Below are positions 1 to 64,000 of a DNA stretch of 64,000 nucleotides, piece by piece. The DNA lies in assembly GCF_913776015.1 (NCBI RefSeq), contig NZ_CAJYMD010000053.1:1-64000 (forward strand). Direction: 5' to 3'. Position 1 is the first letter of the stretch; every line of letters begins with the position of its first letter. Position numbers and translations under genes: made by a program. The DNA comes from an uncultured Oxalicibacterium sp. (GTDB lineage: Bacteria > Pseudomonadota > Gammaproteobacteria > Burkholderiales > Burkholderiaceae_D). A model generated the notes under the pieces. It was not told the origin of the DNA. It saw only the letters and a list, made by a program, of their open reading frames with translations, and made no database searches.

Positions 1-78
1 CCCTCGGCTGCGGCCGATTATCTGAATTTTTCGCTGTTGCCGGATTGGCCATTGAAGGCGGCCAGTGACAGCGTGTAA
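1..78 (+). CDS. bioD: C-terminal end of likely dethiobiotin synthetase (partial)
   Basis: An open frame enters from the left edge and ends with TAA at 76-78, leaving 25 residues. The tail contains [13 protein letters not shown], which resembles the C-terminal end of BioD proteins (E. coli BioD ends in a similar KYINLALL stretch). It lies 29 bases before bioB on the same strand, which fits a biotin operon. Only the tail is visible, so the identity rests on a short similarity plus context. Confidence 0.5.
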
Positions 79-107
79 CCGTATCAAAGTGTATTGAAGG
101 AGTTTTC

Positions 108-1133
108 ATGTCGTCGCAACCCATCACGTTCCAGGCACCTGCCGCACCGGTCGCGCCCATCGTCCCGACCAAGTGGCCCGTCGAAGACGTGCTCGCGCTG
201 TTCAACCTGCCATTCAACGAACTCATCTTCCGTGCGCAAACCGTGCATCGCGAGAATTTCGACCCGAATGAAGTCGAGTTCGCCACCCTGCTGTCGATCA
301 AGACCGGCGGTTGCCCTGAAGATTGCGGTTATTGCCCGCAAGCAGCACGCTATGACACTGGCGTAACCGCACAAAAGATTCTGCCGCTGGAAGAAGTGCT
401 GACCGCCGCACGCGAAGCCAAGGCGCATGGCGCAACGCGCTTCTGCATGGGCGCGGCATGGCGTGAACCGAAGGATCGCGATCTGGAAAAGGTCGAAGAG
501 ATGGTGCGCGAAGTGAAGGCGCTCGGCCTCGAAACCTGCGCCACGCTCGGCATGCTGGGTGAAGGCCAGGCGGAAAAACTCAAGGATGCCGGTCTCGATT
601 ACTACAACCACAATCTCGACACCGCCCCCGAGTTCTATAACAACATCATCTCCACGCGCGATTACCAGAACCGTCTGGATACGCTGGAACGCGTGCGTGG
701 CGTTGGTATCAAGGTGTGCTGTGGCGGGATCGTCGGTATGGGCGAATCGCGTTTGCAACGCGCCGGCCTGATGGCGCAACTCTGCAACATGGAGCCTTAT
801 CCTGAGTCGGTACCGGTCAACAACCTCGTGCAAGTCGAAGGCACGCCTTTGCATGGTACCGAACCAATCGACCCGCTCGAATTCGTGCGTACCGTGGCCG
901 TCGCCCGCATCACGATGCCGAAAGCGCGCGTGCGTCTGTCCGCAGGTCGCCGCGAAATGGGCGAAGCGATTCAGGCATTGTGTTTCGTGGCCGGTGCCAA
1001 CTCGATCTTCTACGGTGAGAAGCTGCTGACGACCGGTAATCCCGAAGCCGATGCCGACGTCGCCCTGCTCAACAAACTCGGCATGCATTCGCGCAACAAT
1101 GCGATCGATGCACGCTGCGAAGTATCGTCTTGA
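108..1133 (+). CDS. bioB: Biotin synthase
   Basis: This 341-residue radical-SAM enzyme inserts sulfur into dethiobiotin, the last step of biotin synthesis. The radical-SAM cysteine motif is visible as CPEDCGYC near residues 69-76, followed by the family's PQAARY. The family signature YYNHNLDT, with its Asn/Asp region, is at about residues 165-172, and the length is typical of BioB. A strong ribosome site (AAGGAG) sits 7-8 bases before the ATG. The short N-terminal Pro/Ala-rich stretch before the core is common in betaproteobacterial BioB. A perfect hairpin terminator follows, so this is the last gene of its operon. Confidence 0.97.
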
Positions 1134-1152
1134 TCGATTGTTTCAGGATACG

Positions 1153-1179
1153 AACGGCCGGTGCAGACCGGCCGTTTTT
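1153..1179 (+). terminator. Rho-independent terminator after bioB
   Basis: A 10-bp perfect stem (AACGGCCGGT with ACCGGCCGTT) around a 4-base loop GCAG is followed by a T run. It lies 19 bases after the bioB stop codon. Confidence 0.9.
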
Positions 1180-1293
1180 GTTTGATCGCCGATGGTCGTT
1201 GCCGCTCATGGCGTCGTGTTTCTTGCAAGGCGGCGATCAGGCCTGATCAGATTTTTCAAATCATTTCTTCAAGTTATTTTCCGGAACAACGCC

Positions 1294-2223
1294 ATGTCTT
1301 TGCCCGCCCTGCCCCGCGCCGTCAAGATCATCGAAGTCGGTCCGCGTGACGGTTTGCAGAATGAAGCGCAAACCATTCCTGCGTCAATCAAGATCGAACT
1401 CGTCGATCGTCTGTCGCAAGCCGGCTTCGTGAATGTCGAAGCGGCTTCCTTTGTCTCGCCCAAGTGGGTGCCGCAAATGGCAACGTCGAGCGAAGTCATG
1501 GCCGGCATTACGCGGCGCCCCGACACGTTGTATTCGGCGCTGGTGCCCAACATGAAGGGCTTCGAGGCGGCACTGGCAGCGGATGTTGATGAAGTCGTGA
1601 TTTTTGCCGCCGCATCGGAAGCTTTTTCGCAACGCAATATCAATTGCTCGATTGCCGAATCCATCGAGCGTTTTGTCGAGGTCGCGCGTGCGGCCAAGGA
1701 CAATGGATTGCGTCTGCGCGGTGCCTTGAGTTGTGCCTTCGGTTGCCCCTACCAAGGCGAGGTCTCGGCCGATGCCGTCGCCGACGTGACGATGCGATTG
1801 CGTGATCTTGGCTGCGACGAAATCGATATCGCCGACACCATCGGCGTTGCCACGCCGCGGCATGTGCAAACCATCATGCAGCGCGCGGCCAGCGTGTTCC
1901 CGATCAACGGATTATCTGGGCACTTTCATGACACCTATGGACAAGCGTTGGCCAACATCTATGCCAGTCTCGAAGTCGGAATCACGATCTATCACGCGTC
2001 GGTTACGGGGTTGGGTGGTTGCCCGTACGCGAAAGGTGCCACGGGCAACGTCGCGACTGAAGATGTGCTCTACATGATGCAGGGTTTGGGCATCGAAACC
2101 GGCGTCGATCTGGATGCCGTGGTCGATGCCGGGCAATTTATTTCCGCACAGTTGGGCCGTAAGCCAGCGGGCCGTGCGGGGAATGCGATTGCGGCCAAGC
2201 GTGGGGTCGCTTGTTCGATGTGA
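1294..2223 (+). CDS. mvaB: Hydroxymethylglutaryl-CoA lyase
   Basis: This 309-residue TIM-barrel enzyme of the HMGL-like family cleaves 3-hydroxy-3-methylglutaryl-CoA to acetoacetate and acetyl-CoA in leucine catabolism. The N-terminal substrate/metal motif EVGPRDGLQNE is present. The HMG-CoA lyase signature SVTGLGGCPYAKGATGN, with its catalytic Cys, lies near residue 240, and metal-binding HFHDTYGQ is just upstream. The ATG at 1294 was chosen over upstream in-frame starts because conserved sequence begins about 10 residues later. It is followed by a terminator and appears monocistronic. Confidence 0.93.
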   Translation: MSLPALPRAVKIIEVGPRDGLQNEAQTIPASIKIELVDRLSQAGFVNVEAASFVSPKWVPQMATSSEVMAGITRRPDTLYSALVPNMKGFEAALAADVDEVVIFAAASEAFSQRNINCSIAESIERFVEVARAAKDNGLRLRGALSCAFGCPYQGEVSADAVADVTMRLRDLGCDEIDIADTIGVATPRHVQTIMQRAASVFPINGLSGHFHDTYGQALANIYASLEVGITIYHASVTGLGGCPYAKGATGNVATEDVLYMMQGLGIETGVDLDAVVDAGQFISAQLGRKPAGRAGNAIAAKRGVACSM

Positions 2224-2245
2224 TGCGTGAATTGGTCGGAATCGT

Positions 2246-2275
2246 AAAAAAGCCTGTCGTATGACAGGCTTTTTT
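2246..2275. terminator. Bidirectional terminator between convergent genes
   Basis: The hairpin AAAAAGCCTGTC - GTAT - GACAGGCTTTTT has A runs on one side and T runs on the other. It can serve both the lyase gene on the plus strand and the TonB receptor gene on the minus strand. Confidence 0.9.
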
Positions 2276-2289
2276 AATTGCGGGATCGC

Positions 2290-4695
2290 TTAGAAATCCA
2301 GTGCGTAGCCGATCGTCAATGTGCGGCCACGTCCAGCAAAATACCGTGCATTGTCAACTTGGCCTGACTGTGAATAGTAGGTGATGTAGTTTTGGTTGAA
2401 TAAGTTGGCGACACCGAATCGCAATGTGCCTTTTTGCAGCTTGTAACGCATGCTGGCATCCACCAGCGTGTAGCCTTTGAAATGAGTTGCTGGTGTATTG
2501 AAAGATTGCGTGAATGCATGCTGTGCCTGAACAAAGGACGACATTTTTTCGTTCCAGTTGGCATTCCAGCTAAGAATCACGCGCGTTGGAGCAATATTGG
2601 CACCGTCCAGTTTGCGATCTAGCGTGCCGTCACCATTACTATCGTAGCGACCGCTCGTTTGCGAATAGCCGAGCCTTGCTTGATGAATCTTGTTGATACG
2701 ATACCCAGCATTGAGATCAAAGCCTCTGATTCTTGTGGCCTCCCGAGCCAGGATGTACACACCATTGACGCTCTCGACACGCGTGCCGAGCGGAGACGTG
2801 GACTCGAATACGCTGGCTTCCATGTCCCATGGCCCTTTTTTGTAGCGTGCCCCGAATTCCTTGCTTTTGGTGAGGACCGGTGAAAGGGTGTTCAGGCTAC
2901 TTACGCTCTGTCCAGGAGTATCGATGCCTCGTAGAACCCGACCGACATCTGGCATGCCAAAGCCTTCTGAATAGCTACTGAACAAGGTCAAGCTGTCAGT
3001 AGGTGTCGCGACGAGGCCGATGTTATAAAGCGTTTCATTGAATTTGAGTTTGCCTCCTTCGACGGTGACGCCATTGTTGGCAGCCACAGTGCGATAGGTA
3101 TCAATGCGCAGATCTGCTTTTTCACGACGGACGCCTGCGTGAATTTTCAATCTGTCGAGTAACTGAAATTCGGCTTGCGTAAAGAGGGAGATGTTGTTGT
3201 ATTTGGATTCCGGCACGTAGGTGCGACCCGTGCCATATAAATCCTGCTTTCCTTGATCAAACAAGGTGTCGAACCCTGCAGTGACTTTCAATCTGCCGTC
3301 TACGAGATCAGATTTGGTCAGATTTACCTTGCTGCCGTATTTGGTCGCTGCAGAACGCGTTTGGTCATAGAGTGTGCCATCCGGTGCGATGGAGATGTCT
3401 TGGAAATTTTCTGAATTGGTTGCCCCAAACAGCCCTTCGAACTTCTGATGAAAGGCCATGGCCGATAATTCCATGCCGGCCAGGTTGTAATGATCATAGG
3501 TAACAGCCGAGGTCCAGACATCGTTCCATGGCACGGTACCAGGTGGTGTCCCTTTGACGGAAGTGGTGGGAATGCCTTGTGCGCGATTTCCATTGACCGA
3601 CAGATAGCTGCCTTTCGATTTCAATTGATAGCGATTCAGCGAAAACTGCAGCCGCTGTTCGTCATCGATCCAGTAGCCGATCTTGCCCAAAAAATCGACC
3701 ATGCGCGAGTCCATCAAATCGCCTTGTGTATTGTCAACGCCGATCGCGCGGCCAGCGCCGTCGCGATACAGCCCTTGATTCTCATAACCGACGGAAAACA
3801 GATAGTCGAGTTTGTCGAGCCGGCCATCGGCGCGATACGTCGTCTTGTAGTTCATGACTTCGCTATCGATGTTCGAGGTCGGCATCGTGGTTTGCACATC
3901 GACATGCTGGTTGAAGCTGCCCTTGGCCGGACGCTTGGTGATGATGTTGATAGTGCCGCCCGTTGCGCCCAGGCCGTTAATGGCATTCGCGCCCTGAATG
4001 ACTTCGATGCGTTCCACCATCGCGAAATCGATCGTATGCACTTCGCGTCCCGTTGGGCGCAAGGGGTTCGATTGCGGTACGCCATCGATCAGGATCAGCG
4101 GTGTGCGCCCACGCATGGTTTCGCCGCTGCCCGTCATCTTGCCGCGGCTCGGTGAATAGGATGGGATCAGATTGCTTAATACATCCGATGTATTGGTCGA
4201 CAACGTCATCTGTTGTTCGATTTCGGCCTTCTCGATGATCTGCACTGTCTGCGGCGCTTTCTCTGCTTCCATGTTCGAGCGCGAGGCGGTTACCACGATT
4301 GCCTGCATGACGGCATCATCATCCTGTTTGCTGACTGCAGGGCGCGTGACGGGTGTGGCGCTAGGCGTCAACACATAGCCGGCGGCTGTTTTGCTGGCGC
4401 TATAGCCGCTGCCACGTAGCAATTCCGCGAACCCGGCATCTACATCATGCGGACCTTGCAGGCCTGGCGATTGCAGATTGGCGACCTTGCGTGCATCGAT
4501 CACGATGGCGATGCCGGCTTCCTGTGCAAAGCGGTTCAGTGTCGCGTCCAGCGGTCCCGCCGGAATGCTGTAGCTGCGCGTTTGGGCCAGAGCATCGGCT
4601 TGCAGGGTGAAGCTGCCGGCAGCAAAGAGCAAATGCAATGACAGCGCGAGTGGCGAAAGCGTGCGCTGGATAGTGAGATGTTTTCTGAGGTACAT
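2290..4695 (-). CDS. TonB-dependent siderophore receptor with signalling (STN) domain
   Basis: This 801-residue outer-membrane receptor is FecA/FpvA-like. After a signal peptide (about residues 1-38) there is a secretin/TonB N-terminal signalling domain (about 42-115; YSIPAGPLDATLNRFA). A TonB-box-like AIVVTAS follows at about 130, then a plug domain and a 22-strand-type beta-barrel ending in the aromatic residue of YALDF, as expected for barrel assembly. The signalling domain together with FecR and FecI genes immediately upstream indicates a surface-signalling system: substrate binding outside is relayed through FecR to the sigma factor. The substrate (ferric citrate or a siderophore) cannot be told from sequence. 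The ribosome site is AAGGAACTCGC before ATG. Confidence 0.92.
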   Translation of the reverse strand: MYLRKHLTIQRTLSPLALSLHLLFAAGSFTLQADALAQTRSYSIPAGPLDATLNRFAQEAGIAIVIDARKVANLQSPGLQGPHDVDAGFAELLRGSGYSASKTAAGYVLTPSATPVTRPAVSKQDDDAVMQAIVVTASRSNMEAEKAPQTVQIIEKAEIEQQMTLSTNTSDVLSNLIPSYSPSRGKMTGSGETMRGRTPLILIDGVPQSNPLRPTGREVHTIDFAMVERIEVIQGANAINGLGATGGTINIITKRPAKGSFNQHVDVQTTMPTSNIDSEVMNYKTTYRADGRLDKLDYLFSVGYENQGLYRDGAGRAIGVDNTQGDLMDSRMVDFLGKIGYWIDDEQRLQFSLNRYQLKSKGSYLSVNGNRAQGIPTTSVKGTPPGTVPWNDVWTSAVTYDHYNLAGMELSAMAFHQKFEGLFGATNSENFQDISIAPDGTLYDQTRSAATKYGSKVNLTKSDLVDGRLKVTAGFDTLFDQGKQDLYGTGRTYVPESKYNNISLFTQAEFQLLDRLKIHAGVRREKADLRIDTYRTVAANNGVTVEGGKLKFNETLYNIGLVATPTDSLTLFSSYSEGFGMPDVGRVLRGIDTPGQSVSSLNTLSPVLTKSKEFGARYKKGPWDMEASVFESTSPLGTRVESVNGVYILAREATRIRGFDLNAGYRINKIHQARLGYSQTSGRYDSNGDGTLDRKLDGANIAPTRVILSWNANWNEKMSSFVQAQHAFTQSFNTPATHFKGYTLVDASMRYKLQKGTLRFGVANLFNQNYITYYSQSGQVDNARYFAGRGRTLTIGYALDF

Positions 4696-4806
4696 GCGAG
4701 TTCCTTTTTGTTGGCTTCATTGACCTAGACGAGCCAAAACAAAAAAGTGGAACTGTCGCCTGCAAATAATCTGCTACCTGATTGGTAAGGGTCTTGATAG
4801 ATTCGG

Positions 4807-5877
4807 TCAGGATGATTGTGGCGCTTTCAGCTTTGGTTCCGACTCCGGCTTCGAATTCTGATTGGAAGCCGGCTTCACATCGATCCACACCAGACGCGAG
4901 GTGAAAGAACGCATACGCAGTTCCGGAAAGTTGGCTTGCAGAAGTTGTAATGCCTGATCGGGATGGTCGAGCGGTAGCACGCCTGAGACACGCAAATGCG
5001 CGAGTGCCTTGCTGTCGTATTGAAGACGGCCCGGGCGATAGCGGCTCAATTGACGCAGCACTTCGGGCAAGGGTTGATCCTGTACCACCAGACGATGCTG
5101 TTGCAGGCTTTCTTCGACGCGAGGCGCATCCATGGATGCAATCCGCTCGATACCTTGTGGCTGGAATTCGACGCGCTGCCCCGCGGCGATTACCGTCCCC
5201 GCAGTGGGTCCGCGTTTTTGTTCATCTGCGGTTTGCACAAGCACGCGCGATTCGAACATATTCAGTACGGTGCGATCACCGCCGTGGCTGACGGCAAAGC
5301 GCGTACCGAGTGCGCGAATGCGCGCCAGCGGCGTTTGCACGATGAAGGGACGTGCGGCGTCCTTGGCAACGTCTACGCGGATATCGCCCTCCAGCAACAC
5401 CAAGGTGCGGCTGTCAGCATTGAATTGCACGTTGACCGCGCTGCTGCCACTCAGTGTGATGCGCGTGCCATCTTCCAGCGTGCGCGTCAGCCACTGGCCT
5501 TCGCTGGTCCGCAGATCGGCCAGTAACTGCGACGGTGGCGGTGCATCCAGTGCAAACCAGGACGGAACGCCGATGGCCATGGCAAGCACGAAGGTACGGA
5601 TAAACGTTCTGCTACGTCCGCTTTTGCGTTTCGCCGCGACGGCGTGCAATGCCGCATGCGCAGGCCGCACATCCTCGTTGTTCTCTTGCCGTATCGATTG
5701 CATGCGCTCGATCAACTGTTCGATGCGTGCGGCGGCTTCTGCATGGCGTATATCGCTGGCTTTCCATTCGGCAAAGCCATGTTGCGCTTGCTGGCGTTCA
5801 TGGGCATCGTCAGCGGTCAGGCGCATGATCCATGTCGCAGCCAGTTCGTTGATTTGTCGGTTCGATGATTCGCTCAT
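4807..5877 (-). CDS. fecR: FecR-type anti-sigma/sigma regulator
   Basis: This 356-residue inner-membrane regulator has an N-terminal cytoplasmic DUF4880-like segment (WIMRLTADDAHERQQAQHGFAEW) and one membrane segment near residues 86-104. The periplasmic FecR domain follows (VLLEGDIRVDV, PFIVQTPLARIRALGTRFAV), and a C-terminal STN-like domain contacts the receptor. It starts one base after the sigma-factor stop codon, so the two are translationally linked. Its role is to pass the receptor signal to the ECF sigma factor. The C-terminal tail is rich in Lys/Pro/Ser and unlikely to be structured. Confidence 0.9.
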   Translation of the reverse strand: MSESSNRQINELAATWIMRLTADDAHERQQAQHGFAEWKASDIRHAEAAARIEQLIERMQSIRQENNEDVRPAHAALHAVAAKRKSGRSRTFIRTFVLAMAIGVPSWFALDAPPPSQLLADLRTSEGQWLTRTLEDGTRITLSGSSAVNVQFNADSRTLVLLEGDIRVDVAKDAARPFIVQTPLARIRALGTRFAVSHGGDRTVLNMFESRVLVQTADEQKRGPTAGTVIAAGQRVEFQPQGIERIASMDAPRVEESLQQHRLVVQDQPLPEVLRQLSRYRPGRLQYDSKALAHLRVSGVLPLDHPDQALQLLQANFPELRMRSFTSRLVWIDVKPASNQNSKPESEPKLKAPQSS

Positions 5878-5878
5878 G

Positions 5879-6397
5879 TCAATAATCCAGCGAATGCGTG
5901 CAGTGTGCCAAGGCCTGCACCAGATATTTCTGGATCATTCTGGTCGATACGCCGAGCTGGTTTGCAATGGCGGCGTGTGTGAGGCCATCAAGGTAATGCA
6001 AGAGGAACGCCTGTCGCGCATTGGCCGACAAGCGCTCTAGCACAGCGTCGATTTCCACCAGTGCCTGCACTGTTTGCAGGATGCGTTCCGGTGAAGGGCT
6101 GCTATCGCTATGCAGGGCGAATGCCTGCAATGCTTCCAGATACGCCGTTTCGATGAGTTGATGGCGGGCCTGATCAACCAGCAAGCGTTTTGCGGTGGTC
6201 GTCAGATACGCGCGCGGTTCGCGCATGGCAAGCAAGGCGTCGCGTGAGGCGATGATGCGCACAAAGGTATCCTGCGTCAGATCGGCAGCCTGATGAGCGC
6301 AGCCGAGCTTGCGACGCAGCCAGCCGAACAGCCAGCCTTGATGCTCGCAATACAAGTCATGCATTTTTTCCTGCAACGCGGTGTCAGTTGCCGCCAT
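5879..6397 (-). CDS. fecI: ECF sigma factor, FecI type
   Basis: This is a 172-residue extracytoplasmic-function sigma factor. Region 2 is seen in LYCEHQGWLFGWLRRKLG and DLTQDTFVRII, and region 4 in AFLLHYLDGLTHAAIANQLGVSTRMIQKYL. The start at 6397 (MAATDT) was chosen because GGAGAA lies 5 bases upstream. A longer in-frame reading would run through a Fur-box-like sequence. It forms an operon with the FecR-type gene and probably drives transcription of the TonB receptor gene downstream. Confidence 0.92.
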   Translation of the reverse strand: MAATDTALQEKMHDLYCEHQGWLFGWLRRKLGCAHQAADLTQDTFVRIIASRDALLAMREPRAYLTTTAKRLLVDQARHQLIETAYLEALQAFALHSDSSPSPERILQTVQALVEIDAVLERLSANARQAFLLHYLDGLTHAAIANQLGVSTRMIQKYLVQALAHCTHSLDY

Positions 6398-6431
6398 CCG
6401 TTCTCCGTGGGCACGGGCGTGTGCAATTGTA

Positions 6432-6452
6432 TTAAGAATCGTTCTCATTATA
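6432..6452 (-). promoter_or_regulatory. Fur-box-like operator upstream of fecI
   Basis: Read on the minus strand, ATAATGAGAACGATTCTTAA is a near-palindrome matching the Fur consensus (inverted GATAAT-type hexamers around TGAGAACGATTCTCA-like cores). It lies 35-55 bases before the fecI start codon. This fits iron-dependent repression of the cluster. It is a pattern match, not a tested site. Confidence 0.7.
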
Positions 6453-6515
6453 AAGTAAGGCGACTGCTGCATCCAAACGGACGTGGTGTGCGATCCACAA
6501 AGGATTTCCGCAAAG

Positions 6516-6539
6516 AAAAAGGGGCCTTGCGGCCCCTTT
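6516..6539 (-). terminator. Terminator of the TRAP transporter operon
   Basis: A 9-bp stem (AAAGGGGCC with GGCCCCTTT) and a TTGC loop are followed by a T run when read on the minus strand. It lies 20-45 bases past the dctM stop codon. Confidence 0.85.
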
Positions 6540-6560
6540 ATGTTCGATCTTCGCAGAGGA

Positions 6561-8582
6561 TCAGTTGTACAGCACACTCGGCAACCACAGACCGATGCCA
6601 GGGAATAGATACAGTATGATCAGTGCAATGATCTGAATTCCCATGAACGGCAGCATGCCAAGGAAAATCTGGTTCAGCGTCACATGCGGTGGTGCCACGC
6701 CTTTCAGATAGAACGCCGACATGGCGACCGGCGGCGACAGGAAAGCCGTTTGCAGATTCAGCGCAACCAGCAGGCCGAAGAACAGCGGATCAATGCCGAA
6801 GTGCGGCAGCAGCGGAACGAAGATCGGCATGAAGATCACGATGATCTCGGTCCATTCGAGCGGCCAGCCCAGCAGGAAGATGATGACTTGCGCCAGGATC
6901 ATGAACTGGATCGGTGTCAGGTCCATGCCGAGTACCCAGTCGTTGATGATTTCCTGTCCACCCAGCAGCGCGAATGAGGCCGAAAAAATCGACGAACCCA
7001 CGAACAGCCAGCACACCATCGCACTGGTTTTTGCGGCAAGGAAAGCCGACTCGCGCAACATCGTCAGATTAAAGCGCCGGTAGGCAATTGCTAGCAGTGC
7101 GCCGCCAAAGGCACCCATTGCAGCTGCTTCAGTCGGTGTGGCAAGACCAAGCACAATGGAGCCGAGCACTGCCATGATCAGCAGCGCGAGCGGGAACAGC
7201 GAACCCAGCAGCATCTTGAAAATCTCAAGACGTGCGAACGTCAGCAGTGCATAGAACAGCAGCAATGGTGCAAGCAGAATGCAGAAGGCAATCCAGTAGG
7301 CAGTAGGTGCAGGTTTTCTGCCCGCCTGCTCTGCGGCTTTCTGCTCGGGTGCCGCATTGCTATCCTGCATCATGGGTTCTGCTGGGGCTGACGCACTTTC
7401 CATTGCCGTACCTGGCGGTTCGGCCAGACCTTCGTTGCTGCCGGTCGTAGTCCCTGCTTCTTGCGCAGTCAATGGCGGTTCCATCAAGCCATTCGATTCG
7501 CTGGTACTGGCAGCAGGCGGCTCGCCAAAGCTGTCGCTAACGGGTGGTTCGGCCAGGCCGCCATGACTAGAAGCATCATCCCCCACATCGAACGACATCT
7601 CCGTCATGTCCACCGGCCCGGCATCCGGAACGGTAACCATGCGATAGGTGAAACCCATCACAAGCGCGAAAGCCAGCGCTGGCAACAACGCAATACCGAG
7701 CTGCCCAAGCAGCGTGCGTGACGACACCCCGGCATCGTTGGCGCGGCGGCCCTTGATGGCACCGATCAGTCCGGGCAATGCGCGTTGACTCACGGTTTGC
7801 GAGATCTTTTCTGCATAGGCCGGAAGCGCCACACGGCGTTCCTCTGGCGGAAGCGGTGGTGCCATGCTGGGTCGCAACTTGGCCAGAATGATGACGTAGC
7901 CGATGTACATCACCGTCAGCAGAATGCCGGGAAACAGTGCGCCTGCATACAATTTAACAACCGAGACGCCGGCTGTTGCGCCATACACGATCAGCAGCAC
8001 CGACGGCGGGATCAGGATGCCAAGGCAGCCGCCTGCCGTGATCGAGCCGGCCGACAGTTGCGTGCTGTAGCCCGCCTTGAGCATCGCCGGCAGTGCCAGC
8101 AAGCCCATTAGCGTGACGACCGCACCGACGATACCCGTTGCCGTCGCAAACACGGCGCAGGTAACGATGGTCGCAACAGCCAGTGATCCCGGCACGCGTG
8201 CTAGGGCGATGTGCAGGCTCTTGAACAGTTTCTCGATTAGGTTGGCGCGCTCGACCAGATAGCCCATGAAGATGAATAGCGGGATCGAGATCAGCACGTC
8301 ATTGGCCATGACCGAATAGGCGCGTTGCACCATCAGATCCAGCGTCAGTGTCGTCGCCATCGACGGGTCGCGACTGTGAAATGCAAACCACGCGAAGATC
8401 ACACCCATGCCCATCAGCGTAAAGGCTGTGGGAAAGCCGAGCATGATGGCAACCACGACCAGTGCCAGCATCAGCAGGCCGAGGTGGCCGTTGGTGAGAT
8501 TCTCGGGGGATGGCATCAGGACCGCGATCGCAATCACGATCGCGAACAGGATGGTCAGGCCGAACCAGGCTTCTTTTTTCAT
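6561..8582 (-). CDS. TRAP transporter large permease (DctM type) with long central insertion
   Basis: This 673-residue inner-membrane protein is the ion-coupled permease of a TRAP transporter. It has many membrane segments, with DctM-family stretches such as GFPTAFTLMGMGVIFAWFA near the start and LGLATPTEAAAMGAFGGALLA in the second half. Usual DctM proteins are about 430 residues. Here roughly residues 325-440 are a hydrophilic, Ala/Glu/Pro/Ser-rich stretch with repeated GLAEPP, GLMEPP and FGEPP motifs between two membrane halves. Its start overlaps the dctQ stop codon (ATGA), so the small and large permease genes are coupled. Confidence 0.92.
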   Translation of the reverse strand: MKKEAWFGLTILFAIVIAIAVLMPSPENLTNGHLGLLMLALVVVAIMLGFPTAFTLMGMGVIFAWFAFHSRDPSMATTLTLDLMVQRAYSVMANDVLISIPLFIFMGYLVERANLIEKLFKSLHIALARVPGSLAVATIVTCAVFATATGIVGAVVTLMGLLALPAMLKAGYSTQLSAGSITAGGCLGILIPPSVLLIVYGATAGVSVVKLYAGALFPGILLTVMYIGYVIILAKLRPSMAPPLPPEERRVALPAYAEKISQTVSQRALPGLIGAIKGRRANDAGVSSRTLLGQLGIALLPALAFALVMGFTYRMVTVPDAGPVDMTEMSFDVGDDASSHGGLAEPPVSDSFGEPPAASTSESNGLMEPPLTAQEAGTTTGSNEGLAEPPGTAMESASAPAEPMMQDSNAAPEQKAAEQAGRKPAPTAYWIAFCILLAPLLLFYALLTFARLEIFKMLLGSLFPLALLIMAVLGSIVLGLATPTEAAAMGAFGGALLAIAYRRFNLTMLRESAFLAAKTSAMVCWLFVGSSIFSASFALLGGQEIINDWVLGMDLTPIQFMILAQVIIFLLGWPLEWTEIIVIFMPIFVPLLPHFGIDPLFFGLLVALNLQTAFLSPPVAMSAFYLKGVAPPHVTLNQIFLGMLPFMGIQIIALIILYLFPGIGLWLPSVLYN

Positions 8583-9229
8583 GCATGGCCTCCGTGTTGC
8601 TGTTTTTCTACCAAGGCACGATCGGCTTCGGCGATATCGCGATCCGTGGTGCTGACCATGGATTTGAGCTTGTCGACATCGACTTCCTCGACGTCCTGCT
8701 CACGGCTTGGCCACTCGCCATTGCGCAGGCAGACAATGCAGCGCACGATCTCGACCACGCCTTGCAGGATCAGCAGTACGCCGGCAATCGGGATGACGAC
8801 CTTGAACGGATACAGCGGCGGGCCGTTGGCTGTCAGCGTCGAGTGTTCGCGAATCGCGATCGATTCGGCAGCGTAGTCATAACCCGCCCAGATGAGCGCG
8901 ATGATGCCGGGGATGAAGAACAGGAAATACAGCGCCAGATCGAGCCCGGCCTGCAGGCGTGGCGGGAAGAAGCCATACAGCACGTCGCCGCGCACATGGC
9001 CGTTCTTCGCCAGCGTATAGGCACCGGCCATCATGAAGGTGGTGCCGTACATCATGATCATCAGGTCGAATGACCAGGGATTGGGGGCGTTGAGCACGTA
9101 GCGTGAAAACACTTCCCACGAAATGAGCAGTGTCAGCGCCACGATCAGCCAGGAAAACGCCTGACCAACCAGGGTGCTGAGCTTGTCGATCAAAAACAGG
9201 ACTTTCCGCATACCAGCCTCCGATTCCAT
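8579..9229 (-). CDS. TRAP transporter small permease (DctQ type)
   Basis: This 216-residue protein has four predicted membrane segments (about 20-42, 55-75, 95-118 and 140-165), matching the DctQ family, which pairs with DctM. RYVLNAPNPWSFDLMIMMYGTTFMM in two blocks is typical of the large TRAP subfamily that transports organic acids. The C-terminal 45 residues form a charged cytoplasmic tail. The gene lies between dctP and dctM on the same strand, and its last codon overlaps the dctM start. Confidence 0.9.
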   Translation of the reverse strand: MESEAGMRKVLFLIDKLSTLVGQAFSWLIVALTLLISWEVFSRYVLNAPNPWSFDLMIMMYGTTFMMAGAYTLAKNGHVRGDVLYGFFPPRLQAGLDLALYFLFFIPGIIALIWAGYDYAAESIAIREHSTLTANGPPLYPFKVVIPIAGVLLILQGVVEIVRCIVCLRNGEWPSREQDVEEVDVDKLKSMVSTTDRDIAEADRALVEKQQHGGHA

Positions 9230-9270
9230 AACAGGAACGTGCGCCGTTTGCGCGGCACACGTTGTTCAGG

Positions 9271-9294
9271 CACGGCCCGCTTGCACAGGCCGTG
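9271..9294 (-). other. Stem-loop between dctP and dctQ
   Basis: A 7-bp perfect inverted repeat (CACGGCC, 10-base loop, GGCCGTG) lies between the binding-protein and permease genes, without a T run. By analogy with other binding-protein operons it may protect the dctP mRNA 3' end and give more DctP than permease. The function is inferred. Confidence 0.45.
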
Positions 9295-9310
9295 ATGGAT
9301 CACGGAGAGG

Positions 9311-10471
9311 TCAACCCTTCTTCGGTGCAGCCTTCATGAAGTAGTGGTTGTAGGCCATGCGACGATTGTTGTTGGTGTCCATGTCCCACTTCATCGCGCG
9401 GGCTGCAAAGTCGCGTTGCGATTTCTCGACTTCCTTGAACAGCGCATTGTCGGAACCCTTCTTCGCCACGATGTCGTCCCAGATCTTGAGCTGTTGCTGT
9501 AACAGCGTGTCCGGTGTCTTGTAGAATTTGACGCCATCTTTCGCTGCCATGTCGCGATAGTCGGTCGAGTAGCGGTCGATTGCCTTCCACGACATATCGG
9601 CCGATGCTGCTTCGGAAGCATTCTGGATGATGGCCTTCAGCTTGGCAGGCAGACCGTTGTACTTGGTCTTGTTGAAGCTGATGTCGAACTGTTCCGAGCT
9701 TTGGTGGAAGCTCTGCAGCATGCAGACCTTGGAAACGTCGGGGAAGCCGAGTACGCGATCCGAACTGGCGTTGTTGAATTCGGCACCGTCAAGCAGGCCG
9801 CGATCCAGTGCCGGTACGATCTCACCGGCCGGCAGCGCATTCACGGCCGCACCCATGGCGGTGAACAGATCGATGGCGAGGCCGTTGGTACGGAACTTCA
9901 GGCCCTTCAAGTCTTCCGGCTTGGTGATCGGTTTCTTGAACCAGCCCAGCGGTTGCGTCGGCATCGGGCCGGACAGGAAGGAAATCACGTTGGCGCCGAT
10001 CTGCGTATACAGTTTTTCGAGCAGTTCGCGGCCGCCACCGTATTTATGCCATGCCAGCACCATGTTGGCATCCATGCCGAACACCGGGCCGGACGTCCAC
10101 AGTGCAATCGCTGCCTGCTTGCCGTAGTTGTAACCCATCACGCCGTGGCCGCCATCCAGCGTGCCCTTGGAAACCGCATCCAGCAAGCCGAAGGCCGGTA
10201 CCACGGCACCTGCCGGCAGCACTTCGATTTTTAGTTCGCCGCCGGTCATGTCATTGACCTTCTTGGCAAAGTCGAGCGCGAATTCGTGGAAGATATCCTT
10301 GGCTGGCCAGGTACTCTGGAAGCGCAGGTTGGTCGTCGTTTGTGCGGTCGAGACCATTGGAAAAGCAAGCGCGGCTGCGGCAGCGCCACCGACTGCGGTG
10401 GTGCCGATGAATTTGCGGCGCGAGGAAGTCGCTGCGGATTGCGGCTTCTTTTGATCGTGATTCGATTTCAT
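9311..10471 (-). CDS. TRAP transporter periplasmic substrate-binding protein, TakP-like
   Basis: This 386-residue solute-binding protein has a twin-arginine export signal (SSRRKFIGTTAVGG, with a hydrophobic stretch ending in VSTAQ near residue 44). The mature part has DctP-family features such as STWPAKDIFHEFALDFAKKV and GELKIEVLPAGAVVPAFGLLD. This subfamily includes TakP/all3028-type proteins that bind 2-oxo monocarboxylates such as pyruvate, often with a cation, so a 2-oxoacid or other carboxylate is the likely substrate. It is the first gene of the dctPQM operon, with ribosome site AGGAGAC before ATG. Confidence 0.92.
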   Translation of the reverse strand: MKSNHDQKKPQSAATSSRRKFIGTTAVGGAAAAALAFPMVSTAQTTTNLRFQSTWPAKDIFHEFALDFAKKVNDMTGGELKIEVLPAGAVVPAFGLLDAVSKGTLDGGHGVMGYNYGKQAAIALWTSGPVFGMDANMVLAWHKYGGGRELLEKLYTQIGANVISFLSGPMPTQPLGWFKKPITKPEDLKGLKFRTNGLAIDLFTAMGAAVNALPAGEIVPALDRGLLDGAEFNNASSDRVLGFPDVSKVCMLQSFHQSSEQFDISFNKTKYNGLPAKLKAIIQNASEAASADMSWKAIDRYSTDYRDMAAKDGVKFYKTPDTLLQQQLKIWDDIVAKKGSDNALFKEVEKSQRDFAARAMKWDMDTNNNRRMAYNHYFMKAAPKKG

Positions 10472-11032
10472 TGTCTGTCTCCTGTCGTTTTAATTAGAGT
10501 GGAACGCTGAACATCAAAGGGAAAAGCAGAAACGGAAATTCTTCCGATACGGCTTGGCACGTCAAATAGCAAAATGGCAGGCAGGCCTGACCAGGGAAGA
10601 GATGAAGGTGGCGGGACTCCTTTCGTCAAATCAGGGCGTCGTGCGACGACGCCATGCAGCAAGGGAGAAGCGGAAGCGATGTCTGGCATCACATCCGCAA
10701 TCGGATCGCCAGACTACGGCGGACACCGACTTGAGACGATTGTAACGGACGCTTTACGAAGATTGGATGGTTTTTTTACGTGATCCCCATATCGCGTACC
10801 CGTGCATTATCGTGCGCACTTTCTTACGGGATGCTTACAGGTGCATGTATGTAGAGAACATTCGTCAATATCGCTGCCGTGAAGGCCGTTGCCATGCGGG
10901 TTTTGCACCGGGTATGCATCACGTGCACTAAGGCTGGCGATAGAGAAAGTTGGTGATGGATACGATTGTCCGAGAATAAAGCGGCAAGCATGGACTGTGC
11001 AATGCTTGCGGCATGCTGCGGGAACGAACCGA
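10472..11032. other. Intergenic stretch, promoter region of the TRAP operon
   Basis: About 560 bases without a convincing gene on either strand. The part next to dctP must hold its promoter, but no clear -35/-10 pair stands out. No repeat, RNA gene or insertion-sequence remnant was recognised. Confidence 0.5.
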
Positions 11033-11338
11033 TCAGCTTGGATGATTGCCCTGCTGTACGCCGAACAAGGTAGAGAAAATTTCCAGCCCCGTGGCATTGA
11101 GTGCTGCGAAGCGTCGTCCATCGTCGTGTGCGCGCATGTCCACGATGCCGGCGTTGTCGAATTCATTGAGTACGCGCAGCAGCGTGGTCATCGGAATGCA
11201 GGTGCGTTTGCTGAGTTTGGCGAGTGACCAAGGCGCATCGCCGGCTTCCTGCGCGGCTTCCCAAAGATGGCGCAAGATCGTCACTTTGATCGGGTCGAGG
11301 CCATCGTGCTCCTCGGTGGATTGCTGTGGGGCTGTCAT
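11033..11338 (-). CDS. Small winged-helix transcriptional regulator
   Basis: This is a 101-residue protein with one winged-helix DNA-binding domain. PIKVTILRHLWEA begins helix 1, PWSLAKLSKRTCIPMTTLLRVL is the helix-turn-helix, and DMRAHDDGRRFAALNATG is the wing, giving an ArsR/MarR/IclR-like fold. The ATG at 11338 is preferred to a TTG two codons upstream. It stands alone between the TRAP operon and the MocR gene, and its targets are unknown. Confidence 0.75.
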   Translation of the reverse strand: MTAPQQSTEEHDGLDPIKVTILRHLWEAAQEAGDAPWSLAKLSKRTCIPMTTLLRVLNEFDNAGIVDMRAHDDGRRFAALNATGLEIFSTLFGVQQGNHPS

Positions 11339-11499
11339 CGGCAAGTCTCCGGGTATCGAGGAACGTGCAGCATTCTGTGGGAAGCATCAGTGGCGTAATC
11401 GATATCTTGCAATCGATTATAGGGAGCGCCCGACCTGGCATCAACCGCAGGCTGTCATCACGCATCGAGGGTGATGGCCGCAAATCCGGTCGTGCCTGC

Positions 11500-12918
11500 C
11501 TAATTGTGTAACAGATCGGCGGCAAGTTGCCCAATGGTCTTGATGGCTTCGTCGATTTCACGCGTCCATGCATAGCTGTAGTTCAGCCGAATGAAATGGC
11601 GATAGCTGTCGCTGACGGAAAACATGGTGCCGGGGCCGATGGTGATGCCACGCGCCAGTGCCTGCTCGTAAAGCTTCATGGAGTCGATACCGAGCGGCAG
11701 TTCAATCCACAAGACATATCCGCCACGTGGCTGTGACGTGCGTGTGCCCGCCGGGAAAAAGCGCTGTACCGCGGCACGCATCATGTTCGCCTGTTGCGCG
11801 AACAGCTTGCGCACCTGACGCAGATGGTGCTCGTAGCCATCCAGTTCCAGATACTCGGCAATGGCCTGTTGCGGGATGGTCGGCGTGGTAAGTGTGTTGA
11901 GGAATTTCAGCTTCTCGACCTGATCGCGATACCGCCCCGGCAGCGCCCAGCCGATGCGTGACACGGTCGTCAGGCTCTTGGAGAACGAGACGCAGTGCAT
12001 CACATAGCCTTCGGTATCGTACGACTTGAGCGAACTCGGATGGGCGTCGCCGAAATACAGTTCGTTGTACACATCGTTCTCGATGACCGGTACCTTGCGC
12101 TCGGTCAGCAATGCCACCAGTTCACGCTTTTTTGCATCGGGCATCTGAAAGCCCAGCGGATTCTGGAAATTCGGCATCACCATGCAGGCGGCGATCGGTT
12201 GTGCATCCATCACCTTGCGCAAGGCATCGAGATCCATGCCTTCCTGCGGATGCGTGGCAATCTCGATCGCCTTCATGCCCATGCGTTCGATGGCGTGCAG
12301 CATCGCGTAAAAAGTCGGCGATTCCACCGCCACCGTATCGCCGGTTTTCCCCACAGCTTGCAGACACAGGTTGATGGCTTCGGTCGCGCCGATGGTGACG
12401 ACGATTTCATTGGGATCGATGGCCGTGCCGTTTTCCAGATAGCGGCGGGCAATCTGCCGAATCAATTGCGGATTGCCCGGCGGCAGGGCATCGGTCACGC
12501 CCCACTGCGAACGACGACGCGCGATGCCGTAGGCGCGACGATTGATTTTCTCCGATGGGAAAAGTGCAGGGTCGGGATAGGGCGAGCCGAGCGGAATGGC
12601 TTCGTGCGCACTGATCGACCGTAAGGTCGAGAGCACCAGCCGGCTAACATCCACATGCGAAGAAACATTGATCGGTTGCGAAGTACGCAATTCCGGTTGT
12701 GCGGCGCGCGGCGATTCGCGTACGAAATAACCGGATTGCGGGTGACTCTCGATCAGTCCCCTGCTTTCCAGTAGCAGATACGCGTGAACCACCGTGGTGA
12801 TGCTCAATGCGTGATGCTGGCTCATCTGTCGAATGGAAGGCAGGCGTTCCCCCGCGCGAAACACACCGCGCGCAATTTGTTCTTCAATCTCGTTTGCCAG
12901 TTTTTCGTACAGCTTCAA
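11500..12918 (-). CDS. MocR/PdxR-family regulator (GntR HTH fused to aminotransferase-like domain)
   Basis: This is a 472-residue protein. Residues 1-75 are a GntR-type winged helix (QIARGVFRAGERLPSIRQMS, ALSITTVVHAYLLLESRGL). Residues from about 110 on are a fold-type I aminotransferase domain with the PLP-lysine motif SFSKSLTTVSRIGW. MocR regulators sense PLP or an amino compound and usually control a neighbouring or divergent gene. Here the divergent neighbour is the YdeP-type oxidoreductase 243 bases away, or the regulator may control itself. The length and domain order are normal. Confidence 0.9.
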   Translation of the reverse strand: MKLYEKLANEIEEQIARGVFRAGERLPSIRQMSQHHALSITTVVHAYLLLESRGLIESHPQSGYFVRESPRAAQPELRTSQPINVSSHVDVSRLVLSTLRSISAHEAIPLGSPYPDPALFPSEKINRRAYGIARRRSQWGVTDALPPGNPQLIRQIARRYLENGTAIDPNEIVVTIGATEAINLCLQAVGKTGDTVAVESPTFYAMLHAIERMGMKAIEIATHPQEGMDLDALRKVMDAQPIAACMVMPNFQNPLGFQMPDAKKRELVALLTERKVPVIENDVYNELYFGDAHPSSLKSYDTEGYVMHCVSFSKSLTTVSRIGWALPGRYRDQVEKLKFLNTLTTPTIPQQAIAEYLELDGYEHHLRQVRKLFAQQANMMRAAVQRFFPAGTRTSQPRGGYVLWIELPLGIDSMKLYEQALARGITIGPGTMFSVSDSYRHFIRLNYSYAWTREIDEAIKTIGQLAADLLHN

Positions 12919-13161
12919 TGCATGCCTCGATGTTCGGGATAACCACGATCACAGTCATGTCTCTTTTTGCATGACTTATGTCTCGTATTCATTGCCTAAA
13001 TATTGTGCAGAAAACAATCGCCAACTGTACTCTTTTTATTTGGGGAGATGTGTATGCCCATCCTGTCGGCAGGGAGTTTTAATCTTGCGATCAAGCGGTG
13101 AACATGCAGGAAAAAATGCTTCATGCATGCAACCGTGCCTTCATGACAAGGTGTGATCGCC

Positions 13162-15510
13162 ATGCAAAAAGTGAAATCCAAATCCAGTATCGAACCCTAT
13201 CACCACGCAGCGGGTGGCTGGGGTGCGGTCAAATACGTTGCCATCAATCTCATCAAGGAAAAGGTGGCCGGCGGCAACTACCGCACGCTGTTCAAGCAGA
13301 ACCAGCCGGAAGGTTTCGATTGCCCCGGTTGCGCCTGGCCGGACCGCGAACACGCATCCACTTTTGAATTTTGCGAAAACGGTGTGAAGGCCGTTGCGGC
13401 CGAAGCGACGACCAAGCGCGTGACGCCCGCCTTCTTTGAAAAGAACACGGTCAGCGCCTTGCTAGAACAATCCGATTACGAGCTCGAACAGCACGGCCGC
13501 CTGACCGACCCCATGGTGTACGACGTCAGTAGCGACAAATACGTCCCGATCGCATGGAACGATGCCTTCCAGTTGATCGCCGCACATCTCAACAAGCTGC
13601 CGCATGCCGATCGGGCCGCGTTCTACACATCGGGCCGTGCCGGCAACGAAGCGGCATTCGTCTATCAATTGTTCGTGCGCATGTTCGGTACTAATAACTT
13701 CCCCGATTGCTCGAACATGTGCCACGAAGCTACCAGCCGTGGTTTGCCCGGCACTGTGGGCGTGGGTAAAGGAACGGTCACGCTGCACGATTTCGAACAG
13801 GCCGACACGCTGCTGATCTTTGGCCAGAACCCTGCCACCAATCATCCGCGCATGCTGGGCGAACTGCGTGAAGCCTCCAAGCGTGGTGCTGTCATCGTCT
13901 CGATCAATCCCTTGCGCGAGCGTGGCCTCGAACGTTTCACCGATCCGCAAAGCATGGTCGAGATGCTGACCATGTCGAGCACCAAGATCGCATCGACATT
14001 CATCCAGCCCAAGCTCGGTGGCGATTTTGCTCTGATCAAGGCGGTTGCCAAACGCACGCTGGAGCTTGATGACGATGCCCGCGAAGCCGGCAAGGAGCGC
14101 GTGCTGGATGTCGCTTTCATCGCTGAGCACACACATGGTTTTGCCGCCTTCGCAGACGACTTACGCATGCAGGACTGGCAGGAGCTGGTCGACGAATCCG
14201 GTGTTTCGCGCGAGGAGATCGAAGCGCTCACACGTATCTACGTCAACGGCAAGCGTGTCATCGCTACTTGGGGCATGGGCATCACGCAGCACAAGCATTC
14301 GGTGCAAACGGTGCAACTGCTTTCCAACCTGCTCATGATGCGCGGCAATATCGGCCGCGAAGGTGCCGGCTTGTGCCCGGTGCGCGGGCATTCGAATGTG
14401 CAGGGCAACCGCACGGTTGGCATCGAAGAAAAACCGTCGCAGGCGTTTCTCGATCAGCTCGGCAAGGTCTTCGACTTTGCGCCACCGCGTGAACACGGGC
14501 TGGATGTGGTGGAAACCGTGCAAGCCATGCTCGATGGTGAAGTAAAAGTCTTCATAGGCCTTGGCGGCAACTTCGCCATGGCCACGCCCGATACGCCGTG
14601 TACCTTCAATGCCCTGCGCTCGTGTGAGCTGACCGTACACATCACCACCAAGCTCAACCGCAGTCATCTGGTGCATGGCAAGGCGGCGCTGATCCTGCCG
14701 ACGTTGGGTCGTACCGAGATCGACGTGCAGAATGGTGTGCCGCAGGGCGTCACGGTTGAGGATTCGATGAGCATGGTGCACATCTCCTACGGCATGAACA
14801 AGCCGGCTTCGGCCAACCTCATGTCGGAAACCGCCATCGTCGCCAATATCGCGCATGCCACGCTGGGATCGGGCAAAGTGGATTGGCTCGGCTACGCGGC
14901 TGATTACGACCGTATCCGCGATGCCATCGAAAGCGTGTTCGACGGATTTGAAAACTACAACAAACGCATCGCCCAGCCCGGCGGCTTTCATCTGCGCGTG
15001 GCGGCCCGCGAACGCGAATGGCAAACCGATACTGGCAAGGCCAATTTCATTGCACATGCGGTGCAACTCGATACACCGATTCGTCGCGCCAGAGCAGCGC
15101 ATGGTGAAAAACTGATGACGCTCATGACCACACGTTCGCATGACCAGTACAACACCACCATCTACGCGCTCGACGACCGTTATCGCGGCGTGTTCGGCCA
15201 GCGGCGCGTGGTGTTCATCCATCCCGAAGATATCGCCATGCTGGGTTTCAAGGCGGGCGACTGGGTCGATATGGCAACGGTGTGGGAAGACGGTATCGAG
15301 CGCCGCGCCGATCGCTTCCTAGTGGTGGCCTACGACATTCCGCGCGGTTGCATCGGCGCCTACTATCCGGAAACCAATCCGCTGGTACCGCTGCACAGTA
15401 CGGGCGACATCTGCAATACGCCAACCTCGAAATCGATCCCGGTATTGCTCACCCTATCGCAACAGCTTTTTCAGTCATCCGCACAGAAAGACATGGCGCT
15501 GGCAGCCTGA
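13162..15510 (+). CDS. YdeP/FdhF-family molybdopterin oxidoreductase
   Basis: This 782-residue enzyme belongs to the molybdopterin oxidoreductase superfamily, in the YdeP subgroup (annotated as FdhF/YdeP family, formate-dehydrogenase-H-like). Near the N-terminus it has FDCPGCAWPD and then FCENG, which are hallmarks of the subgroup. Cofactor-binding stretches include TSGRAGNEAAFVYQLFVRMFGTNN in two blocks, FGQNPATNHPRM and GMGITQHKHSVQ. The C-terminal molydopterin dinucleotide-binding domain has TTRSHDQYNTT. E. coli YdeP supports acid resistance, but its substrate is unknown, and the same holds here. The ATG at 13162 was chosen over a GTG three codons upstream. It is divergent from the MocR gene and followed by a terminator. 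Confidence 0.9.
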   Translation: MQKVKSKSSIEPYHHAAGGWGAVKYVAINLIKEKVAGGNYRTLFKQNQPEGFDCPGCAWPDREHASTFEFCENGVKAVAAEATTKRVTPAFFEKNTVSALLEQSDYELEQHGRLTDPMVYDVSSDKYVPIAWNDAFQLIAAHLNKLPHADRAAFYTSGRAGNEAAFVYQLFVRMFGTNNFPDCSNMCHEATSRGLPGTVGVGKGTVTLHDFEQADTLLIFGQNPATNHPRMLGELREASKRGAVIVSINPLRERGLERFTDPQSMVEMLTMSSTKIASTFIQPKLGGDFALIKAVAKRTLELDDDAREAGKERVLDVAFIAEHTHGFAAFADDLRMQDWQELVDESGVSREEIEALTRIYVNGKRVIATWGMGITQHKHSVQTVQLLSNLLMMRGNIGREGAGLCPVRGHSNVQGNRTVGIEEKPSQAFLDQLGKVFDFAPPREHGLDVVETVQAMLDGEVKVFIGLGGNFAMATPDTPCTFNALRSCELTVHITTKLNRSHLVHGKAALILPTLGRTEIDVQNGVPQGVTVEDSMSMVHISYGMNKPASANLMSETAIVANIAHATLGSGKVDWLGYAADYDRIRDAIESVFDGFENYNKRIAQPGGFHLRVAAREREWQTDTGKANFIAHAVQLDTPIRRARAAHGEKLMTLMTTRSHDQYNTTIYALDDRYRGVFGQRRVVFIHPEDIAMLGFKAGDWVDMATVWEDGIERRADRFLVVAYDIPRGCIGAYYPETNPLVPLHSTGDICNTPTSKSIPVLLTLSQQLFQSSAQKDMALAA

Positions 15511-15532
15511 TCGTTGCCAGCCCATCTTCCCG

Positions 15533-15562
15533 CCGCCTGTTCACAAGACAGGCGGTTTTTTT
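15533..15562 (+). terminator. Terminator after the YdeP-type gene
   Basis: The stem CCGCCTGT/ACAGGCGG with a 7-base loop is followed by seven T residues, about 23 bases after the stop codon. Confidence 0.9.
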
Positions 15563-15881
15563 ATTTGAAGATGTGCTGAACGAAAGGATAAAGGGAGAGG
15601 ACGCATGCATATCCACCCAGCCATGCCGCGTGCCGTCATGAAGGAAGAAAAGAGGGATTGTTATCCTTGATGAGAATAAGGAAAAGAATGAACGGCCATG
15701 AAATCGGGATGAAGCGTACAGCATCAACAGACCATCTTGGCGGTGGTTGCAGGCCGAGTACTACAGCCAGTAAAGGGCGGTTGCAGCCAGCAATATGCGT
15801 CCCTGCGGGGTATGCAAGACCGGGCCGCGCAAGCTTTCGCTGAGAGAGCGATTAAGGCAGTTCATGCTGTATTACGGTAAT
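15563..15881. other. Intergenic stretch without recognised content
   Basis: About 320 bases lie between two convergent terminators. Short open frames are present but have no ribosome site or recognisable family. No RNA structure or repeat was identified. Confidence 0.5.
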
Positions 15882-15921
15882 AAAAAATCCCGACAACCGT
15901 AAAGGCTCGTCGGGATTTTTT
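15882..15921 (-). terminator. Terminator after topB
   Basis: A 13-bp inverted repeat (AAAAAATCCCGAC with GTCGGGATTTTTT) around a 14-base loop lies 20 bases past the topB stop codon. It gives a T run on either strand. Confidence 0.85.
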
Positions 15922-15940
15922 GCAGGAATGTTTCAGTAGT

Positions 15941-18565
15941 TTATTTCGCGGTTTTCTTGGCAGCGACCTTCTTTGCTGCCGGCTTTTTCGCTGCCACTTT
16001 TTTTGCCGCTTTCTTGGCCGGTGCTTTTGCCGTCGATTCGGCGGCACCCTCTTCCACCTCGGCGGCTGCCTTGCCCTTGGCCGGCGCTTTTTCCTTGCGC
16101 GGTTCGAACTCGAAGCTCACCTTGCCATCCTTGCCCTTGACCAGATAGGCCTTGAAGGCGCGGCGTGTGCGTTGCGAGATGAAGCCGGGCAGCAGATCGG
16201 TCTTGCCGTCGTTGAGCAGCTTGCGCATCTGCTCGGGCAGGATTTCCTGTTGCAGGATGATGCGGCCGCTGCGGAAATCACAGGTCTTCGGTTTGGCAAC
16301 CGAGTTTTCGCAGACATAAGACAGTGGTTGTTCGTACACGCCACCGGCACATTTCGGACAGGGGCCGAGCGAGGTTTGATCGCTGAAATCAACCGGTTCT
16401 GCGTTCTCGTCATCGTCGTTCTGGCCGAAATCGAATTCGAGTTTGAAGTTGTTGATGTCTTCATCGCGTGAGATTTTCAGCACGGCAGCGAAGGGGCGTC
16501 CCATCTTGGAGCGGAAGCCTTGCAGCGGTCCGATGGTGCGATTGGCTAGCAACTCTTCGACTTCGGCGATCTCGAACTGGCGACCACCGGGAACCTTGGT
16601 CATCGAGAATTCGCATTTGGTGCAGGCAAAGCGACGATAGTTTTCCTTCACCACGCCGCCGCAGTTGGGGCATGGTGTCTGCAAGGTCGTGTAGTCGCCG
16701 GGAATCGTGTCGTTGTCGTATTCCTTGGCGCGCTTGACGATGATCTGCGCCATCTGCGCAATCTCGCGCATGAATTCGTCGCGACTGATGTTGCCGCGCT
16801 CGATCTGCGACAGCTTGTACTCCCATTCACCGGTCAATTCGGGTTCCGTCAGTTCATCTACACCGAGGCCGTGCAGCAGTGTCATGAGCTGGAACGCCTT
16901 GGCAGTCGGAATCAGTTCACGACCTTCGCGCAGCAGGTATTTTTCGGTCAGCAGACCTTCGATGATGGCCGCGCGCGTGGCTGGTGTGCCGAGGCCTTTG
17001 CCGGCCATCGCATCGCGCAGTTCACCGTCATCGACGAGCTTGCCGGCCCCTTCCATTGCCGACAGCAGCGTGGCTTCCGAATAGCGTGCTGGCGGTTTGG
17101 TGACGAGGCCGTTGGCAACCACCGATTCGGTCTGCACTTTTTCATCCTTGGCGACCGGAACCAGATTGCCGCTGTTTTCGCCATCCTTCTCTTCATCCAC
17201 ATCCTTGCCATAGACCGCCAGCCAGCCCGGATTGGTCAGCACCTTGCCTTCGGTCTTGAACTGATGGCCCGAAACTTCGGTAAAGCGCGTTGTGACCTGG
17301 AATTCGGCAGCCGGGAAGAAGATCGCCATGAAGCGGCGCGTCACGAGGTCGTACAGTTTCTGTTCCGGCTCGGACAGATTCTTCGGCGCTTGCGTGGTCG
17401 GAATGATCGCAAAGTGATCGCTGATCTTCGTGTTATCGAAAATGCGCTTGTTCGGCTTGACCCAGTTATTCTTGGTGATCTGCTTGGCGAACTGGTGGTA
17501 GTTGTTGTTCTCGGCCAGATTTTCCAGCGTTTCCAGCACGGTCGGCAGATAGTCTTCCGGCAGATGGCGCGAATCGGTACGTGGGTAGGTCAGCACCTTG
17601 TGCTTTTCATACAGCGCCTGCGCCAGACCCAGCGTGTTCTTGGCCGAGAAACCAAAGCGTGCATTGGCTTCGCGTTGCAGGCTGGTCAGATCGAACAGCG
17701 CCGGTGCCATCGAGGTAGTCGGCTTGGATTCTTCCGTAACCACGCCGATCTTGCCACGGCAGGCGGCGACGATCGATTCGGCTGCAGCCTTGCTCCACAA
17801 ACGTTCGGCACGTTTTTCGGGATCGGTTTCGTCCTTCTTGAACTTGGTGTCGAGCCAGCGGCCTTGATAGATACCGGCGGCGCAGACGAATTCGGCGCGC
17901 ACTTCCCAGTAATCGCGCGGGATGAATTTCTTGATCTTTTCTTCGCGCTCGACCACGATCGACAGCGTTGGCGTCTGCACGCGACCGACGGTGGTCAGGT
18001 AGAAACCGCCTTCCTTTGAATTGAAGGCCGTCATGGCGCGCGTGCCGTTGATGCCGATCAGCCAGTCGGCTTCGCTGCGGCTGCGTGCGGCATCGGCCAG
18101 CGGCAGCATTTCCTTGTCGTCGCGCAGGTTCTTGAACGCTTCGCGAATCGCGGTGGGCGTCATCGATTGCAGCCACAGGCGCTTGATCGGTTGCTTGGCT
18201 TTTGCATATTGCGCGATCAAACGGAAAATCAGTTCGCCTTCCCGCCCCGCGTCACATGCGTTGATGAGGCCGGTGACATCCTTGCGCTTGATCAGCTTGT
18301 TCAGTACCTTGAGGCGCGATTCGGTCTTGGCAATCGGATTCAGCGCGAAGTGCGGCGGGATCATCGGCAGATGGGTGAAGGTCCATTTGCCGCGCTTGAC
18401 GTCGTATTCCTCAGGTACCGCGATCTCGACCAGATGGCCGACGGCGGACGATAGAACGTATTCGTCGGATTCGAAGTACTCATCGTGCTTGGTAAAGCCG
18501 CCGAGCGTCTTCGCGATATCGTTCGCGACGGATGGCTTCTCGGCAATGATGAGAGTTTTTGTCAT
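15941..18565 (-). CDS. topB: DNA topoisomerase III with zinc fingers and lysine-rich tail
   Basis: This 874-residue type IA topoisomerase relaxes and decatenates DNA by single-strand passage. The Toprim domain starts at TLIIAEKPS (residues 4-12) and includes NACDAGREGE. The active-site tyrosine is in LTYPRTDSR. After the core there are two CxxC-type zinc ribbons (CPNCGG with CTKC, and CPKCAGG with a later Cys), then a tail made of repeated AAKK/APAKK units. E. coli TopB is about 650 residues, so the extra length is the C-terminal fingers and histone-H1-like tail common in betaproteobacteria. The start at 18565 (MTKTLII) is set by homology, and an upstream in-frame extension is dismissed. Confidence 0.93.
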   Translation of the reverse strand: MTKTLIIAEKPSVANDIAKTLGGFTKHDEYFESDEYVLSSAVGHLVEIAVPEEYDVKRGKWTFTHLPMIPPHFALNPIAKTESRLKVLNKLIKRKDVTGLINACDAGREGELIFRLIAQYAKAKQPIKRLWLQSMTPTAIREAFKNLRDDKEMLPLADAARSRSEADWLIGINGTRAMTAFNSKEGGFYLTTVGRVQTPTLSIVVEREEKIKKFIPRDYWEVRAEFVCAAGIYQGRWLDTKFKKDETDPEKRAERLWSKAAAESIVAACRGKIGVVTEESKPTTSMAPALFDLTSLQREANARFGFSAKNTLGLAQALYEKHKVLTYPRTDSRHLPEDYLPTVLETLENLAENNNYHQFAKQITKNNWVKPNKRIFDNTKISDHFAIIPTTQAPKNLSEPEQKLYDLVTRRFMAIFFPAAEFQVTTRFTEVSGHQFKTEGKVLTNPGWLAVYGKDVDEEKDGENSGNLVPVAKDEKVQTESVVANGLVTKPPARYSEATLLSAMEGAGKLVDDGELRDAMAGKGLGTPATRAAIIEGLLTEKYLLREGRELIPTAKAFQLMTLLHGLGVDELTEPELTGEWEYKLSQIERGNISRDEFMREIAQMAQIIVKRAKEYDNDTIPGDYTTLQTPCPNCGGVVKENYRRFACTKCEFSMTKVPGGRQFEIAEVEELLANRTIGPLQGFRSKMGRPFAAVLKISRDEDINNFKLEFDFGQNDDDENAEPVDFSDQTSLGPCPKCAGGVYEQPLSYVCENSVAKPKTCDFRSGRIILQQEILPEQMRKLLNDGKTDLLPGFISQRTRRAFKAYLVKGKDGKVSFEFEPRKEKAPAKGKAAAEVEEGAAESTAKAPAKKAAKKVAAKKPAAKKVAAKKTAK

Positions 18566-18811
18566 ATTAAATAGAGAATCTCGAAAGAAACGCGACAAAC
18601 TGCGCGCAGTGCGCCTGAATGAACTTGCCGGAAAGACAGGTTTCAGTGCGGTACGGGAAAGATACGAACAAGTCGGACCCGTCAAGCGGGCAATGATAAG
18701 CGTGTTGCGACAAAAACCGCAAGCGGCAGCCGGCTGAAGGCGTTGAGACGGGGTGTTTCTGCTGGTTTGTTGCCGGAAAGGCCACGCCGTGGGCATGGCC
18801 GGCAATGCGGA

Positions 18812-19288
18812 TCAGTGCAGCATGCGTGGCGGCGCATCTTCGTCATCGACGAACAGTTCGTCAAAGATCAGACCGTCCGGTTCCTTGCCTTGGCTCCACA
18901 GCACCATCAGAACGATGACCTTGAGCTTGTCGAGCGAAATCGGTGACTCGGCGGCAGCCAGTGCACGTTCGACGATGATTTCGCGCTGCACCGGATTGAT
19001 CAGCTTGGCTGATTCGAGAAATTGGATGAAGCCGATGCCGGGCGTGCCGATCACATCGATCTCGCGGTTGACGTAAAGGCGGAAGCCGAAGGAAAACGCG
19101 GTCTGGTGCGGGAAGGAGTCGGAGTAGGCGTCGTTGGCTTGTGCCAGCGCCGTGAGCCAGCCCAGTGCCTTGGCGATTTCGTCTTCCTCGAAACCAATGG
19201 CGGAAAGTTTCTTCACCAGCACATCGGATTCCGGGCAGGCATCAGGCCGGTAATAGGTTTCGTACAAATAAACTAGAACATCAAACAT
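18812..19288 (-). CDS. smg: Smg family protein (DUF494)
   Basis: This 158-residue protein starts [13 protein letters not shown] and contains [13 protein letters not shown], both typical of the Smg/DUF494 family that is usually found next to dprA, as here. The molecular function is not established. The family is cytoplasmic and acidic. It lies between dprA and topB on the same strand, an order conserved in many beta- and gammaproteobacteria. Confidence 0.9.
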
Positions 19289-19579
19289 GGCTTCACCGTA
19301 GCGCTTGGGTTAGGGAAACATTCCGGAAGAATGTCGCCAGGATCGGATGCACAAAAGTCATGTTCACATCTTCATGACACCAGCGGCAGATCAAGTAGCG
19401 CTTACTTGGTCCAAGCATACCTGAAAATATCCGGGGTCGAAAAAAAAGACGGGGTTTGTTGCGCGGGCGCGATGTTCAAAAGGAAAACAAATGCCAGGAT
19501 GAAAAGGCTTTCGTTTGCAGGATGGCATGCAAGCATGTCGCACCAGCAACGAATCGGCACAAAGTGGTGTTGGTAACGC

Positions 19580-20701
19580 TTAATCGAGGCGACGCACCAT
19601 GCCGCCGGGCAGCATTTCGGCGCGTCCTTCGAGTTCGAGATGCAGCAGCTCGGTTTGGATTGCGGCTGCATCGAGCGCGCAGCGCGTGGCAAGTGTATCG
19701 ATATGCACGGGATCGAATCCCATTGCCTGCAAGACCGGATGATCGATGGTGATGTCCGGTATGGCATTGTTTGTGGACATCGTCGCCGCGCCTTGCGGCA
19801 GGTATTGCAGTTCTTCGAGAATGTCCTGCGCCGATTCGACAAGCTTGGCACCCTGCTTGATCAATTGGTGACAACCTTTCGACAGCGGCGAATGGATCGA
19901 GCCGGGAATGGCGAACATGTCTCGCCCCTGTTCCGCTGCCATGCGTGCCGTAATCAGTGAGCCCGATTGCAGCGCCGCTTCGACCACCAGCACGCCGCGT
20001 GCAAGGCCGCTGATGATGCGATTGCGGCGTGGGAAGTTGCTGGCAATCGCCGGTGTGCCGAGTGCGTATTCGCTGAGCAGGCAACCCTGTTCGGCAATGC
20101 GATGCGCAAGCGCACGATTGCGCGCCGGATAAACGATATCGGCACCAGTGCCGATGACGGCAATCGTCGCGCCCTGTCCTTGCAAGCCGCCTTGGTGTGC
20201 GGCCGTATCGATGCCGAGCGACATGCCGGAAACGATGGTCATGCCAGCCTGGCTCAAGGTTTCGGAAAACTTGCCGGCATTGGCGATGCCTTGCGCGGTG
20301 GCATTACGGCTGCCGACCACGGCCAATGCTGGTTGCGCCAGCAGGGCATGCTGACCCTTGGCGTACAGCAGGATCGGCGGATCGGGAATTTCGAGCAGTT
20401 GGCGCGGGTAGTCGTGATCGGCCAGTGTGAAAATCCGATTGCCGGGTTGTGCCGCCCATTCCTGCGTGCGCTCGCGTTGCTGCGATTGTTCTGTGGAAGG
20501 CGACGTCAGCAATGCGCGCGCGATGCGTTCGCTAACGACTTTGCAAAGGGCGGCATGATCGGCGGCGAAGATTTGTTCTGGCAGGCCGAATGCCCCGAGC
20601 AGTCGCCTCGCGGTTTCGCTGCCGACGCCCGGCGTCTGCAGCAAACGCAGCCACATCGCGAGATCATCTTCAGGCCACTGCATGCGGACCTGATAAGACA
20701 T
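19580..20701 (-). CDS. dprA: DNA-processing protein A
   Basis: This 373-residue protein protects incoming single-stranded DNA and loads RecA during natural transformation. The Rossmann-like DprA core is clear: AVVGSRNATAQG (about 128-139), IVSGMSLGIDTAAHQGGL, and ISGLARGVLVVEAALQSGSLITA. An N-terminal helical (SAM-like) part with LLQTPGVGSETARRLL and a C-terminal winged-helix-like end are present, so the protein is full length. It precedes smg and follows the LysM gene on the same strand, 34 bases apart. Confidence 0.95.
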   Translation of the reverse strand: MSYQVRMQWPEDDLAMWLRLLQTPGVGSETARRLLGAFGLPEQIFAADHAALCKVVSERIARALLTSPSTEQSQQRERTQEWAAQPGNRIFTLADHDYPRQLLEIPDPPILLYAKGQHALLAQPALAVVGSRNATAQGIANAGKFSETLSQAGMTIVSGMSLGIDTAAHQGGLQGQGATIAVIGTGADIVYPARNRALAHRIAEQGCLLSEYALGTPAIASNFPRRNRIISGLARGVLVVEAALQSGSLITARMAAEQGRDMFAIPGSIHSPLSKGCHQLIKQGAKLVESAQDILEELQYLPQGAATMSTNNAIPDITIDHPVLQAMGFDPVHIDTLATRCALDAAAIQTELLHLELEGRAEMLPGGMVRRLD

Positions 20702-20735
20702 TGCTTGCGCGCGGGTAGGCGATCATCCGTGTCGC

Positions 20736-21827
20736 TTATTCAGGCGAGCTGACGACGTCGCCAACCTGCACCGTATCGCGTACCTGCAACACCAGCCCAT
20801 AGCTGATGTTGTTGAAGACACGGAAAACGAACAATCGGCCATAACGTTCATCCGGCAGCTTGATGGTTTCCTTTTCAGTGCTGGTGCGGTCACGCATGGT
20901 GCGGCCCAAACGCTGCAATTCCAGCACGGTGCCAATGTCGAGGCCATCGTTGCGACCACGATTGATGGTGACAATCTGGTTCTGCCCGGCTTGTGAAACG
21001 CCGTTGTAAATCGAGACGATTTGCCCTTGCAGTGGCTGTGCAGGTGGATGTGGCACATAGTTGATAAAGGGTGTCGGTTCGATCGGCAGCAGGCGATCGC
21101 CCACGCCCATTTCCTGCTTGACGCTGGTGACGACGAAGGTATGCGGCTGGTTTTCTTCGGTGCTGGTGCGCTTGAGCAGCATGGTGCCGAGGAAGGCGGC
21201 TTCGTAGCCGATCACCTTGCCGGTCGAAGGATCCTTGAGCGGTTTGCCGGAGCGGAAGACGCGGAATTCCTTGTTGTCGCCCAGATCGCCGCGTACATAC
21301 GCCGTGTCATCATTGCCGACGACGACGCGCTGTTCACGTGTGGCGACGATGCGCGGCGTGCCGGCCAGTTCATCGGCATCGACAATCAGCGGCTCGGTCA
21401 GGAACTGGCCGATCTCGCGCAGCGATACCGACGCGATGGCCTGATTGCCAGCTTCTTCGCTACGAATGCGGGGAGACAGGCGTACGGTCGCTGTCGCGCC
21501 GTCTGCGGCGCTTGCGCTACCGTCACCGATGCGCAGGCGACCTTGGGCGCGATCGAAATAGACGATCTGCCCCGGATAGATCCAGTGCGGATTGCGAATC
21601 TGGTCGCGATTCAGGTTCCAAACCTGTGGCCAGCACCAAGGTTTTTCGAGAAAACGTCCCGAGATGTCCCACAGCGTATCGCCGCGCACGACCACGTGAC
21701 GGTCCGGCGCATCGGCGCGGAAGGCGCAACGTGCCACATTGGCGTCGGTGCTGGTCTGGGCTTGGGCTGTAGGAACGAAGGCGGAGGCAAGTACGAGGAG
21801 AAGGGCAGCTGTGCTAAAATTTTTCAT
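20736..21827 (-). CDS. LysM-domain exported protein
   Basis: This is a 363-residue exported protein. The signal peptide (MKNFSTAALLLVLASAF, cut after AQA near residue 23) is followed by one LysM domain at about residues 45-95 (VVVRGDTLWDISGRF, WNLNRDQIRNPHWIYPGQIV). The remaining 250 residues are of unknown fold and conserved in betaproteobacteria next to dprA. LysM binds peptidoglycan, so the protein is probably periplasmic or envelope-bound. The ATG at 21827 is chosen because the signal peptide starts there. The gene is divergent from def. Confidence 0.85.
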   Translation of the reverse strand: MKNFSTAALLLVLASAFVPTAQAQTSTDANVARCAFRADAPDRHVVVRGDTLWDISGRFLEKPWCWPQVWNLNRDQIRNPHWIYPGQIVYFDRAQGRLRIGDGSASAADGATATVRLSPRIRSEEAGNQAIASVSLREIGQFLTEPLIVDADELAGTPRIVATREQRVVVGNDDTAYVRGDLGDNKEFRVFRSGKPLKDPSTGKVIGYEAAFLGTMLLKRTSTEENQPHTFVVTSVKQEMGVGDRLLPIEPTPFINYVPHPPAQPLQGQIVSIYNGVSQAGQNQIVTINRGRNDGLDIGTVLELQRLGRTMRDRTSTEKETIKLPDERYGRLFVFRVFNNISYGLVLQVRDTVQVGDVVSSPE

Positions 21828-22003
21828 GGTGTGTCCGGTTGTTTCGACCAATTCTGACGCCATTTGAGTCGTGTGCTGCTGCAGGTATCGAACGAGCATC
21901 CTCGTCGAAAAACTTGCCGTGGTGAATCAAATTCTGCACACAAACTGTTGAAACAGCAAGAAAGCCCGTCAACCCTTCATTACCCTGTTGCGCAAAAGCC
22001 CGT

Positions 22004-22537
22004 ATGTCTTTACTGCCTATCCTGCGATATCCCGATCCGCGTCTGCACAAGGTTGCCAAACCGGTGACCGTGTTTGATGCGCGCATCAAGAAGCTGGTCG
22101 AGGACATGGCCGAAACTATGTACGACGCGCCAGGCATCGGCCTGGCGGCGACGCAGGTCGATGTGCATGAGCAAGTGATCGTCATCGATACCTCGGAAGC
22201 GCACGATCAGTTGCGCGCCTATATCAACCCTGAAATCCTGTGGGCCAGCGAAGAAAAGCAAGTCTACGACGAAGGCTGCCTGTCGGTGCCCGGCATTTAC
22301 GATGGGGTCGAACGTCCGGCACGGGTCAAGGTACGTGCCTGGGATGTGGACGGTCAGCCATTCGAAGTCGATGCCGATGGCTTGCTGGCGGTCTGCATTC
22401 AGCACGAGATGGATCACTTGCTGGGCAAGGTCTTCGTGGAATACCTGTCGCCACTCAAGCGTAATCGCATCAAGACCAAACTTGTCAAGGAAGAGCGCGA
22501 ACTGGCGCGCAGTGCACAGCGCACAGCGTCACGCTGA
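22004..22537 (+). CDS. def: Peptide deformylase
   Basis: This 177-residue metalloenzyme removes the formyl group from nascent proteins. All three family motifs are present: GIGLAATQ (about 44-51), EGCLSVPG (about 90-97) with the metal-binding Cys, and [12 protein letters not shown] (about 132-143) with the two metal-binding His and the catalytic Glu. It is followed by fmt 87 bases later, the usual def-fmt pairing in which the two genes add and remove the formyl group. Confidence 0.97.
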
Positions 22538-22624
22538 ACGACTTCCTTGCATCGAGCGGGCGACGCGAAGAAACAGGCGCGGTCGCCCGTTTTCATTTTC
22601 ATTTCTGCGGATGCGATTGCCATC

Positions 22625-23572
22625 ATGAAAATCATTTTTGCCGGTACGCCGGAATTCGCCGCCGTCGCTCTCGCTGCTTTGCATGAATCCGGCTTCGAGA
22701 TTCCGCTGGTTCTTACGCAACCCGATCGCCCTGCCGGACGCGGCATGCAATTGCAGGCATCTTCCGTCAAGCAGTTTGCCGTTGCGCATGGTATTCCGGT
22801 GGCACAGCCAGTCTCGCTGCGACTCGATGGCAAGTATGCCGAGGTGGCGGCCGAGGCGCATGCGCTGTTACGCAATACGCCGCACGATGTGATGGTGGTG
22901 GCCGCCTATGGCTTGATCCTGCCGCAATCGGTGCTCGATATTCCTCCACTGGGCTGTATCAACATTCATGCTTCGCTGTTGCCGCGCTGGCGTGGTGCGG
23001 CACCGATTCATCGCGCGATCGAAGCTGGCGATGCGGAAACCGGCGTGACCATTATGCAAATGGAGTTGGGCCTGGATGCCGGCCCGATGCTGTCCATGCG
23101 CGCCCTGCCGATTGCGGCTGACGATACGACTGCCAGCCTGCACGACAAGCTGGCCGCGTTGGGTGGCGAGATGATCGTCGATACCTTGCGCCAGATGGAA
23201 AATGGGCCGCTCACGGCAACGCCGCAGCCTGACGGTGCCAACTATGCCGCCAAGATCGCCAAGGAAGAAGCTGCGCTTGATTTCACGCAGCCGGCAGCAG
23301 TACTGGCGCGCAAGATTCGCGCGTTCATGCCGTTTCCTGGCGCATCGGCCGATTTCGACGGCACGGCAGTCAAGTTCTGGCGCGCCGAAGCTGTGGCCTG
23401 CGGCGACTGGCAACCGGGCCAGGTGATTGCCGCAAATGCGCAGGATGGTGTGCTGGTTGCGTGTGGCGAGGGCGCATTGCGTGTGACGGAATTGCAGAAG
23501 CCCGGTGGCAAGCGTTTGCCAGCGGCTGAATTTCTCAAGGGGTTTCCGCTGGAAGGCGGTCAATTCTGCTAA
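22625..23572 (+). CDS. fmt: Methionyl-tRNA formyltransferase
   Basis: This 315-residue enzyme formylates initiator Met-tRNA using 10-formyl-tetrahydrofolate. The N-terminal Rossmann domain starts [12 protein letters not shown]. The catalytic signature [21 protein letters not shown] (split here as [11 protein letters not shown] and [10 protein letters not shown]) is at about residues 110-130. The C-terminal OB-like domain starts near residue 210. The ATG at 22625 begins the conserved N-terminus. It follows def. Confidence 0.97.
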
Positions 23573-23617
23573 TGGCAGATGGCGGCAAATCCTTGATTTC
23601 ACGTATAATTTTGCCTT

Positions 23618-23698
23618 TGCGCCGATTTGATTGAACAGATCAAACCAGCTTGCGGGCGCAGGACGGCAACGTGCCGTTCATCCAAATACTGCTAAAGC
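23618..23698 (+). promoter_or_regulatory. SAM-II (SAM-alpha) riboswitch-like leader of metH
   Basis: The leader carries the SAM-II layout. A P1 stem TGCGCC (23618-23623) pairs with GGCGCA (23655-23660). Conserved GATTTG (23624-23629) follows the 5' strand and CTTGC (23649-23653) precedes the 3' strand. GCTAAAG (23691-23697) then supplies the downstream conserved element. Extra small hairpins appear inside the first loop (TTGAT...ATCAA) and before GCTAAAG (ACGGCA...TGCCGT). A TATAAT -10-like box at 23604-23609 lies just upstream. SAM-II elements bind S-adenosylmethionine and shut off methionine genes, and the next gene is metH. The call is by eye. Confidence 0.72.
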
Positions 23699-23710
23699 GG
23701 CGTTGGTGCG

Positions 23711-23741
23711 AAACCCGGTCCGACTGCAGGCCGGGTTTTTT
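23711..23741 (+). terminator. Intrinsic terminator between the riboswitch and metH
   Basis: AAACCCGG (23711-23718) pairs with CCGGGTTT (23731-23738) across a 12-base loop and is followed by T residues. It lies after the SAM-II-like element and 36 bases before the metH start. This fits SAM-controlled premature termination, although termination of fmt transcripts is also possible. Confidence 0.8.
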
Positions 23742-23776
23742 GCATTTGATGCCGCCATGACATTGCCAGAGAAACG

Positions 23777-26700
23777 ATGATGAAAACCGCTCCTTCCGAT
23801 ACCGAAGTCCTCCTGCGCGAATTGATGGCCAAGCGCATCCTGATTCTGGATGGCGCCATGGGTACCATGATTCAGCAGTACAAGCTGACCGAGGAAGATT
23901 ATCGCGGCACGCGCTTTGCCGATCTGGCAGCAGCCGGTGTTGCGGTGCCGGAAGGACGCGAATTGTTTGTCAAGGGCAATAACGAATTGCTGTCGCTGAC
24001 GCGGCCCGATGTCATCAGCACGATTCACGAACAGTATCTGGCCGCCGGTGCCGATCTGATCGAAACCAATACCTTCGGTGCCACCACGGTCGCGCAGGAC
24101 GATTACCACATGGCGCATCTGGCCTACGAGATGAACGTGGTCTCGGCCAAGCTCGCGCGCGCTGCCTGCGACAAGTATTCGACACCCGACAAGCCGCGCT
24201 TCGTGGCCGGTGCGCTCGGCCCGACGCCGAAGACGGCTTCGATCTCGCCCGACGTCAACGATCCGGGCGCGCGCAACGTGACCTTCGACCAACTGGCGAC
24301 GGCATATCTGGAACAGACGCGCGCGCTGGTCGAAGGCGGTGCCGATGTGCTGCTGGTGGAAACCATTTTCGATACGCTCAACTGCAAGGCAGCCTTGTTC
24401 GCGATCGACCAGTTCTTCGAGGAATCGGGCAAGCGCCTGCCAATCATGATTTCCGGCACTGTCACCGATGCGTCGGGCCGCATTCTCTCGGGCCAGACCG
24501 TGCCAGCCTTCTGGCATTCGATTCGTCATGCGCGCCCGTTGACGGTTGGCCTCAACTGCGCGTTGGGGGCCGCGTTGATGCGCCCATATGCGGAAGAATT
24601 GTCGAAGATTGCTGACACCTTCGTCTGCATTTATCCGAATGCGGGTTTGCCGAATCCGATGAGCGATACCGGGTTCGATGAAACGCCGGATGTCACCTCT
24701 TCGCTGCTGGAAGATTTTGCCAACAGCGGTTTCGTCAACATTGCCGGCGGCTGCTGCGGTACCACGCCCGATCACATTCGTGCGATTGCCGAAACGGTCA
24801 AGTCGATTGCGCCGCGCAAGATGCCGGAGATCGAACCGACGCTCAAGCTGTCCGGCCTGGAGCCGTTCGTCATCGATGATCAATCGCTGTTCGTCAACGT
24901 CGGCGAACGCACCAACGTCACAGGCTCGAAAGCGTTTGCGCGCCTGATCATCAACGAGCAATACGACGAGGCATTGGCTGTCGCACGCCAGCAGGTCGAG
25001 AACGGTGCGCAGGTCATCGATATCAACATGGACGAAGCGATGCTGGATTCGCAAGCGGCCATGACGCGTTTCCTGAATCTTGTCGCCTCCGAGCCGGATA
25101 TCGCGCGCGTGCCGATCATGATCGATTCGTCGAAATGGAATGTGATCGAAGCCGGCTTGAAATGCGTGCAGGGCAAGGCCATCGTCAACTCGATCTCGAT
25201 GAAGGAAGGCGAAGAAAAATTTCTGCACGAGGCGCGCCTGTGCCAGCGCTACGGTGCGGCGGTGATCGTCATGGCCTTTGATGAAAAAGGCCAGGCCGAT
25301 ACCTTCGAACGCAAGATCGAGATTTGCGGTCGAGCGTACTGGCTGCTGGTCAACGAATTGAATTTCCCGCCGGAAGACATCATCTTCGATCCGAACATCT
25401 TTGCTGTCGCAACCGGTATCGAAGAACATAACAACTACGCGGTCGATTTCATCAACGCGGTGCGCTGGATCAAGGAAAACCTGCCACGCGCAAAGATCAG
25501 CGGTGGTGTGTCCAACGTGAGCTTCAGTTTCCGCGGCAATGATCCTGCGCGTGAGGCGATTCACACAGTGTTCCTGTATCACGCCATCAAGGCCGGCATG
25601 ACGATGGGTATCGTCAACGCCGGCATGGTCGGCGTGTACGACGATTTGCCGGCCGAGTTGCGTGAACGTGTCGAAGACGTGGTACTCAATCGTCGGGAAG
25701 ATGCGACCGAACGCATGATCGAAATTGCCGCCACACTCAAGGCTGGCGACAAGAAGGAAGAAGCCACGCTCGAATGGCGTGCCGGCACGGTGCAGCAGCG
25801 CCTGTCGCACGCCCTTGTTCATGGCATTACGCAATGGATCGTCGAGGATACCGAAGAAGCGCGGCAGGAATTGCTGCATAACGGCGGCCGTCCGATCCAC
25901 GTGATCGAAGGCCCGCTGATGGATGGCATGAACGTGGTCGGCGATCTGTTCGGTCAGGGCAAGATGTTCCTGCCGCAGGTTGTCAAATCCGCGCGCGTGA
26001 TGAAGCAGGCCGTGGCACATCTGATTCCTTTCATCGAGGAAGAAAAGCGCCAACTCGAAATCGAAACCGGCGTGGTGTCCAAGCCCAAGGGCAAGATCGT
26101 CATTGCGACCGTCAAGGGCGACGTGCACGACATCGGCAAGAACATTGTTTCGGTGGTCCTGCAATGTAACAACTTTGAAGTCGTCAACATGGGCGTGATG
26201 GTGCCGTGCGCAGAGATCCTCGCCAAGGCGAAGGAAGAAAATGCCGACATCATCGGCTTGTCCGGTCTGATCACACCATCGCTCGAAGAGATGGCTTACG
26301 TCGCCAAGGAAATGCAGCGCGATGAATATTTCCGTGGTCTGCGCATGCCGTTGCTGATCGGTGGTGCGACGACTAGCCGTGCACATACGGCGGTCAAGAT
26401 TGCCAACAATTACGAAGGCCCGGTGGTGTATGTGCCGGATGCGTCGCGTTCCGTCTCGGTCGCACAATCCTTGCTGACACCAGAACAGCGCGATGCCTAT
26501 ATTGCTGAAATTGCTGCCGATTACGAACGTATCCGCGAGCAGCACGCCAACAAGAAGGTGACGCCGCTGCTGACGCTGGCTGAGGCGCGTGCAAATCGCA
26601 TGCAACTGTCGTTCGAAGGTGCCGAAAAACCGGTCAAGCCGAAGTTCATCGGTCGCCGCGAATTCCGTAATGTCGATCTCGCGACCATTGCGCGCTACAT

Positions 26701-27550
26701 CGACTGGGGCCCCTTCTTCCAGACCTGGGATCTGGCCGGCCCTTTCCCTGCAATTCTGACGGATGAAGTTGTCGGTGAAGCCGCGACCAAAGTTTTCGAA
26801 GAAGGCAAGGCATTGCTCAAGAAAGTCATTGATGGCCGCTGGTTGACCGCCAATGGCGTGATCGCCCTGCTGCCAGCGAATACTGTCAATGACGACGATA
26901 TCGAGGTCTATACCGACGAGTCGCGCAAGGAAGTTGCCTTTACGTATTACGGTGTGCGGCAACAGACAGTCAAACCGGTCGTCGACGGGGTACAAAGGCC
27001 CAATCAATGCCTATCCGACTTCATTGCACCCAAGGCATCGGGTGTGGCCGATTACATCGGCCTGTTTGCGGTGACCGCCGGTCTGGGCATCGAGAAGTAT
27101 GAAAAGCGATTCGAGGATGCGCACGACGATTATTCGTCGATCATGCTCAAGTCGCTGGCCGACCGTCTGGCCGAAGCCTTTGCCGAGTATCTGCATGAAC
27201 GCGTGCGGACCGATCTGTGGGGCTACGTGGCAGACGAAAAGCTGAGCAATGAGGAATTGATCAAGGAAGCCTATCTCGGCATTCGTCCGGCACCTGGCTA
27301 TCCGGCCTGTCCCGAACATACCGTGAAGGCCGATATGTTCAAGGTGCTGAAGGCGGAAGAGATCGGCATGATGCTGACCGATTCCTTTGCGATGTTCCCC
27401 GGTGCTGCTGTGTCCGGTTTCTACTTCGCCCATCCGCAAGCCAAGTATTTCGTGGTGGGCAAGATCGGCGACGATCAGGTGACCGACATGGCCGAGCGAC
27501 GCGGGGTTTCCAAGGACGATGTGGAGCGCTGGCTGGCTCCCAATTTATGA
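23777..27550 (+). CDS. metH: Cobalamin-dependent methionine synthase
   Basis: This 1257-residue four-module enzyme makes methionine from homocysteine and methyl-tetrahydrofolate. The homocysteine domain (about 1-345) includes [12 protein letters not shown] and the zinc cysteines in [10 protein letters not shown]. The pterin domain (about 360-630) includes [10 protein letters not shown] and [13 protein letters not shown]. The cobalamin module (about 650-890) has the B12-ligand motif DVHDIGKN with its His near residue 783. The SAM-dependent reactivation domain ends at about 1240. Length and order match E. coli MetH (1227), so it is full length. A second ATG directly follows the first. It is preceded by a SAM-II-type leader. 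Confidence 0.97.
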
Positions 27551-27561
27551 CGATATAGACC

Positions 27562-28869
27562 ATGCGCACGAGAATAATCTGGAAAGATCGCAGCAAGAAA
27601 AGCAAATTCCTGATTATCCTCGGCAGCGTCGTGGCGACACTGGCGGTCGTTCTGTTGTTCCTCAATTTCTCGATGGGACAGAAAAAGGTGCAGGAAGAGA
27701 TTCCGCGTCTGTATTCCATTGACGATCCGCAGTTCGAGCGCAGCATGGGCGCGCTGCTTGGTCCGGCAATCGTCCACGGCAACCGCACGCAGGCGCTCAT
27801 CAATGGCGAGGAAATCTTCCCGGCCATGCTCGAAGCGATTCGCGGCGCACAGAAATCCATCAATTTCGAAACCTATATCTACTGGTCCGAAGCGATCGGC
27901 AAGGAATTTGCCGAAGCCTTTGCCGAGCGTGCGCGTGCCGGCGTCAAGGTGCATGTGCTGATCGATTGGGTCGGTAGCAGCAAGATGGAGCAATCCTATC
28001 TCGACATCATGGAACAGGCTGGTGTCGAGGTGCGCAAATACCATCCGCTGAAGTGGTACAACGTCGCGCGCATCAACAATCGCACGCACCGCAAGTTGCT
28101 GGTAGTTGATGGCAAGATCGGTTTCACGGGTGGTGTCGGCATTGCCGGCCAGTGGACCGGCAATGCACAAGACCCGGATCACTGGCGAGATTCGCACTAT
28201 CGCGTCGAAGGGCCGGTGGTGGCGCAGATGCAGGCGGTCGCCATCGATAACTGGATCAAGACCACGGGCGAGGTGCTCGACGGTCCCGATTATTTCCCGC
28301 CACTGGAAGCGGTGGGCGACCATCACGCGCAAATGTTCAGCAGTTCGCCACAGGGCGGCAGCGAAAGCATGCGGCTCATGTATCTCATGTCGATGACGGC
28401 GGCGCAAAAGACGCTACATCTTTCCATTTCGTATTTCGTGCCGGATGACATGACGCGCCGTGTACTGATCGATGCCGCCAAACGCGGCGTGAAGGTGCAG
28501 ATCATCGTGCCCGGTGAACATATGGATGTGGATGTGGTGCGACGTTCGTCGCGCGGCATGTGGGGCGAGTTGCTACAGGCCGGCATCGAGATTTACGAAT
28601 ACGAGCCGACCATGTATCACTGCAAGGTCATGATCGTCGATGGCTTGATGGTCTCGGTCGGCTCCACCAATTTCGACGATCGTTCGTTCCGGCTGAACGA
28701 TGAAGCCAATCTGAATATCTACAACGCGGCATTTGCCGCCGAGCAGATCAAGGTGTTTGAAGACGATCTACGCCACGCGCATCGCATCACGTATGAAGAA
28801 TGGCAAAACCGGCCGTTCAGCGAGAAGGTGCACGAGCGCATTGCATCGTGGCTGGGGCCGTTGCTGTAG
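27562..28869 (+). CDS. Cardiolipin synthase, phospholipase D family
   Basis: This 435-residue membrane-associated enzyme has two HKD motifs: HRKLLVVDGKIGFTGG near residue 175 and HCKVMIVDGLMVSVGSTNFDDRS near residue 355. One N-terminal membrane segment (about 14-34) follows a very basic start (RTRIIWKDRSKKSK). The architecture fits ClsB/ClsC-type cardiolipin synthases, which join phosphatidylglycerol units or use phosphatidylethanolamine. It starts 11 bases after metH stops and may be read through from it. Confidence 0.9.
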   Translation: MRTRIIWKDRSKKSKFLIILGSVVATLAVVLLFLNFSMGQKKVQEEIPRLYSIDDPQFERSMGALLGPAIVHGNRTQALINGEEIFPAMLEAIRGAQKSINFETYIYWSEAIGKEFAEAFAERARAGVKVHVLIDWVGSSKMEQSYLDIMEQAGVEVRKYHPLKWYNVARINNRTHRKLLVVDGKIGFTGGVGIAGQWTGNAQDPDHWRDSHYRVEGPVVAQMQAVAIDNWIKTTGEVLDGPDYFPPLEAVGDHHAQMFSSSPQGGSESMRLMYLMSMTAAQKTLHLSISYFVPDDMTRRVLIDAAKRGVKVQIIVPGEHMDVDVVRRSSRGMWGELLQAGIEIYEYEPTMYHCKVMIVDGLMVSVGSTNFDDRSFRLNDEANLNIYNAAFAAEQIKVFEDDLRHAHRITYEEWQNRPFSEKVHERIASWLGPLL

Positions 28870-28917
28870 GCAAGGTTGCCAGCAGAATTTTCGACGTTAT
28901 GCTGGCGTAGTACCCGT

Positions 28918-29685
28918 TTAGTCCTGCGGCAAGCCGTCGATGAAGACCTTGAGTTCACCCGCCTTGAACGAAGTCCAGGTTTCGTTGGTGGTCAGCGGTT
29001 CGGTGACGATGATGGCGACGCGGTCGTTGGGCGTCGTCACTTCGGAAAAATCCACCTTCATGTCTTCATCGCTGAGTACAGCTTCGGCAAACGGGTACTT
29101 GCGCACGATGTAATGCAAGTTGGTCGAGCAGTGTGCAAACAGCGCCGAGCCGTCCGACAGCATCATGTTGAAGGTGCCGTGTTGGGCGATTTCTTTTGCC
29201 AGCTCGGCAATGGTGGCGGTGAGTTCGGGCAGCATCGGCAAGGCATCGTCAAAGCGACGACGCAGTTCCTGCAGGATGTAGCAGAAAGCCGCTTCGCTAT
29301 CGGTGGTGCCGACCGGTTGATACGGACCATTCAATTCGGGCGTGAAATTCTTCAGGTCGCCATTGTGGGCGAAGACGAAATAGCGGCCCCACAGTTCGCG
29401 CACGAAGGGGTGGCAGTTTTCCAGCGCTACCCTGCCCTGTGTCGCCTTGCGGATATGCGCAATCACGTTTTTGGACTTGATCGGGTAGTTGCGAATCAGG
29501 TTGGCGATCGGTGAGCGCACGGCCGCTTCGTGATCGACGAAATGTCGAACGCCTGCCCCCTCAAAAAACGCAATGCCCCAGCCATCCGCATGATGGTCTG
29601 TACCGCCGCCGCGCGTTGCGAATCCCGTGAAACTGAACACGATATCGGTCGGGACATTGCAATTCATTGCGAGCAGCTGGCACAT
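28918..29685 (-). CDS. Class II glutamine amidotransferase, YafJ family
   Basis: This is a 255-residue protein with an N-terminal nucleophile Cys directly after the initiator Met (MCQLLAMN). The class II amidotransferase features FATRGGGTDHHADGWGIAFF, VIAHIRKATQG and FAHNGDLKNF follow. The start at 29685 is fixed by the need for Cys2. The family hydrolyses glutamine or related amides, but the acceptor is unknown. The gene converges on the cardiolipin synthase gene, with about 50 bases between the stop codons. Confidence 0.9.
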   Translation of the reverse strand: MCQLLAMNCNVPTDIVFSFTGFATRGGGTDHHADGWGIAFFEGAGVRHFVDHEAAVRSPIANLIRNYPIKSKNVIAHIRKATQGRVALENCHPFVRELWGRYFVFAHNGDLKNFTPELNGPYQPVGTTDSEAAFCYILQELRRRFDDALPMLPELTATIAELAKEIAQHGTFNMMLSDGSALFAHCSTNLHYIVRKYPFAEAVLSDEDMKVDFSEVTTPNDRVAIIVTEPLTTNETWTSFKAGELKVFIDGLPQD

Positions 29686-29799
29686 GGCGGAATACGAAAA
29701 GATGGCGGGAAAACGGCACACACAGTATCACGATCTGCAGGCGCATTGCATGTTATGGATGCTCGTGATTCGCTATGTACAGTTGAGGGAGGTGCTGCA

Positions 29800-30477
29800 T
29801 CAGAACGTTGCCGGCAATTGCACACGACAACGCCAGAGCCCGTGGCCGGAAGCCAGGTATTTGGCTTCGAATGGCGTGATCGCCGGTAGTGGCAGGTAAG
29901 GTTCGGCTTGTACGGATACGCCGCCAAGTTGCGTGAGTGCTGCGGCAAATTCATCAATGTAGATGTGCCAGTTACTGCGACATTCGATGGCACCGCCCAG
30001 CGCGACAATCGTCGGGAAAATGGCATGCCCATGCCAGCGCCGCGCCAGATGGCCGATCTTGGGCCACGGATTGGGATACAGCAGATATTGCCGTGCCGGG
30101 GCAATGCGTTCTGCATGCAGCAGGCGCCAGTAATCGACGAGATCGGCGCGTACACGAATCTGATTGACGGGTAGTTCGCCTTCCCAATGCGTGTGTCGCG
30201 ACAGGCGATCGGCTGACTGGTCGATACCGATGACGAAATGATCGGGGAAAGCTTGGGCCAGATGCAGGGTGGACAGGCCGACCCCACATCCGGTATCGAG
30301 GATCAGAGGCTTGCTGCCCGCCGCTTGCCATGCCTGCAGGCTATGCAGGAAGGCGTTGCGGTTGTATTCCAGTATGGGCTTTTGGAAAACGTGTGCGGCA
30401 TGGCGGGCGACGAGATCGCCCAATTGTTCATGCATGCCAGTCTGGCTGCTGGTGATAGAAGAGGAATTGGCAAACAT
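29800..30477 (-). CDS. TrmB-like SAM-dependent methyltransferase
   Basis: This is a 225-residue protein. The SAM-binding motif LILDTGCGVGLSTLHLA (about residues 58-74) is followed by IGIDQSADRLSR and a TrmB-like catalytic segment LLYPNPWPKIGHLARRWHGH. This resembles tRNA (guanine-46-N7)-methyltransferase, although it is probably a paralogue: the second half is divergent, with a Cys-containing C-terminal part. The start at 30477 (MFANSSS) is the first ATG close to the conserved part. An alternative is MHEQLGD 14 codons further in. Confidence 0.75.
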   Translation of the reverse strand: MFANSSSITSSQTGMHEQLGDLVARHAAHVFQKPILEYNRNAFLHSLQAWQAAGSKPLILDTGCGVGLSTLHLAQAFPDHFVIGIDQSADRLSRHTHWEGELPVNQIRVRADLVDYWRLLHAERIAPARQYLLYPNPWPKIGHLARRWHGHAIFPTIVALGGAIECRSNWHIYIDEFAAALTQLGGVSVQAEPYLPLPAITPFEAKYLASGHGLWRCRVQLPATF

Positions 30478-30727
30478 GGAGCGAAGCAAACAAGACGCTG
30501 AAAACAGAAATGCCTGCATGATCGTTGCCGAACATGCAGGCATTTCACCGCGATGGAACAGCAAGCAAGAGCAGATAAATCCGACTTGAAGCCATCAGTC
30601 TAGCGCAGCTCGTGAAACGCTTGTGACACGAGTGTCGGGCGTCGACTAGGTGCAGGCCATACAGTTAATGTGAAACGGTTTGCAACGACCGATCCATCTT
30701 GCTCGTTGCGGTGAAGCAGGAGCACTA

Positions 30728-30985
30728 TCAGTGATAGGTTGTCGGATGATTCATCATCATGTCATACGAACCCAGAAAGTCATCGATCTCTTCCTGTGTT
30801 GGTTCGCTGGCGATCAGCTCGCGCACGTTTTGCCTGAACAGTTCGGCCATTGGACCGGCGATGAAGATTTCGCGTTTTGCCGGTTTGTCCATGATTTCAT
30901 AGCCGCCAAATCGCAGCGCATCCATATCATCATCAACACCAAACTCCACGACGCTGTACTGCTCGCTGTTATAAATCAGATTCAT
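30728..30985 (-). CDS. DUF3567 family protein
   Basis: This 85-residue acidic protein starts MNLIYNSEQYSVVEFG and contains LRFGGYEIMDK and EIFIAGPMAELFR, which match the short betaproteobacterial DUF3567 family of unknown function. A good ribosome site (GGGAGAATGTT before ATG) supports expression. It stands alone. Confidence 0.82.
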   Translation of the reverse strand: MNLIYNSEQYSVVEFGVDDDMDALRFGGYEIMDKPAKREIFIAGPMAELFRQNVRELIASEPTQEEIDDFLGSYDMMMNHPTTYH

Positions 30986-31219
30986 AACATTCTCCCGTTG
31001 CTGTCACGATCAGAGCGATCGCGTTGTTAGGAACATGGCCCTTGAATGCAGAATTTCAAGATTGCCTACGTGCATGCATACAGCTTTCGTCTTCTCTTGC
31101 TTCTTGCCTTGATTAACGGTTGAAGACGCAAAAGGTTGAGCAAGAAGGGTGCCTTGTCACAAATTTTCATGCGCCTTCATGCAAGAGACAGCAAAAACGG
31201 GAAGAAAGTTGCTGTTTCC

Positions 31220-31588
31220 TTATGGCAATACCATATCTTCGTGCAATCTCAGCCACGTATCGTAGGGCGGTGAGCCGAGCGCTGCGCGCAACTGTGGCAG
31301 GTGGCTGGCATTCGAGATGGCAATGAACAACTGGGCGGGTTTGCTGCGCAAAAGCCGGTTGAGGGTGACGCGCATGACCAGATTGCCGGTGCAGCACAGA
31401 CAGCCGGGTGCGATGCGTTGCAGTTGGAGGTGAGGCGGTTGGGTAGAGCTCTGAACATCGAGCCGCGTGGTGCCGTCCGGCAAGCCTTCGATGATGACGG
31501 CTGTGACAAGCGCAGGATCGAGTCTGGCTTGAATGGCGGCTTCGCGATCGGCAGCACGGCCGCCTGTCACGATCGTGACAGGGATCAT
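31220..31588 (-). CDS. Small CobW/COG0523-like protein with degenerate nucleotide site
   Basis: This 122-residue protein starts IPVTIVTGGRAADREAAI, where a P-loop would be expected but its Gly-Lys-Thr/Ser is missing. It later has IAPGCLCCTGNLVMRVTLNRLL, whose CLCC matches the CxCC metal motif of COG0523 (CobW/ZigA-type) GTPases. It is far shorter than the usual 300-400 residues. It overlaps the ntrX stop codon by four bases and is thus co-transcribed with ntrYX. A metal-binding role is inferred from the Cys motif only. Confidence 0.6.
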   Translation of the reverse strand: MIPVTIVTGGRAADREAAIQARLDPALVTAVIIEGLPDGTTRLDVQSSTQPPHLQLQRIAPGCLCCTGNLVMRVTLNRLLRSKPAQLFIAISNASHLPQLRAALGSPPYDTWLRLHEDMVLP

Positions 31589-32322
31589 ACGCCCCGCTTG
31601 GAAGCTTTTCCTGGTTCGACACCCAATTGCTTGAGTTTGCGATAGAGGTGAGTGCGTTCAAGCCCTGTTTTTTCTGCCACGCGCGTCATGCTGCCGCCTT
31701 CACGGCCCAGATGATGTTCGAAATACGCGCGTTCGAAGGCATCACGCGCTTCGCGCAAGGGCAGTTCGAAGGAGGCCGTGAAAAAGTGCATGTCCGGCCC
31801 CGATGCCGCGGGCGCAGATGCGGTAGCACTTGCATACACGGGCAAGGGTTGTGGCGCAGGACTGCTGTCGGTCGTCACATGGCGTACTTGCAGCGCGGTG
31901 TCGGCAGTTTGTGCGATCGGTGCGCGTACTGGCGGCATGGCAGAACGCGCTGGTTCCTGTCCGCGCGAAAGTCCCTGTTGCACGGCCTTGAGCAGCTTTT
32001 GCAGCGAAATCGGTTTTTCGAGGAAATTGAGCGCACCGATGCGTGTTGCTTCGACGGCGGTATCGATGGTGGCATGGCCGGACATCATGATGACGGGCAT
32101 GGTCAGCAAGCCATCGCGTTGCCATTCCTTCAGTAGCGTAACGCCATCGGTATCCGGCATCCAGATATCCAGCAATACGAGATCGGGTTTGGTTGCGGCG
32201 CGTTCCACGCGGGCCTGATGTGCATTTTCGGCCGTGGTGACGACATGCCCTTCATCGCCGAGAATTTCGGACAGCAATTCCCGGATTCCCATCTCATCGT
32301 CAACAACAAGGATATTGGCCAT
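31585..32322 (-). CDS. ntrX: NtrX-type response regulator lacking an AAA+ domain
   Basis: This is a 245-residue protein. A receiver domain (1-120) has acidic residues in VVDDE, phospho-acceptor Asp in LVLLDIWMPDTDG (about residue 54) and Lys in FLEKPIS. A Pro/Ala-rich linker follows, then a Fis-type HTH (about 185-240; FEHHLGREGGSMTRVAEKTGLERTHLYRKL in two parts). The sigma-54 ATPase domain of classical NtrX is absent, a form seen in betaproteobacteria. It follows the NtrY kinase gene by 58 bases, and the two form a two-component pair thought to respond to nitrogen or redox state. Confidence 0.88.
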   Translation of the reverse strand: MANILVVDDEMGIRELLSEILGDEGHVVTTAENAHQARVERAATKPDLVLLDIWMPDTDGVTLLKEWQRDGLLTMPVIMMSGHATIDTAVEATRIGALNFLEKPISLQKLLKAVQQGLSRGQEPARSAMPPVRAPIAQTADTALQVRHVTTDSSPAPQPLPVYASATASAPAASGPDMHFFTASFELPLREARDAFERAYFEHHLGREGGSMTRVAEKTGLERTHLYRKLKQLGVEPGKASKRGV

Positions 32323-32380
32323 CAGTTTGTCCTCTTCGATTGTCTTGCGTGCATTCCCGGCGCTTCTATGGCTGTTGCTC

Positions 32381-34693
32381 TCAGGAAGATAACTTTAACA
32401 GCAAAATTGCCACTCTTGCACCTGTCCCATCGGTGCGATTGCGTACATCGATACGTCCGCCGTGTTCTTCGACGATTTTTTTCACCATCGGCAGCCCAAG
32501 ACCGGTGCCGCGTGGTTTGGAAGTGATGTACGGTTCAAATGCGTGCGCCAGAATCTTGGAAGCAAAACCCGGGCCGTTATCCGTAATGGTCAATTGCACG
32601 GCATTGCTGACGGCGCCATCCGCACTGCGATAGTGAATTTCTTCAGTAATGATATCAATGCGCGGGGCGGCCTCGCCGTTGACCGCACGATCATGATTGG
32701 CTTTCTCGGCGACGGCATCTTGTGCATTTTGCAGCAGGTTGTGAATCACTTGGCGCAATTGCGTGGCATCGCCCATCACCTGCGGCAAGCCATCGGCCAG
32801 CGAAGCATGGATGATGTCGGCACCATCGCCAGCCAGGTACAAATGCAGGATTTCCTCGATCAGTGCGTTCAGGTCCAGCGCTGAGAGCACGGCCGGCGGC
32901 GTGCGTGCATAGTCGCGGAAATCATCGACCATGCGCTTCATCGCCGCGACCTGATTGACGATGGTTTCCGTACTGCGTTCGAGTATCTGCGCATTGCTTT
33001 CGTCGAGCTTGCCGTCGAGCTTCATGTGCAGGCGTTCTGCAGCCAATTGGATTGGCGTCAGAGGATTCTTGATCTCGTGCGCTAGGCGACGCGCGACTTC
33101 GCCCCAGGCGACCGAGCGCTGGGCGGAAATGACATCCGAAATATCATCGAACACGACGACATAACCGCTCTCGCGAATTGCCGGCAGGCGCGAGCCACGT
33201 GCCAGCAACACGATGTCGTTGTCGGCCTCGTTGCTGCCACCGCTGCGGCGCGGAATGTCGACTTGATGCTGCCAATGCAGATTTGCATCGACATTGCCGG
33301 CAGCGGTGCGTGCACTCAGCGTCGAGAACGATTGCGTGATGACTTGCGCAAAGTGTTCGAGACCCGGAATCTCCTGCAGCGGCTTGCCGATGTATTGCGA
33401 AAAATCGTGCTGCAGGATGCGTTCGACCGATTCGTTGCAGGTAACGAGATGGAAATGACGATCCAGCACCATCACGCCGGCCGACATGTTGGCCAGTACC
33501 GATTCCAGATACGCCTTGGCCGATTCCAGTTCGGCGCGATTGCGTTCGACCGAGGCACGTGCATCGAAAAGCTGACGCGTCATGGTGTTGAACGATTTGG
33601 TCAGTGTGCCGAGTTCATCGGAACTGGCGACGATCGGACGTGGCGACAGATTACCTTCAGCCACCGCCTTGGTGCCTTCGGCCAGCAGCAACAGCGGTTT
33701 GGCCAGATCACCAGCGATCAGAAAGGCTGCCGCAATCGCGCCGAAGATCGCCAGTAGCAAGGTGAGCGTCAGCGTGACGATATAGATCTTTCGCAAGCCC
33801 GTACGCGCGAGGTAGCGTTCCTGATATTCGCTGTAGGCGACGCGTAGCGATTCCGCATTCTGTGCGAGTTGTTCCGGTACGGGTTGTATTAGTTGCAGAT
33901 AACGTTGTTCGGTTTGCAGCGACCAGGCTCGTGACGAAACCGGGATTTCCACCAGCACGCGCAAGCGCAGACTCGGCGAATGCGCAGCCGGTGCGGTGAT
34001 GGTGTTGGGCGCGTTGACGGCGCTGTTGCCATCCTGGAACTCGTTGGTGCCCTCGATGACGCCGTAACTGCGCGTCAGGCGTGCCTGGCGCATCATTTCC
34101 GAGGTCGGAAAATCGGGCATCAGGGAATTCAGTTGTGAACCCGAACTGGCAACCATCTGCCCGGTGCTGGTCACGATCAGGGCGTCCTGAATCAGGTTCT
34201 GATCGCGCATGCGCGACAGTTGTGTGATCTGCGTGGCATCGGACATGTCGGACAGTTCGAGTGCCATGCTGCGCGCCTTGCCCTGCAATTCGCGTAACGA
34301 TGAATCCAGCGCCGAGCGCCCAAGGTTGAGGCCGGCCTCAAGCGCCGATTCCACCCGCACATCGAACCATGACTCGATCGAGCGCGAGACGAATTGCACC
34401 GAAACGGTATAGATGAGCACACCCGGCAAGATGCCGATCAGCGCAAACAGCATCACCAGTCGCGCCATCAGCTTTGAGCCGAATTTGCCGGCGCGGTAGC
34501 GCTTGTAGAGTCGGAACAGCAACAGGCCAACCAGGCCGAGCAGCGACGCCGCCACCACGGCATTCAGGATCAGCAGCCAAGGATAATTGCGTTCGAAGAG
34601 ATTGGAATTTTCGGAGGCCGATGCCAGCAGGAACAGCATGATGCTGACGACGGCGCCACCGACAACCAGCAAATAGCGTAGCAGCCTCGTCAC
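32381..34693 (-). CDS. ntrY: NtrY-type membrane sensor histidine kinase
   Basis: This is a 770-residue kinase. Two N-terminal membrane segments (about 5-25 and 33-57) and a third (about 75-97) precede a periplasmic region of about 200 residues. A further membrane segment follows near 300-325, then HAMP (about 325-380), PAS (about 390-500) and a HisKA domain with the H-box RLAHEIKNPLTPIQLAAERL. The ATPase N/G boxes are LRQVIHNLLQNAQDAV and ITDNGPGF. The order matches NtrY. The gene starts three bases after the DUF4390 gene stops and precedes ntrX. Confidence 0.92.
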   Translation of the reverse strand: MTRLLRYLLVVGGAVVSIMLFLLASASENSNLFERNYPWLLILNAVVAASLLGLVGLLLFRLYKRYRAGKFGSKLMARLVMLFALIGILPGVLIYTVSVQFVSRSIESWFDVRVESALEAGLNLGRSALDSSLRELQGKARSMALELSDMSDATQITQLSRMRDQNLIQDALIVTSTGQMVASSGSQLNSLMPDFPTSEMMRQARLTRSYGVIEGTNEFQDGNSAVNAPNTITAPAAHSPSLRLRVLVEIPVSSRAWSLQTEQRYLQLIQPVPEQLAQNAESLRVAYSEYQERYLARTGLRKIYIVTLTLTLLLAIFGAIAAAFLIAGDLAKPLLLLAEGTKAVAEGNLSPRPIVASSDELGTLTKSFNTMTRQLFDARASVERNRAELESAKAYLESVLANMSAGVMVLDRHFHLVTCNESVERILQHDFSQYIGKPLQEIPGLEHFAQVITQSFSTLSARTAAGNVDANLHWQHQVDIPRRSGGSNEADNDIVLLARGSRLPAIRESGYVVVFDDISDVISAQRSVAWGEVARRLAHEIKNPLTPIQLAAERLHMKLDGKLDESNAQILERSTETIVNQVAAMKRMVDDFRDYARTPPAVLSALDLNALIEEILHLYLAGDGADIIHASLADGLPQVMGDATQLRQVIHNLLQNAQDAVAEKANHDRAVNGEAAPRIDIITEEIHYRSADGAVSNAVQLTITDNGPGFASKILAHAFEPYITSKPRGTGLGLPMVKKIVEEHGGRIDVRNRTDGTGARVAILLLKLSS

Positions 34694-34696
34694 ACC

Positions 34697-35272
34697 CTAC
34701 TCCGCCTTAAAGGTAAAGCGTTGCCAGTCGGAGGAAAGGCGCCAGTCGCTGCTGTTCATCGCATGGACCTGAAACGGCTTCGGCAATTGGGCAACATCGA
34801 GTTGCATGCGTACGGCAACTTCATAGGTCTCGCCGGGCTTGAGCGTATTTTGATCGGCCACCAGCCAGCGATTCGGGCGACGTACCATGGAGAGCGCGTC
34901 GTCCAGAGAAGTGAAGCTCTGATGAATGCGGCCGGTCATGGCGGCATAGTATTGGCGTGTCAGCACGTTATAGGAAATGCGCACGGTTTGCGTGCGCGAC
35001 ACTTCCTTGGAATCGAACCACAACCAGCGCGGACGAATGATTTCGACCTCGGTGGTGAAATACAGAGGGATACCGCGCGCCAGGGCGTCTTCGAGGCCCC
35101 GATTGAGTTCAAGGTCGTATGCTGCCGACAGCCGATAGCCTTCTTCCGAATTTTCGAGATGCACATCGCGAACCGTGACGCCATCCGCATGGGCAGCAGA
35201 TAGCGGCAGCATGCAAGTCAGCAGCAGGAGCGCGCACAGCAGGAAGGAAGAAAAGGTTCGTCGGCTTTTCAC
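34697..35272 (-). CDS. DUF4390 exported protein
   Basis: This 191-residue protein has a signal peptide (SFLLCALLLLTCMLPLSAAHA, cut near residue 29) and the DUF4390 body (DLELNRGLEDALARGIPLYF, WLWFDSKEVSRT). The function is unknown. The position between rsmB and ntrY is conserved in betaproteobacteria, which suggests a link to NtrY sensing in the periplasm. The start codon is GTG, since no nearby ATG precedes the signal sequence. Confidence 0.85.
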   Translation of the reverse strand: MKSRRTFSSFLLCALLLLTCMLPLSAAHADGVTVRDVHLENSEEGYRLSAAYDLELNRGLEDALARGIPLYFTTEVEIIRPRWLWFDSKEVSRTQTVRISYNVLTRQYYAAMTGRIHQSFTSLDDALSMVRRPNRWLVADQNTLKPGETYEVAVRMQLDVAQLPKPFQVHAMNSSDWRLSSDWQRFTFKAE

Positions 35273-35323
35273 GCTATGGATGGCCCGTGTGGGCCGATAT
35301 AGGGGTTTGTCTTTGGCGAGAAA

Positions 35324-36646
35324 TCATGACGCCGTTTTTTGAAACAGCGCGTAGAACAAGCCGTCGTGATCCTGTTCATCCGTCGCGGTCGGCAAAAGCT
35401 GGCCGGGTGCTGGCAGGCGCATCGCATCCGAATGGCGTTGTGCAAACGCAGCCGCCTGCTGTTCCGATTCCTGCGGCCATACCGAGCAGGTCACAAACAG
35501 CAATTTACCATCCGGCTTGAGCATCTGCCAAAGGTTGTCGAGAATGTCGCGCGCCACTTCAGCCAGTTGCACTGTATCGGTCTTGCGCCGCAGCCAGCGA
35601 ATATCCGGATGCCGACGCACGATGCCGGAAGCAGTACAGGGCACATCGGCCAGAATGCGATCGAAGCATGTGCCATCCCACCAGTCGGTGAAAGCGGCAT
35701 TGCCCTGCTTCAGCGTGGCATGCAATCCCAGACGTTGCAGATTTTCCTCGACGCGCTTGAGGCGTTGCGCATCGTGATCCAGCGCCAGTACCTGCGAATC
35801 GGCCTGTTCCAGAATATGGCCGGTCTTACCGCCGGGGGCGGCGCAGGCGTCCAGCACGTGCATGCCATCCTGTACATCCAGCAAATCGGCAGCCAGTTGT
35901 GCGGCGGCATCCTGTACGGACACCCAGCCTTCGGCGAAACCGGGAATCGCCTGCACTGGCGTTGCCAGCGCGAGCCGGATGGCGTCCGGTCCGATTTGCG
36001 TTGCGGCGATATCTTGTGCGGCAAGGCGGTGCAGATAATCCTGCGCGGTCAGATGGCGGCGATTGACGCGCAGTGTCAGGGGCGGTGCGTGATTGCCGGC
36101 ATGCAGCATGGTTTGCCAGCGACCGGGATAGGCCGAATGCAAGCGATCAATCCACCACGTTGGATAGTTGTAGCGCGCAATCGGTGTGCGCAGTACCTCT
36201 TTCATCAAGGCATCGCGTTCGCGCAGGAAGCGCCGCAGAATGGCATTGACCATGCCTTTGGCATGCGCCATCGTGGTATCGGATGCCGCCGCCGTTACCG
36301 CCTGATCGACCAGCGTGAAAGCGTTGTAGTGCGGCCCATCATTTTGTTCGTCATCGGATAACAGACCCAACGCGCAGCACAGCAGGGCATGAAGCACGGC
36401 CGGTTCGGTCTGGCGCGATGTCATGCTGTTGAGCAAGGCTTCGGCGCGGCCCATGTTGCGCATCGTATGGAAGGACAGATCCTGGCTGGCACCACGAGCC
36501 TGTGGTGGTGCGGAAGTCTGCCGCCATACCTTGTCCAGTGCCTGCGGCAGCGCCACACCCGCGCCAACGGCAGCAATGGCTTGCGCAGCGCAATGCAGAC
36601 TGAAAGCCAGGGAATCGAAGGGAAGTGGTGATGCGGTTGACGACAT
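35324..36646 (-). CDS. rsmB: 16S rRNA (cytosine-967-C5)-methyltransferase
   Basis: This 440-residue enzyme methylates C967 of 16S rRNA. An N-terminal NusB-like RNA-binding domain (about 15-160) is followed by the SAM-binding motif VLDACAAPGGKTGHIL and the catalytic cysteines in LADVPCTASGIVRRHPD and FVTCSVWPQESE. The start at 36646 (MSSTASPLPFD) is chosen because E. coli RsmB has a similar length (429). The gene heads the rsmB-DUF4390-ntrY-ntrX cluster. Confidence 0.94.
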   Translation of the reverse strand: MSSTASPLPFDSLAFSLHCAAQAIAAVGAGVALPQALDKVWRQTSAPPQARGASQDLSFHTMRNMGRAEALLNSMTSRQTEPAVLHALLCCALGLLSDDEQNDGPHYNAFTLVDQAVTAAASDTTMAHAKGMVNAILRRFLRERDALMKEVLRTPIARYNYPTWWIDRLHSAYPGRWQTMLHAGNHAPPLTLRVNRRHLTAQDYLHRLAAQDIAATQIGPDAIRLALATPVQAIPGFAEGWVSVQDAAAQLAADLLDVQDGMHVLDACAAPGGKTGHILEQADSQVLALDHDAQRLKRVEENLQRLGLHATLKQGNAAFTDWWDGTCFDRILADVPCTASGIVRRHPDIRWLRRKTDTVQLAEVARDILDNLWQMLKPDGKLLFVTCSVWPQESEQQAAAFAQRHSDAMRLPAPGQLLPTATDEQDHDGLFYALFQKTAS

Positions 36647-36831
36647 GGGCTCGGTGTTCGACAGCAAGAAAAACTTGTCTGTCGTGAAAATCGGGACGGC
36701 AGCCATTGTAACGGTCAATGCTGCTGACGTGCGATCTCGCTTGGTTGTGCATGAAAAGAAAACGGCACGCCTTGGCGTGCCGTTTGAGGTAATGCTTCGC
36801 CTCACATTTTCTTCACATGAATAATGTACGC

Positions 36832-37191
36832 TTAAGGAAGCACACCCCACAACACATCCTGATTTTCCTTGTTGGCGGCTTTCAGCATTTCCAGAAGAGG
36901 GAATGCGCGCGACGAAAAGGTAACGGTTTCAGGTTGTTCATGTTCGTTGTCATCGCCATGTTCGCCATGATGCGTGACGATGTCGCGCTGGATGGCTTCG
37001 GACGCGGCATGAGCTTCATGTGCCTTGGAAGTCTTGATTTCGGATTCGAGAATCCGGATGGCGTTGGCAGTTTCTTCTGCGGTAATAACGCCACGCTTGT
37101 GATCTTTATGCAGGAGATCGAGAATCCGGTTGGCGTGTGCTTCATACATGACAACTTCCGCACTGGCCCTGGATTTGAATGTGACTAGCAT
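36832..37191 (-). CDS. DUF1840 family protein
   Basis: This 119-residue protein starts MLVTFKSRASAEVVMY and has ANRILDLLHKDHKRGVITAEE, matching the DUF1840 family found in betaproteobacteria. The middle is His/Glu-rich (HHGEHGDDNEHEQ) and could bind metal, which is a guess. The end PLLEMLKAANKENQDVLWG is conserved in the family. It is monocistronic. Confidence 0.82.
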   Translation of the reverse strand: MLVTFKSRASAEVVMYEAHANRILDLLHKDHKRGVITAEETANAIRILESEIKTSKAHEAHAASEAIQRDIVTHHGEHGDDNEHEQPETVTFSSRAFPLLEMLKAANKENQDVLWGVLP

Positions 37192-37360
37192 GAGCGCCTC
37201 CTTGTTTTATAAGCGTGATTAAAAGATATCACGATTTTCTGCAGCGCAATAGCACTACCCGCATCGTGCAGCGAGCATCGATTCACTCGCATATCGCGAC
37301 ATGTTTTCGTTCATGCGGCGATGTGAAGAATAGACAGCGGGAAACTTCGTGCGGTTCCGT

Positions 37361-37912
37361 TCAGTTCCAATTGAAGGAAGAGAAGTAGACATCGGTCATG
37401 TCCTTCGTGACCTTGTCTTTTGCGCCGGTAACGACGATCTGATAGACACGGTTCTCGCGCGCGAAGAAGCGCGCATGCAGGGTGCGTGGCTGATTGTCGG
37501 TTGCTGGCGAGGCACGTCCCTGCGCTTCGATTGCATACACGGCGAGCGTGCCTTTGCTGCCATTCGGATCGAACGGCATGGTCAGGGTACGTTCGTTTGT
37601 CAGTGAGCCGTCTATATTGCGCACCAAGGCGGTTTGCATATCGGCCAAGGCTGCTTGTGCCTTGCCTGCATCCGGCAATACGGCCGTGCCGACGGCAAAC
37701 GTGATGCCATCGATTTCGGTTGCCGTCATGTTCATGCTGACTTGTCGTCCGTTCAGATTGATATCGCGTGTCGCGCCGGTCGGTGTAGCAGGCATTGCGA
37801 TCGAGTAGGCGCCTTCCTGTACATGCACGTCGCGCCAATCCAGATGCGGTGAGCATGCGGTCAGGGCGAAGGCAACAGCGACGAACAGAAACGATGGCGA
37901 CGTGATCTGCAT
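37361..37912 (-). CDS. Putative lipoprotein, unknown function
   Basis: This 183-residue protein has a lipoprotein signal: a hydrophobic segment FLFVAVAFALTAC ends in a lipobox with Cys at about residue 20. The mature part (HLDWRDVHVQEGAYSIAMPATP, then beta-rich sequence to FSSFNWN) resembles secreted proteins of unknown function in Burkholderiales. The start at 37912 (MQITSPSF) is set by the signal peptide. It is divergent from xni. Confidence 0.72.
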   Translation of the reverse strand: MQITSPSFLFVAVAFALTACSPHLDWRDVHVQEGAYSIAMPATPTGATRDINLNGRQVSMNMTATEIDGITFAVGTAVLPDAGKAQAALADMQTALVRNIDGSLTNERTLTMPFDPNGSKGTLAVYAIEAQGRASPATDNQPRTLHARFFARENRVYQIVVTGAKDKVTKDMTDVYFSSFNWN

Positions 37913-38053
37913 GATGTCTTGCGTATGGTGAGAGGGCGAAAATACCGAAAGGTTGACGCCATCATGGTACACCGATGGCCTTGCATGTCGAGGCGGGGCG
38001 CGTAGAATTCTTTACTTGTCATTCAAGCCAATAAAAGACCGACGACAGGACCG

Positions 38054-38839
38054 ATGGGAAAACTGCTTGCAATCGATGCGCTCAATATTGTGCGCCGTGT
38101 CTACGAGGCGAATGACGAGCCTGATCCGGTTGCGCGAGCCGACAGTGCCTTGCGGCATGCGCTGTCCTCTTTTCGCAAGCTCTTGCATACCCATCAGCCA
38201 ACACATGTGCTGGCCGCGTTCGACGCGGGCGGAGCGACCTGGCGGCATGCTTTGCATCCTTCCTATCGCGAGCAGAGAGAGCCCATGCCGGAAGCGTTGC
38301 AGAATGGTCTGGCCGCATTTCGCGAACGCTTGGCAGCATGGGGTGTGCACAGCGTCGTCATTTCCGATGTGGAAGCCGACGATGTCATTGCAACGTGTGT
38401 CATGCGCTGGCTGGATGAAGAGCGAGGCGATGCCATCATCGCTTCGACAGACAAGGATCTGCATGGCCTGATTGCATACGGCGCCTTGCTGTGGGATCAC
38501 TTTCGCAACGAGTGGCATGATCGCGCCTGGGTGGAAAGCAAATTCGGTGTGCCGCCTGAACAGTTGCCCGATTTGCTGGCGTTGACTGGCGATGCGACCG
38601 ATGGTGTTCCCGGTGTGCGCAAGATTGGCATCAAGACGGCCGCCAAGCTGTTGCAAAGCTATGGTGACATCGAGCACATCATGGCTGGCGCAGGCATTCT
38701 CAAGGATGCCATGGGAGAGCGTTTGCGGCAGGGCGCGGCGCAATTGGCGCTCTCGCGACAACTGGTGGCGCTGAAAACGGATGTGCGCTTGGGCGTTACG
38801 TGGAATATGCTGGCTTTTGATGCAGCAGACATGGCGTGA
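38054..38839 (+). CDS. xni: 5'-3' exonuclease / flap endonuclease, Xni (ExoIX) type
   Basis: This 261-residue protein belongs to the structure-specific 5' nuclease family also found in the N-terminus of DNA polymerase I. The metal-binding acidic residues are visible in LLAIDALN, LAAFDAGGATWRH, VEADDVIA, ASTDKDL and GDATDGVPG. The helix-hairpin-helix GVRKIGIKTAAKLL follows. The size matches E. coli Xni (251) rather than the pol I fusion. It likely trims flaps or replication intermediates. Confidence 0.88.
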   Translation: MGKLLAIDALNIVRRVYEANDEPDPVARADSALRHALSSFRKLLHTHQPTHVLAAFDAGGATWRHALHPSYREQREPMPEALQNGLAAFRERLAAWGVHSVVISDVEADDVIATCVMRWLDEERGDAIIASTDKDLHGLIAYGALLWDHFRNEWHDRAWVESKFGVPPEQLPDLLALTGDATDGVPGVRKIGIKTAAKLLQSYGDIEHIMAGAGILKDAMGERLRQGAAQLALSRQLVALKTDVRLGVTWNMLAFDAADMA

Positions 38840-38923
38840 TCGATCTCTTTTCTTGATGTCCTGCATGGAACTTCGTGTCTTGACGACGGCTCCATGCATT
38901 ATCGGAAACGGCAAGGAGTAGGC

Positions 38924-39220
38924 ATGAAAAAAACGTTCTTGTTGCTGACGCTGGCGGCGATTACCAGCGGTGCGTGGGCTTCCTCGGAAGGGGCCTGGAA
39001 TGCGCTCTATGACCGCACCAGTAAAGCCTGTCTGAAAAAGAGTGGCTTAAAAGACCCGGTCATCAATGGTGATCGTGTTGTCTTCGCCAAACATATTCTG
39101 TATCGAATTGATGGCACCTATCCGCAAGCACATATGCAGGGAAAAACCGGCAGCGTGTACTGCCTGCATCCGTATCCCAAAGGCCGGCCTGAAATCGCCG
39201 AGGCACCTGCAATTAAATAA
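38924..39220 (+). CDS. Small exported protein, unknown
   Basis: This is a 98-residue protein with a signal peptide (MKKTFLLLTLAAITSGAWA, cut near residue 20 before SSEGAW). The mature part has one Cys pair candidate (Cys in SKACLKKSG and in SVYCLHP). AAGGAG lies 7 bases before the ATG. No family was recognised. It is the last gene before the disrupted comM. Confidence 0.65.
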   Translation: MKKTFLLLTLAAITSGAWASSEGAWNALYDRTSKACLKKSGLKDPVINGDRVVFAKHILYRIDGTYPQAHMQGKTGSVYCLHPYPKGRPEIAEAPAIK

Positions 39221-39337
39221 GGTGATTTTTTCGCACAGTTATAAAGCTTGCGCATACAGTTGCGGCTAAACACTCTGTCGCAAGTGGCGAACCACACCCG
39301 TAAACGTAGTAACGACACCAAATTTCTGTTCGCTGTG

Positions 39338-39928
39338 CTATTGCTCCCGCATCGCACGGCGATACTGAATGGCTTCCGCGACATCGTTGCGACGAACGCG
39401 GGGTTCCCCGGCAAGATCGGCAATGGTGCGTGCGACTTTCAGCACACGATGATAGGCGCGCGCCGACCAGTGCAGACGTACCATGGCTTGTCGCAATAGC
39501 TGTTCGCCTTCCTCGTCCGGCTGGCAATAACGATCGATTTCGCTGCTGCCCAGCAAATGATTGAGTTTTCCCTGGCGTTGTATCTGCATTGTTGCCGCGT
39601 TTTCCACGCGTTGCGCGATCGTGGCGGACGGTTCGCCATCGCTTTCCTTCATTAACTCGTCGTGCGGCAAGGCACCCACCTGAATTTGCATGTCGATGCG
39701 GTCCAGTAACGGGCCGGAAATACGCCCTTGATAGCGCGCGACCTGATCGGGCGTGCAACGGCATTTGTTGGCCGGATGGCCGAGGTAGCCGCATGGGCAG
39801 GGGTTCATGGCGGCGATCAACTGAAAGCGTGCGGGATAGTCCGCCTGTCGTGCTGCACGCGAAATCGTGATCTGGCCGGATTCGAGTGGTTCGCGCAAAA
39901 CCTCCAGTACCGAGCGGTGAAATTCGGG
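39338..39928 (-). pseudogene. comM: comM 3' fragment (C-terminal 196 codons), cut off by the island
   Basis: This is the C-terminal part of the ComM/YifB AAA+ helicase. From the first host codon it reads PEFHRSVLEVLREPLESG, AAMNPCPCGYLG with the family's Cys-containing loop, and SGPLLDRIDMQI, ending near residue 508 of the reconstructed protein. It begins exactly at the codon after the Walker B motif. The frame continues upstream into island DNA, but no native start or ribosome site is present. The 5' part is at 56991-57926. ComM promotes branch migration in natural transformation, and this half alone lacks the P-loop. Confidence 0.95.
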
Positions 39929-39930
39929 TA

Positions 39931-39937
39931 TTAGGTT
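39931..39937 (+). repeat. Left-end inverted heptamer of the island
   Basis: TTAGGTT starts two bases inside the left junction. The same heptamer, inverted, lies at 56980-56986 near the right end. The neighbouring bases differ (CCCGC on the left, GCTGT on the right), so similarity at the ends is short, as in Tn554-like elements rather than classical IS ends. Confidence 0.6.
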
Positions 39938-40016
39938 CCCGCAATTGTCTGTCTGTGTTACGTCGACGAGTTTTAGTATTAAAGTCGTAGCTCCTAAGTC
40001 CAGCATGAGGAATGAT

Positions 40017-41189
40017 ATGAAGTTCAAAATAGTTTCATTTCGTCCATCGGCCTTGGCAAAAGAGATCGACGCTGAGCTTAAGTGTTTGAGGCTGAACAAT
40101 CATGAATTCCCTCGCCGCTTCCAAAATCTCAGTTTGATGTCGCTCGTGATTAATGAGCATGACGACATAGAATGGTCAGCTACCGCATATCTCGGATATG
40201 TGGCATCAAAAAGCAGAAGCGTAGTTGGGGATACTGTTCGCTCTTATGCGGAATCTTTAATCGTATGGCTTGATTTTCTAGCATGCGAAAACATACCTCA
40301 TTTAGATGTCAGTGAAGCTGAAATCCAACAATTTCGGCTTTTTCTGTCCAAACAATTTCCATATTCCTTATCTTCAGCAACGATTGCTTTGCGATTGACG
40401 GTCGCAGTTCAATTCGTAGTTTGGAGCCACAAGGAGGGGTGGTCAAAAAGTCGGTTTGGGAAGCAAGTAGAAATGTGCGGAGCGAGTGCGTCGTCATATC
40501 GGCCGAATTCAAGATCGGTTTTCAATCCCTTGAAACCATCCATTTTAGGCCCAAGGATTAGCAGTCGCATTCCGATTCCAGTTGGCCCGGATGTGTTGGC
40601 AAGCTTAGTGTCGATGCTCTCACCTTTGTATAGGCTCATGTTCAAGTGGGGTATCGCCACTGGGTTAAGACGTTTTGAGATATGTAACCTGCAGCTAAGG
40701 TCATTGCCGCAGTCAGATATCTCGCAAAAATCTTTACATGAGATGCGTGTAGATAGAAAAGGTGGGAAGCGAACAAGCATCTATGTCGTCCCACAGTTAT
40801 TGAATGAAACCTTCTGGTATGTGGCCACTGAAAGACCAGAACCTATCCCAGGAGCAGAGAGTTATGTTTTCCTGAATAGCTCTGGAACTCCGGTAAATCG
40901 GACAACGTTGTCTAAGCAGTTTCGTAAAGCCGCCGATCTAGTTGACTGTAAGGCTACGTTTCATGGGTTGCGTCATACTTTTGCTATTACCGCGTTAAAA
41001 ATTCTGGAGGAATCTTCTACTAAGAATGGCAATTTCAACTCCCTAAAAGTTCTGCAAATACTTATGGGCCATTCTTCTTTGCAAACGACAGACATTTATC
41101 TGCGAAGTTTGGAGATTACTTCGCCAGCTGTTGAGAAAGCGCTTCAATTTTTATACGGATATGGAATCTCTCCAGGGATGAAAAAATGA
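40017..41189 (+). CDS. ginA: Tyrosine recombinase, GinA type (first of three)
   Basis: This is a 390-residue phage-integrase-family recombinase. An N-terminal SAM-like DNA-binding domain (about 20-160) precedes a catalytic domain with the full set: Arg in ATGLRRFEI (about 218), Lys in VDRKGGKR, HGLRHTFA, the His of LMGHSS, and nucleophile Tyr in TTDIYLR (about 361). The start at 40017 is chosen because GAGG lies 6 bases upstream. In-frame ATG 40005 and TTG 39945 are alternatives. It is closest in size to Tn554 TnpA (361). Its stop overlaps the start of the second recombinase (ATGA). Confidence 0.88.
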   Translation: MKFKIVSFRPSALAKEIDAELKCLRLNNHEFPRRFQNLSLMSLVINEHDDIEWSATAYLGYVASKSRSVVGDTVRSYAESLIVWLDFLACENIPHLDVSEAEIQQFRLFLSKQFPYSLSSATIALRLTVAVQFVVWSHKEGWSKSRFGKQVEMCGASASSYRPNSRSVFNPLKPSILGPRISSRIPIPVGPDVLASLVSMLSPLYRLMFKWGIATGLRRFEICNLQLRSLPQSDISQKSLHEMRVDRKGGKRTSIYVVPQLLNETFWYVATERPEPIPGAESYVFLNSSGTPVNRTTLSKQFRKAADLVDCKATFHGLRHTFAITALKILEESSTKNGNFNSLKVLQILMGHSSLQTTDIYLRSLEITSPAVEKALQFLYGYGISPGMKK

Positions 41190-42784
41190 GTCGCCTCATC
41201 CCCTTCAACACTAGATCGCTTGGTCTATCTAAAAAAATAAATAAAGCTCTCATCGAGGCGCATCGAGCGCTATGCGGTCACCAAGCTAAAACTACCCAAG
41301 CGCAAACCTGGCGTTGTTTAAGAAAACTTGCGTTATGTATGGTCCAGAATGGACTGGCACATACCGATGCATTGCCCAAAAACATTGTTTCTATTTTCTA
41401 TGATTGGCTTGCACCACAAGTTCTTTGTGGCTCAACGAAGCAGTCTCTATTCAATAGCGTAAGAAGTGTAATTTCTTGGGTGAGTCGCAATCGTAGCAAT
41501 GCAATTGACGGCCCCTTGACCCTTGATGTTCGAAGTTTTCCTCGTCAACCCCCAGCTAGACGTGCGGAAATTGATGAGAAGACTGCGGAGAAGATACTTA
41601 ACTGCGCACTGAGTGATATTGAGAATATCGAGAAGCGTTTGCAGGTTGCTAGTGTTGAGCTTACGGATTTAACCAATCCTAAGACCAAGCTCGTGAATAG
41701 GCTACTCGAGCTTGGTCAAGGCAATTTTCCAACTCAACGAGCAATCGGCACTAGTGGTGAGAGCTTAGCTCGACGAGTGTTGGAGGCTGGCGGTCTACGA
41801 GAGTTGAGTAGATACGTCTTTCTTTCCAATGAGGACTTACTGCCTTTTTACTTAGCCATACAACTTCAAATTGCTGGGAATCCCCACTCAACGGCAGACC
41901 TGCGGCGAAACTGTATAGAAGCGAATCCCTTGCGAGACGATAGAGAGTGGATAGCGTGGGAAAAGCCTCGGGCTAAAAAATTCCAGAGAGTAGATTTTCC
42001 AGCAAAAAAATGGAATTCGGCACCCTCTTTAGTTAGAAGGTTGAAAGCGCTAAATGAGCGACTAGTCCCGAGGGCAGGTGACTTTAAGGATAGGTTGTTT
42101 ATCGCGTGCTCAAATGGAAGGGTAGTCAAGATTCCAAGTGCGCAGTCTTGGCACAACTATCTAACAAATTTCATTAAGGTACATGAGCTCCCAGACTTCG
42201 ATTTTGTAGATCTCCGAAAAACAAATGCGAGACTACATCATCAAGCTGGCGGATCTATTCTTGCCGCTAAAAATAGGTTGAATCACAAGTCAGTCGCTAC
42301 TACTGCTAATTACACGAGCCTAAACGATCGCGCATTTGATCATAATAAGTTTATTGCGCAAAGCCAAGCAGCTTTAAATGAGTTGGTGTTAGCCTCAACG
42401 CTCGCAACTGCCTCATCGCCTGAGATGTCATCTGTATCTGCACAAACCGTATTTGGATTTCTGTGTTCGAATCCTTTCAACGGATATGGAGATTCTCACG
42501 GAAGTAAAGGGCCTTGCGACCATTTTTTTCGGTGCGCAACCTGTCCAGGCGCACTTGTGCCGCTAGACGATCCTTCGATTGTTTCAAAGCTTTTGGCTGC
42601 ACGCGATCATCTTTTGAGTTCAAAAGATGCATTTATTAATCAAGGCCGGCTACCGAGATTTCGGATGCTATATCAACCTACTTTAGATGCAATCGAGCAG
42701 AAGCTATTGCCATTTGTTGCCTCGGAGGTGATGAAGGTAGCACAGCAAATAAAAAAACAATGGGCGTTTCCCGAACTGGAATAA
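41186..42784 (+). CDS. ginB: Tyrosine recombinase-like protein, GinB type (second of three)
   Basis: This 532-residue protein has a diverged tyrosine recombinase catalytic part. It contains Arg in STADLRRNCIE, then FVDLRKTNARL (the first His of the HxxR box is replaced by Val, the Arg is kept), His in RLNHKS and a Tyr in TTANYTS. A Cys/His cluster CDHFFRCATCPG near residue 450 may bind zinc. The third recombinase also ends with such a cluster. Tn554 lacks an equivalent of this gene, while GInts have one. It is translationally coupled to ginA by a 4-base overlap. Confidence 0.82.
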   Translation: MSRLIPFNTRSLGLSKKINKALIEAHRALCGHQAKTTQAQTWRCLRKLALCMVQNGLAHTDALPKNIVSIFYDWLAPQVLCGSTKQSLFNSVRSVISWVSRNRSNAIDGPLTLDVRSFPRQPPARRAEIDEKTAEKILNCALSDIENIEKRLQVASVELTDLTNPKTKLVNRLLELGQGNFPTQRAIGTSGESLARRVLEAGGLRELSRYVFLSNEDLLPFYLAIQLQIAGNPHSTADLRRNCIEANPLRDDREWIAWEKPRAKKFQRVDFPAKKWNSAPSLVRRLKALNERLVPRAGDFKDRLFIACSNGRVVKIPSAQSWHNYLTNFIKVHELPDFDFVDLRKTNARLHHQAGGSILAAKNRLNHKSVATTANYTSLNDRAFDHNKFIAQSQAALNELVLASTLATASSPEMSSVSAQTVFGFLCSNPFNGYGDSHGSKGPCDHFFRCATCPGALVPLDDPSIVSKLLAARDHLLSSKDAFINQGRLPRFRMLYQPTLDAIEQKLLPFVASEVMKVAQQIKKQWAFPELE

Positions 42785-42786
42785 GT

Positions 42787-44604
42787 ATGATTGGTGCCGG
42801 TACGATTTCGTATAAGGGAAGTAAAACCTGGCGATTATGGCCGCACCCTCTATATCCAGGTCGAATATTGACAGTTAACTGGGAGTCTCTCTTTGGGACG
42901 GCCTCTAATGGAACAAAACATCAACGAGAGTATTTGAAAAGGAGTACAAAAGAGTTGATGTTTGAAATGATTCTGTTATCCGAGTCACGTGTTGGAAGAT
43001 TGAGTCCTGGGACGGTTCAAGTAACTTTCCAAAAACTAAGGTGCTTAGTTCGCTGGATGGTGGCCAGAAACATTTGGCGATTCAACTTGATCAGTGAGCA
43101 AGATGCACTAGCGTTTCTGGAGTCTAGATTAAAACGCAAAAGTCCTCTGCGCCGTGACGAATCCCGTGTGGTAACCGACAGAACGATCGCAGAATATGTG
43201 ACCTTTCTAGAGACCTTATGGATACTTCGCGACCGATACACTTCAGCACTCAAATTTTCACCTAAAGGGATTCCAGAAATTACGCAAATAATTTCTCAAT
43301 GCAAGGTGATTGAGAGCTGGAAGCCTGTTGCAATGTCAGATGCGATAAAAATGCTCTCAACGGCTTTAGACTGGCAAAAGCACTACCCACTAATTCTTTC
43401 GATAGAAAGCGTGTGTCGCAGGGAAAGAAGGAAATGGGTTGGTGTATCTAAAAGCCAAAGGGCAATGCTGTCTAAAAAATTATATAAAGGAATTGAAAGT
43501 TCTGATGAAGGGACCAGGGTTAGACAAATTGTTTTTCCACAAAATCATAATTTCTCTTCGGATTACATAGAACTAGTACGCAGTGCACTGGGTGCATCTT
43601 TGCTTGTCATATTATTATTCAGTGGAATGAGAATTGGCGAAGTTCTATCTTTGCGTCGTAAATGCCTTGAGCTGATCTCTCATTCTGACAAAGAAAAATA
43701 TTGGTATGTCAACGGTATAGCAGGTAAGAAGAAGGGAATGGCTAGGAAATGGATTCTGGCTTCGCCGGCCGTTGATGCAATTAATTTCGTCAAGGAGCTT
43801 TCTCGCCCTCTATCTGGCAACGCTATAAATACACCGTTGTTTTTAAAGCGGCCTGGAGGAAGTTCGGCAATAACGCATTCTTGTACTTTTACTCAAATGA
43901 GCGGTATGGAGGCGAACCACCTGTTGAGACACTTCATCGCAAAAAGAGTCGATATAGCATCTTTTACACCGGCACAATTCCATGCACATAGGGCTAGAAA
44001 AACCTTTGCCCGCTTTGTTGCGTTACGCGACAAAAGTGCGCTCGAGTCACTAGCTTATCACTACGGGCATCTATATACGGCAGTATTAGATCGATCATAT
44101 GTTGGCACCGATTTTGATTTAGAAGATTTACTGCGCGATGAGAACCAGAGGGAGATGAGGGAGGGCTTAACCGATTTGCTCAATGCAACTGTGATTGGAG
44201 GCAAAGCTGGAGATAAGCTGATGAAGTTTCGGCAGGCGCAAAGTAGTTTCAATGGCAAAGCAGCTTTGACAAACATGGTAGATCAACTCATTCAAGACGG
44301 AGTTGTTCTTGCTCCCTGTGATTGGGGATACTGTGTATATGCAAAAGATCTTTCCATGTGTGGCGGGAGCGAGGTTGGACCAAATGCTGAGCGTCGCTCA
44401 CCCTCTGTGTGTGCATCTTGTAAGAACTTCGCTGTAACTAAGGCCTACTCAGCTTGGTGGGAGCGACGTTATGAGCAGCAAGAAGGGTTTTTGCGGAAGG
44501 AAATGCTGCCTGATCAAACACGTAGAGTAGTGGAAAGGCAGTTCGATTTCACCAAACAGATTTTGAGCAGTTTGGTTAAGAAAAATGAAAAAAAATCTCG
44601 GTAG
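42787..44604 (+). CDS. ginC: Tyrosine recombinase, GinC type (third of three)
   Basis: This 605-residue recombinase is similar in size to Tn554 TnpB (630). Catalytic residues are seen as Arg in FSGMRIGEVLSLRR, Lys in AGKKKGMARKW, HRARKTFARF, His in YHYGHLY and Tyr in VLDRSYVG. The C-terminal end has a Cys-rich segment (CDWGYC, MCGG, CASCKNF) that may bind zinc. The start is uncertain: ATG 42787 has GGA 8 bases upstream and lies two bases after the ginB stop codon, and ATG 42760 would overlap ginB. The 3' end overlaps ginD by 20 bases. Confidence 0.87.
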   Translation: MIGAGTISYKGSKTWRLWPHPLYPGRILTVNWESLFGTASNGTKHQREYLKRSTKELMFEMILLSESRVGRLSPGTVQVTFQKLRCLVRWMVARNIWRFNLISEQDALAFLESRLKRKSPLRRDESRVVTDRTIAEYVTFLETLWILRDRYTSALKFSPKGIPEITQIISQCKVIESWKPVAMSDAIKMLSTALDWQKHYPLILSIESVCRRERRKWVGVSKSQRAMLSKKLYKGIESSDEGTRVRQIVFPQNHNFSSDYIELVRSALGASLLVILLFSGMRIGEVLSLRRKCLELISHSDKEKYWYVNGIAGKKKGMARKWILASPAVDAINFVKELSRPLSGNAINTPLFLKRPGGSSAITHSCTFTQMSGMEANHLLRHFIAKRVDIASFTPAQFHAHRARKTFARFVALRDKSALESLAYHYGHLYTAVLDRSYVGTDFDLEDLLRDENQREMREGLTDLLNATVIGGKAGDKLMKFRQAQSSFNGKAALTNMVDQLIQDGVVLAPCDWGYCVYAKDLSMCGGSEVGPNAERRSPSVCASCKNFAVTKAYSAWWERRYEQQEGFLRKEMLPDQTRRVVERQFDFTKQILSSLVKKNEKKSR

Positions 44605-44965
44605 CAAGTCCGGTATTTCTCTCAACGTAAGGCAGCGCCTCGAAGCCGCTTTTCTGGTGCATACGTCAAATAATCCTGGTGTAGGTATATCTATCGTTGA
44701 ATTGTGCAGGCAGGCTGCCGTCAGTCGAGCGACGCTGTATGCGCATCATCCAGATCTACTGGAAAAAATTAAACAGTTAGGAAGTTTTACGGCTAAGGTC
44801 GCGTCTCCTAAGGTGAGAAGAACAAATGAAGCGGCACACTTGCAGAGAACCATAAAAGCACTGAGGTATATCTGCGTTGAGCTAAATCTCGAATTAAGAC
44901 GCCAGTCTCAACAGAATGAGTTGTTGCGTGCCGAAATAAAATCCCTCAGATCTAAAAATAAGTAG
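44585..44965 (+). CDS. ginD: Small recombination accessory protein, GinD/TnpC type
   Basis: This is a 126-residue basic protein. An N-terminal helix-turn-helix (ISIVELCRQAAVSRATLYAH, about 36-55) is followed by a C-terminal coiled coil (KALRYICVELNLELRRQSQ and NELLRAEIKSLRS). The size equals that of Tn554 TnpC (125), a helper that affects orientation and efficiency of transposition. It overlaps the end of ginC, completing a four-gene operon that ends in a perfect terminator. Confidence 0.8.
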   Translation: MKKNLGSKSGISLNVRQRLEAAFLVHTSNNPGVGISIVELCRQAAVSRATLYAHHPDLLEKIKQLGSFTAKVASPKVRRTNEAAHLQRTIKALRYICVELNLELRRQSQQNELLRAEIKSLRSKNK

Positions 44966-45002
44966 CAGCGCGGGAAGTTCTCAAGCTCCTCTCGCTCCCC
45001 GG

Positions 45003-45032
45003 ATCGGCTCGATGGGGCGAGCCGATTTTTTT
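45003..45032 (+). terminator. Terminator of the ginABCD operon
   Basis: ATCGGCTCG and CGAGCCGAT form a perfect 9-bp stem with loop ATGGGG, followed by seven T residues. It isolates recombinase transcription from the cargo. Confidence 0.92.
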
Positions 45033-45066
45033 ACTACGGTCTGTGTCCCAAGCTCATGACAAAAAC

Positions 45067-45486
45067 ATGCCATTAGAAAATCACGCTCATTTCATTGCCT
45101 TCTCTTTATCTTTCCTAACATTCATGGGCGTTATCCGAGTACGGAACGCTAATCCCTCTGGGCATACAAGTCTATTCGTTGGGTTGTTGTTAATTGGGCT
45201 GGCAGTATGGACATTGAACAGTTTTGAGGTCATGAAGATCTTCTTTACGCTGCTACGTGACGTGAAGAAATTGGATTCTGAGCAATTTCAAATTGCGAGT
45301 CAGGCAATTAGTCTTTGGACGGTTATACTCCCGGCCGTAATGGCTTCTATCGGTGCGAATTTCATATCCTCATGGGCTCTTTATGAAAAATCACCGAACC
45401 CCGAGGCGGAACATCTGGAGGCAATTGCTAAGCACCTCAAGTTTTTAGAGCGGCAGCAATCTGAGACAAGAAATGCCGAGCTGTAG
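45067..45486 (+). CDS. Small membrane protein, unknown
   Basis: This protein of about 139 residues has two or three membrane segments (about 8-24, 38-56 and 85-105) and a short charged C-terminal tail (LEAIAKHLKFLERQQS). No family was recognised. No good ribosome site was found. GTG 45043, eight codons upstream, would start only 11 bases after the terminator, so ATG 45067 is preferred. It is the first cargo gene after the recombination operon and converges on the exonuclease gene. Confidence 0.6.
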   Translation: MPLENHAHFIAFSLSFLTFMGVIRVRNANPSGHTSLFVGLLLIGLAVWTLNSFEVMKIFFTLLRDVKKLDSEQFQIASQAISLWTVILPAVMASIGANFISSWALYEKSPNPEAEHLEAIAKHLKFLERQQSETRNAEL

Positions 45487-45501
45487 TGAGAGAGGAATTC
45501 A

Positions 45502-45987
45502 CTAGCCTACGGTTCGGAAGTCAATTTTTTGATTTTGAGCGTATGCGTGCTTAAGTGCCTTTGCATCATAAAGAGCATGATGGCGGGACAATCGTTCTCG
45601 TATGTAAAACGAATGCTTATCTGCTTCACATAGATTCGATACGCGCTTGGGACGACACCATGCCGGTTGACGATAATTAAGAACGTCGCAAAACAAATCC
45701 CAATCCGTAGAGTAGTCATAAATTATTTCAACGTTCGAAGTGGCTTCTCTATTTTTTTCTAGCCATAAAAGCATTGCCGTACCTAATTCTGCTAAAGAAA
45801 ACATTGCGCCCTCTATCTGACCTAGTTGTGGAACAACCGCTTCGAGAACGAACGGGCTGCAGGCTTGCAACTCGAAAGGGACTTCGCCGTAGAACTCTGC
45901 ACCTTTACTGGTGACCATTCCAATGCTTATCAGCTCTGTATTAATAAAGTCTGTGAATTCGGTATCGATGAAGATTTGTTGAGTCAT
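45502..45987 (-). CDS. DEDD-type 3'-5' exonuclease, RNase AS (Rv2179c)-like
   Basis: This 161-residue protein has an RNase H-like exonuclease fold. IFIDTEFTDF (Asp and Glu of motif I) is followed by ELISIGMV, STDWDLFCDVL (motif II Asp) and HHALYDAKALKHAY (motif III His and Asp). This spacing fits small stand-alone DnaQ-like nucleases such as mycobacterial RNase AS. The ATG at 45987 has AGGTGG upstream. GTG 45999 is an alternative. It is transcribed away from the three-gene operon, sharing a 180-base control region with it. Confidence 0.8.
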   Translation of the reverse strand: MTQQIFIDTEFTDFINTELISIGMVTSKGAEFYGEVPFELQACSPFVLEAVVPQLGQIEGAMFSLAELGTAMLLWLEKNREATSNVEIIYDYSTDWDLFCDVLNYRQPAWCRPKRVSNLCEADKHSFYIRERLSRHHALYDAKALKHAYAQNQKIDFRTVG

Positions 45988-46007
45988 GTAGTTATCCACC
46001 TAACTAG

Positions 46008-46024
46008 GTTCTGTATGACAGAAC
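46008..46024. promoter_or_regulatory. Inverted repeat in the divergent control region
   Basis: GTTCTGT-ATG-ACAGAAC is a perfect 7-3-7 inverted repeat located 20-37 bases upstream of the exonuclease start and about 145 bases upstream of the NTPase gene. It has the size of a dimeric repressor operator. The binding protein is unknown, and the island's XRE or ribbon-helix-helix protein are candidates. Confidence 0.5.
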
Positions 46025-46152
46025 GTACGGATCCCCAAATTATGGGGGCAGATTCGTACTAATCCTGATTTATTATGGAGCTTCCCATTTGCATAAAAAT
46101 GCATGCCTCCGACACAGTTCAGTTCGAAGAGATGTGTCATTTTCTAATTAAT

Positions 46153-46162
46153 CCGATATCGG
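46153..46162. promoter_or_regulatory. Palindrome just before the NTPase start codon
   Basis: CCGATATCGG is a perfect 10-base palindrome ending 6 bases before the GTG start at 46169. Other dyads lie between here and 46008 (CCCC...GGGG around 46034-46049). Such a position could block translation or transcription when bound. This is inferred. Confidence 0.35.
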
Positions 46163-46168
46163 ATATAG

Positions 46169-49100
46169 GTGAAAACAGTGCTATCGCTAGAAGCAAAAAA
46201 ATTAATCCGTAGATGTAAGATTAGAAAGCGCAGAGAGGGGCGAAGCCTAGTTAAACGGCTCAAATTTCACAGCGCGGCTATTAAATTTGGGTTGTCAGAA
46301 TGGAGGCAATTTTTAGTTAGAGGTACAAGTTCAAGCTATAACTTTTCATTTGAGACGTTAACTCCAACTGAGGTAAAGCCTGATCAGTACCGCCGGTATG
46401 AGACAGAGCTTTTGAAAGGATTGCTTCATAGAGATGTTCGCAACATTGCAATTACAGGCAAGTATGGAGCTGGCAAAAGTAGCCTCTTGAAGACCTTTGC
46501 AGAAGCTCATACAGAGTACAACTATGCGTGGATTTCCTTGGCTTCGTTCGGAAAAGAGCGACTTCGCCCGGAGAACAACATAGAGTCTGCATCCGACGAA
46601 GAAAACAGCGCGGTATTAAGTCAAAGCGAAACCGATAATGAGAGTAACAGTGAGCTTATCAAGCAGATTGAAGAAACTATCGTACAACAACTGCTGTATT
46701 CCGTTCCGTCTCAATCGTTACCTCAAACACGCTTAAAAAGAATTACGCAAGTCCCAGCTAGCAGTGTAATTTGGTACACGATTTTAAGTTTGGGATGGGG
46801 TGTCTCGGTTGCATCATTGTATCTCGCGAATTTTGGCAGTTACGGATTAACACATCCACAGTGGGCGATCGAAATGTTGTCCACCATACCCGCAGAATGG
46901 GCATTAAGCATTGCTTTAGTAAGTTCTCTATATGGTCTCCACAAACTGCTCAGGATACTGCTAAATATCAAAATTGATGGCCTGACAGTAAAAGGGGGAA
47001 AGGTAGAGATTGCCAAAGAAGGTACAGCCCTGCACAAAAATGTGGATGAGTTGATCTACTGCTTCGAACAAAGTGAAATCGATGTCGTCATCATTGAGGA
47101 TCTGGACCGTTTTAATATTCAAGACGTGTTTTTCAGGCTTCGAGAAATCAATTTCATCGTGAAGAACTGTCCACAAATCACGCGGCCAATTCACTTCATT
47201 TACGCGTTGCGTGAGGAATTTTTCGGATTAGGTGAAAAAACAAAATTCTTTGATCTCGTTATCCCAATCATTCCTTTTGTAAATAGCGCGAATTCGGGGG
47301 TTCTGTTGATGCAACTCCTAAAAAATAAGAGTTTAAATGCTGACCTTAGCGCAGAGCTCATCGAAACTCTTTCATATCACCTTGACGACATGCGGTTGAT
47401 TAAAAATATCGTCAATGAGTATGACATTTATCTAAGTGCTCTTAGGAAAAGCATCACTAATCTGGATTGCAACCGATTGTTTGCTATGACATTTATTAGA
47501 AATGTCTACCCTGATGAGTACGTCGATCTCACAAATCGAAAAGGTGTTCTATATAACCTTTTACTCGCTTTTGATAAACATATCGATTCTCAACATAGAG
47601 AGTTGCAACAGCAGCTAAAAATTCAACTGGAAGAGTTAGATCGCTATCGGAGTCTTTTCACTACTAAAAAAAAGGAACTCCGTTCTCTTGTATATCTGCG
47701 TATGAGGGAAATGGCTGGTGTCTCTCACGAGGACACGGTATCGTATTTGCTGGATGACAATCGAACACGCATAAGCGTTAACGACTTTATTGACGATGAA
47801 GACATTTTTAACAAACTTACTTTAAATTCCGTTACTGTAACTCTGCATGCGGACGCTACCAATTATAGCCAGACAGGTACCGCCGTCAAAGTAAGCCAAC
47901 TGATGGCTGCGGGGTTCCCACCATATAAGTCTGCATTCACGCTGTTGGAAAAATCTGAGCACGATCGATCGGTTCAAATTGAGGTTCTAAAAAAGAATAT
48001 TAGAAAAATTAATTCCCTAGGATTTGACACGGCTCATAAAGATGAAGTTTTTTTAGCAAGCATTCCTAAAATCTGTCCTGATCTGCGAGCTCTTCCGTAT
48101 CTAGTGAGGTCAAGCTTTTTCGGAAGCGATTACCAAGATTATATTGGCTACTTTTATCCCGGAGCACAAACTTCAAACGATAAAGAATTTTTGGTGGCTA
48201 TCCGAAACAGAGAGCTATGTCCGGTTTCAGTAAAGCTTGATGACCCAGGCGCAGTGCTCAAAAAGTTAAAATCGAGCGAACTGGCTGAAGGTCGCGGTCT
48301 AGTTTGTGCCCTAATAGCTTATTTGGACACTGCAGCTGTTGGCTCTCAGGACGCGATGATACTTGCGACTATTCTTGAGGATGCACATCGGCACATTGAT
48401 AGGTTAGTCGACGTACTTCTGGAGCTGAAACATCAACCGTTTCACAACTTATTCAGAGAATTAAGTCTGTGTAATCCAGAATGTTTGTCCCTCATATTCA
48501 CACAAGCTGAGCGACCTTTAGATTCTTACGATCAAGAGTTGCTGTTGCATAGAATCGTTAGTTCGCTTTACGCTGAAGACTTCGAATCTATTCCACGCGA
48601 ACATCTTGAGGCATTCGTAACAGCGATTGAGAAGTTTGACATGGTATCAAGCCTCTACCTGGACTTAGAGTCAGGTTTGGGCGGATGGGGCTGGTTGCGA
48701 CAGCGCCCGATACAGTTCCACAATCTAAGCGAATCAAATTCACTAGATGCACTTCGGTACCTGATAGATTTGCGATGCGTGAAACTTAATCTGCGCACGC
48801 TAAAAGTTATCTGCAATAGATTATGGGACAACCGGCGTCCTGGAACTATCAGCTACACAGAGTTAAAACGGTTGCCGAGTGCGACTATGATGCAGCTAGT
48901 CAACGAAAACTTGAATTTCGTGGTAGGCGAACTCTTAACTCAGGATGGAGAGTTAGAAGAGTCAGAAGAATCCTTGTTATTTCTTTTGTCCGAGGTAGAT
49001 ACCACTTTAGGTAGTGAGTTGATAGAAAAAACTTCTGTCGCAGTGGAAAACATTCAGTCTGTGAGTGAAGACCACTGGGTCAGTTTAGTAAGCAAACTTC

Positions 49101-49996
49101 GCGTGAAGTTAAATGCTTCTAATCTCTCACTGTATTTCGAGAGGTTTATTGTCGAAGAGGCGAATCAGCTTGCGGCTGAGGCATTCTTTCATTATCTCGA
49201 AGCGAATTTGTCCGATCTCCGAGTTGCGTTGAGAGGGGATACTAGCGATCTCAGAACGCGTTTGCAAGTGTTCCTGCTTGAAGACGAAGATCTAGATGAT
49301 GAAAGATTCAGAAATATATTCGTTGCGCTTTTGGGGCCCACTAATAACTTCTCCACAGCGAACGCCTCAGCTCATAGGTGGAAGACTGTGGTGGCACTTA
49401 AAAATGTTCCTTACTCCTCGGAATTGCGAGAGGTTGTCGCTGCACAAGGAGAAGACTTGCTGTCGGAATATTTATTAAGGCATTGGGGTGAGGCCGCTAA
49501 TGATGTCGATCCTAACGCAATTCCGATTGCGGTTTTGGTGAAGATTTCTACAAATAATGAGGTAACTCTTCAGAAAAAAATCGAGCTATGGTCACGATTA
49601 GATGCCAATCGAGTCGCAAATAGTTTGCAAGGAAAAAACGAATTAATGCGTATCTGTGCTGAGGCGAATCGACAACAAATGTTTTTAGCCTTGCCTAGTA
49701 ACTCAGAGACTTTGTTCGAAGCAGTATCTGATAGTTCACTAGCAGAGGAGTTACGAAAAGAGGGGCTCATCCAGCTTTTGCAATATCTTTCACAGAGTAA
49801 GCTAAATACTATTCTCAATACGTTTTCAGAAAGTGGTTTCGGCGTACTGGCACAACGATCGAAATACAAATTTTCGCTTGAGGATACCGATGTCAACTCT
49901 AGATTGACGGAAGCTCTAAAAAATAATGGCTGTATAGCGTCTTATTCTAGAAGGGGCGATGTAATCACAGTCAATATGAAACGATCGCCTAGATAA
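46169..49996 (+). CDS. YobI/KAP-type P-loop NTPase with two internal membrane segments
   Basis: This is a 1275-residue protein. After a basic N-terminus, LTPTEVKPDQYRRYE leads into Walker A GKYGAGKSS (about 97-105). Two hydrophobic membrane segments (about 199-221 and 240-262) are inserted before Walker B VVIIEDLDRF (about 306-315), followed by FIYALREEFFGLG. This layout matches YobI-like and KAP NTPases, membrane-anchored ATPases frequent in phage-defence and prophage loci. Residues about 500-1275 are helical with no recognised domain. GTG is the start codon. It is the first gene of a three-gene operon, with the next starting 13 bases after its stop. A sensing or power-supplying role is inferred. 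Confidence 0.8.
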   Translation: MKTVLSLEAKKLIRRCKIRKRREGRSLVKRLKFHSAAIKFGLSEWRQFLVRGTSSSYNFSFETLTPTEVKPDQYRRYETELLKGLLHRDVRNIAITGKYGAGKSSLLKTFAEAHTEYNYAWISLASFGKERLRPENNIESASDEENSAVLSQSETDNESNSELIKQIEETIVQQLLYSVPSQSLPQTRLKRITQVPASSVIWYTILSLGWGVSVASLYLANFGSYGLTHPQWAIEMLSTIPAEWALSIALVSSLYGLHKLLRILLNIKIDGLTVKGGKVEIAKEGTALHKNVDELIYCFEQSEIDVVIIEDLDRFNIQDVFFRLREINFIVKNCPQITRPIHFIYALREEFFGLGEKTKFFDLVIPIIPFVNSANSGVLLMQLLKNKSLNADLSAELIETLSYHLDDMRLIKNIVNEYDIYLSALRKSITNLDCNRLFAMTFIRNVYPDEYVDLTNRKGVLYNLLLAFDKHIDSQHRELQQQLKIQLEELDRYRSLFTTKKKELRSLVYLRMREMAGVSHEDTVSYLLDDNRTRISVNDFIDDEDIFNKLTLNSVTVTLHADATNYSQTGTAVKVSQLMAAGFPPYKSAFTLLEKSEHDRSVQIEVLKKNIRKINSLGFDTAHKDEVFLASIPKICPDLRALPYLVRSSFFGSDYQDYIGYFYPGAQTSNDKEFLVAIRNRELCPVSVKLDDPGAVLKKLKSSELAEGRGLVCALIAYLDTAAVGSQDAMILATILEDAHRHIDRLVDVLLELKHQPFHNLFRELSLCNPECLSLIFTQAERPLDSYDQELLLHRIVSSLYAEDFESIPREHLEAFVTAIEKFDMVSSLYLDLESGLGGWGWLRQRPIQFHNLSESNSLDALRYLIDLRCVKLNLRTLKVICNRLWDNRRPGTISYTELKRLPSATMMQLVNENLNFVVGELLTQDGELEESEESLLFLLSEVDTTLGSELIEKTSVAVENIQSVSEDHWVSLVSKLRVKLNASNLSLYFERFIVEEANQLAAEAFFHYLEANLSDLRVALRGDTSDLRTRLQVFLLEDEDLDDERFRNIFVALLGPTNNFSTANASAHRWKTVVALKNVPYSSELREVVAAQGEDLLSEYLLRHWGEAANDVDPNAIPIAVLVKISTNNEVTLQKKIELWSRLDANRVANSLQGKNELMRICAEANRQQMFLALPSNSETLFEAVSDSSLAEELRKEGLIQLLQYLSQSKLNTILNTFSESGFGVLAQRSKYKFSLEDTDVNSRLTEALKNNGCIASYSRRGDVITVNMKRSPR

Positions 49997-50009
49997 GCAT
50001 CTCAAATTC

Positions 50010-53000
50010 ATGGATTTAATTCGCCCGTTGTCAGCCGTGTTGAGCGCTGTTGCCCCATCTCTTGTGAAGCGTTATAAGCAAATGAGAGCTGCGCGGGCTC
50101 CAGAGTCAGTCCCGATATCTATCTCAGATGACTTATACGAACGGATTTTTTCCAGACTCGGAGTTGAAGCTGAACAGGATAAGACTTGGAGGAGCTATCT
50201 AAGTAAACTTGATGCAACCTACATCAGTCCCGATGTTTTTAAGAAACCAGCTTATCGAGATTGGCTTGGTACAGACTTGGTGCGAAGAGATCTTAGAAAC
50301 CTCGTGCACGCTCAGATGTTGAAGGTCGCGGTGCCTCTAGATGTTAAAGATCGACTCATCAATGAATTCTGCAATGCAACGGGAGAAAGTCATCATTATG
50401 CAGAGTCGGCGATCACACTCATTACGGCAGTGCTTCGTGCAGGCGTTTTCGCCGATATTAAGGACACTGGCACTGCAACCTTGGTGACCGCTAGCCATGA
50501 GGATATCTCAAGGCAACTCCAAAAAATTCATGAGACCGCAAATGGCAAGAGTCCACTAGCGAACTCATACGTAAGTCAAACAGCAAAAAGTGAATTGGAA
50601 CGTATCCTTGTGAGGAGAGCTACTCCTGAAGAGGATTTCCGCGGGCAACTGCAAAAGTTTCTGTGTGAGCTTGATGCTGGTGGAAAGTTTGCGCAAGCTG
50701 AGCGTGCACTCGAAATGGAAGCCACTTGCTGGCTAGCAAGGGCCGAAGCATGGGGTGGAGAAACAGATGCGGCGGAAAAAAAATTACAGGAATTAGCCAA
50801 TTCTGGATTTGAGATACCTGAGGCCGCTCAGGCTTTGCTTTTAATGTCAAAAGGCGACGCAAATACTGCAATGCAGTTACTCAGAGATTCGAAAAATTCG
50901 GATAGCCGCAGTGTACTTTTTCAAATTCTTTTTAAGCAAAAAGGTGCTAAGGAGGCATGCGACTATTTAGATGGTTTAGGCGATCTTTCCGCCGACTTCT
51001 TTACTCCAGTTGGCTGGAATAATGTCTGTCTTGCGCTGAAGATAAATGACGAGATTTATAAGGCAAATAAAATCCTTATAAATCTACCTAGCGCGATCAG
51101 GACCAAATGCACCTACTTAGCGTACCAATACGCCGTCTATCACCTATTGCCATTGGTCTCGAAGGAAGGTCATTATCATTTATTGGATGCTGGCTTTAGC
51201 TCGCTGCTGGATCATGTTTTAGAAGGAATTGATGTTCAACAAGCACGGGAAAAGGCTTTAATAGCCGCAAAAGAAACAGAGGCCTTGGCTAAAGAAGTTG
51301 GGGATGATCGTGTTGCTAAAAAATGCGAGCTGGGCATAAGACATTTAAAGCTGCTTGATTCCTCTACTAAGAAGGAAGAGGCTGATGCAATTCGAAGCGC
51401 GATGGCTGACGGGATCAAGGCGGTGGAGCTTATTTCAATTGCAAGGGCTCATTCTATTGAGTTTGACCCTGAGCCTATTGAGAAGTACTTGGCAAACGCT
51501 AAGAGGACGGGGGGATTTTCTTTAGATCAGCTGAACGCAAAGTTTGACCTTCTTGATCACCATACCAGGTATGCAGAGTTTGTAACTTTCTTGGATGAAG
51601 AATGGGATGCCCTTGCCGCTGTTTACGGTCCTTCACCGCTGATCGTAAAAAAAGTTCAGGCTTTAGCCGAACTAGGGTTGCACGAAAGTGCTTCGGAATT
51701 CTTGGAAGAACATCGACAGTTATGCGAGGAGCAATTAGTTAATCGGCTCGATTTGATGCTTTCTGATAAGCGGGGAGAGGATCCGACAAAGCATGCGATT
51801 GATCTTTTCATGCGGACTCAGTCGTTACCCGATTTGATGAATGCGGTCAGCGTACTAAAGGCGCGCGGAGCATGGAGGCGCTTAATGCCACTAGCTCAAG
51901 AACTTTACTCAAGATCACCTACTTCTGCACACGCTATGGTTTGTGTCCGATGTATGCGAGAGAACCAAATTTCGGCTAATGAAATTAGTGCGTTCCTGGA
52001 AAGCATTAGCAGTCAAGTGGAACAGCACGATGACATGCTTTCACAGCGTGCTTGGTTGCTCCATGAGTCAGGAGATTTTGAAGGCGCAAAATTACTTAAC
52101 GATGTACTGATGACCCGGCGTGGTGATGCTCAAGATCTTTTCTTGGATATGAACCTTGCAATTTCAATGGGCGACTGGGAGAGATTTTCATCGATAGTTG
52201 TAAAAGCCAAGGATATAAGCGATCGCTTGGATAATCGAACGTTGCTTAGCTTGGCAAAGCTAATAGGATTTTCTGATCAGAATGAGGCGCTTGCATTGGC
52301 GCAGAAGGTGGCGGCAAGAGCGTCTGATGATGCGGAGGCTTTAATTGGTGCTCATCAAATAGCTATTTCAGTTCGCCGAGATGACCTCGCTATGCCATGG
52401 ATGCATAAGGCGGCTGAACTATCTAAGGGAACTGGTCCAGTCAAGGTTTTGGATGGCTCCGAAGTAGTGGAATACTTTAAAAGAAATGCCAAAAGCTGGC
52501 AAACCAAGAATGATCTCTTTAGGGAGGCGAAAGTACCATTACACATGGCAGTGGCCATGTTCAACATCCCTTTGTTCAACTTGCTCGGGGGGGCGGCCCG
52601 ATCTAACGCGACTAGCGATCCTCGCCTCCGCGTTCCTATCCCTATTAGATCGGGAAATAGATTGCTAGTAGACATTTCGCATATAACGCGAATCGCGCTA
52701 GACATTTCTACATTGATTTTATTAAGTGAAATGGGGCTTTTGGAGATGGTTCTGAGGAGATTTGACGAAGTGTATATCTCTTCTCGGGTGATGGAAGTTT
52801 TGTTGGATGAGCGAGATAAGGTCGTATTCCACCAGCCATCACGAATAACGGAAGCTAAATTTCTTATCGCGCAAGTTGCCAGCGGCCGACTTAGCACTGT
52901 GGACGTCGATGGAGGACATGCGCTTAGCTCAGAGATCGGAGAGGAATCCGCATCTTTGCTAGAGGCTGCAAAAAATTCGGGTGGTTACTATATTCATCCT

Positions 53001-54200
53001 GGGGTGATTTATAACGCTGCGACATTTATGGAGAAGCCCGCTTCGATTGACGAATACTCTCCATACGTTAGAGACTCAATTGATGTAGCCAACGCTTTAT
53101 GCGCGGAGGGGTATATAACTGAGGCGGTTTTGGAGGCCGCCACAAGAAAACTCGAAAGTACTAACCCAATTCCTCGTGGAGGATTGGATGACGACAGGGC
53201 CCTTTACTTAGACAGGCTTGCGATCACGTACTTAAAGCAGAGCGAGATCTTTGACCATTTACTCTCTTCCTCCAGAAAATTATTCATTCATTCTAGCTTG
53301 CATGAGGAATGGATTGCCCTACTTAGAACCGAACATACCGATTCGGAAATGATTGAAGCGATTGGGAAGTTAAGGAGATCTTTAAGAGATGCATTCGCTT
53401 CTAAGAAGTTAAAAGTGTTGGCTCAAAGTCCTCGTAAAGAAAATTGGCAGGATGTAAGAACTCATATTCTTGCTGACATGCTTAACGATACATCTCCCGT
53501 GGAGGTCGTTTGTATTGATGATCGTATGCTCAATACAGAGCGAGGGCTATTGGACAGAAAAGGTAAATCTACGGAGATAGTTACTACCTTTGATCTGTTG
53601 GATGATCTGGTACAAAGAGGTCAATTAAGTATCGAAGATCATTGGGCAAGAATGCATCTGCTGCGTAATCAATGCTTTTACTGTCTGCCGATATCCATTG
53701 ATGAACTTCGCTCACATGTGAGCAAGTCTAAAGTTTTAAATAAGAAGCTAGTGGAAACGGCCGAACTCAAGGTGCTTCGTCAATACATCGCTAGATTGAA
53801 TGCATCAGGAGTATTGTGCACGCCTAACGACGAAATTTATAAGCAGTCGATACGCCTCACAGGTACGTTCCTTATCCGTGAAATTTGGAACGACGCGTGT
53901 GTTCCAGCGGAAGAAGCAGCCATCAAAGCTAACTGGCTCTGGAACTTCGTGGTGCTAAAAACGGATTTAACTTGGAGCCCGAATCCGACAGAAGATGATA
54001 AATATGAAGAGCAAATAAAGACGCAGCTAGTAGCTCTATTCGGCTTGTTGACCGATGATCCGATCCGCCGATCGGCGCATGCGGCGTGGTTAGACGAAAT
54101 TTTAAGAAGCTACGTTCCGGCAAATTGCGATGTTATTAATAGAATTGTGGAATATTTTGTTGATGTGCTTGTGCAAACCTTGGATGTAAAAGGCTCATAA
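50010..54200 (+). CDS. Large solenoid protein with C-terminal PIN-like nuclease domain
   Basis: This is a 1396-residue protein. The first 850 residues are helical repeats of TPR-like character (for example ALEMEATCWLARAEAWGG, AAEKKLQELANSGFEIPEAA). Around residues 885-1200 there is a PIN-like domain: ALDISTLILLSEMGLLEMV, VYISSRVMEVLLDE and VVCIDDRMLN supply the expected strand/acidic-residue order, and VTTFDLLDDLVQRGQL is typical of the domain's end. The last 200 residues are helical. PIN domains cut RNA, so this is a candidate effector. It begins 13 bases after the NTPase gene and ends 14 bases before the next gene. The PIN assignment is by eye. Confidence 0.7.
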   Translation: MDLIRPLSAVLSAVAPSLVKRYKQMRAARAPESVPISISDDLYERIFSRLGVEAEQDKTWRSYLSKLDATYISPDVFKKPAYRDWLGTDLVRRDLRNLVHAQMLKVAVPLDVKDRLINEFCNATGESHHYAESAITLITAVLRAGVFADIKDTGTATLVTASHEDISRQLQKIHETANGKSPLANSYVSQTAKSELERILVRRATPEEDFRGQLQKFLCELDAGGKFAQAERALEMEATCWLARAEAWGGETDAAEKKLQELANSGFEIPEAAQALLLMSKGDANTAMQLLRDSKNSDSRSVLFQILFKQKGAKEACDYLDGLGDLSADFFTPVGWNNVCLALKINDEIYKANKILINLPSAIRTKCTYLAYQYAVYHLLPLVSKEGHYHLLDAGFSSLLDHVLEGIDVQQAREKALIAAKETEALAKEVGDDRVAKKCELGIRHLKLLDSSTKKEEADAIRSAMADGIKAVELISIARAHSIEFDPEPIEKYLANAKRTGGFSLDQLNAKFDLLDHHTRYAEFVTFLDEEWDALAAVYGPSPLIVKKVQALAELGLHESASEFLEEHRQLCEEQLVNRLDLMLSDKRGEDPTKHAIDLFMRTQSLPDLMNAVSVLKARGAWRRLMPLAQELYSRSPTSAHAMVCVRCMRENQISANEISAFLESISSQVEQHDDMLSQRAWLLHESGDFEGAKLLNDVLMTRRGDAQDLFLDMNLAISMGDWERFSSIVVKAKDISDRLDNRTLLSLAKLIGFSDQNEALALAQKVAARASDDAEALIGAHQIAISVRRDDLAMPWMHKAAELSKGTGPVKVLDGSEVVEYFKRNAKSWQTKNDLFREAKVPLHMAVAMFNIPLFNLLGGAARSNATSDPRLRVPIPIRSGNRLLVDISHITRIALDISTLILLSEMGLLEMVLRRFDEVYISSRVMEVLLDERDKVVFHQPSRITEAKFLIAQVASGRLSTVDVDGGHALSSEIGEESASLLEAAKNSGGYYIHPGVIYNAATFMEKPASIDEYSPYVRDSIDVANALCAEGYITEAVLEAATRKLESTNPIPRGGLDDDRALYLDRLAITYLKQSEIFDHLLSSSRKLFIHSSLHEEWIALLRTEHTDSEMIEAIGKLRRSLRDAFASKKLKVLAQSPRKENWQDVRTHILADMLNDTSPVEVVCIDDRMLNTERGLLDRKGKSTEIVTTFDLLDDLVQRGQLSIEDHWARMHLLRNQCFYCLPISIDELRSHVSKSKVLNKKLVETAELKVLRQYIARLNASGVLCTPNDEIYKQSIRLTGTFLIREIWNDACVPAEEAAIKANWLWNFVVLKTDLTWSPNPTEDDKYEEQIKTQLVALFGLLTDDPIRRSAHAAWLDEILRSYVPANCDVINRIVEYFVDVLVQTLDVKGS

Positions 54201-54214
54201 CATATCCGCGCGCT

Positions 54215-56098
54215 ATGAATATTTTTTTCGAAAAGATCGCCCCCCCTACGATTGCGGGTAGGATCGCGCAGCATCCGAAACTGCGATCATTAATCGCTAG
54301 CGATCTTCATGTTGATGGTTTAGGCACTATACCTCTAGAAGCTATAAGATCTGCTTTGTCTAACTGTCATTCTGATGACATGCGGCTGATTGCTGTGGTG
54401 GGAAATGAAACCCACTTTGCAATTCATCGTTCAAAAAATGGTCAGCACGAAATAGAGAGTCAGAAGGGTGCAAAATTATATGTGCCGGAATTGGCGCTTC
54501 TGGATCCGGATCCAGAAATTCGATTGCGCGGACTTCAAAATATCCAAAATCAGAATCTTTGTTACGGCTCTAGTTTAGATATATGGAGAGAATCATTAGA
54601 GAACGCTCCATTGACTGACGCGCAGTTGTATGACTTCATTCAGCAGCGCTCAACTTTCCCGCGCGAGACCTTGCGTAAAATCGGCAACATGCTCGATCAG
54701 GGGGGCTTCACTATTGATGACATTATTCCGTCATCGCGAATTTACTATGAGGCGCTTATTGGGTCGGTATTGAGCTGCAATGATGCCGCGGAATACATCG
54801 ACTGTATATTGATCCCACATTTAAAGACGCTAATCGAGAAAGACTTTATTTGGGGATTAAGCTGCATTGAAGGTTGCAATATTACTGATCGCATTGATCC
54901 AGTTTCTATTTGCGCTAAGGTGTCAGACGAAACTATTAGTGACACTCTTGCACAGAGAAATAATGCCAATCTTCCTTATGCAGTCTTAACCACCTACCAG
55001 CTGGCCTTGGCTCGAGCCGCTTCGATAAGTGGTCTTAATGACGTAGCCCAACGAGCAATAAATGTTTTGGCAGACAATGCAGACAAAAGGTTATCTGATC
55101 AGGCAGGAGTGCCGTCGCTATACGCCGCATTTGTCAGCCTAACCCTTTTTAAGCTGGGGAGTACCGAAGAGTTTAGAGACGCTCCGCCATATTGGAAAAG
55201 GCTTGCTGCTAGTACCCATGCAAATTTGCTTTGCGCTGCGGCAAAATATGATGACAAATTTATCGAATCTTTGGTGGAATGGGCTGCGAAGCATCGCAGC
55301 ATCGAACATACTGCAATTGCTGTCTTGGATCATGTAAAGGATCCAACATGGCACTTGGGAAATCAATATGCGGAAGTGAGCTGGCAACTGACTTTCATAA
55401 GGGCCAGACAAATAGCTTCGTCATATGGCATCGCTCCTCCCACAACTTTTTACGAAAGATTTTCCGAATCAGAAGTTCCGCTAAAATTTATTGCGTTGAG
55501 TCACTTGTATAAGATACCTGACCTGCTTTCTGGAAGGCCGCAGAAGAGTACTAATAATGGACAGAAAACTCTTAGCCTCGATGTTCTCAAAAACCTTGAT
55601 GCCGGTAAGAAGGACCTTCCTCATCAGGTGGCTCTCTGGAGTCACTTGTCCCTTCTTTCATACAGTTATGCTTTCGACGAGACCTTAATAGAGCATCTGT
55701 ACAAGGTCGCAGTGGAAATAATTGACTCAACGATGTCTGGTGCAGATGATGAGTTGAACCTCATCCAAGAAATGGCATTGATCGCAGCCTCTCAGCAGAA
55801 CTTATCTCTTGCTGAAGTAACTGCCACTAAAGTGATTCGGAGATTGCCGGAAATTGATGAGCCCGAACAATTACTTATTCATCTCATCTTGATACTAGTG
55901 GCATCCGGATTCGCTGGCAGCTACGACGAGAGTTTGGAGTGGTCTGGGAAGAAACTTGATGAATTTGCGTTGAAAGTCAAACTCGGTGCCTTTAGCGAAA
56001 AGTTCCTATTTATTATTTCCACATTTCAGAAGTTTATTCCTGTTCGTAAAAGGAAATGGTCTCGCGCTATAGCGCTTGCCAGTGCCGCGGTTGCCTAG
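54215..56098 (+). CDS. Helical protein of unknown family, third gene of the operon
   Basis: This 627-residue protein matches no family I recognise. The first 90 residues look alpha/beta (MRLIAVVGNETHFAIHRSKN). The rest is helical, repeat-like sequence (LDPDPEIRLRGLQNIQNQ; LARAASISGLNDVAQRAI; ALIAASQQNLSLAEVTATKV) consistent with a HEAT/TPR-type solenoid. It has no signal peptide or membrane segment. It sits 14 bases after the PIN-domain gene, so it is probably co-translated and a partner of the other two. The C-terminus ends in a basic run (PVRKRKWSR). Confidence 0.7.
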   Translation: MNIFFEKIAPPTIAGRIAQHPKLRSLIASDLHVDGLGTIPLEAIRSALSNCHSDDMRLIAVVGNETHFAIHRSKNGQHEIESQKGAKLYVPELALLDPDPEIRLRGLQNIQNQNLCYGSSLDIWRESLENAPLTDAQLYDFIQQRSTFPRETLRKIGNMLDQGGFTIDDIIPSSRIYYEALIGSVLSCNDAAEYIDCILIPHLKTLIEKDFIWGLSCIEGCNITDRIDPVSICAKVSDETISDTLAQRNNANLPYAVLTTYQLALARAASISGLNDVAQRAINVLADNADKRLSDQAGVPSLYAAFVSLTLFKLGSTEEFRDAPPYWKRLAASTHANLLCAAAKYDDKFIESLVEWAAKHRSIEHTAIAVLDHVKDPTWHLGNQYAEVSWQLTFIRARQIASSYGIAPPTTFYERFSESEVPLKFIALSHLYKIPDLLSGRPQKSTNNGQKTLSLDVLKNLDAGKKDLPHQVALWSHLSLLSYSYAFDETLIEHLYKVAVEIIDSTMSGADDELNLIQEMALIAASQQNLSLAEVTATKVIRRLPEIDEPEQLLIHLILILVASGFAGSYDESLEWSGKKLDEFALKVKLGAFSEKFLFIISTFQKFIPVRKRKWSRAIALASAAVA

Positions 56099-56390
56099 TC
56101 CATCGTGCCTGTGAGGCGCGCGCCATTTCTGTTGCATTTCAGGTGCGGGCACTCCAGTTAGATAAAAGTAATCGCAGAGTTCAACAGGTTTACAACGCTT
56201 AGGATATATCTCAATAAGAAGTGGATGTTCCGAAGTTTGTATGGCACGTTAAGGTCGCCCTCACAGCATCTCCAGTTGTACGTACTCCTTTCGGAGCCCA
56301 TAGTTGTCCCCTATATGTTTAATTTCCGCCCGCATAGGTTCGTGATAACTCGTCTATGTGGGGCAGCCAGATCAGACAACACTCACCGGC
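56099..56390. other. Non-coding stretch at the right side of the island
   Basis: About 290 bases lie between the three-gene operon and the small ribbon-helix-helix gene. Only short frames without start signals are present. No clear terminator hairpin with a T run was seen after the operon. Confidence 0.45.
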
Positions 56391-56561
56391 TTAACGATTA
56401 GTTTTAGATGTTTGAACTAGTTCTTTAATGACGCGAGGAACAGATACGGGACTTCCTCGTTTTAGAGTTTCCGCTGCAGATATCTCGAGCAGGTACTCGT
56501 AAAGCTCAGCAGGAAACCTGACTAGTACTGGTCTCGTTTCGAACGAAGGTTTAACTTTCAC
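56391..56561 (-). CDS. Very small ribbon-helix-helix-like protein
   Basis: A 56-residue frame runs from GTG 56561 to TAA 56391. It reads RPVLVRFPAELYEYLLEISA, then a short basic loop and VSVPRVIKELVQTSK. This beta-strand/helix/helix pattern, with a strand rich in alternating residues and a conserved Pro before the helix, fits MetJ/Arc/CopG-type DNA-binding proteins. GGA lies 8-10 bases before the start. It is divergent from the XRE gene with 93 bases between them. No toxin gene adjoins it, so a regulator of the island is more likely than an antitoxin. Confidence 0.6.
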   Translation of the reverse strand: MKVKPSFETRPVLVRFPAELYEYLLEISAAETLKRGSPVSVPRVIKELVQTSKTNR

Positions 56562-56631
56562 ACGTCATCCATAATTAAAGTGATATAAATAAAGAACCCT
56601 AAATGGGCCGTAAATGCCGTGGCCGTGCATG

Positions 56632-56649
56632 CATGATAAATCGATCATG
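56632..56649. promoter_or_regulatory. Inverted repeat before the XRE-type gene
   Basis: CATGAT-AAATCG-ATCATG is a perfect 6-6-6 inverted repeat that ends 5 bases before the ATG at 56655. It overlaps where the ribosome would bind, as expected for an autoregulatory operator of a dimeric HTH repressor. This is inferred. Confidence 0.5.
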
Positions 56650-56654
56650 ATGAA

Positions 56655-56903
56655 ATGCAAAGGTCCCGGGAAATTGTCGAAGTCGATGAGAGAGAGTTGA
56701 AAGCGCTCGGCGCGACAATTAGGATGCTACGAAAAGAGATAGGCCTCTCTCAAGAGGCTCTGGCCGATCTTGCGGGACTTGATCGAAGCCATATGGGGCG
56801 CATAGAGCGAGGAGAGCGAAACTTAGCAGTTGTGAATTTGCTTAAAATAAGGCGCGCGCTCGGCATTTCCGGGGCGCAATTGATGGCCGTTGCCGGGCTG
56901 TAA
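56655..56903 (+). CDS. XRE-family HTH regulator
   Basis: This 82-residue protein is almost entirely one Cro/C1-type HTH domain: TIRMLRKEIGLSQEALADLAGLDRSHMGRIERGERN covers helices 1-4 (shown in part: GLSQEALADLAGLDRS). It resembles small controllers of restriction-modification and mobile elements. It is the last gene before the right junction and divergent from the ribbon-helix-helix gene. A direct inverted repeat upstream suggests autoregulation. Candidate targets are its own promoter and the cargo operon. Confidence 0.85.
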   Translation: MQRSREIVEVDERELKALGATIRMLRKEIGLSQEALADLAGLDRSHMGRIERGERNLAVVNLLKIRRALGISGAQLMAVAGL

Positions 56904-56979
56904 CCATTACAAGACCCGATCAAAAATTGTTTGCTTAGGCTTGGACGGATAGGCAAAACGGACAGGCAGTGCTAACAGC

Positions 56980-56986
56980 AACCTAA
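56980..56986 (-). repeat. Right-end inverted heptamer of the island
   Basis: AACCTAA on the plus strand is the reverse complement of TTAGGTT at 39931-39937. Four bases (GGAC) separate it from the host junction, compared with two bases (TA) at the left. These spacer bases may be part of the crossover core left from an earlier insertion. Confidence 0.6.
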
Positions 56987-56990
56987 GGAC

Positions 56991-57926
56991 CAGCTCGTCG
57001 AGGAACAGCACGCCACGATGCGCCAGCGAGATTTCGCCGGGTCGTGGTGTGCCGCCACCGCCAACCAGTGCTACGCCCGATGCCGTATGGTGCGGCGACC
57101 GAAATGGACGAACGCCCCAGCGTGCCGCGTCGAAGCCGTTCGTCAGCGATTGCACCGCTGCTGATTCAAGCGCTTCTTCATCGCTCATCGGCGGCAGGAT
57201 GCCGGCAAACCGGGCCGCGAGCATCGATTTGCCGGTGCCCGGCGGGCCGACCATCAACATGCTGTGTCCACCGGCCGCCGCGACTTCCATTGCGCGTTTG
57301 GCAAACTGCTGACCTTTGACTTCAGCCAGATCCGGGTAGCGCGGTGCATGCATAGATGTATGCGGCAAGCGATGCGCCTGCAATCTGCTTTCGTTGTCTC
57401 GCGCAGCAAAATGCGCGACTACCTGTAGTAGCGAATCGGCTGGCAGGATCGTCATGTCGCGCACCAGTGCGGCTTCATCCGCATTCGCGCGCGGCAGGAT
57501 GAAGGCGCGTTCGCGAGGGTTGCTGCCTTGCAGGCGCTGCATCGCGAAAGTCATCGCCAGCGCGCCGCGTATCGGGCGCAGCTCGCCAGATAGCGACAGT
57601 TCGCCTGCGAATTCGTAGCGGTCCAGTGTATCGGCGGGCATTTGCCCGGACGCCGCCAGAATGCCAAGTGCGATGGGCAGGTCGAAACGTCCCGACTCCT
57701 TGGGCAGATCGGCAGGTGCAAGGTTGACGGTGATGCGGCGCGCAGGAAATTCAAAGCCGGCATTTTGCAAGGCGGCTCGAACGCGATCCTTGGCCTCCTT
57801 GACTTCGGTTTCGGGCAAGCCGACGATCGTAAAGGCGGGAAGGCCATTGGCGAGATGTACTTCCACGATGACTTCCGGCGCCTGCATGCCAGCCAATGCC
57901 CGGCTGCTCAAGACGGCAAGACTCAT
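56991..57926 (-). pseudogene. comM: comM 5' fragment (N-terminal 312 codons), truncated by the island
   Basis: This is the N-terminal part of the ComM/YifB Mg-chelatase-like AAA+ protein: SLAVLSSRALAGMQAPEVIVEV at the start (in part), the Lon-like domain (about 20-170), Walker A GPPGTGKS (about 222-229) and Walker B VLFLDEL ending at residue 312, where the island begins. The frame continues 27 codons into the island and stops at 56907, giving a 339-residue chimera without sensor and C-terminal domains. The native start and ribosome site remain, so a truncated protein may still be made. Confidence 0.95.
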
Positions 57927-57999
57927 TGCACTTACTCCCTGTTTTTCTTCTTATTAATACGTGGTGCTGTCAACGCACCTTTCTATTACTGCCCGCCTA

Positions 58000-58353
58000 T
58001 TATTGGTTCGGCTTGTGATGGGCGTGTTCCAGCAAATGAATTACAGCCTTGACGATGGCGTGCCGCAGCGCGTGGTCAGGTGAGGGCTGTTCACTGCAAT
58101 GCACAATGGCGTGGCCTACTGTGATGGTGTGATCTTCTGCATCCCTGCCATAGGTGATGTTCAGCTTATAGCGGGGGATCAGCGGACCGCAGGCCTCCCA
58201 GCAGCGTGTCCATTTTGGCAGTGCTTGATTGCCTTCCCAAAGTACGCCCGCACTATCGTGCAATTCTTCTATATTGTGATGGCCCAATAAATGGGCCAGT
58301 CGGCGCTCCTGTGCAACGCAGGTACGAAAGTAGGCTTCATCGCTGGTCCGCAT
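58000..58353 (-). CDS. Small conserved protein of unknown function
   Basis: This 117-residue protein starts MRTSDEAYFRTCVAQERR, preceded by a strong AGGGAGGAG ribosome site. The middle (CWEACGPLIPRYKLNI, then an acidic stretch and VGHAIVHCSEQPSP) weakly recalls the short phage-associated DUF2591 proteins, but this is not secure. The C-terminal part is a His-rich helix (HAIVKAVIHLLEHAHH). It follows comM in the same direction with no clear functional link. Confidence 0.6.
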   Translation of the reverse strand: MRTSDEAYFRTCVAQERRLAHLLGHHNIEELHDSAGVLWEGNQALPKWTRCWEACGPLIPRYKLNITYGRDAEDHTITVGHAIVHCSEQPSPDHALRHAIVKAVIHLLEHAHHKPNQ

Positions 58354-58465
58354 GTCTCCTCCCTGTTCGACTGGCGGCACTGCACTGGATATATTAGCCG
58401 CCGAGCCAAAGCGATTGATGGATTATGGATTTGATCACTTTGGCTGGCGCATAAGTCAGAGTTGA

Positions 58466-58711
58466 TCAGGGTTTGTTTTTCAGTTGCGCTTCCAATGTCG
58501 CAACTTGTGCTTCCAGTGCTTCCAGCTTGGCTCGGGTATTGGCCAGAACCTGCGCCTGTACGTCGAATTCCTCGCGTGTGACCAAATCCAGCTTGGCAAA
58601 ACCCTGCGTCATCATCGCCTTGACGTTTTTCTCAATGTCCTTTGCGGGTGAGTTTTCCAGGACTTGATTGATTTTATTTTGCATATCGTTAATGAAATTC
58701 GACTTGTCCAT
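58466..58711 (-). CDS. ubiK: Ubiquinone biosynthesis accessory factor UbiK (YqiC/BMFP)
   Basis: This is an 81-residue protein. A helical N-terminus (FINDMQNKINQVLENSP) carries the family's NVKAMMTQGFAKLDLVTREEFDVQ in two parts. It is followed by a C-terminal coiled coil (KLEALEAQVATLEAQL). UbiK binds UbiJ and lipids and supports aerobic ubiquinone assembly. The length and motifs are normal. Confidence 0.92.
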   Translation of the reverse strand: MDKSNFINDMQNKINQVLENSPAKDIEKNVKAMMTQGFAKLDLVTREEFDVQAQVLANTRAKLEALEAQVATLEAQLKNKP

Positions 58712-58945
58712 GATGACCTCTTATAAAAATGTCGTGTTTTTGCGCCAAAAGTGTGCAAAATGGGTTGGCTTGCTCGGGAAAGGTGCGTTTGCCCGATGTG
58801 CGAGCAAGCAAAGCCCGGTCGTGTAACGTATTAACTGGCAAAAACCATAATACATCCTGACAAAAAAAGCTGGCACGAGTTCTGCTAAATGATGACCGAG
58901 GACAACCAATATCTGGTTTCTACATTCAACTTTAAAGGGAACATC

Positions 58946-59680
58946 ATGAAAAAACTGATTCTTGCAGCAGCTGTAGCAGGTGTATTTGTTGGTAGCGTTG
59001 CGCACGCACAAGAAGCTGCTACGCCAGAACATTCTTTCACGGGTAACGTTTCTGTTGTCACCGACTATCGCTTCCGTGGTATTTCACAGACCTTCAAGCA
59101 ACCAGCTGTACAAGGCGGTTTTGACTACGCACACTCGAGCGGTTTTTATGTTGGTAACTGGAACTCGAACGTGAGTGATGCGGTGTTCCCAGGTGGTAAC
59201 GTCGAGATGGATCTGTACGGTGGTTACAAATTCAATATAACGCCTGATTTCGCGATGGATGTCGGTATGCTGCGTTACTACTACCCTGGTACGAACACGA
59301 GCGCAAATACGACGGAAGCTTATGTTGCAGGTTCCTACAAATGGTTCTCGGCCAAATATAGCCATACCGTTACGGATTTCTTCGGTCTGGATGACACCAA
59401 AGGCTCTGGCTATTTGGATCTGAATGCGAACTTCGAAGTGGCTGAAAAAACGACGTTGGGTTTCCACGTCGGTCATCAAAAAGTACGTCGTAATGGTGAT
59501 TTGGATTACACCGATTATAAAGTCTCGCTCTCCCGTGATTTTGGCTTTGCAACCATTGGCTTGGCAGTAATCGGTACTGATGCAGATGCATCTAAATACA
59601 CCTACCCCAATGCTGCTGGTACCAAATCCAAAGATTTGAGCGGTACGGCTGCCGTTCTGTCGATCTCCAAATCGTTCTAA
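58946..59680 (+). CDS. TorF family putative porin
   Basis: This is a 244-residue outer-membrane protein. The signal peptide (MKKLILAAAVAGVFVGSVAHA, 21 residues) is followed by NVSVVTDYRFRGISQT, the hallmark of the TorF/Gcw_chp family. Beta-barrel strands follow, ending in a C-terminal Phe (LSISKSF). The position directly before glnK-amtB is conserved in betaproteobacteria, hinting at uptake of small nitrogen compounds, although the substrate is unproven. The ribosome site is AAAGGGAAC before ATG 58946. Confidence 0.9.
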   Translation: MKKLILAAAVAGVFVGSVAHAQEAATPEHSFTGNVSVVTDYRFRGISQTFKQPAVQGGFDYAHSSGFYVGNWNSNVSDAVFPGGNVEMDLYGGYKFNITPDFAMDVGMLRYYYPGTNTSANTTEAYVAGSYKWFSAKYSHTVTDFFGLDDTKGSGYLDLNANFEVAEKTTLGFHVGHQKVRRNGDLDYTDYKVSLSRDFGFATIGLAVIGTDADASKYTYPNAAGTKSKDLSGTAAVLSISKSF

Positions 59681-60043
<363 letters not shown>

Positions 60044-60050
60044 GGGGAAC

Positions 60051-61457
60051 ATGATGAGTATCAAGAAATTGTTCGCGAGCGTGTTGGCAACAGGCGCTTT
60101 GTTGATGGCAGTTGGCGTCGCTACCCCTGCGTTCGCGCAGGAAGGTACGGCGGCTCCGGCCACCACCGAAGCACCTGCTGCTGCGGCAGCCGCCGCTGCT
60201 CCTGGCGCGGAAGCGCCTGCAGCTGCAGCACCTGCTCCTGAGCCGGTGTTGAATTCGGGCGATACCGCCTGGATGCTGACCTCGACCATGCTGGTCATCC
60301 TGATGACCATCCCTGGTCTGGCACTATTCTATGGTGGCCTCGGTCGTTCGAAAAACATGCTGTCGGTGCTGATGCAAGTATTTGTGCTGTTCTCGCTGAT
60401 TACCGTTCTGTGGTCGATCTATGGCTACAGCCTGGTGTTCGGTGGTGGCGGTTCGTTCTATGGCACGTTCGACAAGCTGTTCCTGAGCGGCATCAAGCCT
60501 GACACGTTGTCCGGCACCATTCCTGAATATGTGTTCGTCGGCTTCCAATCGACCTTTGCGGCTATCACTTGCGCGCTGATCGTCGGTGCCTTTGCCGAAC
60601 GCATGAAGTTCGCTGCCGTGATTGCTTTCGCCGTGCTGTGGTTTACCTTCAGCTACATTCCGATGGCGCACATGGTCTGGGCTCCGGAAGGTCTGCTGTT
60701 CAAGGATGGCGCGCTTGACTTCGCTGGTGGCACGGTCGTTCACATCAACGCTGGTATCGCCGGTCTGGTCGGTGCCTACATGGTTGGCAAGCGTATCGGT
60801 TTCGGCAAGGAAGCAATGCCTCCGCACTCGCTGACGTTGACGATGGTTGGTGCCTCGCTGCTGTGGGTCGGTTGGTTCGGTTTCAACGCCGGTTCGGCAC
60901 TGTCCGCCGGTCCTGTTGCCGGCCTGGCATTCATCAACACGATTCTGGCTACCGGCGCTGCTGCTGTCGCATGGATCGGTGCTGAAGCAATGCTCAAGGG
61001 CAAGGCTTCGATGCTGGGTGCTGCTTCGGGTGCCGTTGCTGGTCTGGTTGCGGTCACGCCTGCTGCCGGTTTCGTCGGTCCGATGGGCTCCATCATTCTC
61101 GGCTTGCTGGCTGGTGTGGTCTGCCTGTGGGGTGTGAGCGGTCTGAAGCGCATGCTGGGTGCTGACGATGCATTCGACGTGTTCGGCGTTCACGGCGTTG
61201 GCGGTATCCTGGGCGCAATCCTGACGGGCGTGCTGGCTGCGCCTTCGCTGGGTGGTACCGGTGCTGCTGATTTCAACATGGCTCACCAAGTGATGATTCA
61301 AGTCAAGAGTGTGGCAATCACGCTGGTATGGTCGGGTGTAGTTTCCTTCATCATCTTCAAGCTGGTCGATCTGGTCATCGGTCTGCGTGTATCGGATGAA
61401 GCAGAGCGCGAAGGTCTGGATATCACCAGCCACGGCGAATCGGCTTACCACTCGTAA
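60051..61457 (+). CDS. amtB: Ammonium transporter
   Basis: This is a 468-residue channel. A cleavable signal peptide (cut near AFAQ, residue 30) is followed by an Ala/Pro-rich linker of about 35 residues and then 11 membrane segments. Amt motifs include DTAWMLTSTMLVILMTIPGLALFYGG (in part), the pore-His region, and FGVHGVGGILGAILTGV with the conserved His. An RVSDEAEREGLDITSHGESAY tail (in part) binds GlnK. It overlaps a glnK-amtB operon layout: AAGGGGAAC precedes ATG. A terminator follows. The signal peptide with linker is common in betaproteobacteria. Confidence 0.95.
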   Translation: MMSIKKLFASVLATGALLMAVGVATPAFAQEGTAAPATTEAPAAAAAAAAPGAEAPAAAAPAPEPVLNSGDTAWMLTSTMLVILMTIPGLALFYGGLGRSKNMLSVLMQVFVLFSLITVLWSIYGYSLVFGGGGSFYGTFDKLFLSGIKPDTLSGTIPEYVFVGFQSTFAAITCALIVGAFAERMKFAAVIAFAVLWFTFSYIPMAHMVWAPEGLLFKDGALDFAGGTVVHINAGIAGLVGAYMVGKRIGFGKEAMPPHSLTLTMVGASLLWVGWFGFNAGSALSAGPVAGLAFINTILATGAAAVAWIGAEAMLKGKASMLGAASGAVAGLVAVTPAAGFVGPMGSIILGLLAGVVCLWGVSGLKRMLGADDAFDVFGVHGVGGILGAILTGVLAAPSLGGTGAADFNMAHQVMIQVKSVAITLVWSGVVSFIIFKLVDLVIGLRVSDEAEREGLDITSHGESAYHS

Positions 61458-61504
61458 TCGGTTTCATTGATGTTCCTGCCCGGTTTATTCCGGGCGTTTT
61501 GAGA

Positions 61505-61531
61505 GGCGCCCCATTTTGGGGCGCTTTTTTT
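61505..61531 (+). terminator. Terminator after amtB
   Basis: GCGCCCC pairs with GGGGCGC around a short AT loop and is followed by seven T residues. A second CCCGG...CCGGG hairpin lies about 30 bases earlier. Confidence 0.9.
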
Positions 61532-61665
61532 ATGGACTTTTATTTGCAATGGGTGGCCTTATATAGATAGCCTCTTTCAATCATGGGTTGGTTCGCAGCA
61601 AGAAGCGGGCTTTCCCGTAAAATTGCGTTTTACACGCAGTGTTCGCCGTCGTTAAAAAGGTTTTT

Positions 61666-62964
61666 ATGGTTCCCCACCTCGTCACGGCCGTGAATGGCCC
61701 CCTGCTCGATCTTGAGAAAAAGATTCTCGATGCCACACCAGCCATTGAACGCTGGTTCCGTCTCGAATGGCAGGAACACACGCCGCCGTTCTATTGTTCG
61801 GTTGATTTGCGCAATGCGGGTTTCAAGCTGGCGCCGGTGGATACCAATCTGTTTCCAGGTGGTTTCAACAATCTTTCGCCCGAAATGCTGCCGCTGGCTG
61901 TGCAATCGGCGATGGCGGCCATCGAGAAATATTGTCCCGATGCCAAGAACCTGTTGCTGATTCCCGAAGGTCACACGCGCAATACCTTCTATCTGCAGAA
62001 CGTGTCGCGGTTAATGCAGATCTTCCGGCAGACGGGTTTGAATGTGCGTCTGGGTTCGCTGTCGCCGGACCTGAAGGAACCGTCCACCATCGAATTGCCG
62101 GATGGTTCGGTACTGACCGTCGAGCCGCTCGAGCGCTCGGCGAACGGTCGTCGTATCGGCCTCAAGAATTTCGACCCCTGTACGATCCTGCTGAACAACG
62201 ATTTGTCGTCCGGCCTGCCTTCGATTCTGGAAAACCTGAACGAGCAAAACCTCTTGCCGCCATTGCATGCCGGTTGGGCCGTGCGCCGCAAGACCAATCA
62301 CTTTGCTGCCTACGATGAAGTGATCAAGAAGTTCGCGAAGATGATCGATGTCGATCCGTGGATGCTCAATCCATTCTTCATGAAATGCGACGACGTCAAT
62401 TTCAACGAAGCGACGGGAGAAGATCGTCTGGCTGCCAACGTCGATACCTTGCTGGCGAAGATGCGCAAGAAGTACAAGGAATACGGCATCAAGGAAAAGC
62501 CGTTTGTGGTCATCAAGGCCGATGCCGGTACCTATGGCATGGGCATCATGTCGGTGCATGATGCAAGCGAGGTCAAGGATCTCAATCGCAAGCAGCGCAA
62601 CAAGATGTCGGTCATCAAGGACGGCCTCGAAGTGCATGACGTGATCATTCAGGAAGGCGTGCCGACCTTCGAGCACATCAACGAAGCTGTAGCCGAACCG
62701 GTGGTTTACATGATCGACCGTTATGTCGTCGGCGGTTTCTATCGCGTGCATGCCGAGCGCGGCAATCACGAAAATCTGAATGCGCCGGGCGCACACTTCG
62801 TACCGTTGGCGTTCGCACATCAGCATGCCTTGCCGGACTACCAAGCCAAACCGGGCACCGCGGCCCCGAACCGTTTCTACATCTATGGCGTGGTGGCGCG
62901 ACTGGCCTTGCTGGCAGCGTCGCTGGAAATGGAAAAGACCGATCCGAATCCAGAGGTCTATTAA
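61666..62964 (+). CDS. gshA: Glutamate-cysteine ligase, betaproteobacterial type
   Basis: This 432-residue enzyme catalyses the first step of glutathione synthesis. The sequence (MVPHLVTAVNGPLLDLEKKI; FKLAPVDTNLFPGGFNNL in part; FVVIKADAGTYGMGIM with the ATP-grasp-like Gly loop) matches the GshA type first described in Acidithiobacillus, which is distinct from E. coli GshA (518 residues). The start at 61666 is preceded by AAAAAGG. An upstream ATG nine codons earlier has no support. gshB follows 119 bases later, so both steps are encoded together. Confidence 0.92.
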   Translation: MVPHLVTAVNGPLLDLEKKILDATPAIERWFRLEWQEHTPPFYCSVDLRNAGFKLAPVDTNLFPGGFNNLSPEMLPLAVQSAMAAIEKYCPDAKNLLLIPEGHTRNTFYLQNVSRLMQIFRQTGLNVRLGSLSPDLKEPSTIELPDGSVLTVEPLERSANGRRIGLKNFDPCTILLNNDLSSGLPSILENLNEQNLLPPLHAGWAVRRKTNHFAAYDEVIKKFAKMIDVDPWMLNPFFMKCDDVNFNEATGEDRLAANVDTLLAKMRKKYKEYGIKEKPFVVIKADAGTYGMGIMSVHDASEVKDLNRKQRNKMSVIKDGLEVHDVIIQEGVPTFEHINEAVAEPVVYMIDRYVVGGFYRVHAERGNHENLNAPGAHFVPLAFAHQHALPDYQAKPGTAAPNRFYIYGVVARLALLAASLEMEKTDPNPEVY

Positions 62965-63083
62965 TTACGATGCAACTGTGCGGTCAATGCCCTGAACGGC
63001 ATACTGCGCTTTGCCTCCACCATGCTGTGTGCTTGCGGTTTGCATAAAGTGCGACGGTAAGCTGACTCTCTCGAAAGAATGCA

Positions 63084-64000
63084 ATGAAACTGGCTTTTGT
63101 CACCGACCCGCTGGACGGCTTCAAGATCTACAAGGATTCTACCTACGCCATGATGCTTGAGGCGGCGCGACGTGGACATGCGATCCACGTGTTCCAGCAC
63201 AAGGATATGGCATTCGAAGGCGGCCGCGTGGTGGCGAATGTTTCGCGCGTGACGCTGACGGGCGATGACAAGGACTGGTTTCGGCAGGAGGCGCCGGTCG
63301 CGCAGGAACTGACTGCATTCGATGCCGTGCTGGAACGTACCGATCCGCCGTTCAACATGGAATACATCTACGCCACCTACCTGCTGGAGCTGGCGCAGAA
63401 GCAGGGTGCACGCGTATTCAACAAGCCAGAGGCGATCCGCAGCTTCAATGAAAAACTCGCGATCGCGCAATTCCCGCAATTCATCGCGCCGACGCTGGTG
63501 ACCAGTGATGCTGCTCGCATCAAGGCTTTTCATGCGGAACACAAGGACATCATCCTCAAGCCGCTCGATGGCATGGGCGGCATAGGTATCTTCCGCGTAA
63601 AGGAAGATGCGATGAATCTCGGCTCGATCATCGAAACACTGACGGCCAACGGCAGCGCCACCATCATGGTGCAGCGCTATATTCCCGAGATCACGCAGGG
63701 TGACAAGCGTATCCTGCTGATCGGCGGGCAGGTTGTGCCGTATTGCCTGGCGCGCATTCCGCAGGGAACGGAGATTCGCGGTAATCTGGCAGTCGGTGGG
63801 CGCGGCGAAGCGCGTGAGATTTCTGCACGCGACCGCGAAATTGGTGAAAGTCTGGCACCGGTATTGTTGCAACGCGGGTTGTTGCTGGTAGGATTGGACG
63901 CCATTGGCGATTTCATGACCGAATTGAACGTGACCAGCCCCACCTGCTTCCAGGAAATTCAGCAACAGACAGGTTTTGATGTGGCCGCCATGTTCATCGA
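63084..64000 (+). CDS. gshB: Glutathione synthetase (partial, runs off the right edge)
   Basis: The first 305 residues of an ATP-grasp enzyme that adds glycine to gamma-glutamylcysteine are visible. The N-terminal domain has DPLDGFKIYKDSTYAMM, RTDPPFNMEYIYATY and FNKPEAIRSFNEKL. The ATP-grasp part has ILKPLDGMGGIGIFRV, LARIPQGTEIRGNLAVGG and the metal-binding TELNVTSPTCFQEI. E. coli GshB has 316 residues, so only a few residues are missing at the C-terminus. Confidence 0.95.
   Translation, partial: MKLAFVTDPLDGFKIYKDSTYAMMLEAARRGHAIHVFQHKDMAFEGGRVVANVSRVTLTGDDKDWFRQEAPVAQELTAFDAVLERTDPPFNMEYIYATYLLELAQKQGARVFNKPEAIRSFNEKLAIAQFPQFIAPTLVTSDAARIKAFHAEHKDIILKPLDGMGGIGIFRVKEDAMNLGSIIETLTANGSATIMVQRYIPEITQGDKRILLIGGQVVPYCLARIPQGTEIRGNLAVGGRGEAREISARDREIGESLAPVLLQRGLLLVGLDAIGDFMTELNVTSPTCFQEIQQQTGFDVAAMFI

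Follow-up and report, generated by a model that had tools for sequence, protein, structure and literature searches.

The locus described here raises the question of whether the compact operon at 40017-44965 of the window (the whole 64,000-nucleotide stretch that was analysed) is a unit in its own right, and to which group of mobile elements it belongs. The relevant unit is the entire island at 39931-56986, of which the operon, all that the initial annotation covered, forms the left end. This 17,056-bp island splits comM (yifB), which encodes the branch-migration helicase used in natural transformation, and the break lies in the Walker-B codons. A probably mobile 17-kb island interrupts a competence (DNA-uptake) gene here, and we consider it quite probable that this is an integrative element from the GInt/SE superfamily and that comM is the home site of its clade.

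The island and its genes

The features of the island and of the interrupted gene are as follows:

39338..39930, minus strand: C-terminal half of comM (yifB), resuming after LFLDE; Pfam Mg_chelatase and Mg_chelatase_C
39925..39930, no strand: attL 6-bp core CGGGTA, fitting native comM (Leu-Pro codons) and CNGGNA
39931..39952, plus strand: left terminal motif TTAGG-N10-TGTCTGT, conserved at island left ends
40017..41189, plus strand: A, small tyrosine recombinase in the IntA/GinA position, 390 aa; Pfam PF00589, E 1.5e-14
41186..42784, plus strand: B, degenerate recombinase-fold protein and paralogue of C, 532 aa; from a 30-row alignment, profile match and structure prediction
42760..44604 (alternative later ATG at 42787), plus strand: C, large tyrosine recombinase in the IntB position, 614 aa; from a 21-row alignment and SE IntB profile match
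44585..44965, plus strand: D, small HTH protein in the Srap/GinD/TnpC position, 126 aa; from position, a weak HTH match and relatives
~45002..45033, plus strand: hairpin and T run resembling an intrinsic terminator; perfect stem, then seven T
45043..45486, plus strand: 147-aa protein, hydrophobic in places as judged by eye; ORF list and Pfam scan
45502..45999, minus strand: DEDDh 3'-5' exonuclease-like protein, 165 aa; PF16473 5.7e-6, slightly under cut-off, and PADLOC DEDDh 2e-4
46169..49996, plus strand: YobI-type P-loop NTPase, Tmn-like, 1275 aa; PF20693 3e-100 and PADLOC Tmn 3.7e-78
50010..54200, plus strand: large protein of 1396 aa matching HTH_upst_double_PIN and PIN-TPR-GreABC; PF24407 1.2e-10 and PF20698 1.8e-8
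54215..56098, plus strand: 627-aa protein with no family match; three weak plasmid matches
56655..56903, plus strand: 82-aa HTH protein of Xre type, close to the right end; HTH family matches
56961..56986, minus strand: right terminal motif, reading TTAGG-N13-TGCCTGTC on the reverse strand; from comparison of right ends
56987..56992, no strand: attR 6-bp core GGACCA, a foreign footprint with no fit to comM
56993..57926, minus strand: N-terminal half of comM, up to LFLDE; Pfam ChlI and Mg_chelatase

The initial annotation was correct on the operon coordinates and on its four genes, which have 390, 532, 614 and 126 codons, and the overlaps that it listed are found as well (4 bp between A and B, 25 bp between B and C, which turns into a gap of 2 bases if C starts at the later ATG, and 20 bp between C and D). 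The perfect terminator said to close the operon is likewise present, although its fold is unexceptional (z -1.27; 19 of 200 shuffles fold equally well). Because the A-B-C-D order is found again in alpha- and betaproteobacterial relatives, the operon is no chance run of ORFs. Protein A is a clear tyrosine recombinase with a full Phage_integrase match in Pfam. The Pfam match of C is weak and under the cut-off (E 8.7e-5), and its 21-row alignment displays R291, K323, H410, R413, H437 and Y447 together with four conserved Cys. B and D had no Pfam match at E 0.001; D matched the HTH model NF006928 weakly (E 3.6e-4, far under the model's cut-off).

For B, we agree with the earlier reading that the first His of the HxxR box is missing (Val341) while Arg344, His367 and Tyr376 are retained, but a further loss, that of Arg-I, had been missed: in the profile alignment, N232-P233 of B align to M290-R291 of C. 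Across the 30-row alignment B keeps K260, R344, H367 and Y376 as well as C427, C444, C450 and C453, with R344, H367 and Y376 invariant. The B-to-C profile match (E 2.3e-17 over 422 columns) points to B being a paralogue of C, minus Arg-I and the box-II His and still with its K, R, H and Y. The AlphaFold model of B has a pLDDT of 82.4, and its top PDB match is XerH (5jk0, E 9.3e-7). The structural or specialised role originally suggested for this protein fits this evidence.

Judging by family matches, the cargo of these islands looks defensive (Tmn-like, Ssp, Gabija), and it is likely that the island in the window carries anti-phage defence genes. Cargo varies between comM islands. The DEDDh-like protein has a 43% identical counterpart in the Herbaspirillum island, and proteins 48-52% identical to the 82-aa Xre-type protein occur at the Massilia locus and at that of B. 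aenigmatica. A B. aenigmatica protein considered as counterpart of the exonuclease was rejected, as it had no Pfam match.

Insertion site, ends and 6-bp cores

The comM reading frame is restored when the host flanks are joined through the left core. The joined frame stays open with either core because the cores are 6 bp, so that an open frame cannot separate left from right, and codon conservation is the only discriminator. Six relatives are broken at the identical comM codon, with gene A adjoining the break. Islands in comM were found in Massilia, Herbaspirillum, Pelomonas, Roseateles, Rhodoferax, Burkholderia and one genome outside the order of the window, where the operon is degraded; Burkholderia sp. 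OK233 provides an eighth comM gene, with the right end present at the same site. In a tree of C (41 rows), a single clade with support 100/99 unites nine comM rows with two rows from Cupriavidus plasmids. A sister lineage has, in Bradyrhizobium BTAi1, six copies of 6,534 bp with 0 mismatches in 15 pairwise comparisons; these have the same TTAGG ends and a target gene that differs from comM, and GCGCTG, the left core of the plasmid copy, recurs as right core in three other copies.

The left-end motif TTAGG-N10-TGTCYGT occurs in 7 of 7 islands (the window, L048-L052 and L054), and the G583 island has the TTAGG without the N10 spacing. Overall, TTAGG was seen at 8/8 left ends of comM islands and CCTAA at 8/8 right ends. 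The inverted repeat of the window taken alone is weak (9 of 11 positions match, and 22 of 300 random pairs are equally good); what supports it is conservation among islands. No direct repeat above chance was seen at the island ends, where the best 11-nt match has 7 of 11 positions and 286 of 300 random pairs did as well or better.

In the comM islands, window included, the left core fits CNGGNA in every case (8/8) and the right core in one of eight (Fisher p 0.0007; p 0.0023 for the seven two-ended islands, 7/7 vs 1/7). Among the printed intact comM cores, 17 of 18 fit as well, in a comparison where the consensus was set after the sites had been seen and the search string for intact sites contained it. 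The one comM-like right core is that of Massilia, possibly a result of comM-to-comM movement. This asymmetry agrees with the footprint predicted for SEs and Tn554, with the 6 bp of the target on the left and those of the donor on the right; the carry-over rule was demonstrated experimentally for SE-6945 (PMC9345347), and Tn554 is described with a 6-bp carry-over and a TnpC-like small protein (PMC10214605).

Islands of this kind look rare. Of 399 genomes sampled from the order, one, that of the window, contained the comM-junction pattern, a figure that is a lower bound because the pattern misses the G583 type; its one-mismatch version, run on 369 genomes, also missed the known G583 comM island. 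The two extra matches that this version returned in the 369 genomes were attributed to chance, since a reversed-pattern control gave six. Class-wide profile searches (369 genomes each, with at most three candidates scored per genome, and usable as leads only) gave mainly short Xer-type domain matches.

It is conceivable, though rather unlikely in our view, that the island is a stranded remnant, immobile even though its operon reads as intact. In favour of this, protein C has a single copy in the genome of the window, and CGGGCA, which several relatives have as their comM core, differs from the left core by a single synonymous base. Against this, however, all four ORFs are intact, as are both ends, C has kept its catalytic residues, A has its full Phage_integrase match, and joining restores comM exactly.

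Affiliation with SEs and GInts

The operon is a member of the GInt/SE superfamily. The initial annotation was right to recognise three proteins of recombinase type next to a small HTH protein and to place them in the circle of GInts and Tn554, to which SEs also belong. Its label of GInt-type is fair in the wider Tn6571 sense in which some papers use the name (PMC10121019), but is not supported in the strict sense, given that no direct repeat exceeds chance level and the profiles favour SEs over the two E. coli GInts compared. Nor is an extra second recombinase a hallmark of GInts, as had been proposed, since SEs have an extra recombinase-type protein too. An assignment to GInts on architecture alone was dropped after the end tests and profile comparisons.

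The ends and proteins A and C resemble SEs more than the two E. coli ssb GInts compared (L206 and L207). SE-6945 and SE-6283 of Vibrio alfacsensis pSEA1 share with the window the order of small recombinase, degenerate recombinase-fold protein, large recombinase and small protein, which is the intA-tfp-intB-srap order with a large catalytic IntB; the inverted terminal motifs, the target-left and donor-right 6 bp and the few targets of SEs are likewise seen in comM islands. The family profile of A (21 members) matched SE IntA at E 1.6e-25 and that of C matched SE IntB at E 1.6e-22 over 565 columns. By pairwise comparison A is 23% identical to SE-6283 IntA, with no blastp match to SE-6945 IntA at E 0.01. 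SEs are also defined by a Tfp without the RHRY set and a strand-biased circle without an empty site; in B, Arg-I and the box-II His are both gone but R344, H367 and Y376 persist, its Tyr being absent from the second protein of SE-6945, and the target, comM, differs from those of SE-6945 and SE-6283. A broad profile matched B to SE Tfp weakly (54%, E 1.3e-4), and the window-clade profile alone gave no match. Since B is not clearly related to Tfp, and published PSI-BLAST searches from SE Tfp and Srap found none in alpha- or betaproteobacteria (PMC10214605), the operon would probably not count as an SE by that sequence definition.

It is improbable, on the other hand, that a strictly defined GInt (ginABCD, direct repeats and circularising excision) happens to use comM here. 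GInts are characterised by a four-gene operon of the same layout at one end (three recombinase-type proteins and a small one) and by a need for all four genes in excision and integration, and the E. coli ones also have a defined target and variable defence cargo. Furthermore, the broad family profile found GinA clearly (E 2.1e-19) and GinB moderately (E 2.7e-7) in the E. coli ssb islands. GInts, however, are described with an imperfect direct repeat, 10-17 nt long, on each flank (PMC5385486), and both E. coli islands keep CCGTTCT on each side, unlike the window. The similarity of protein C is slight: it matched GinC partially, over 96 columns (E 3.2e-6), hardly better than GinA (E 1.2e-5), in contrast to its long SE IntB match. 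In the tree of C, rooted on the GInts, a 100/100 branch separates these two from the other 39 rows. By broad profile, B had its best match in GinB (93% vs 10% for GinC) and C matched GinC, GinA and GinB at 88%, 81% and 33%, although the paralogy of B and C makes such position-by-position comparisons weaker than the figures suggest. These comparisons also led us to drop the idea that GInts have the catalytic and degenerate large proteins swapped relative to SEs; by eye, the third proteins of the E. coli GInts retain R-I, HxxR and Tyr. Among four E. coli genomes examined for a split ssb region the recombinase trio was present in three and absent in NZ_AP045770; a Klebsiella operon (L031) used as probe for E. 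coli gave no match. SEs and GInts have been reported as lacking BLAST similarity to each other (PMC10214605).

An operon on the Pseudomonas aeruginosa megaplasmid pNDTH9845 (L212) matches A, B and C position by position at 99-100% profile probability, and its second protein is degenerate in the same manner as B; cross matches such as that of B to its C (91%) are expected because B and C are paralogues. We presume that this operon may be of Tn6571 type. Tn554, set apart here by description, has tnpABC without a counterpart of B. RITs are described as trios of recombinases, each 315-410 aa long and possessing the catalytic Tyr, with 34-bp terminal inverted repeats (PMC10214605); the operon differs from them, with proteins of 390, 532 and 614 aa and a fourth gene.

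Placement by another mechanism, with the operon as mere cargo of a Tn7-like element such as AbaR or of a phage integrase, is hardly credible even though unrelated elements do target comM (PMC7508600 and PMC11472951), as gene A lies at the same end, with the comM C-half, in the window and in 6/6 relatives, the ends accompany the operon even in BTAi1 with its other target gene, and 0 of 10 island proteins scanned match DDE or Tn7-type transposase families.

Proposed mechanism and significance

The sequence itself shows the anatomy, ends and target of the island, the shared insertion site, the core asymmetry and the homology to GInts and SEs; the movement that we infer for such an element would proceed as follows. 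A and C, with their full catalytic sets, would cut at the TTAGG ends beside the 6-bp spacer, while B and D may assist assembly of the complex at the island ends. A circular copy would take along the 6 bp that flank the donor copy on its left, and after insertion the 6 bp of the target would remain on the left, with the carried 6 bp marking the right end. With comM split at its Walker-B codons natural transformation should drop, and the insertion would bring in defence-like, presumably anti-phage, cargo. The AbaR islands of Acinetobacter also interrupt comM, with unrelated, Tn7-like machinery (PMC11472951), and transformation rose about 300- and 1,000-fold once they had been removed (PMC7508600). 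No comM-targeting SE or GInt was among the literature matches listed (open-licence PMC text, bioRxiv excluded).

More tentatively, and with somewhat less than even confidence, we suggest that these islands form a comM-specialised, defence-carrying clade that uses the 6-bp mechanism of SEs outside the reported SE hosts, that B links Tfp with GinB, and that SEs and GInts are branches of a single superfamily, B having originated there as a duplicate of C. If so, because insertion cuts the Walker-B codons, replacement of the island by an empty allele through transformation would be reduced. In Acinetobacter, mobile elements have disrupted the gene again and again, and why it should be comM is a question raised in PMC11472951; here an unrelated recombinase family appears to use comM regularly and to import defence-like genes. 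The 6-bp asymmetry could serve as a test of the copy-in rule that needs no more than genome sequence and is applicable to many genomes, and the clade may connect SEs with GInts.

The island in comM and its recombinases

The initial annotation had placed an operon of four genes, encoding three tyrosine recombinases and a small HTH protein and labelled GInt-type, at 40017-44965; the coordinates and the four genes were borne out on the window sequence.

40017-44965: A (390 codons), small tyrosine recombinase; B (532), degenerate recombinase-fold protein; C (614), large tyrosine recombinase; D (126), small HTH protein

The operon is leftmost in a stretch of low GC content (40-48% at 40-57 kb; 52-61% in the preceding 40 kb), which has one half of a minus-strand comM (yifB) gene on each side. 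When the flanks were joined at 39930 and 56993, the comM reading frame was continuous, without interruption, which defines the unit as an island of 17,056 bp at 39931-56986. Its left end reads CGGGTA (left core) followed by TTAGGTTCCCGCAATTGTCTGT, and its right end, on the reverse strand, TGGTCC followed by TTAGGTTGCTGTTAGCACTGCCTGTCC.

In protein C, residues R291, K323, R413, H437 and Y447 are invariant in a 21-row alignment, and H410 nearly so; in B, N232, P233, K260, R344, H367, Y376 and four cysteines are invariant across 30 rows. B is a paralogue of C by a profile alignment (E 2.3e-17, 422 columns) that sets N232-P233 opposite M290-R291 and Val341 opposite His410, a box-II position that varies among relatives of B. 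It would go too far to call B dead, because R, H and Y are retained. The predicted model of B (pLDDT 82.4, pTM 0.59) matched XerH, XerA, an integron integrase, the Tn1549 integrase and Cre with TM-scores of about 0.3-0.5, low values that may reflect a different domain arrangement.

Recurrence at comM and the 6-bp footprint

A scan for close relatives (90 candidate stretches) found 78 loci with relatives of protein C. Their titles point to alpha- and betaproteobacteria, with a few Acidobacteria, a single "Mycobacterium sp." and MAGs; no gammaproteobacterial genus name appeared in these 78 titles. More distant operons were seen on Klebsiella, Serratia and Pseudomonas plasmids. At six of 99 loci (L027-L125, some overlapping, many too short leftwards to reveal the target) the C-terminal half of comM adjoins gene A, with the break at the same residue. 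These six are among the nine nearest relatives; of the remaining three, two are on Cupriavidus plasmids (L027, L053) and one is in Burkholderia sp. OK233 (L096). N-terminal comM halves were recovered for all six, the Roseateles one in two pieces and the Rhodoferax one on a separate contig. Genome G583 (same class, different order) likewise has a degraded relative inserted in comM. A tree of C groups nine comM rows with two Cupriavidus rows in a single 11-member clade (support 100/99); G583, SE, GInt and some further rows are long-branched and uncertain in exact placement.

Left cores and cargo matches of comM islands
Window: CGGGTA; cargo listed below
L048, Massilia: CCGGCA; SspB, SspC, SspD, weak restriction-enzyme match
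L049, Herbaspirillum: CCGGAA; PifA/QatA-like NTPase
L050, Pelomonas: CGGGCA
L051, Burkholderia aenigmatica: CCGGGA; HNH-effector-like protein, kinase-like protein
L052, Roseateles: CGGGCA
L054, Rhodoferax: CGGGCA; GajA, GajB
G583: CGGGCA

The window's left core matches the comM sequence (CNGGNA) and its right core, GGACCA, does not. CNGGNA is present in 17 of 18 printed intact comM sites of relatives, from a search of 19 loci (one without a match) with a string that already contained the consensus. Left cores are comM-like in 8/8 islands and right cores in 1/8; the right cores of the window, the same six loci and OK233 are, in a sequence order differing from that of the left cores, GGACCA, TGTGGT, CGGGCA, GCAAAA, CATGGG, CGACGA, CCTCAA and GGGGCA. 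The asymmetry (Fisher p 0.0007; 0.0023 when restricted to the seven islands in which both ends are known) concerns a motif defined only after the sites had been inspected. In SE-6945, a strand-biased circularizing element (SE), attL is reported to retain the target 6 bp and attR to show the donor 6 bp, the same order, native left and foreign right, as in the comM islands (PMC9345347).

Three loci merit separate mention. On Cupriavidus necator plasmid pBB1 (L027, near 4476), a member of the comM clade retains the left end TTAGG-N10-TGTCTGTC beside a different gene: a target change. In OK233 (L096, L200), intA and intB are broken and the operon lies ~113 kb from a comM N-half that terminates in the right-end motif, perhaps remnants of a large island that has decayed. 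In Roseateles noduli contig NIOE01000007 (L196, L201), some 31.6 kb of other DNA breaks comM a second time, near residue 64, in addition to the Walker-B island.

Comparison with SEs and GInts

As references we used SE-6283 and SE-6945 on pSEA1, located by gene content, and two E. coli ssb islands with a recombinase trio and a small gene, recognised as GInts by target and layout rather than name; the latter were opened because in 449 of 5,375 genomes with a match no place covered 80% of the ssb query. With 21-member family profiles, A matched SE IntA (E 1.6e-25) and GinA (2.1e-19); C matched SE IntB (1.6e-22, 565 columns) and GinC partially (3.2e-6, 96 columns); and B matched GinB (2.7e-7) and, weakly, SE Tfp (1.3e-4). 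The eight-member window clade profiles still matched SEs for A (4.5e-18) and C (1e-11), while B matched neither reference type and C no GInt. A P. aeruginosa megaplasmid operon matched A, B and C strongly, and a P. putida plasmid operon more weakly (98-99%, broad profile). SEs and GInts compared directly gave a single weak match, for A (62%, E 7.6e-5), and none for B or C, in agreement with the absence of BLAST similarity reported in PMC10214605. These matches place the comM clade within the SE/GInt superfamily, where it lies nearer the SEs by its ends and by two of its three recombinase-type proteins. PMC10214605 also reports SE homologues as not found in alpha- and betaproteobacteria.

A related element in Bradyrhizobium sp. 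BTAi1 is present in six copies of 6,534 bp (five chromosomal, one on a plasmid; L103, L105-L108, L111), with 0 differences over 15 pairwise comparisons and the same TTAGG ends, each copy inserted into a different gene, at corresponding codons; a replicon with more than two SE copies is described as very rare (PMC10214605). Of the six truncated targets, five hit Pfam ParB_N (E 5.9e-11 to 7e-4, two above the cut-off), and the sixth (L106) resembles them by eye only. Three other copies have GCGCTG, the left core of the plasmid copy, as their right core, which is only suggestive of the plasmid copy as donor, because GCGCTG may be a common codon pair there. No donor was found among the BTAi1 copies for the right cores GCGCTT (two copies) and GACATG (plasmid copy).

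Cargo, frequency and the host gene

The window cargo includes, among other proteins, one PIN-related protein and a Tmn/YobI-like NTPase (PADLOC E 3.7e-78):

45502-45999, minus strand: DEDDh exonuclease-like protein, 43% identical to one in the Herbaspirillum island (L049, 15904-16413)
46169-56098: cluster of three genes, for a Tmn-like NTPase, a PIN/TPR-type protein and a 627-aa protein
56655-56903: small Xre-type HTH protein, also at L048 (12164-12406) and L197 (2846-3088), close to the right end in two of the three comM islands

The cluster could be an undescribed defence system, since the 627-aa protein has just three weak plasmid matches. Sharing of the Xre-type protein may mean little, as such proteins are common. 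The other cargo assignments are model matches for nine hand-picked proteins from four islands (Massilia, Rhodoferax, Herbaspirillum, B. aenigmatica) and do not amount to a survey. In the two E. coli GInt types the cargo includes Avs4 and a type I RM set, in agreement with PMC10121019.

Islands of this kind look scarce: the comM-junction pattern, which misses the G583 type, was found in a single one of 399 genomes sampled from the order, namely the window's, and a protein B search matched five of 399, the window included and two marginally. The split gene was the single match to a comM N-half search of the window's genome, where a ComEC-family (Competence) gene is present. Interruption of comM by AbaR, and also by other elements with defence systems, has been reported (PMC11472951), and in A. 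baumannii AbaR curing, hence comM repair, is reported to raise transformation about 300- and 1,000-fold (PMC7508600).
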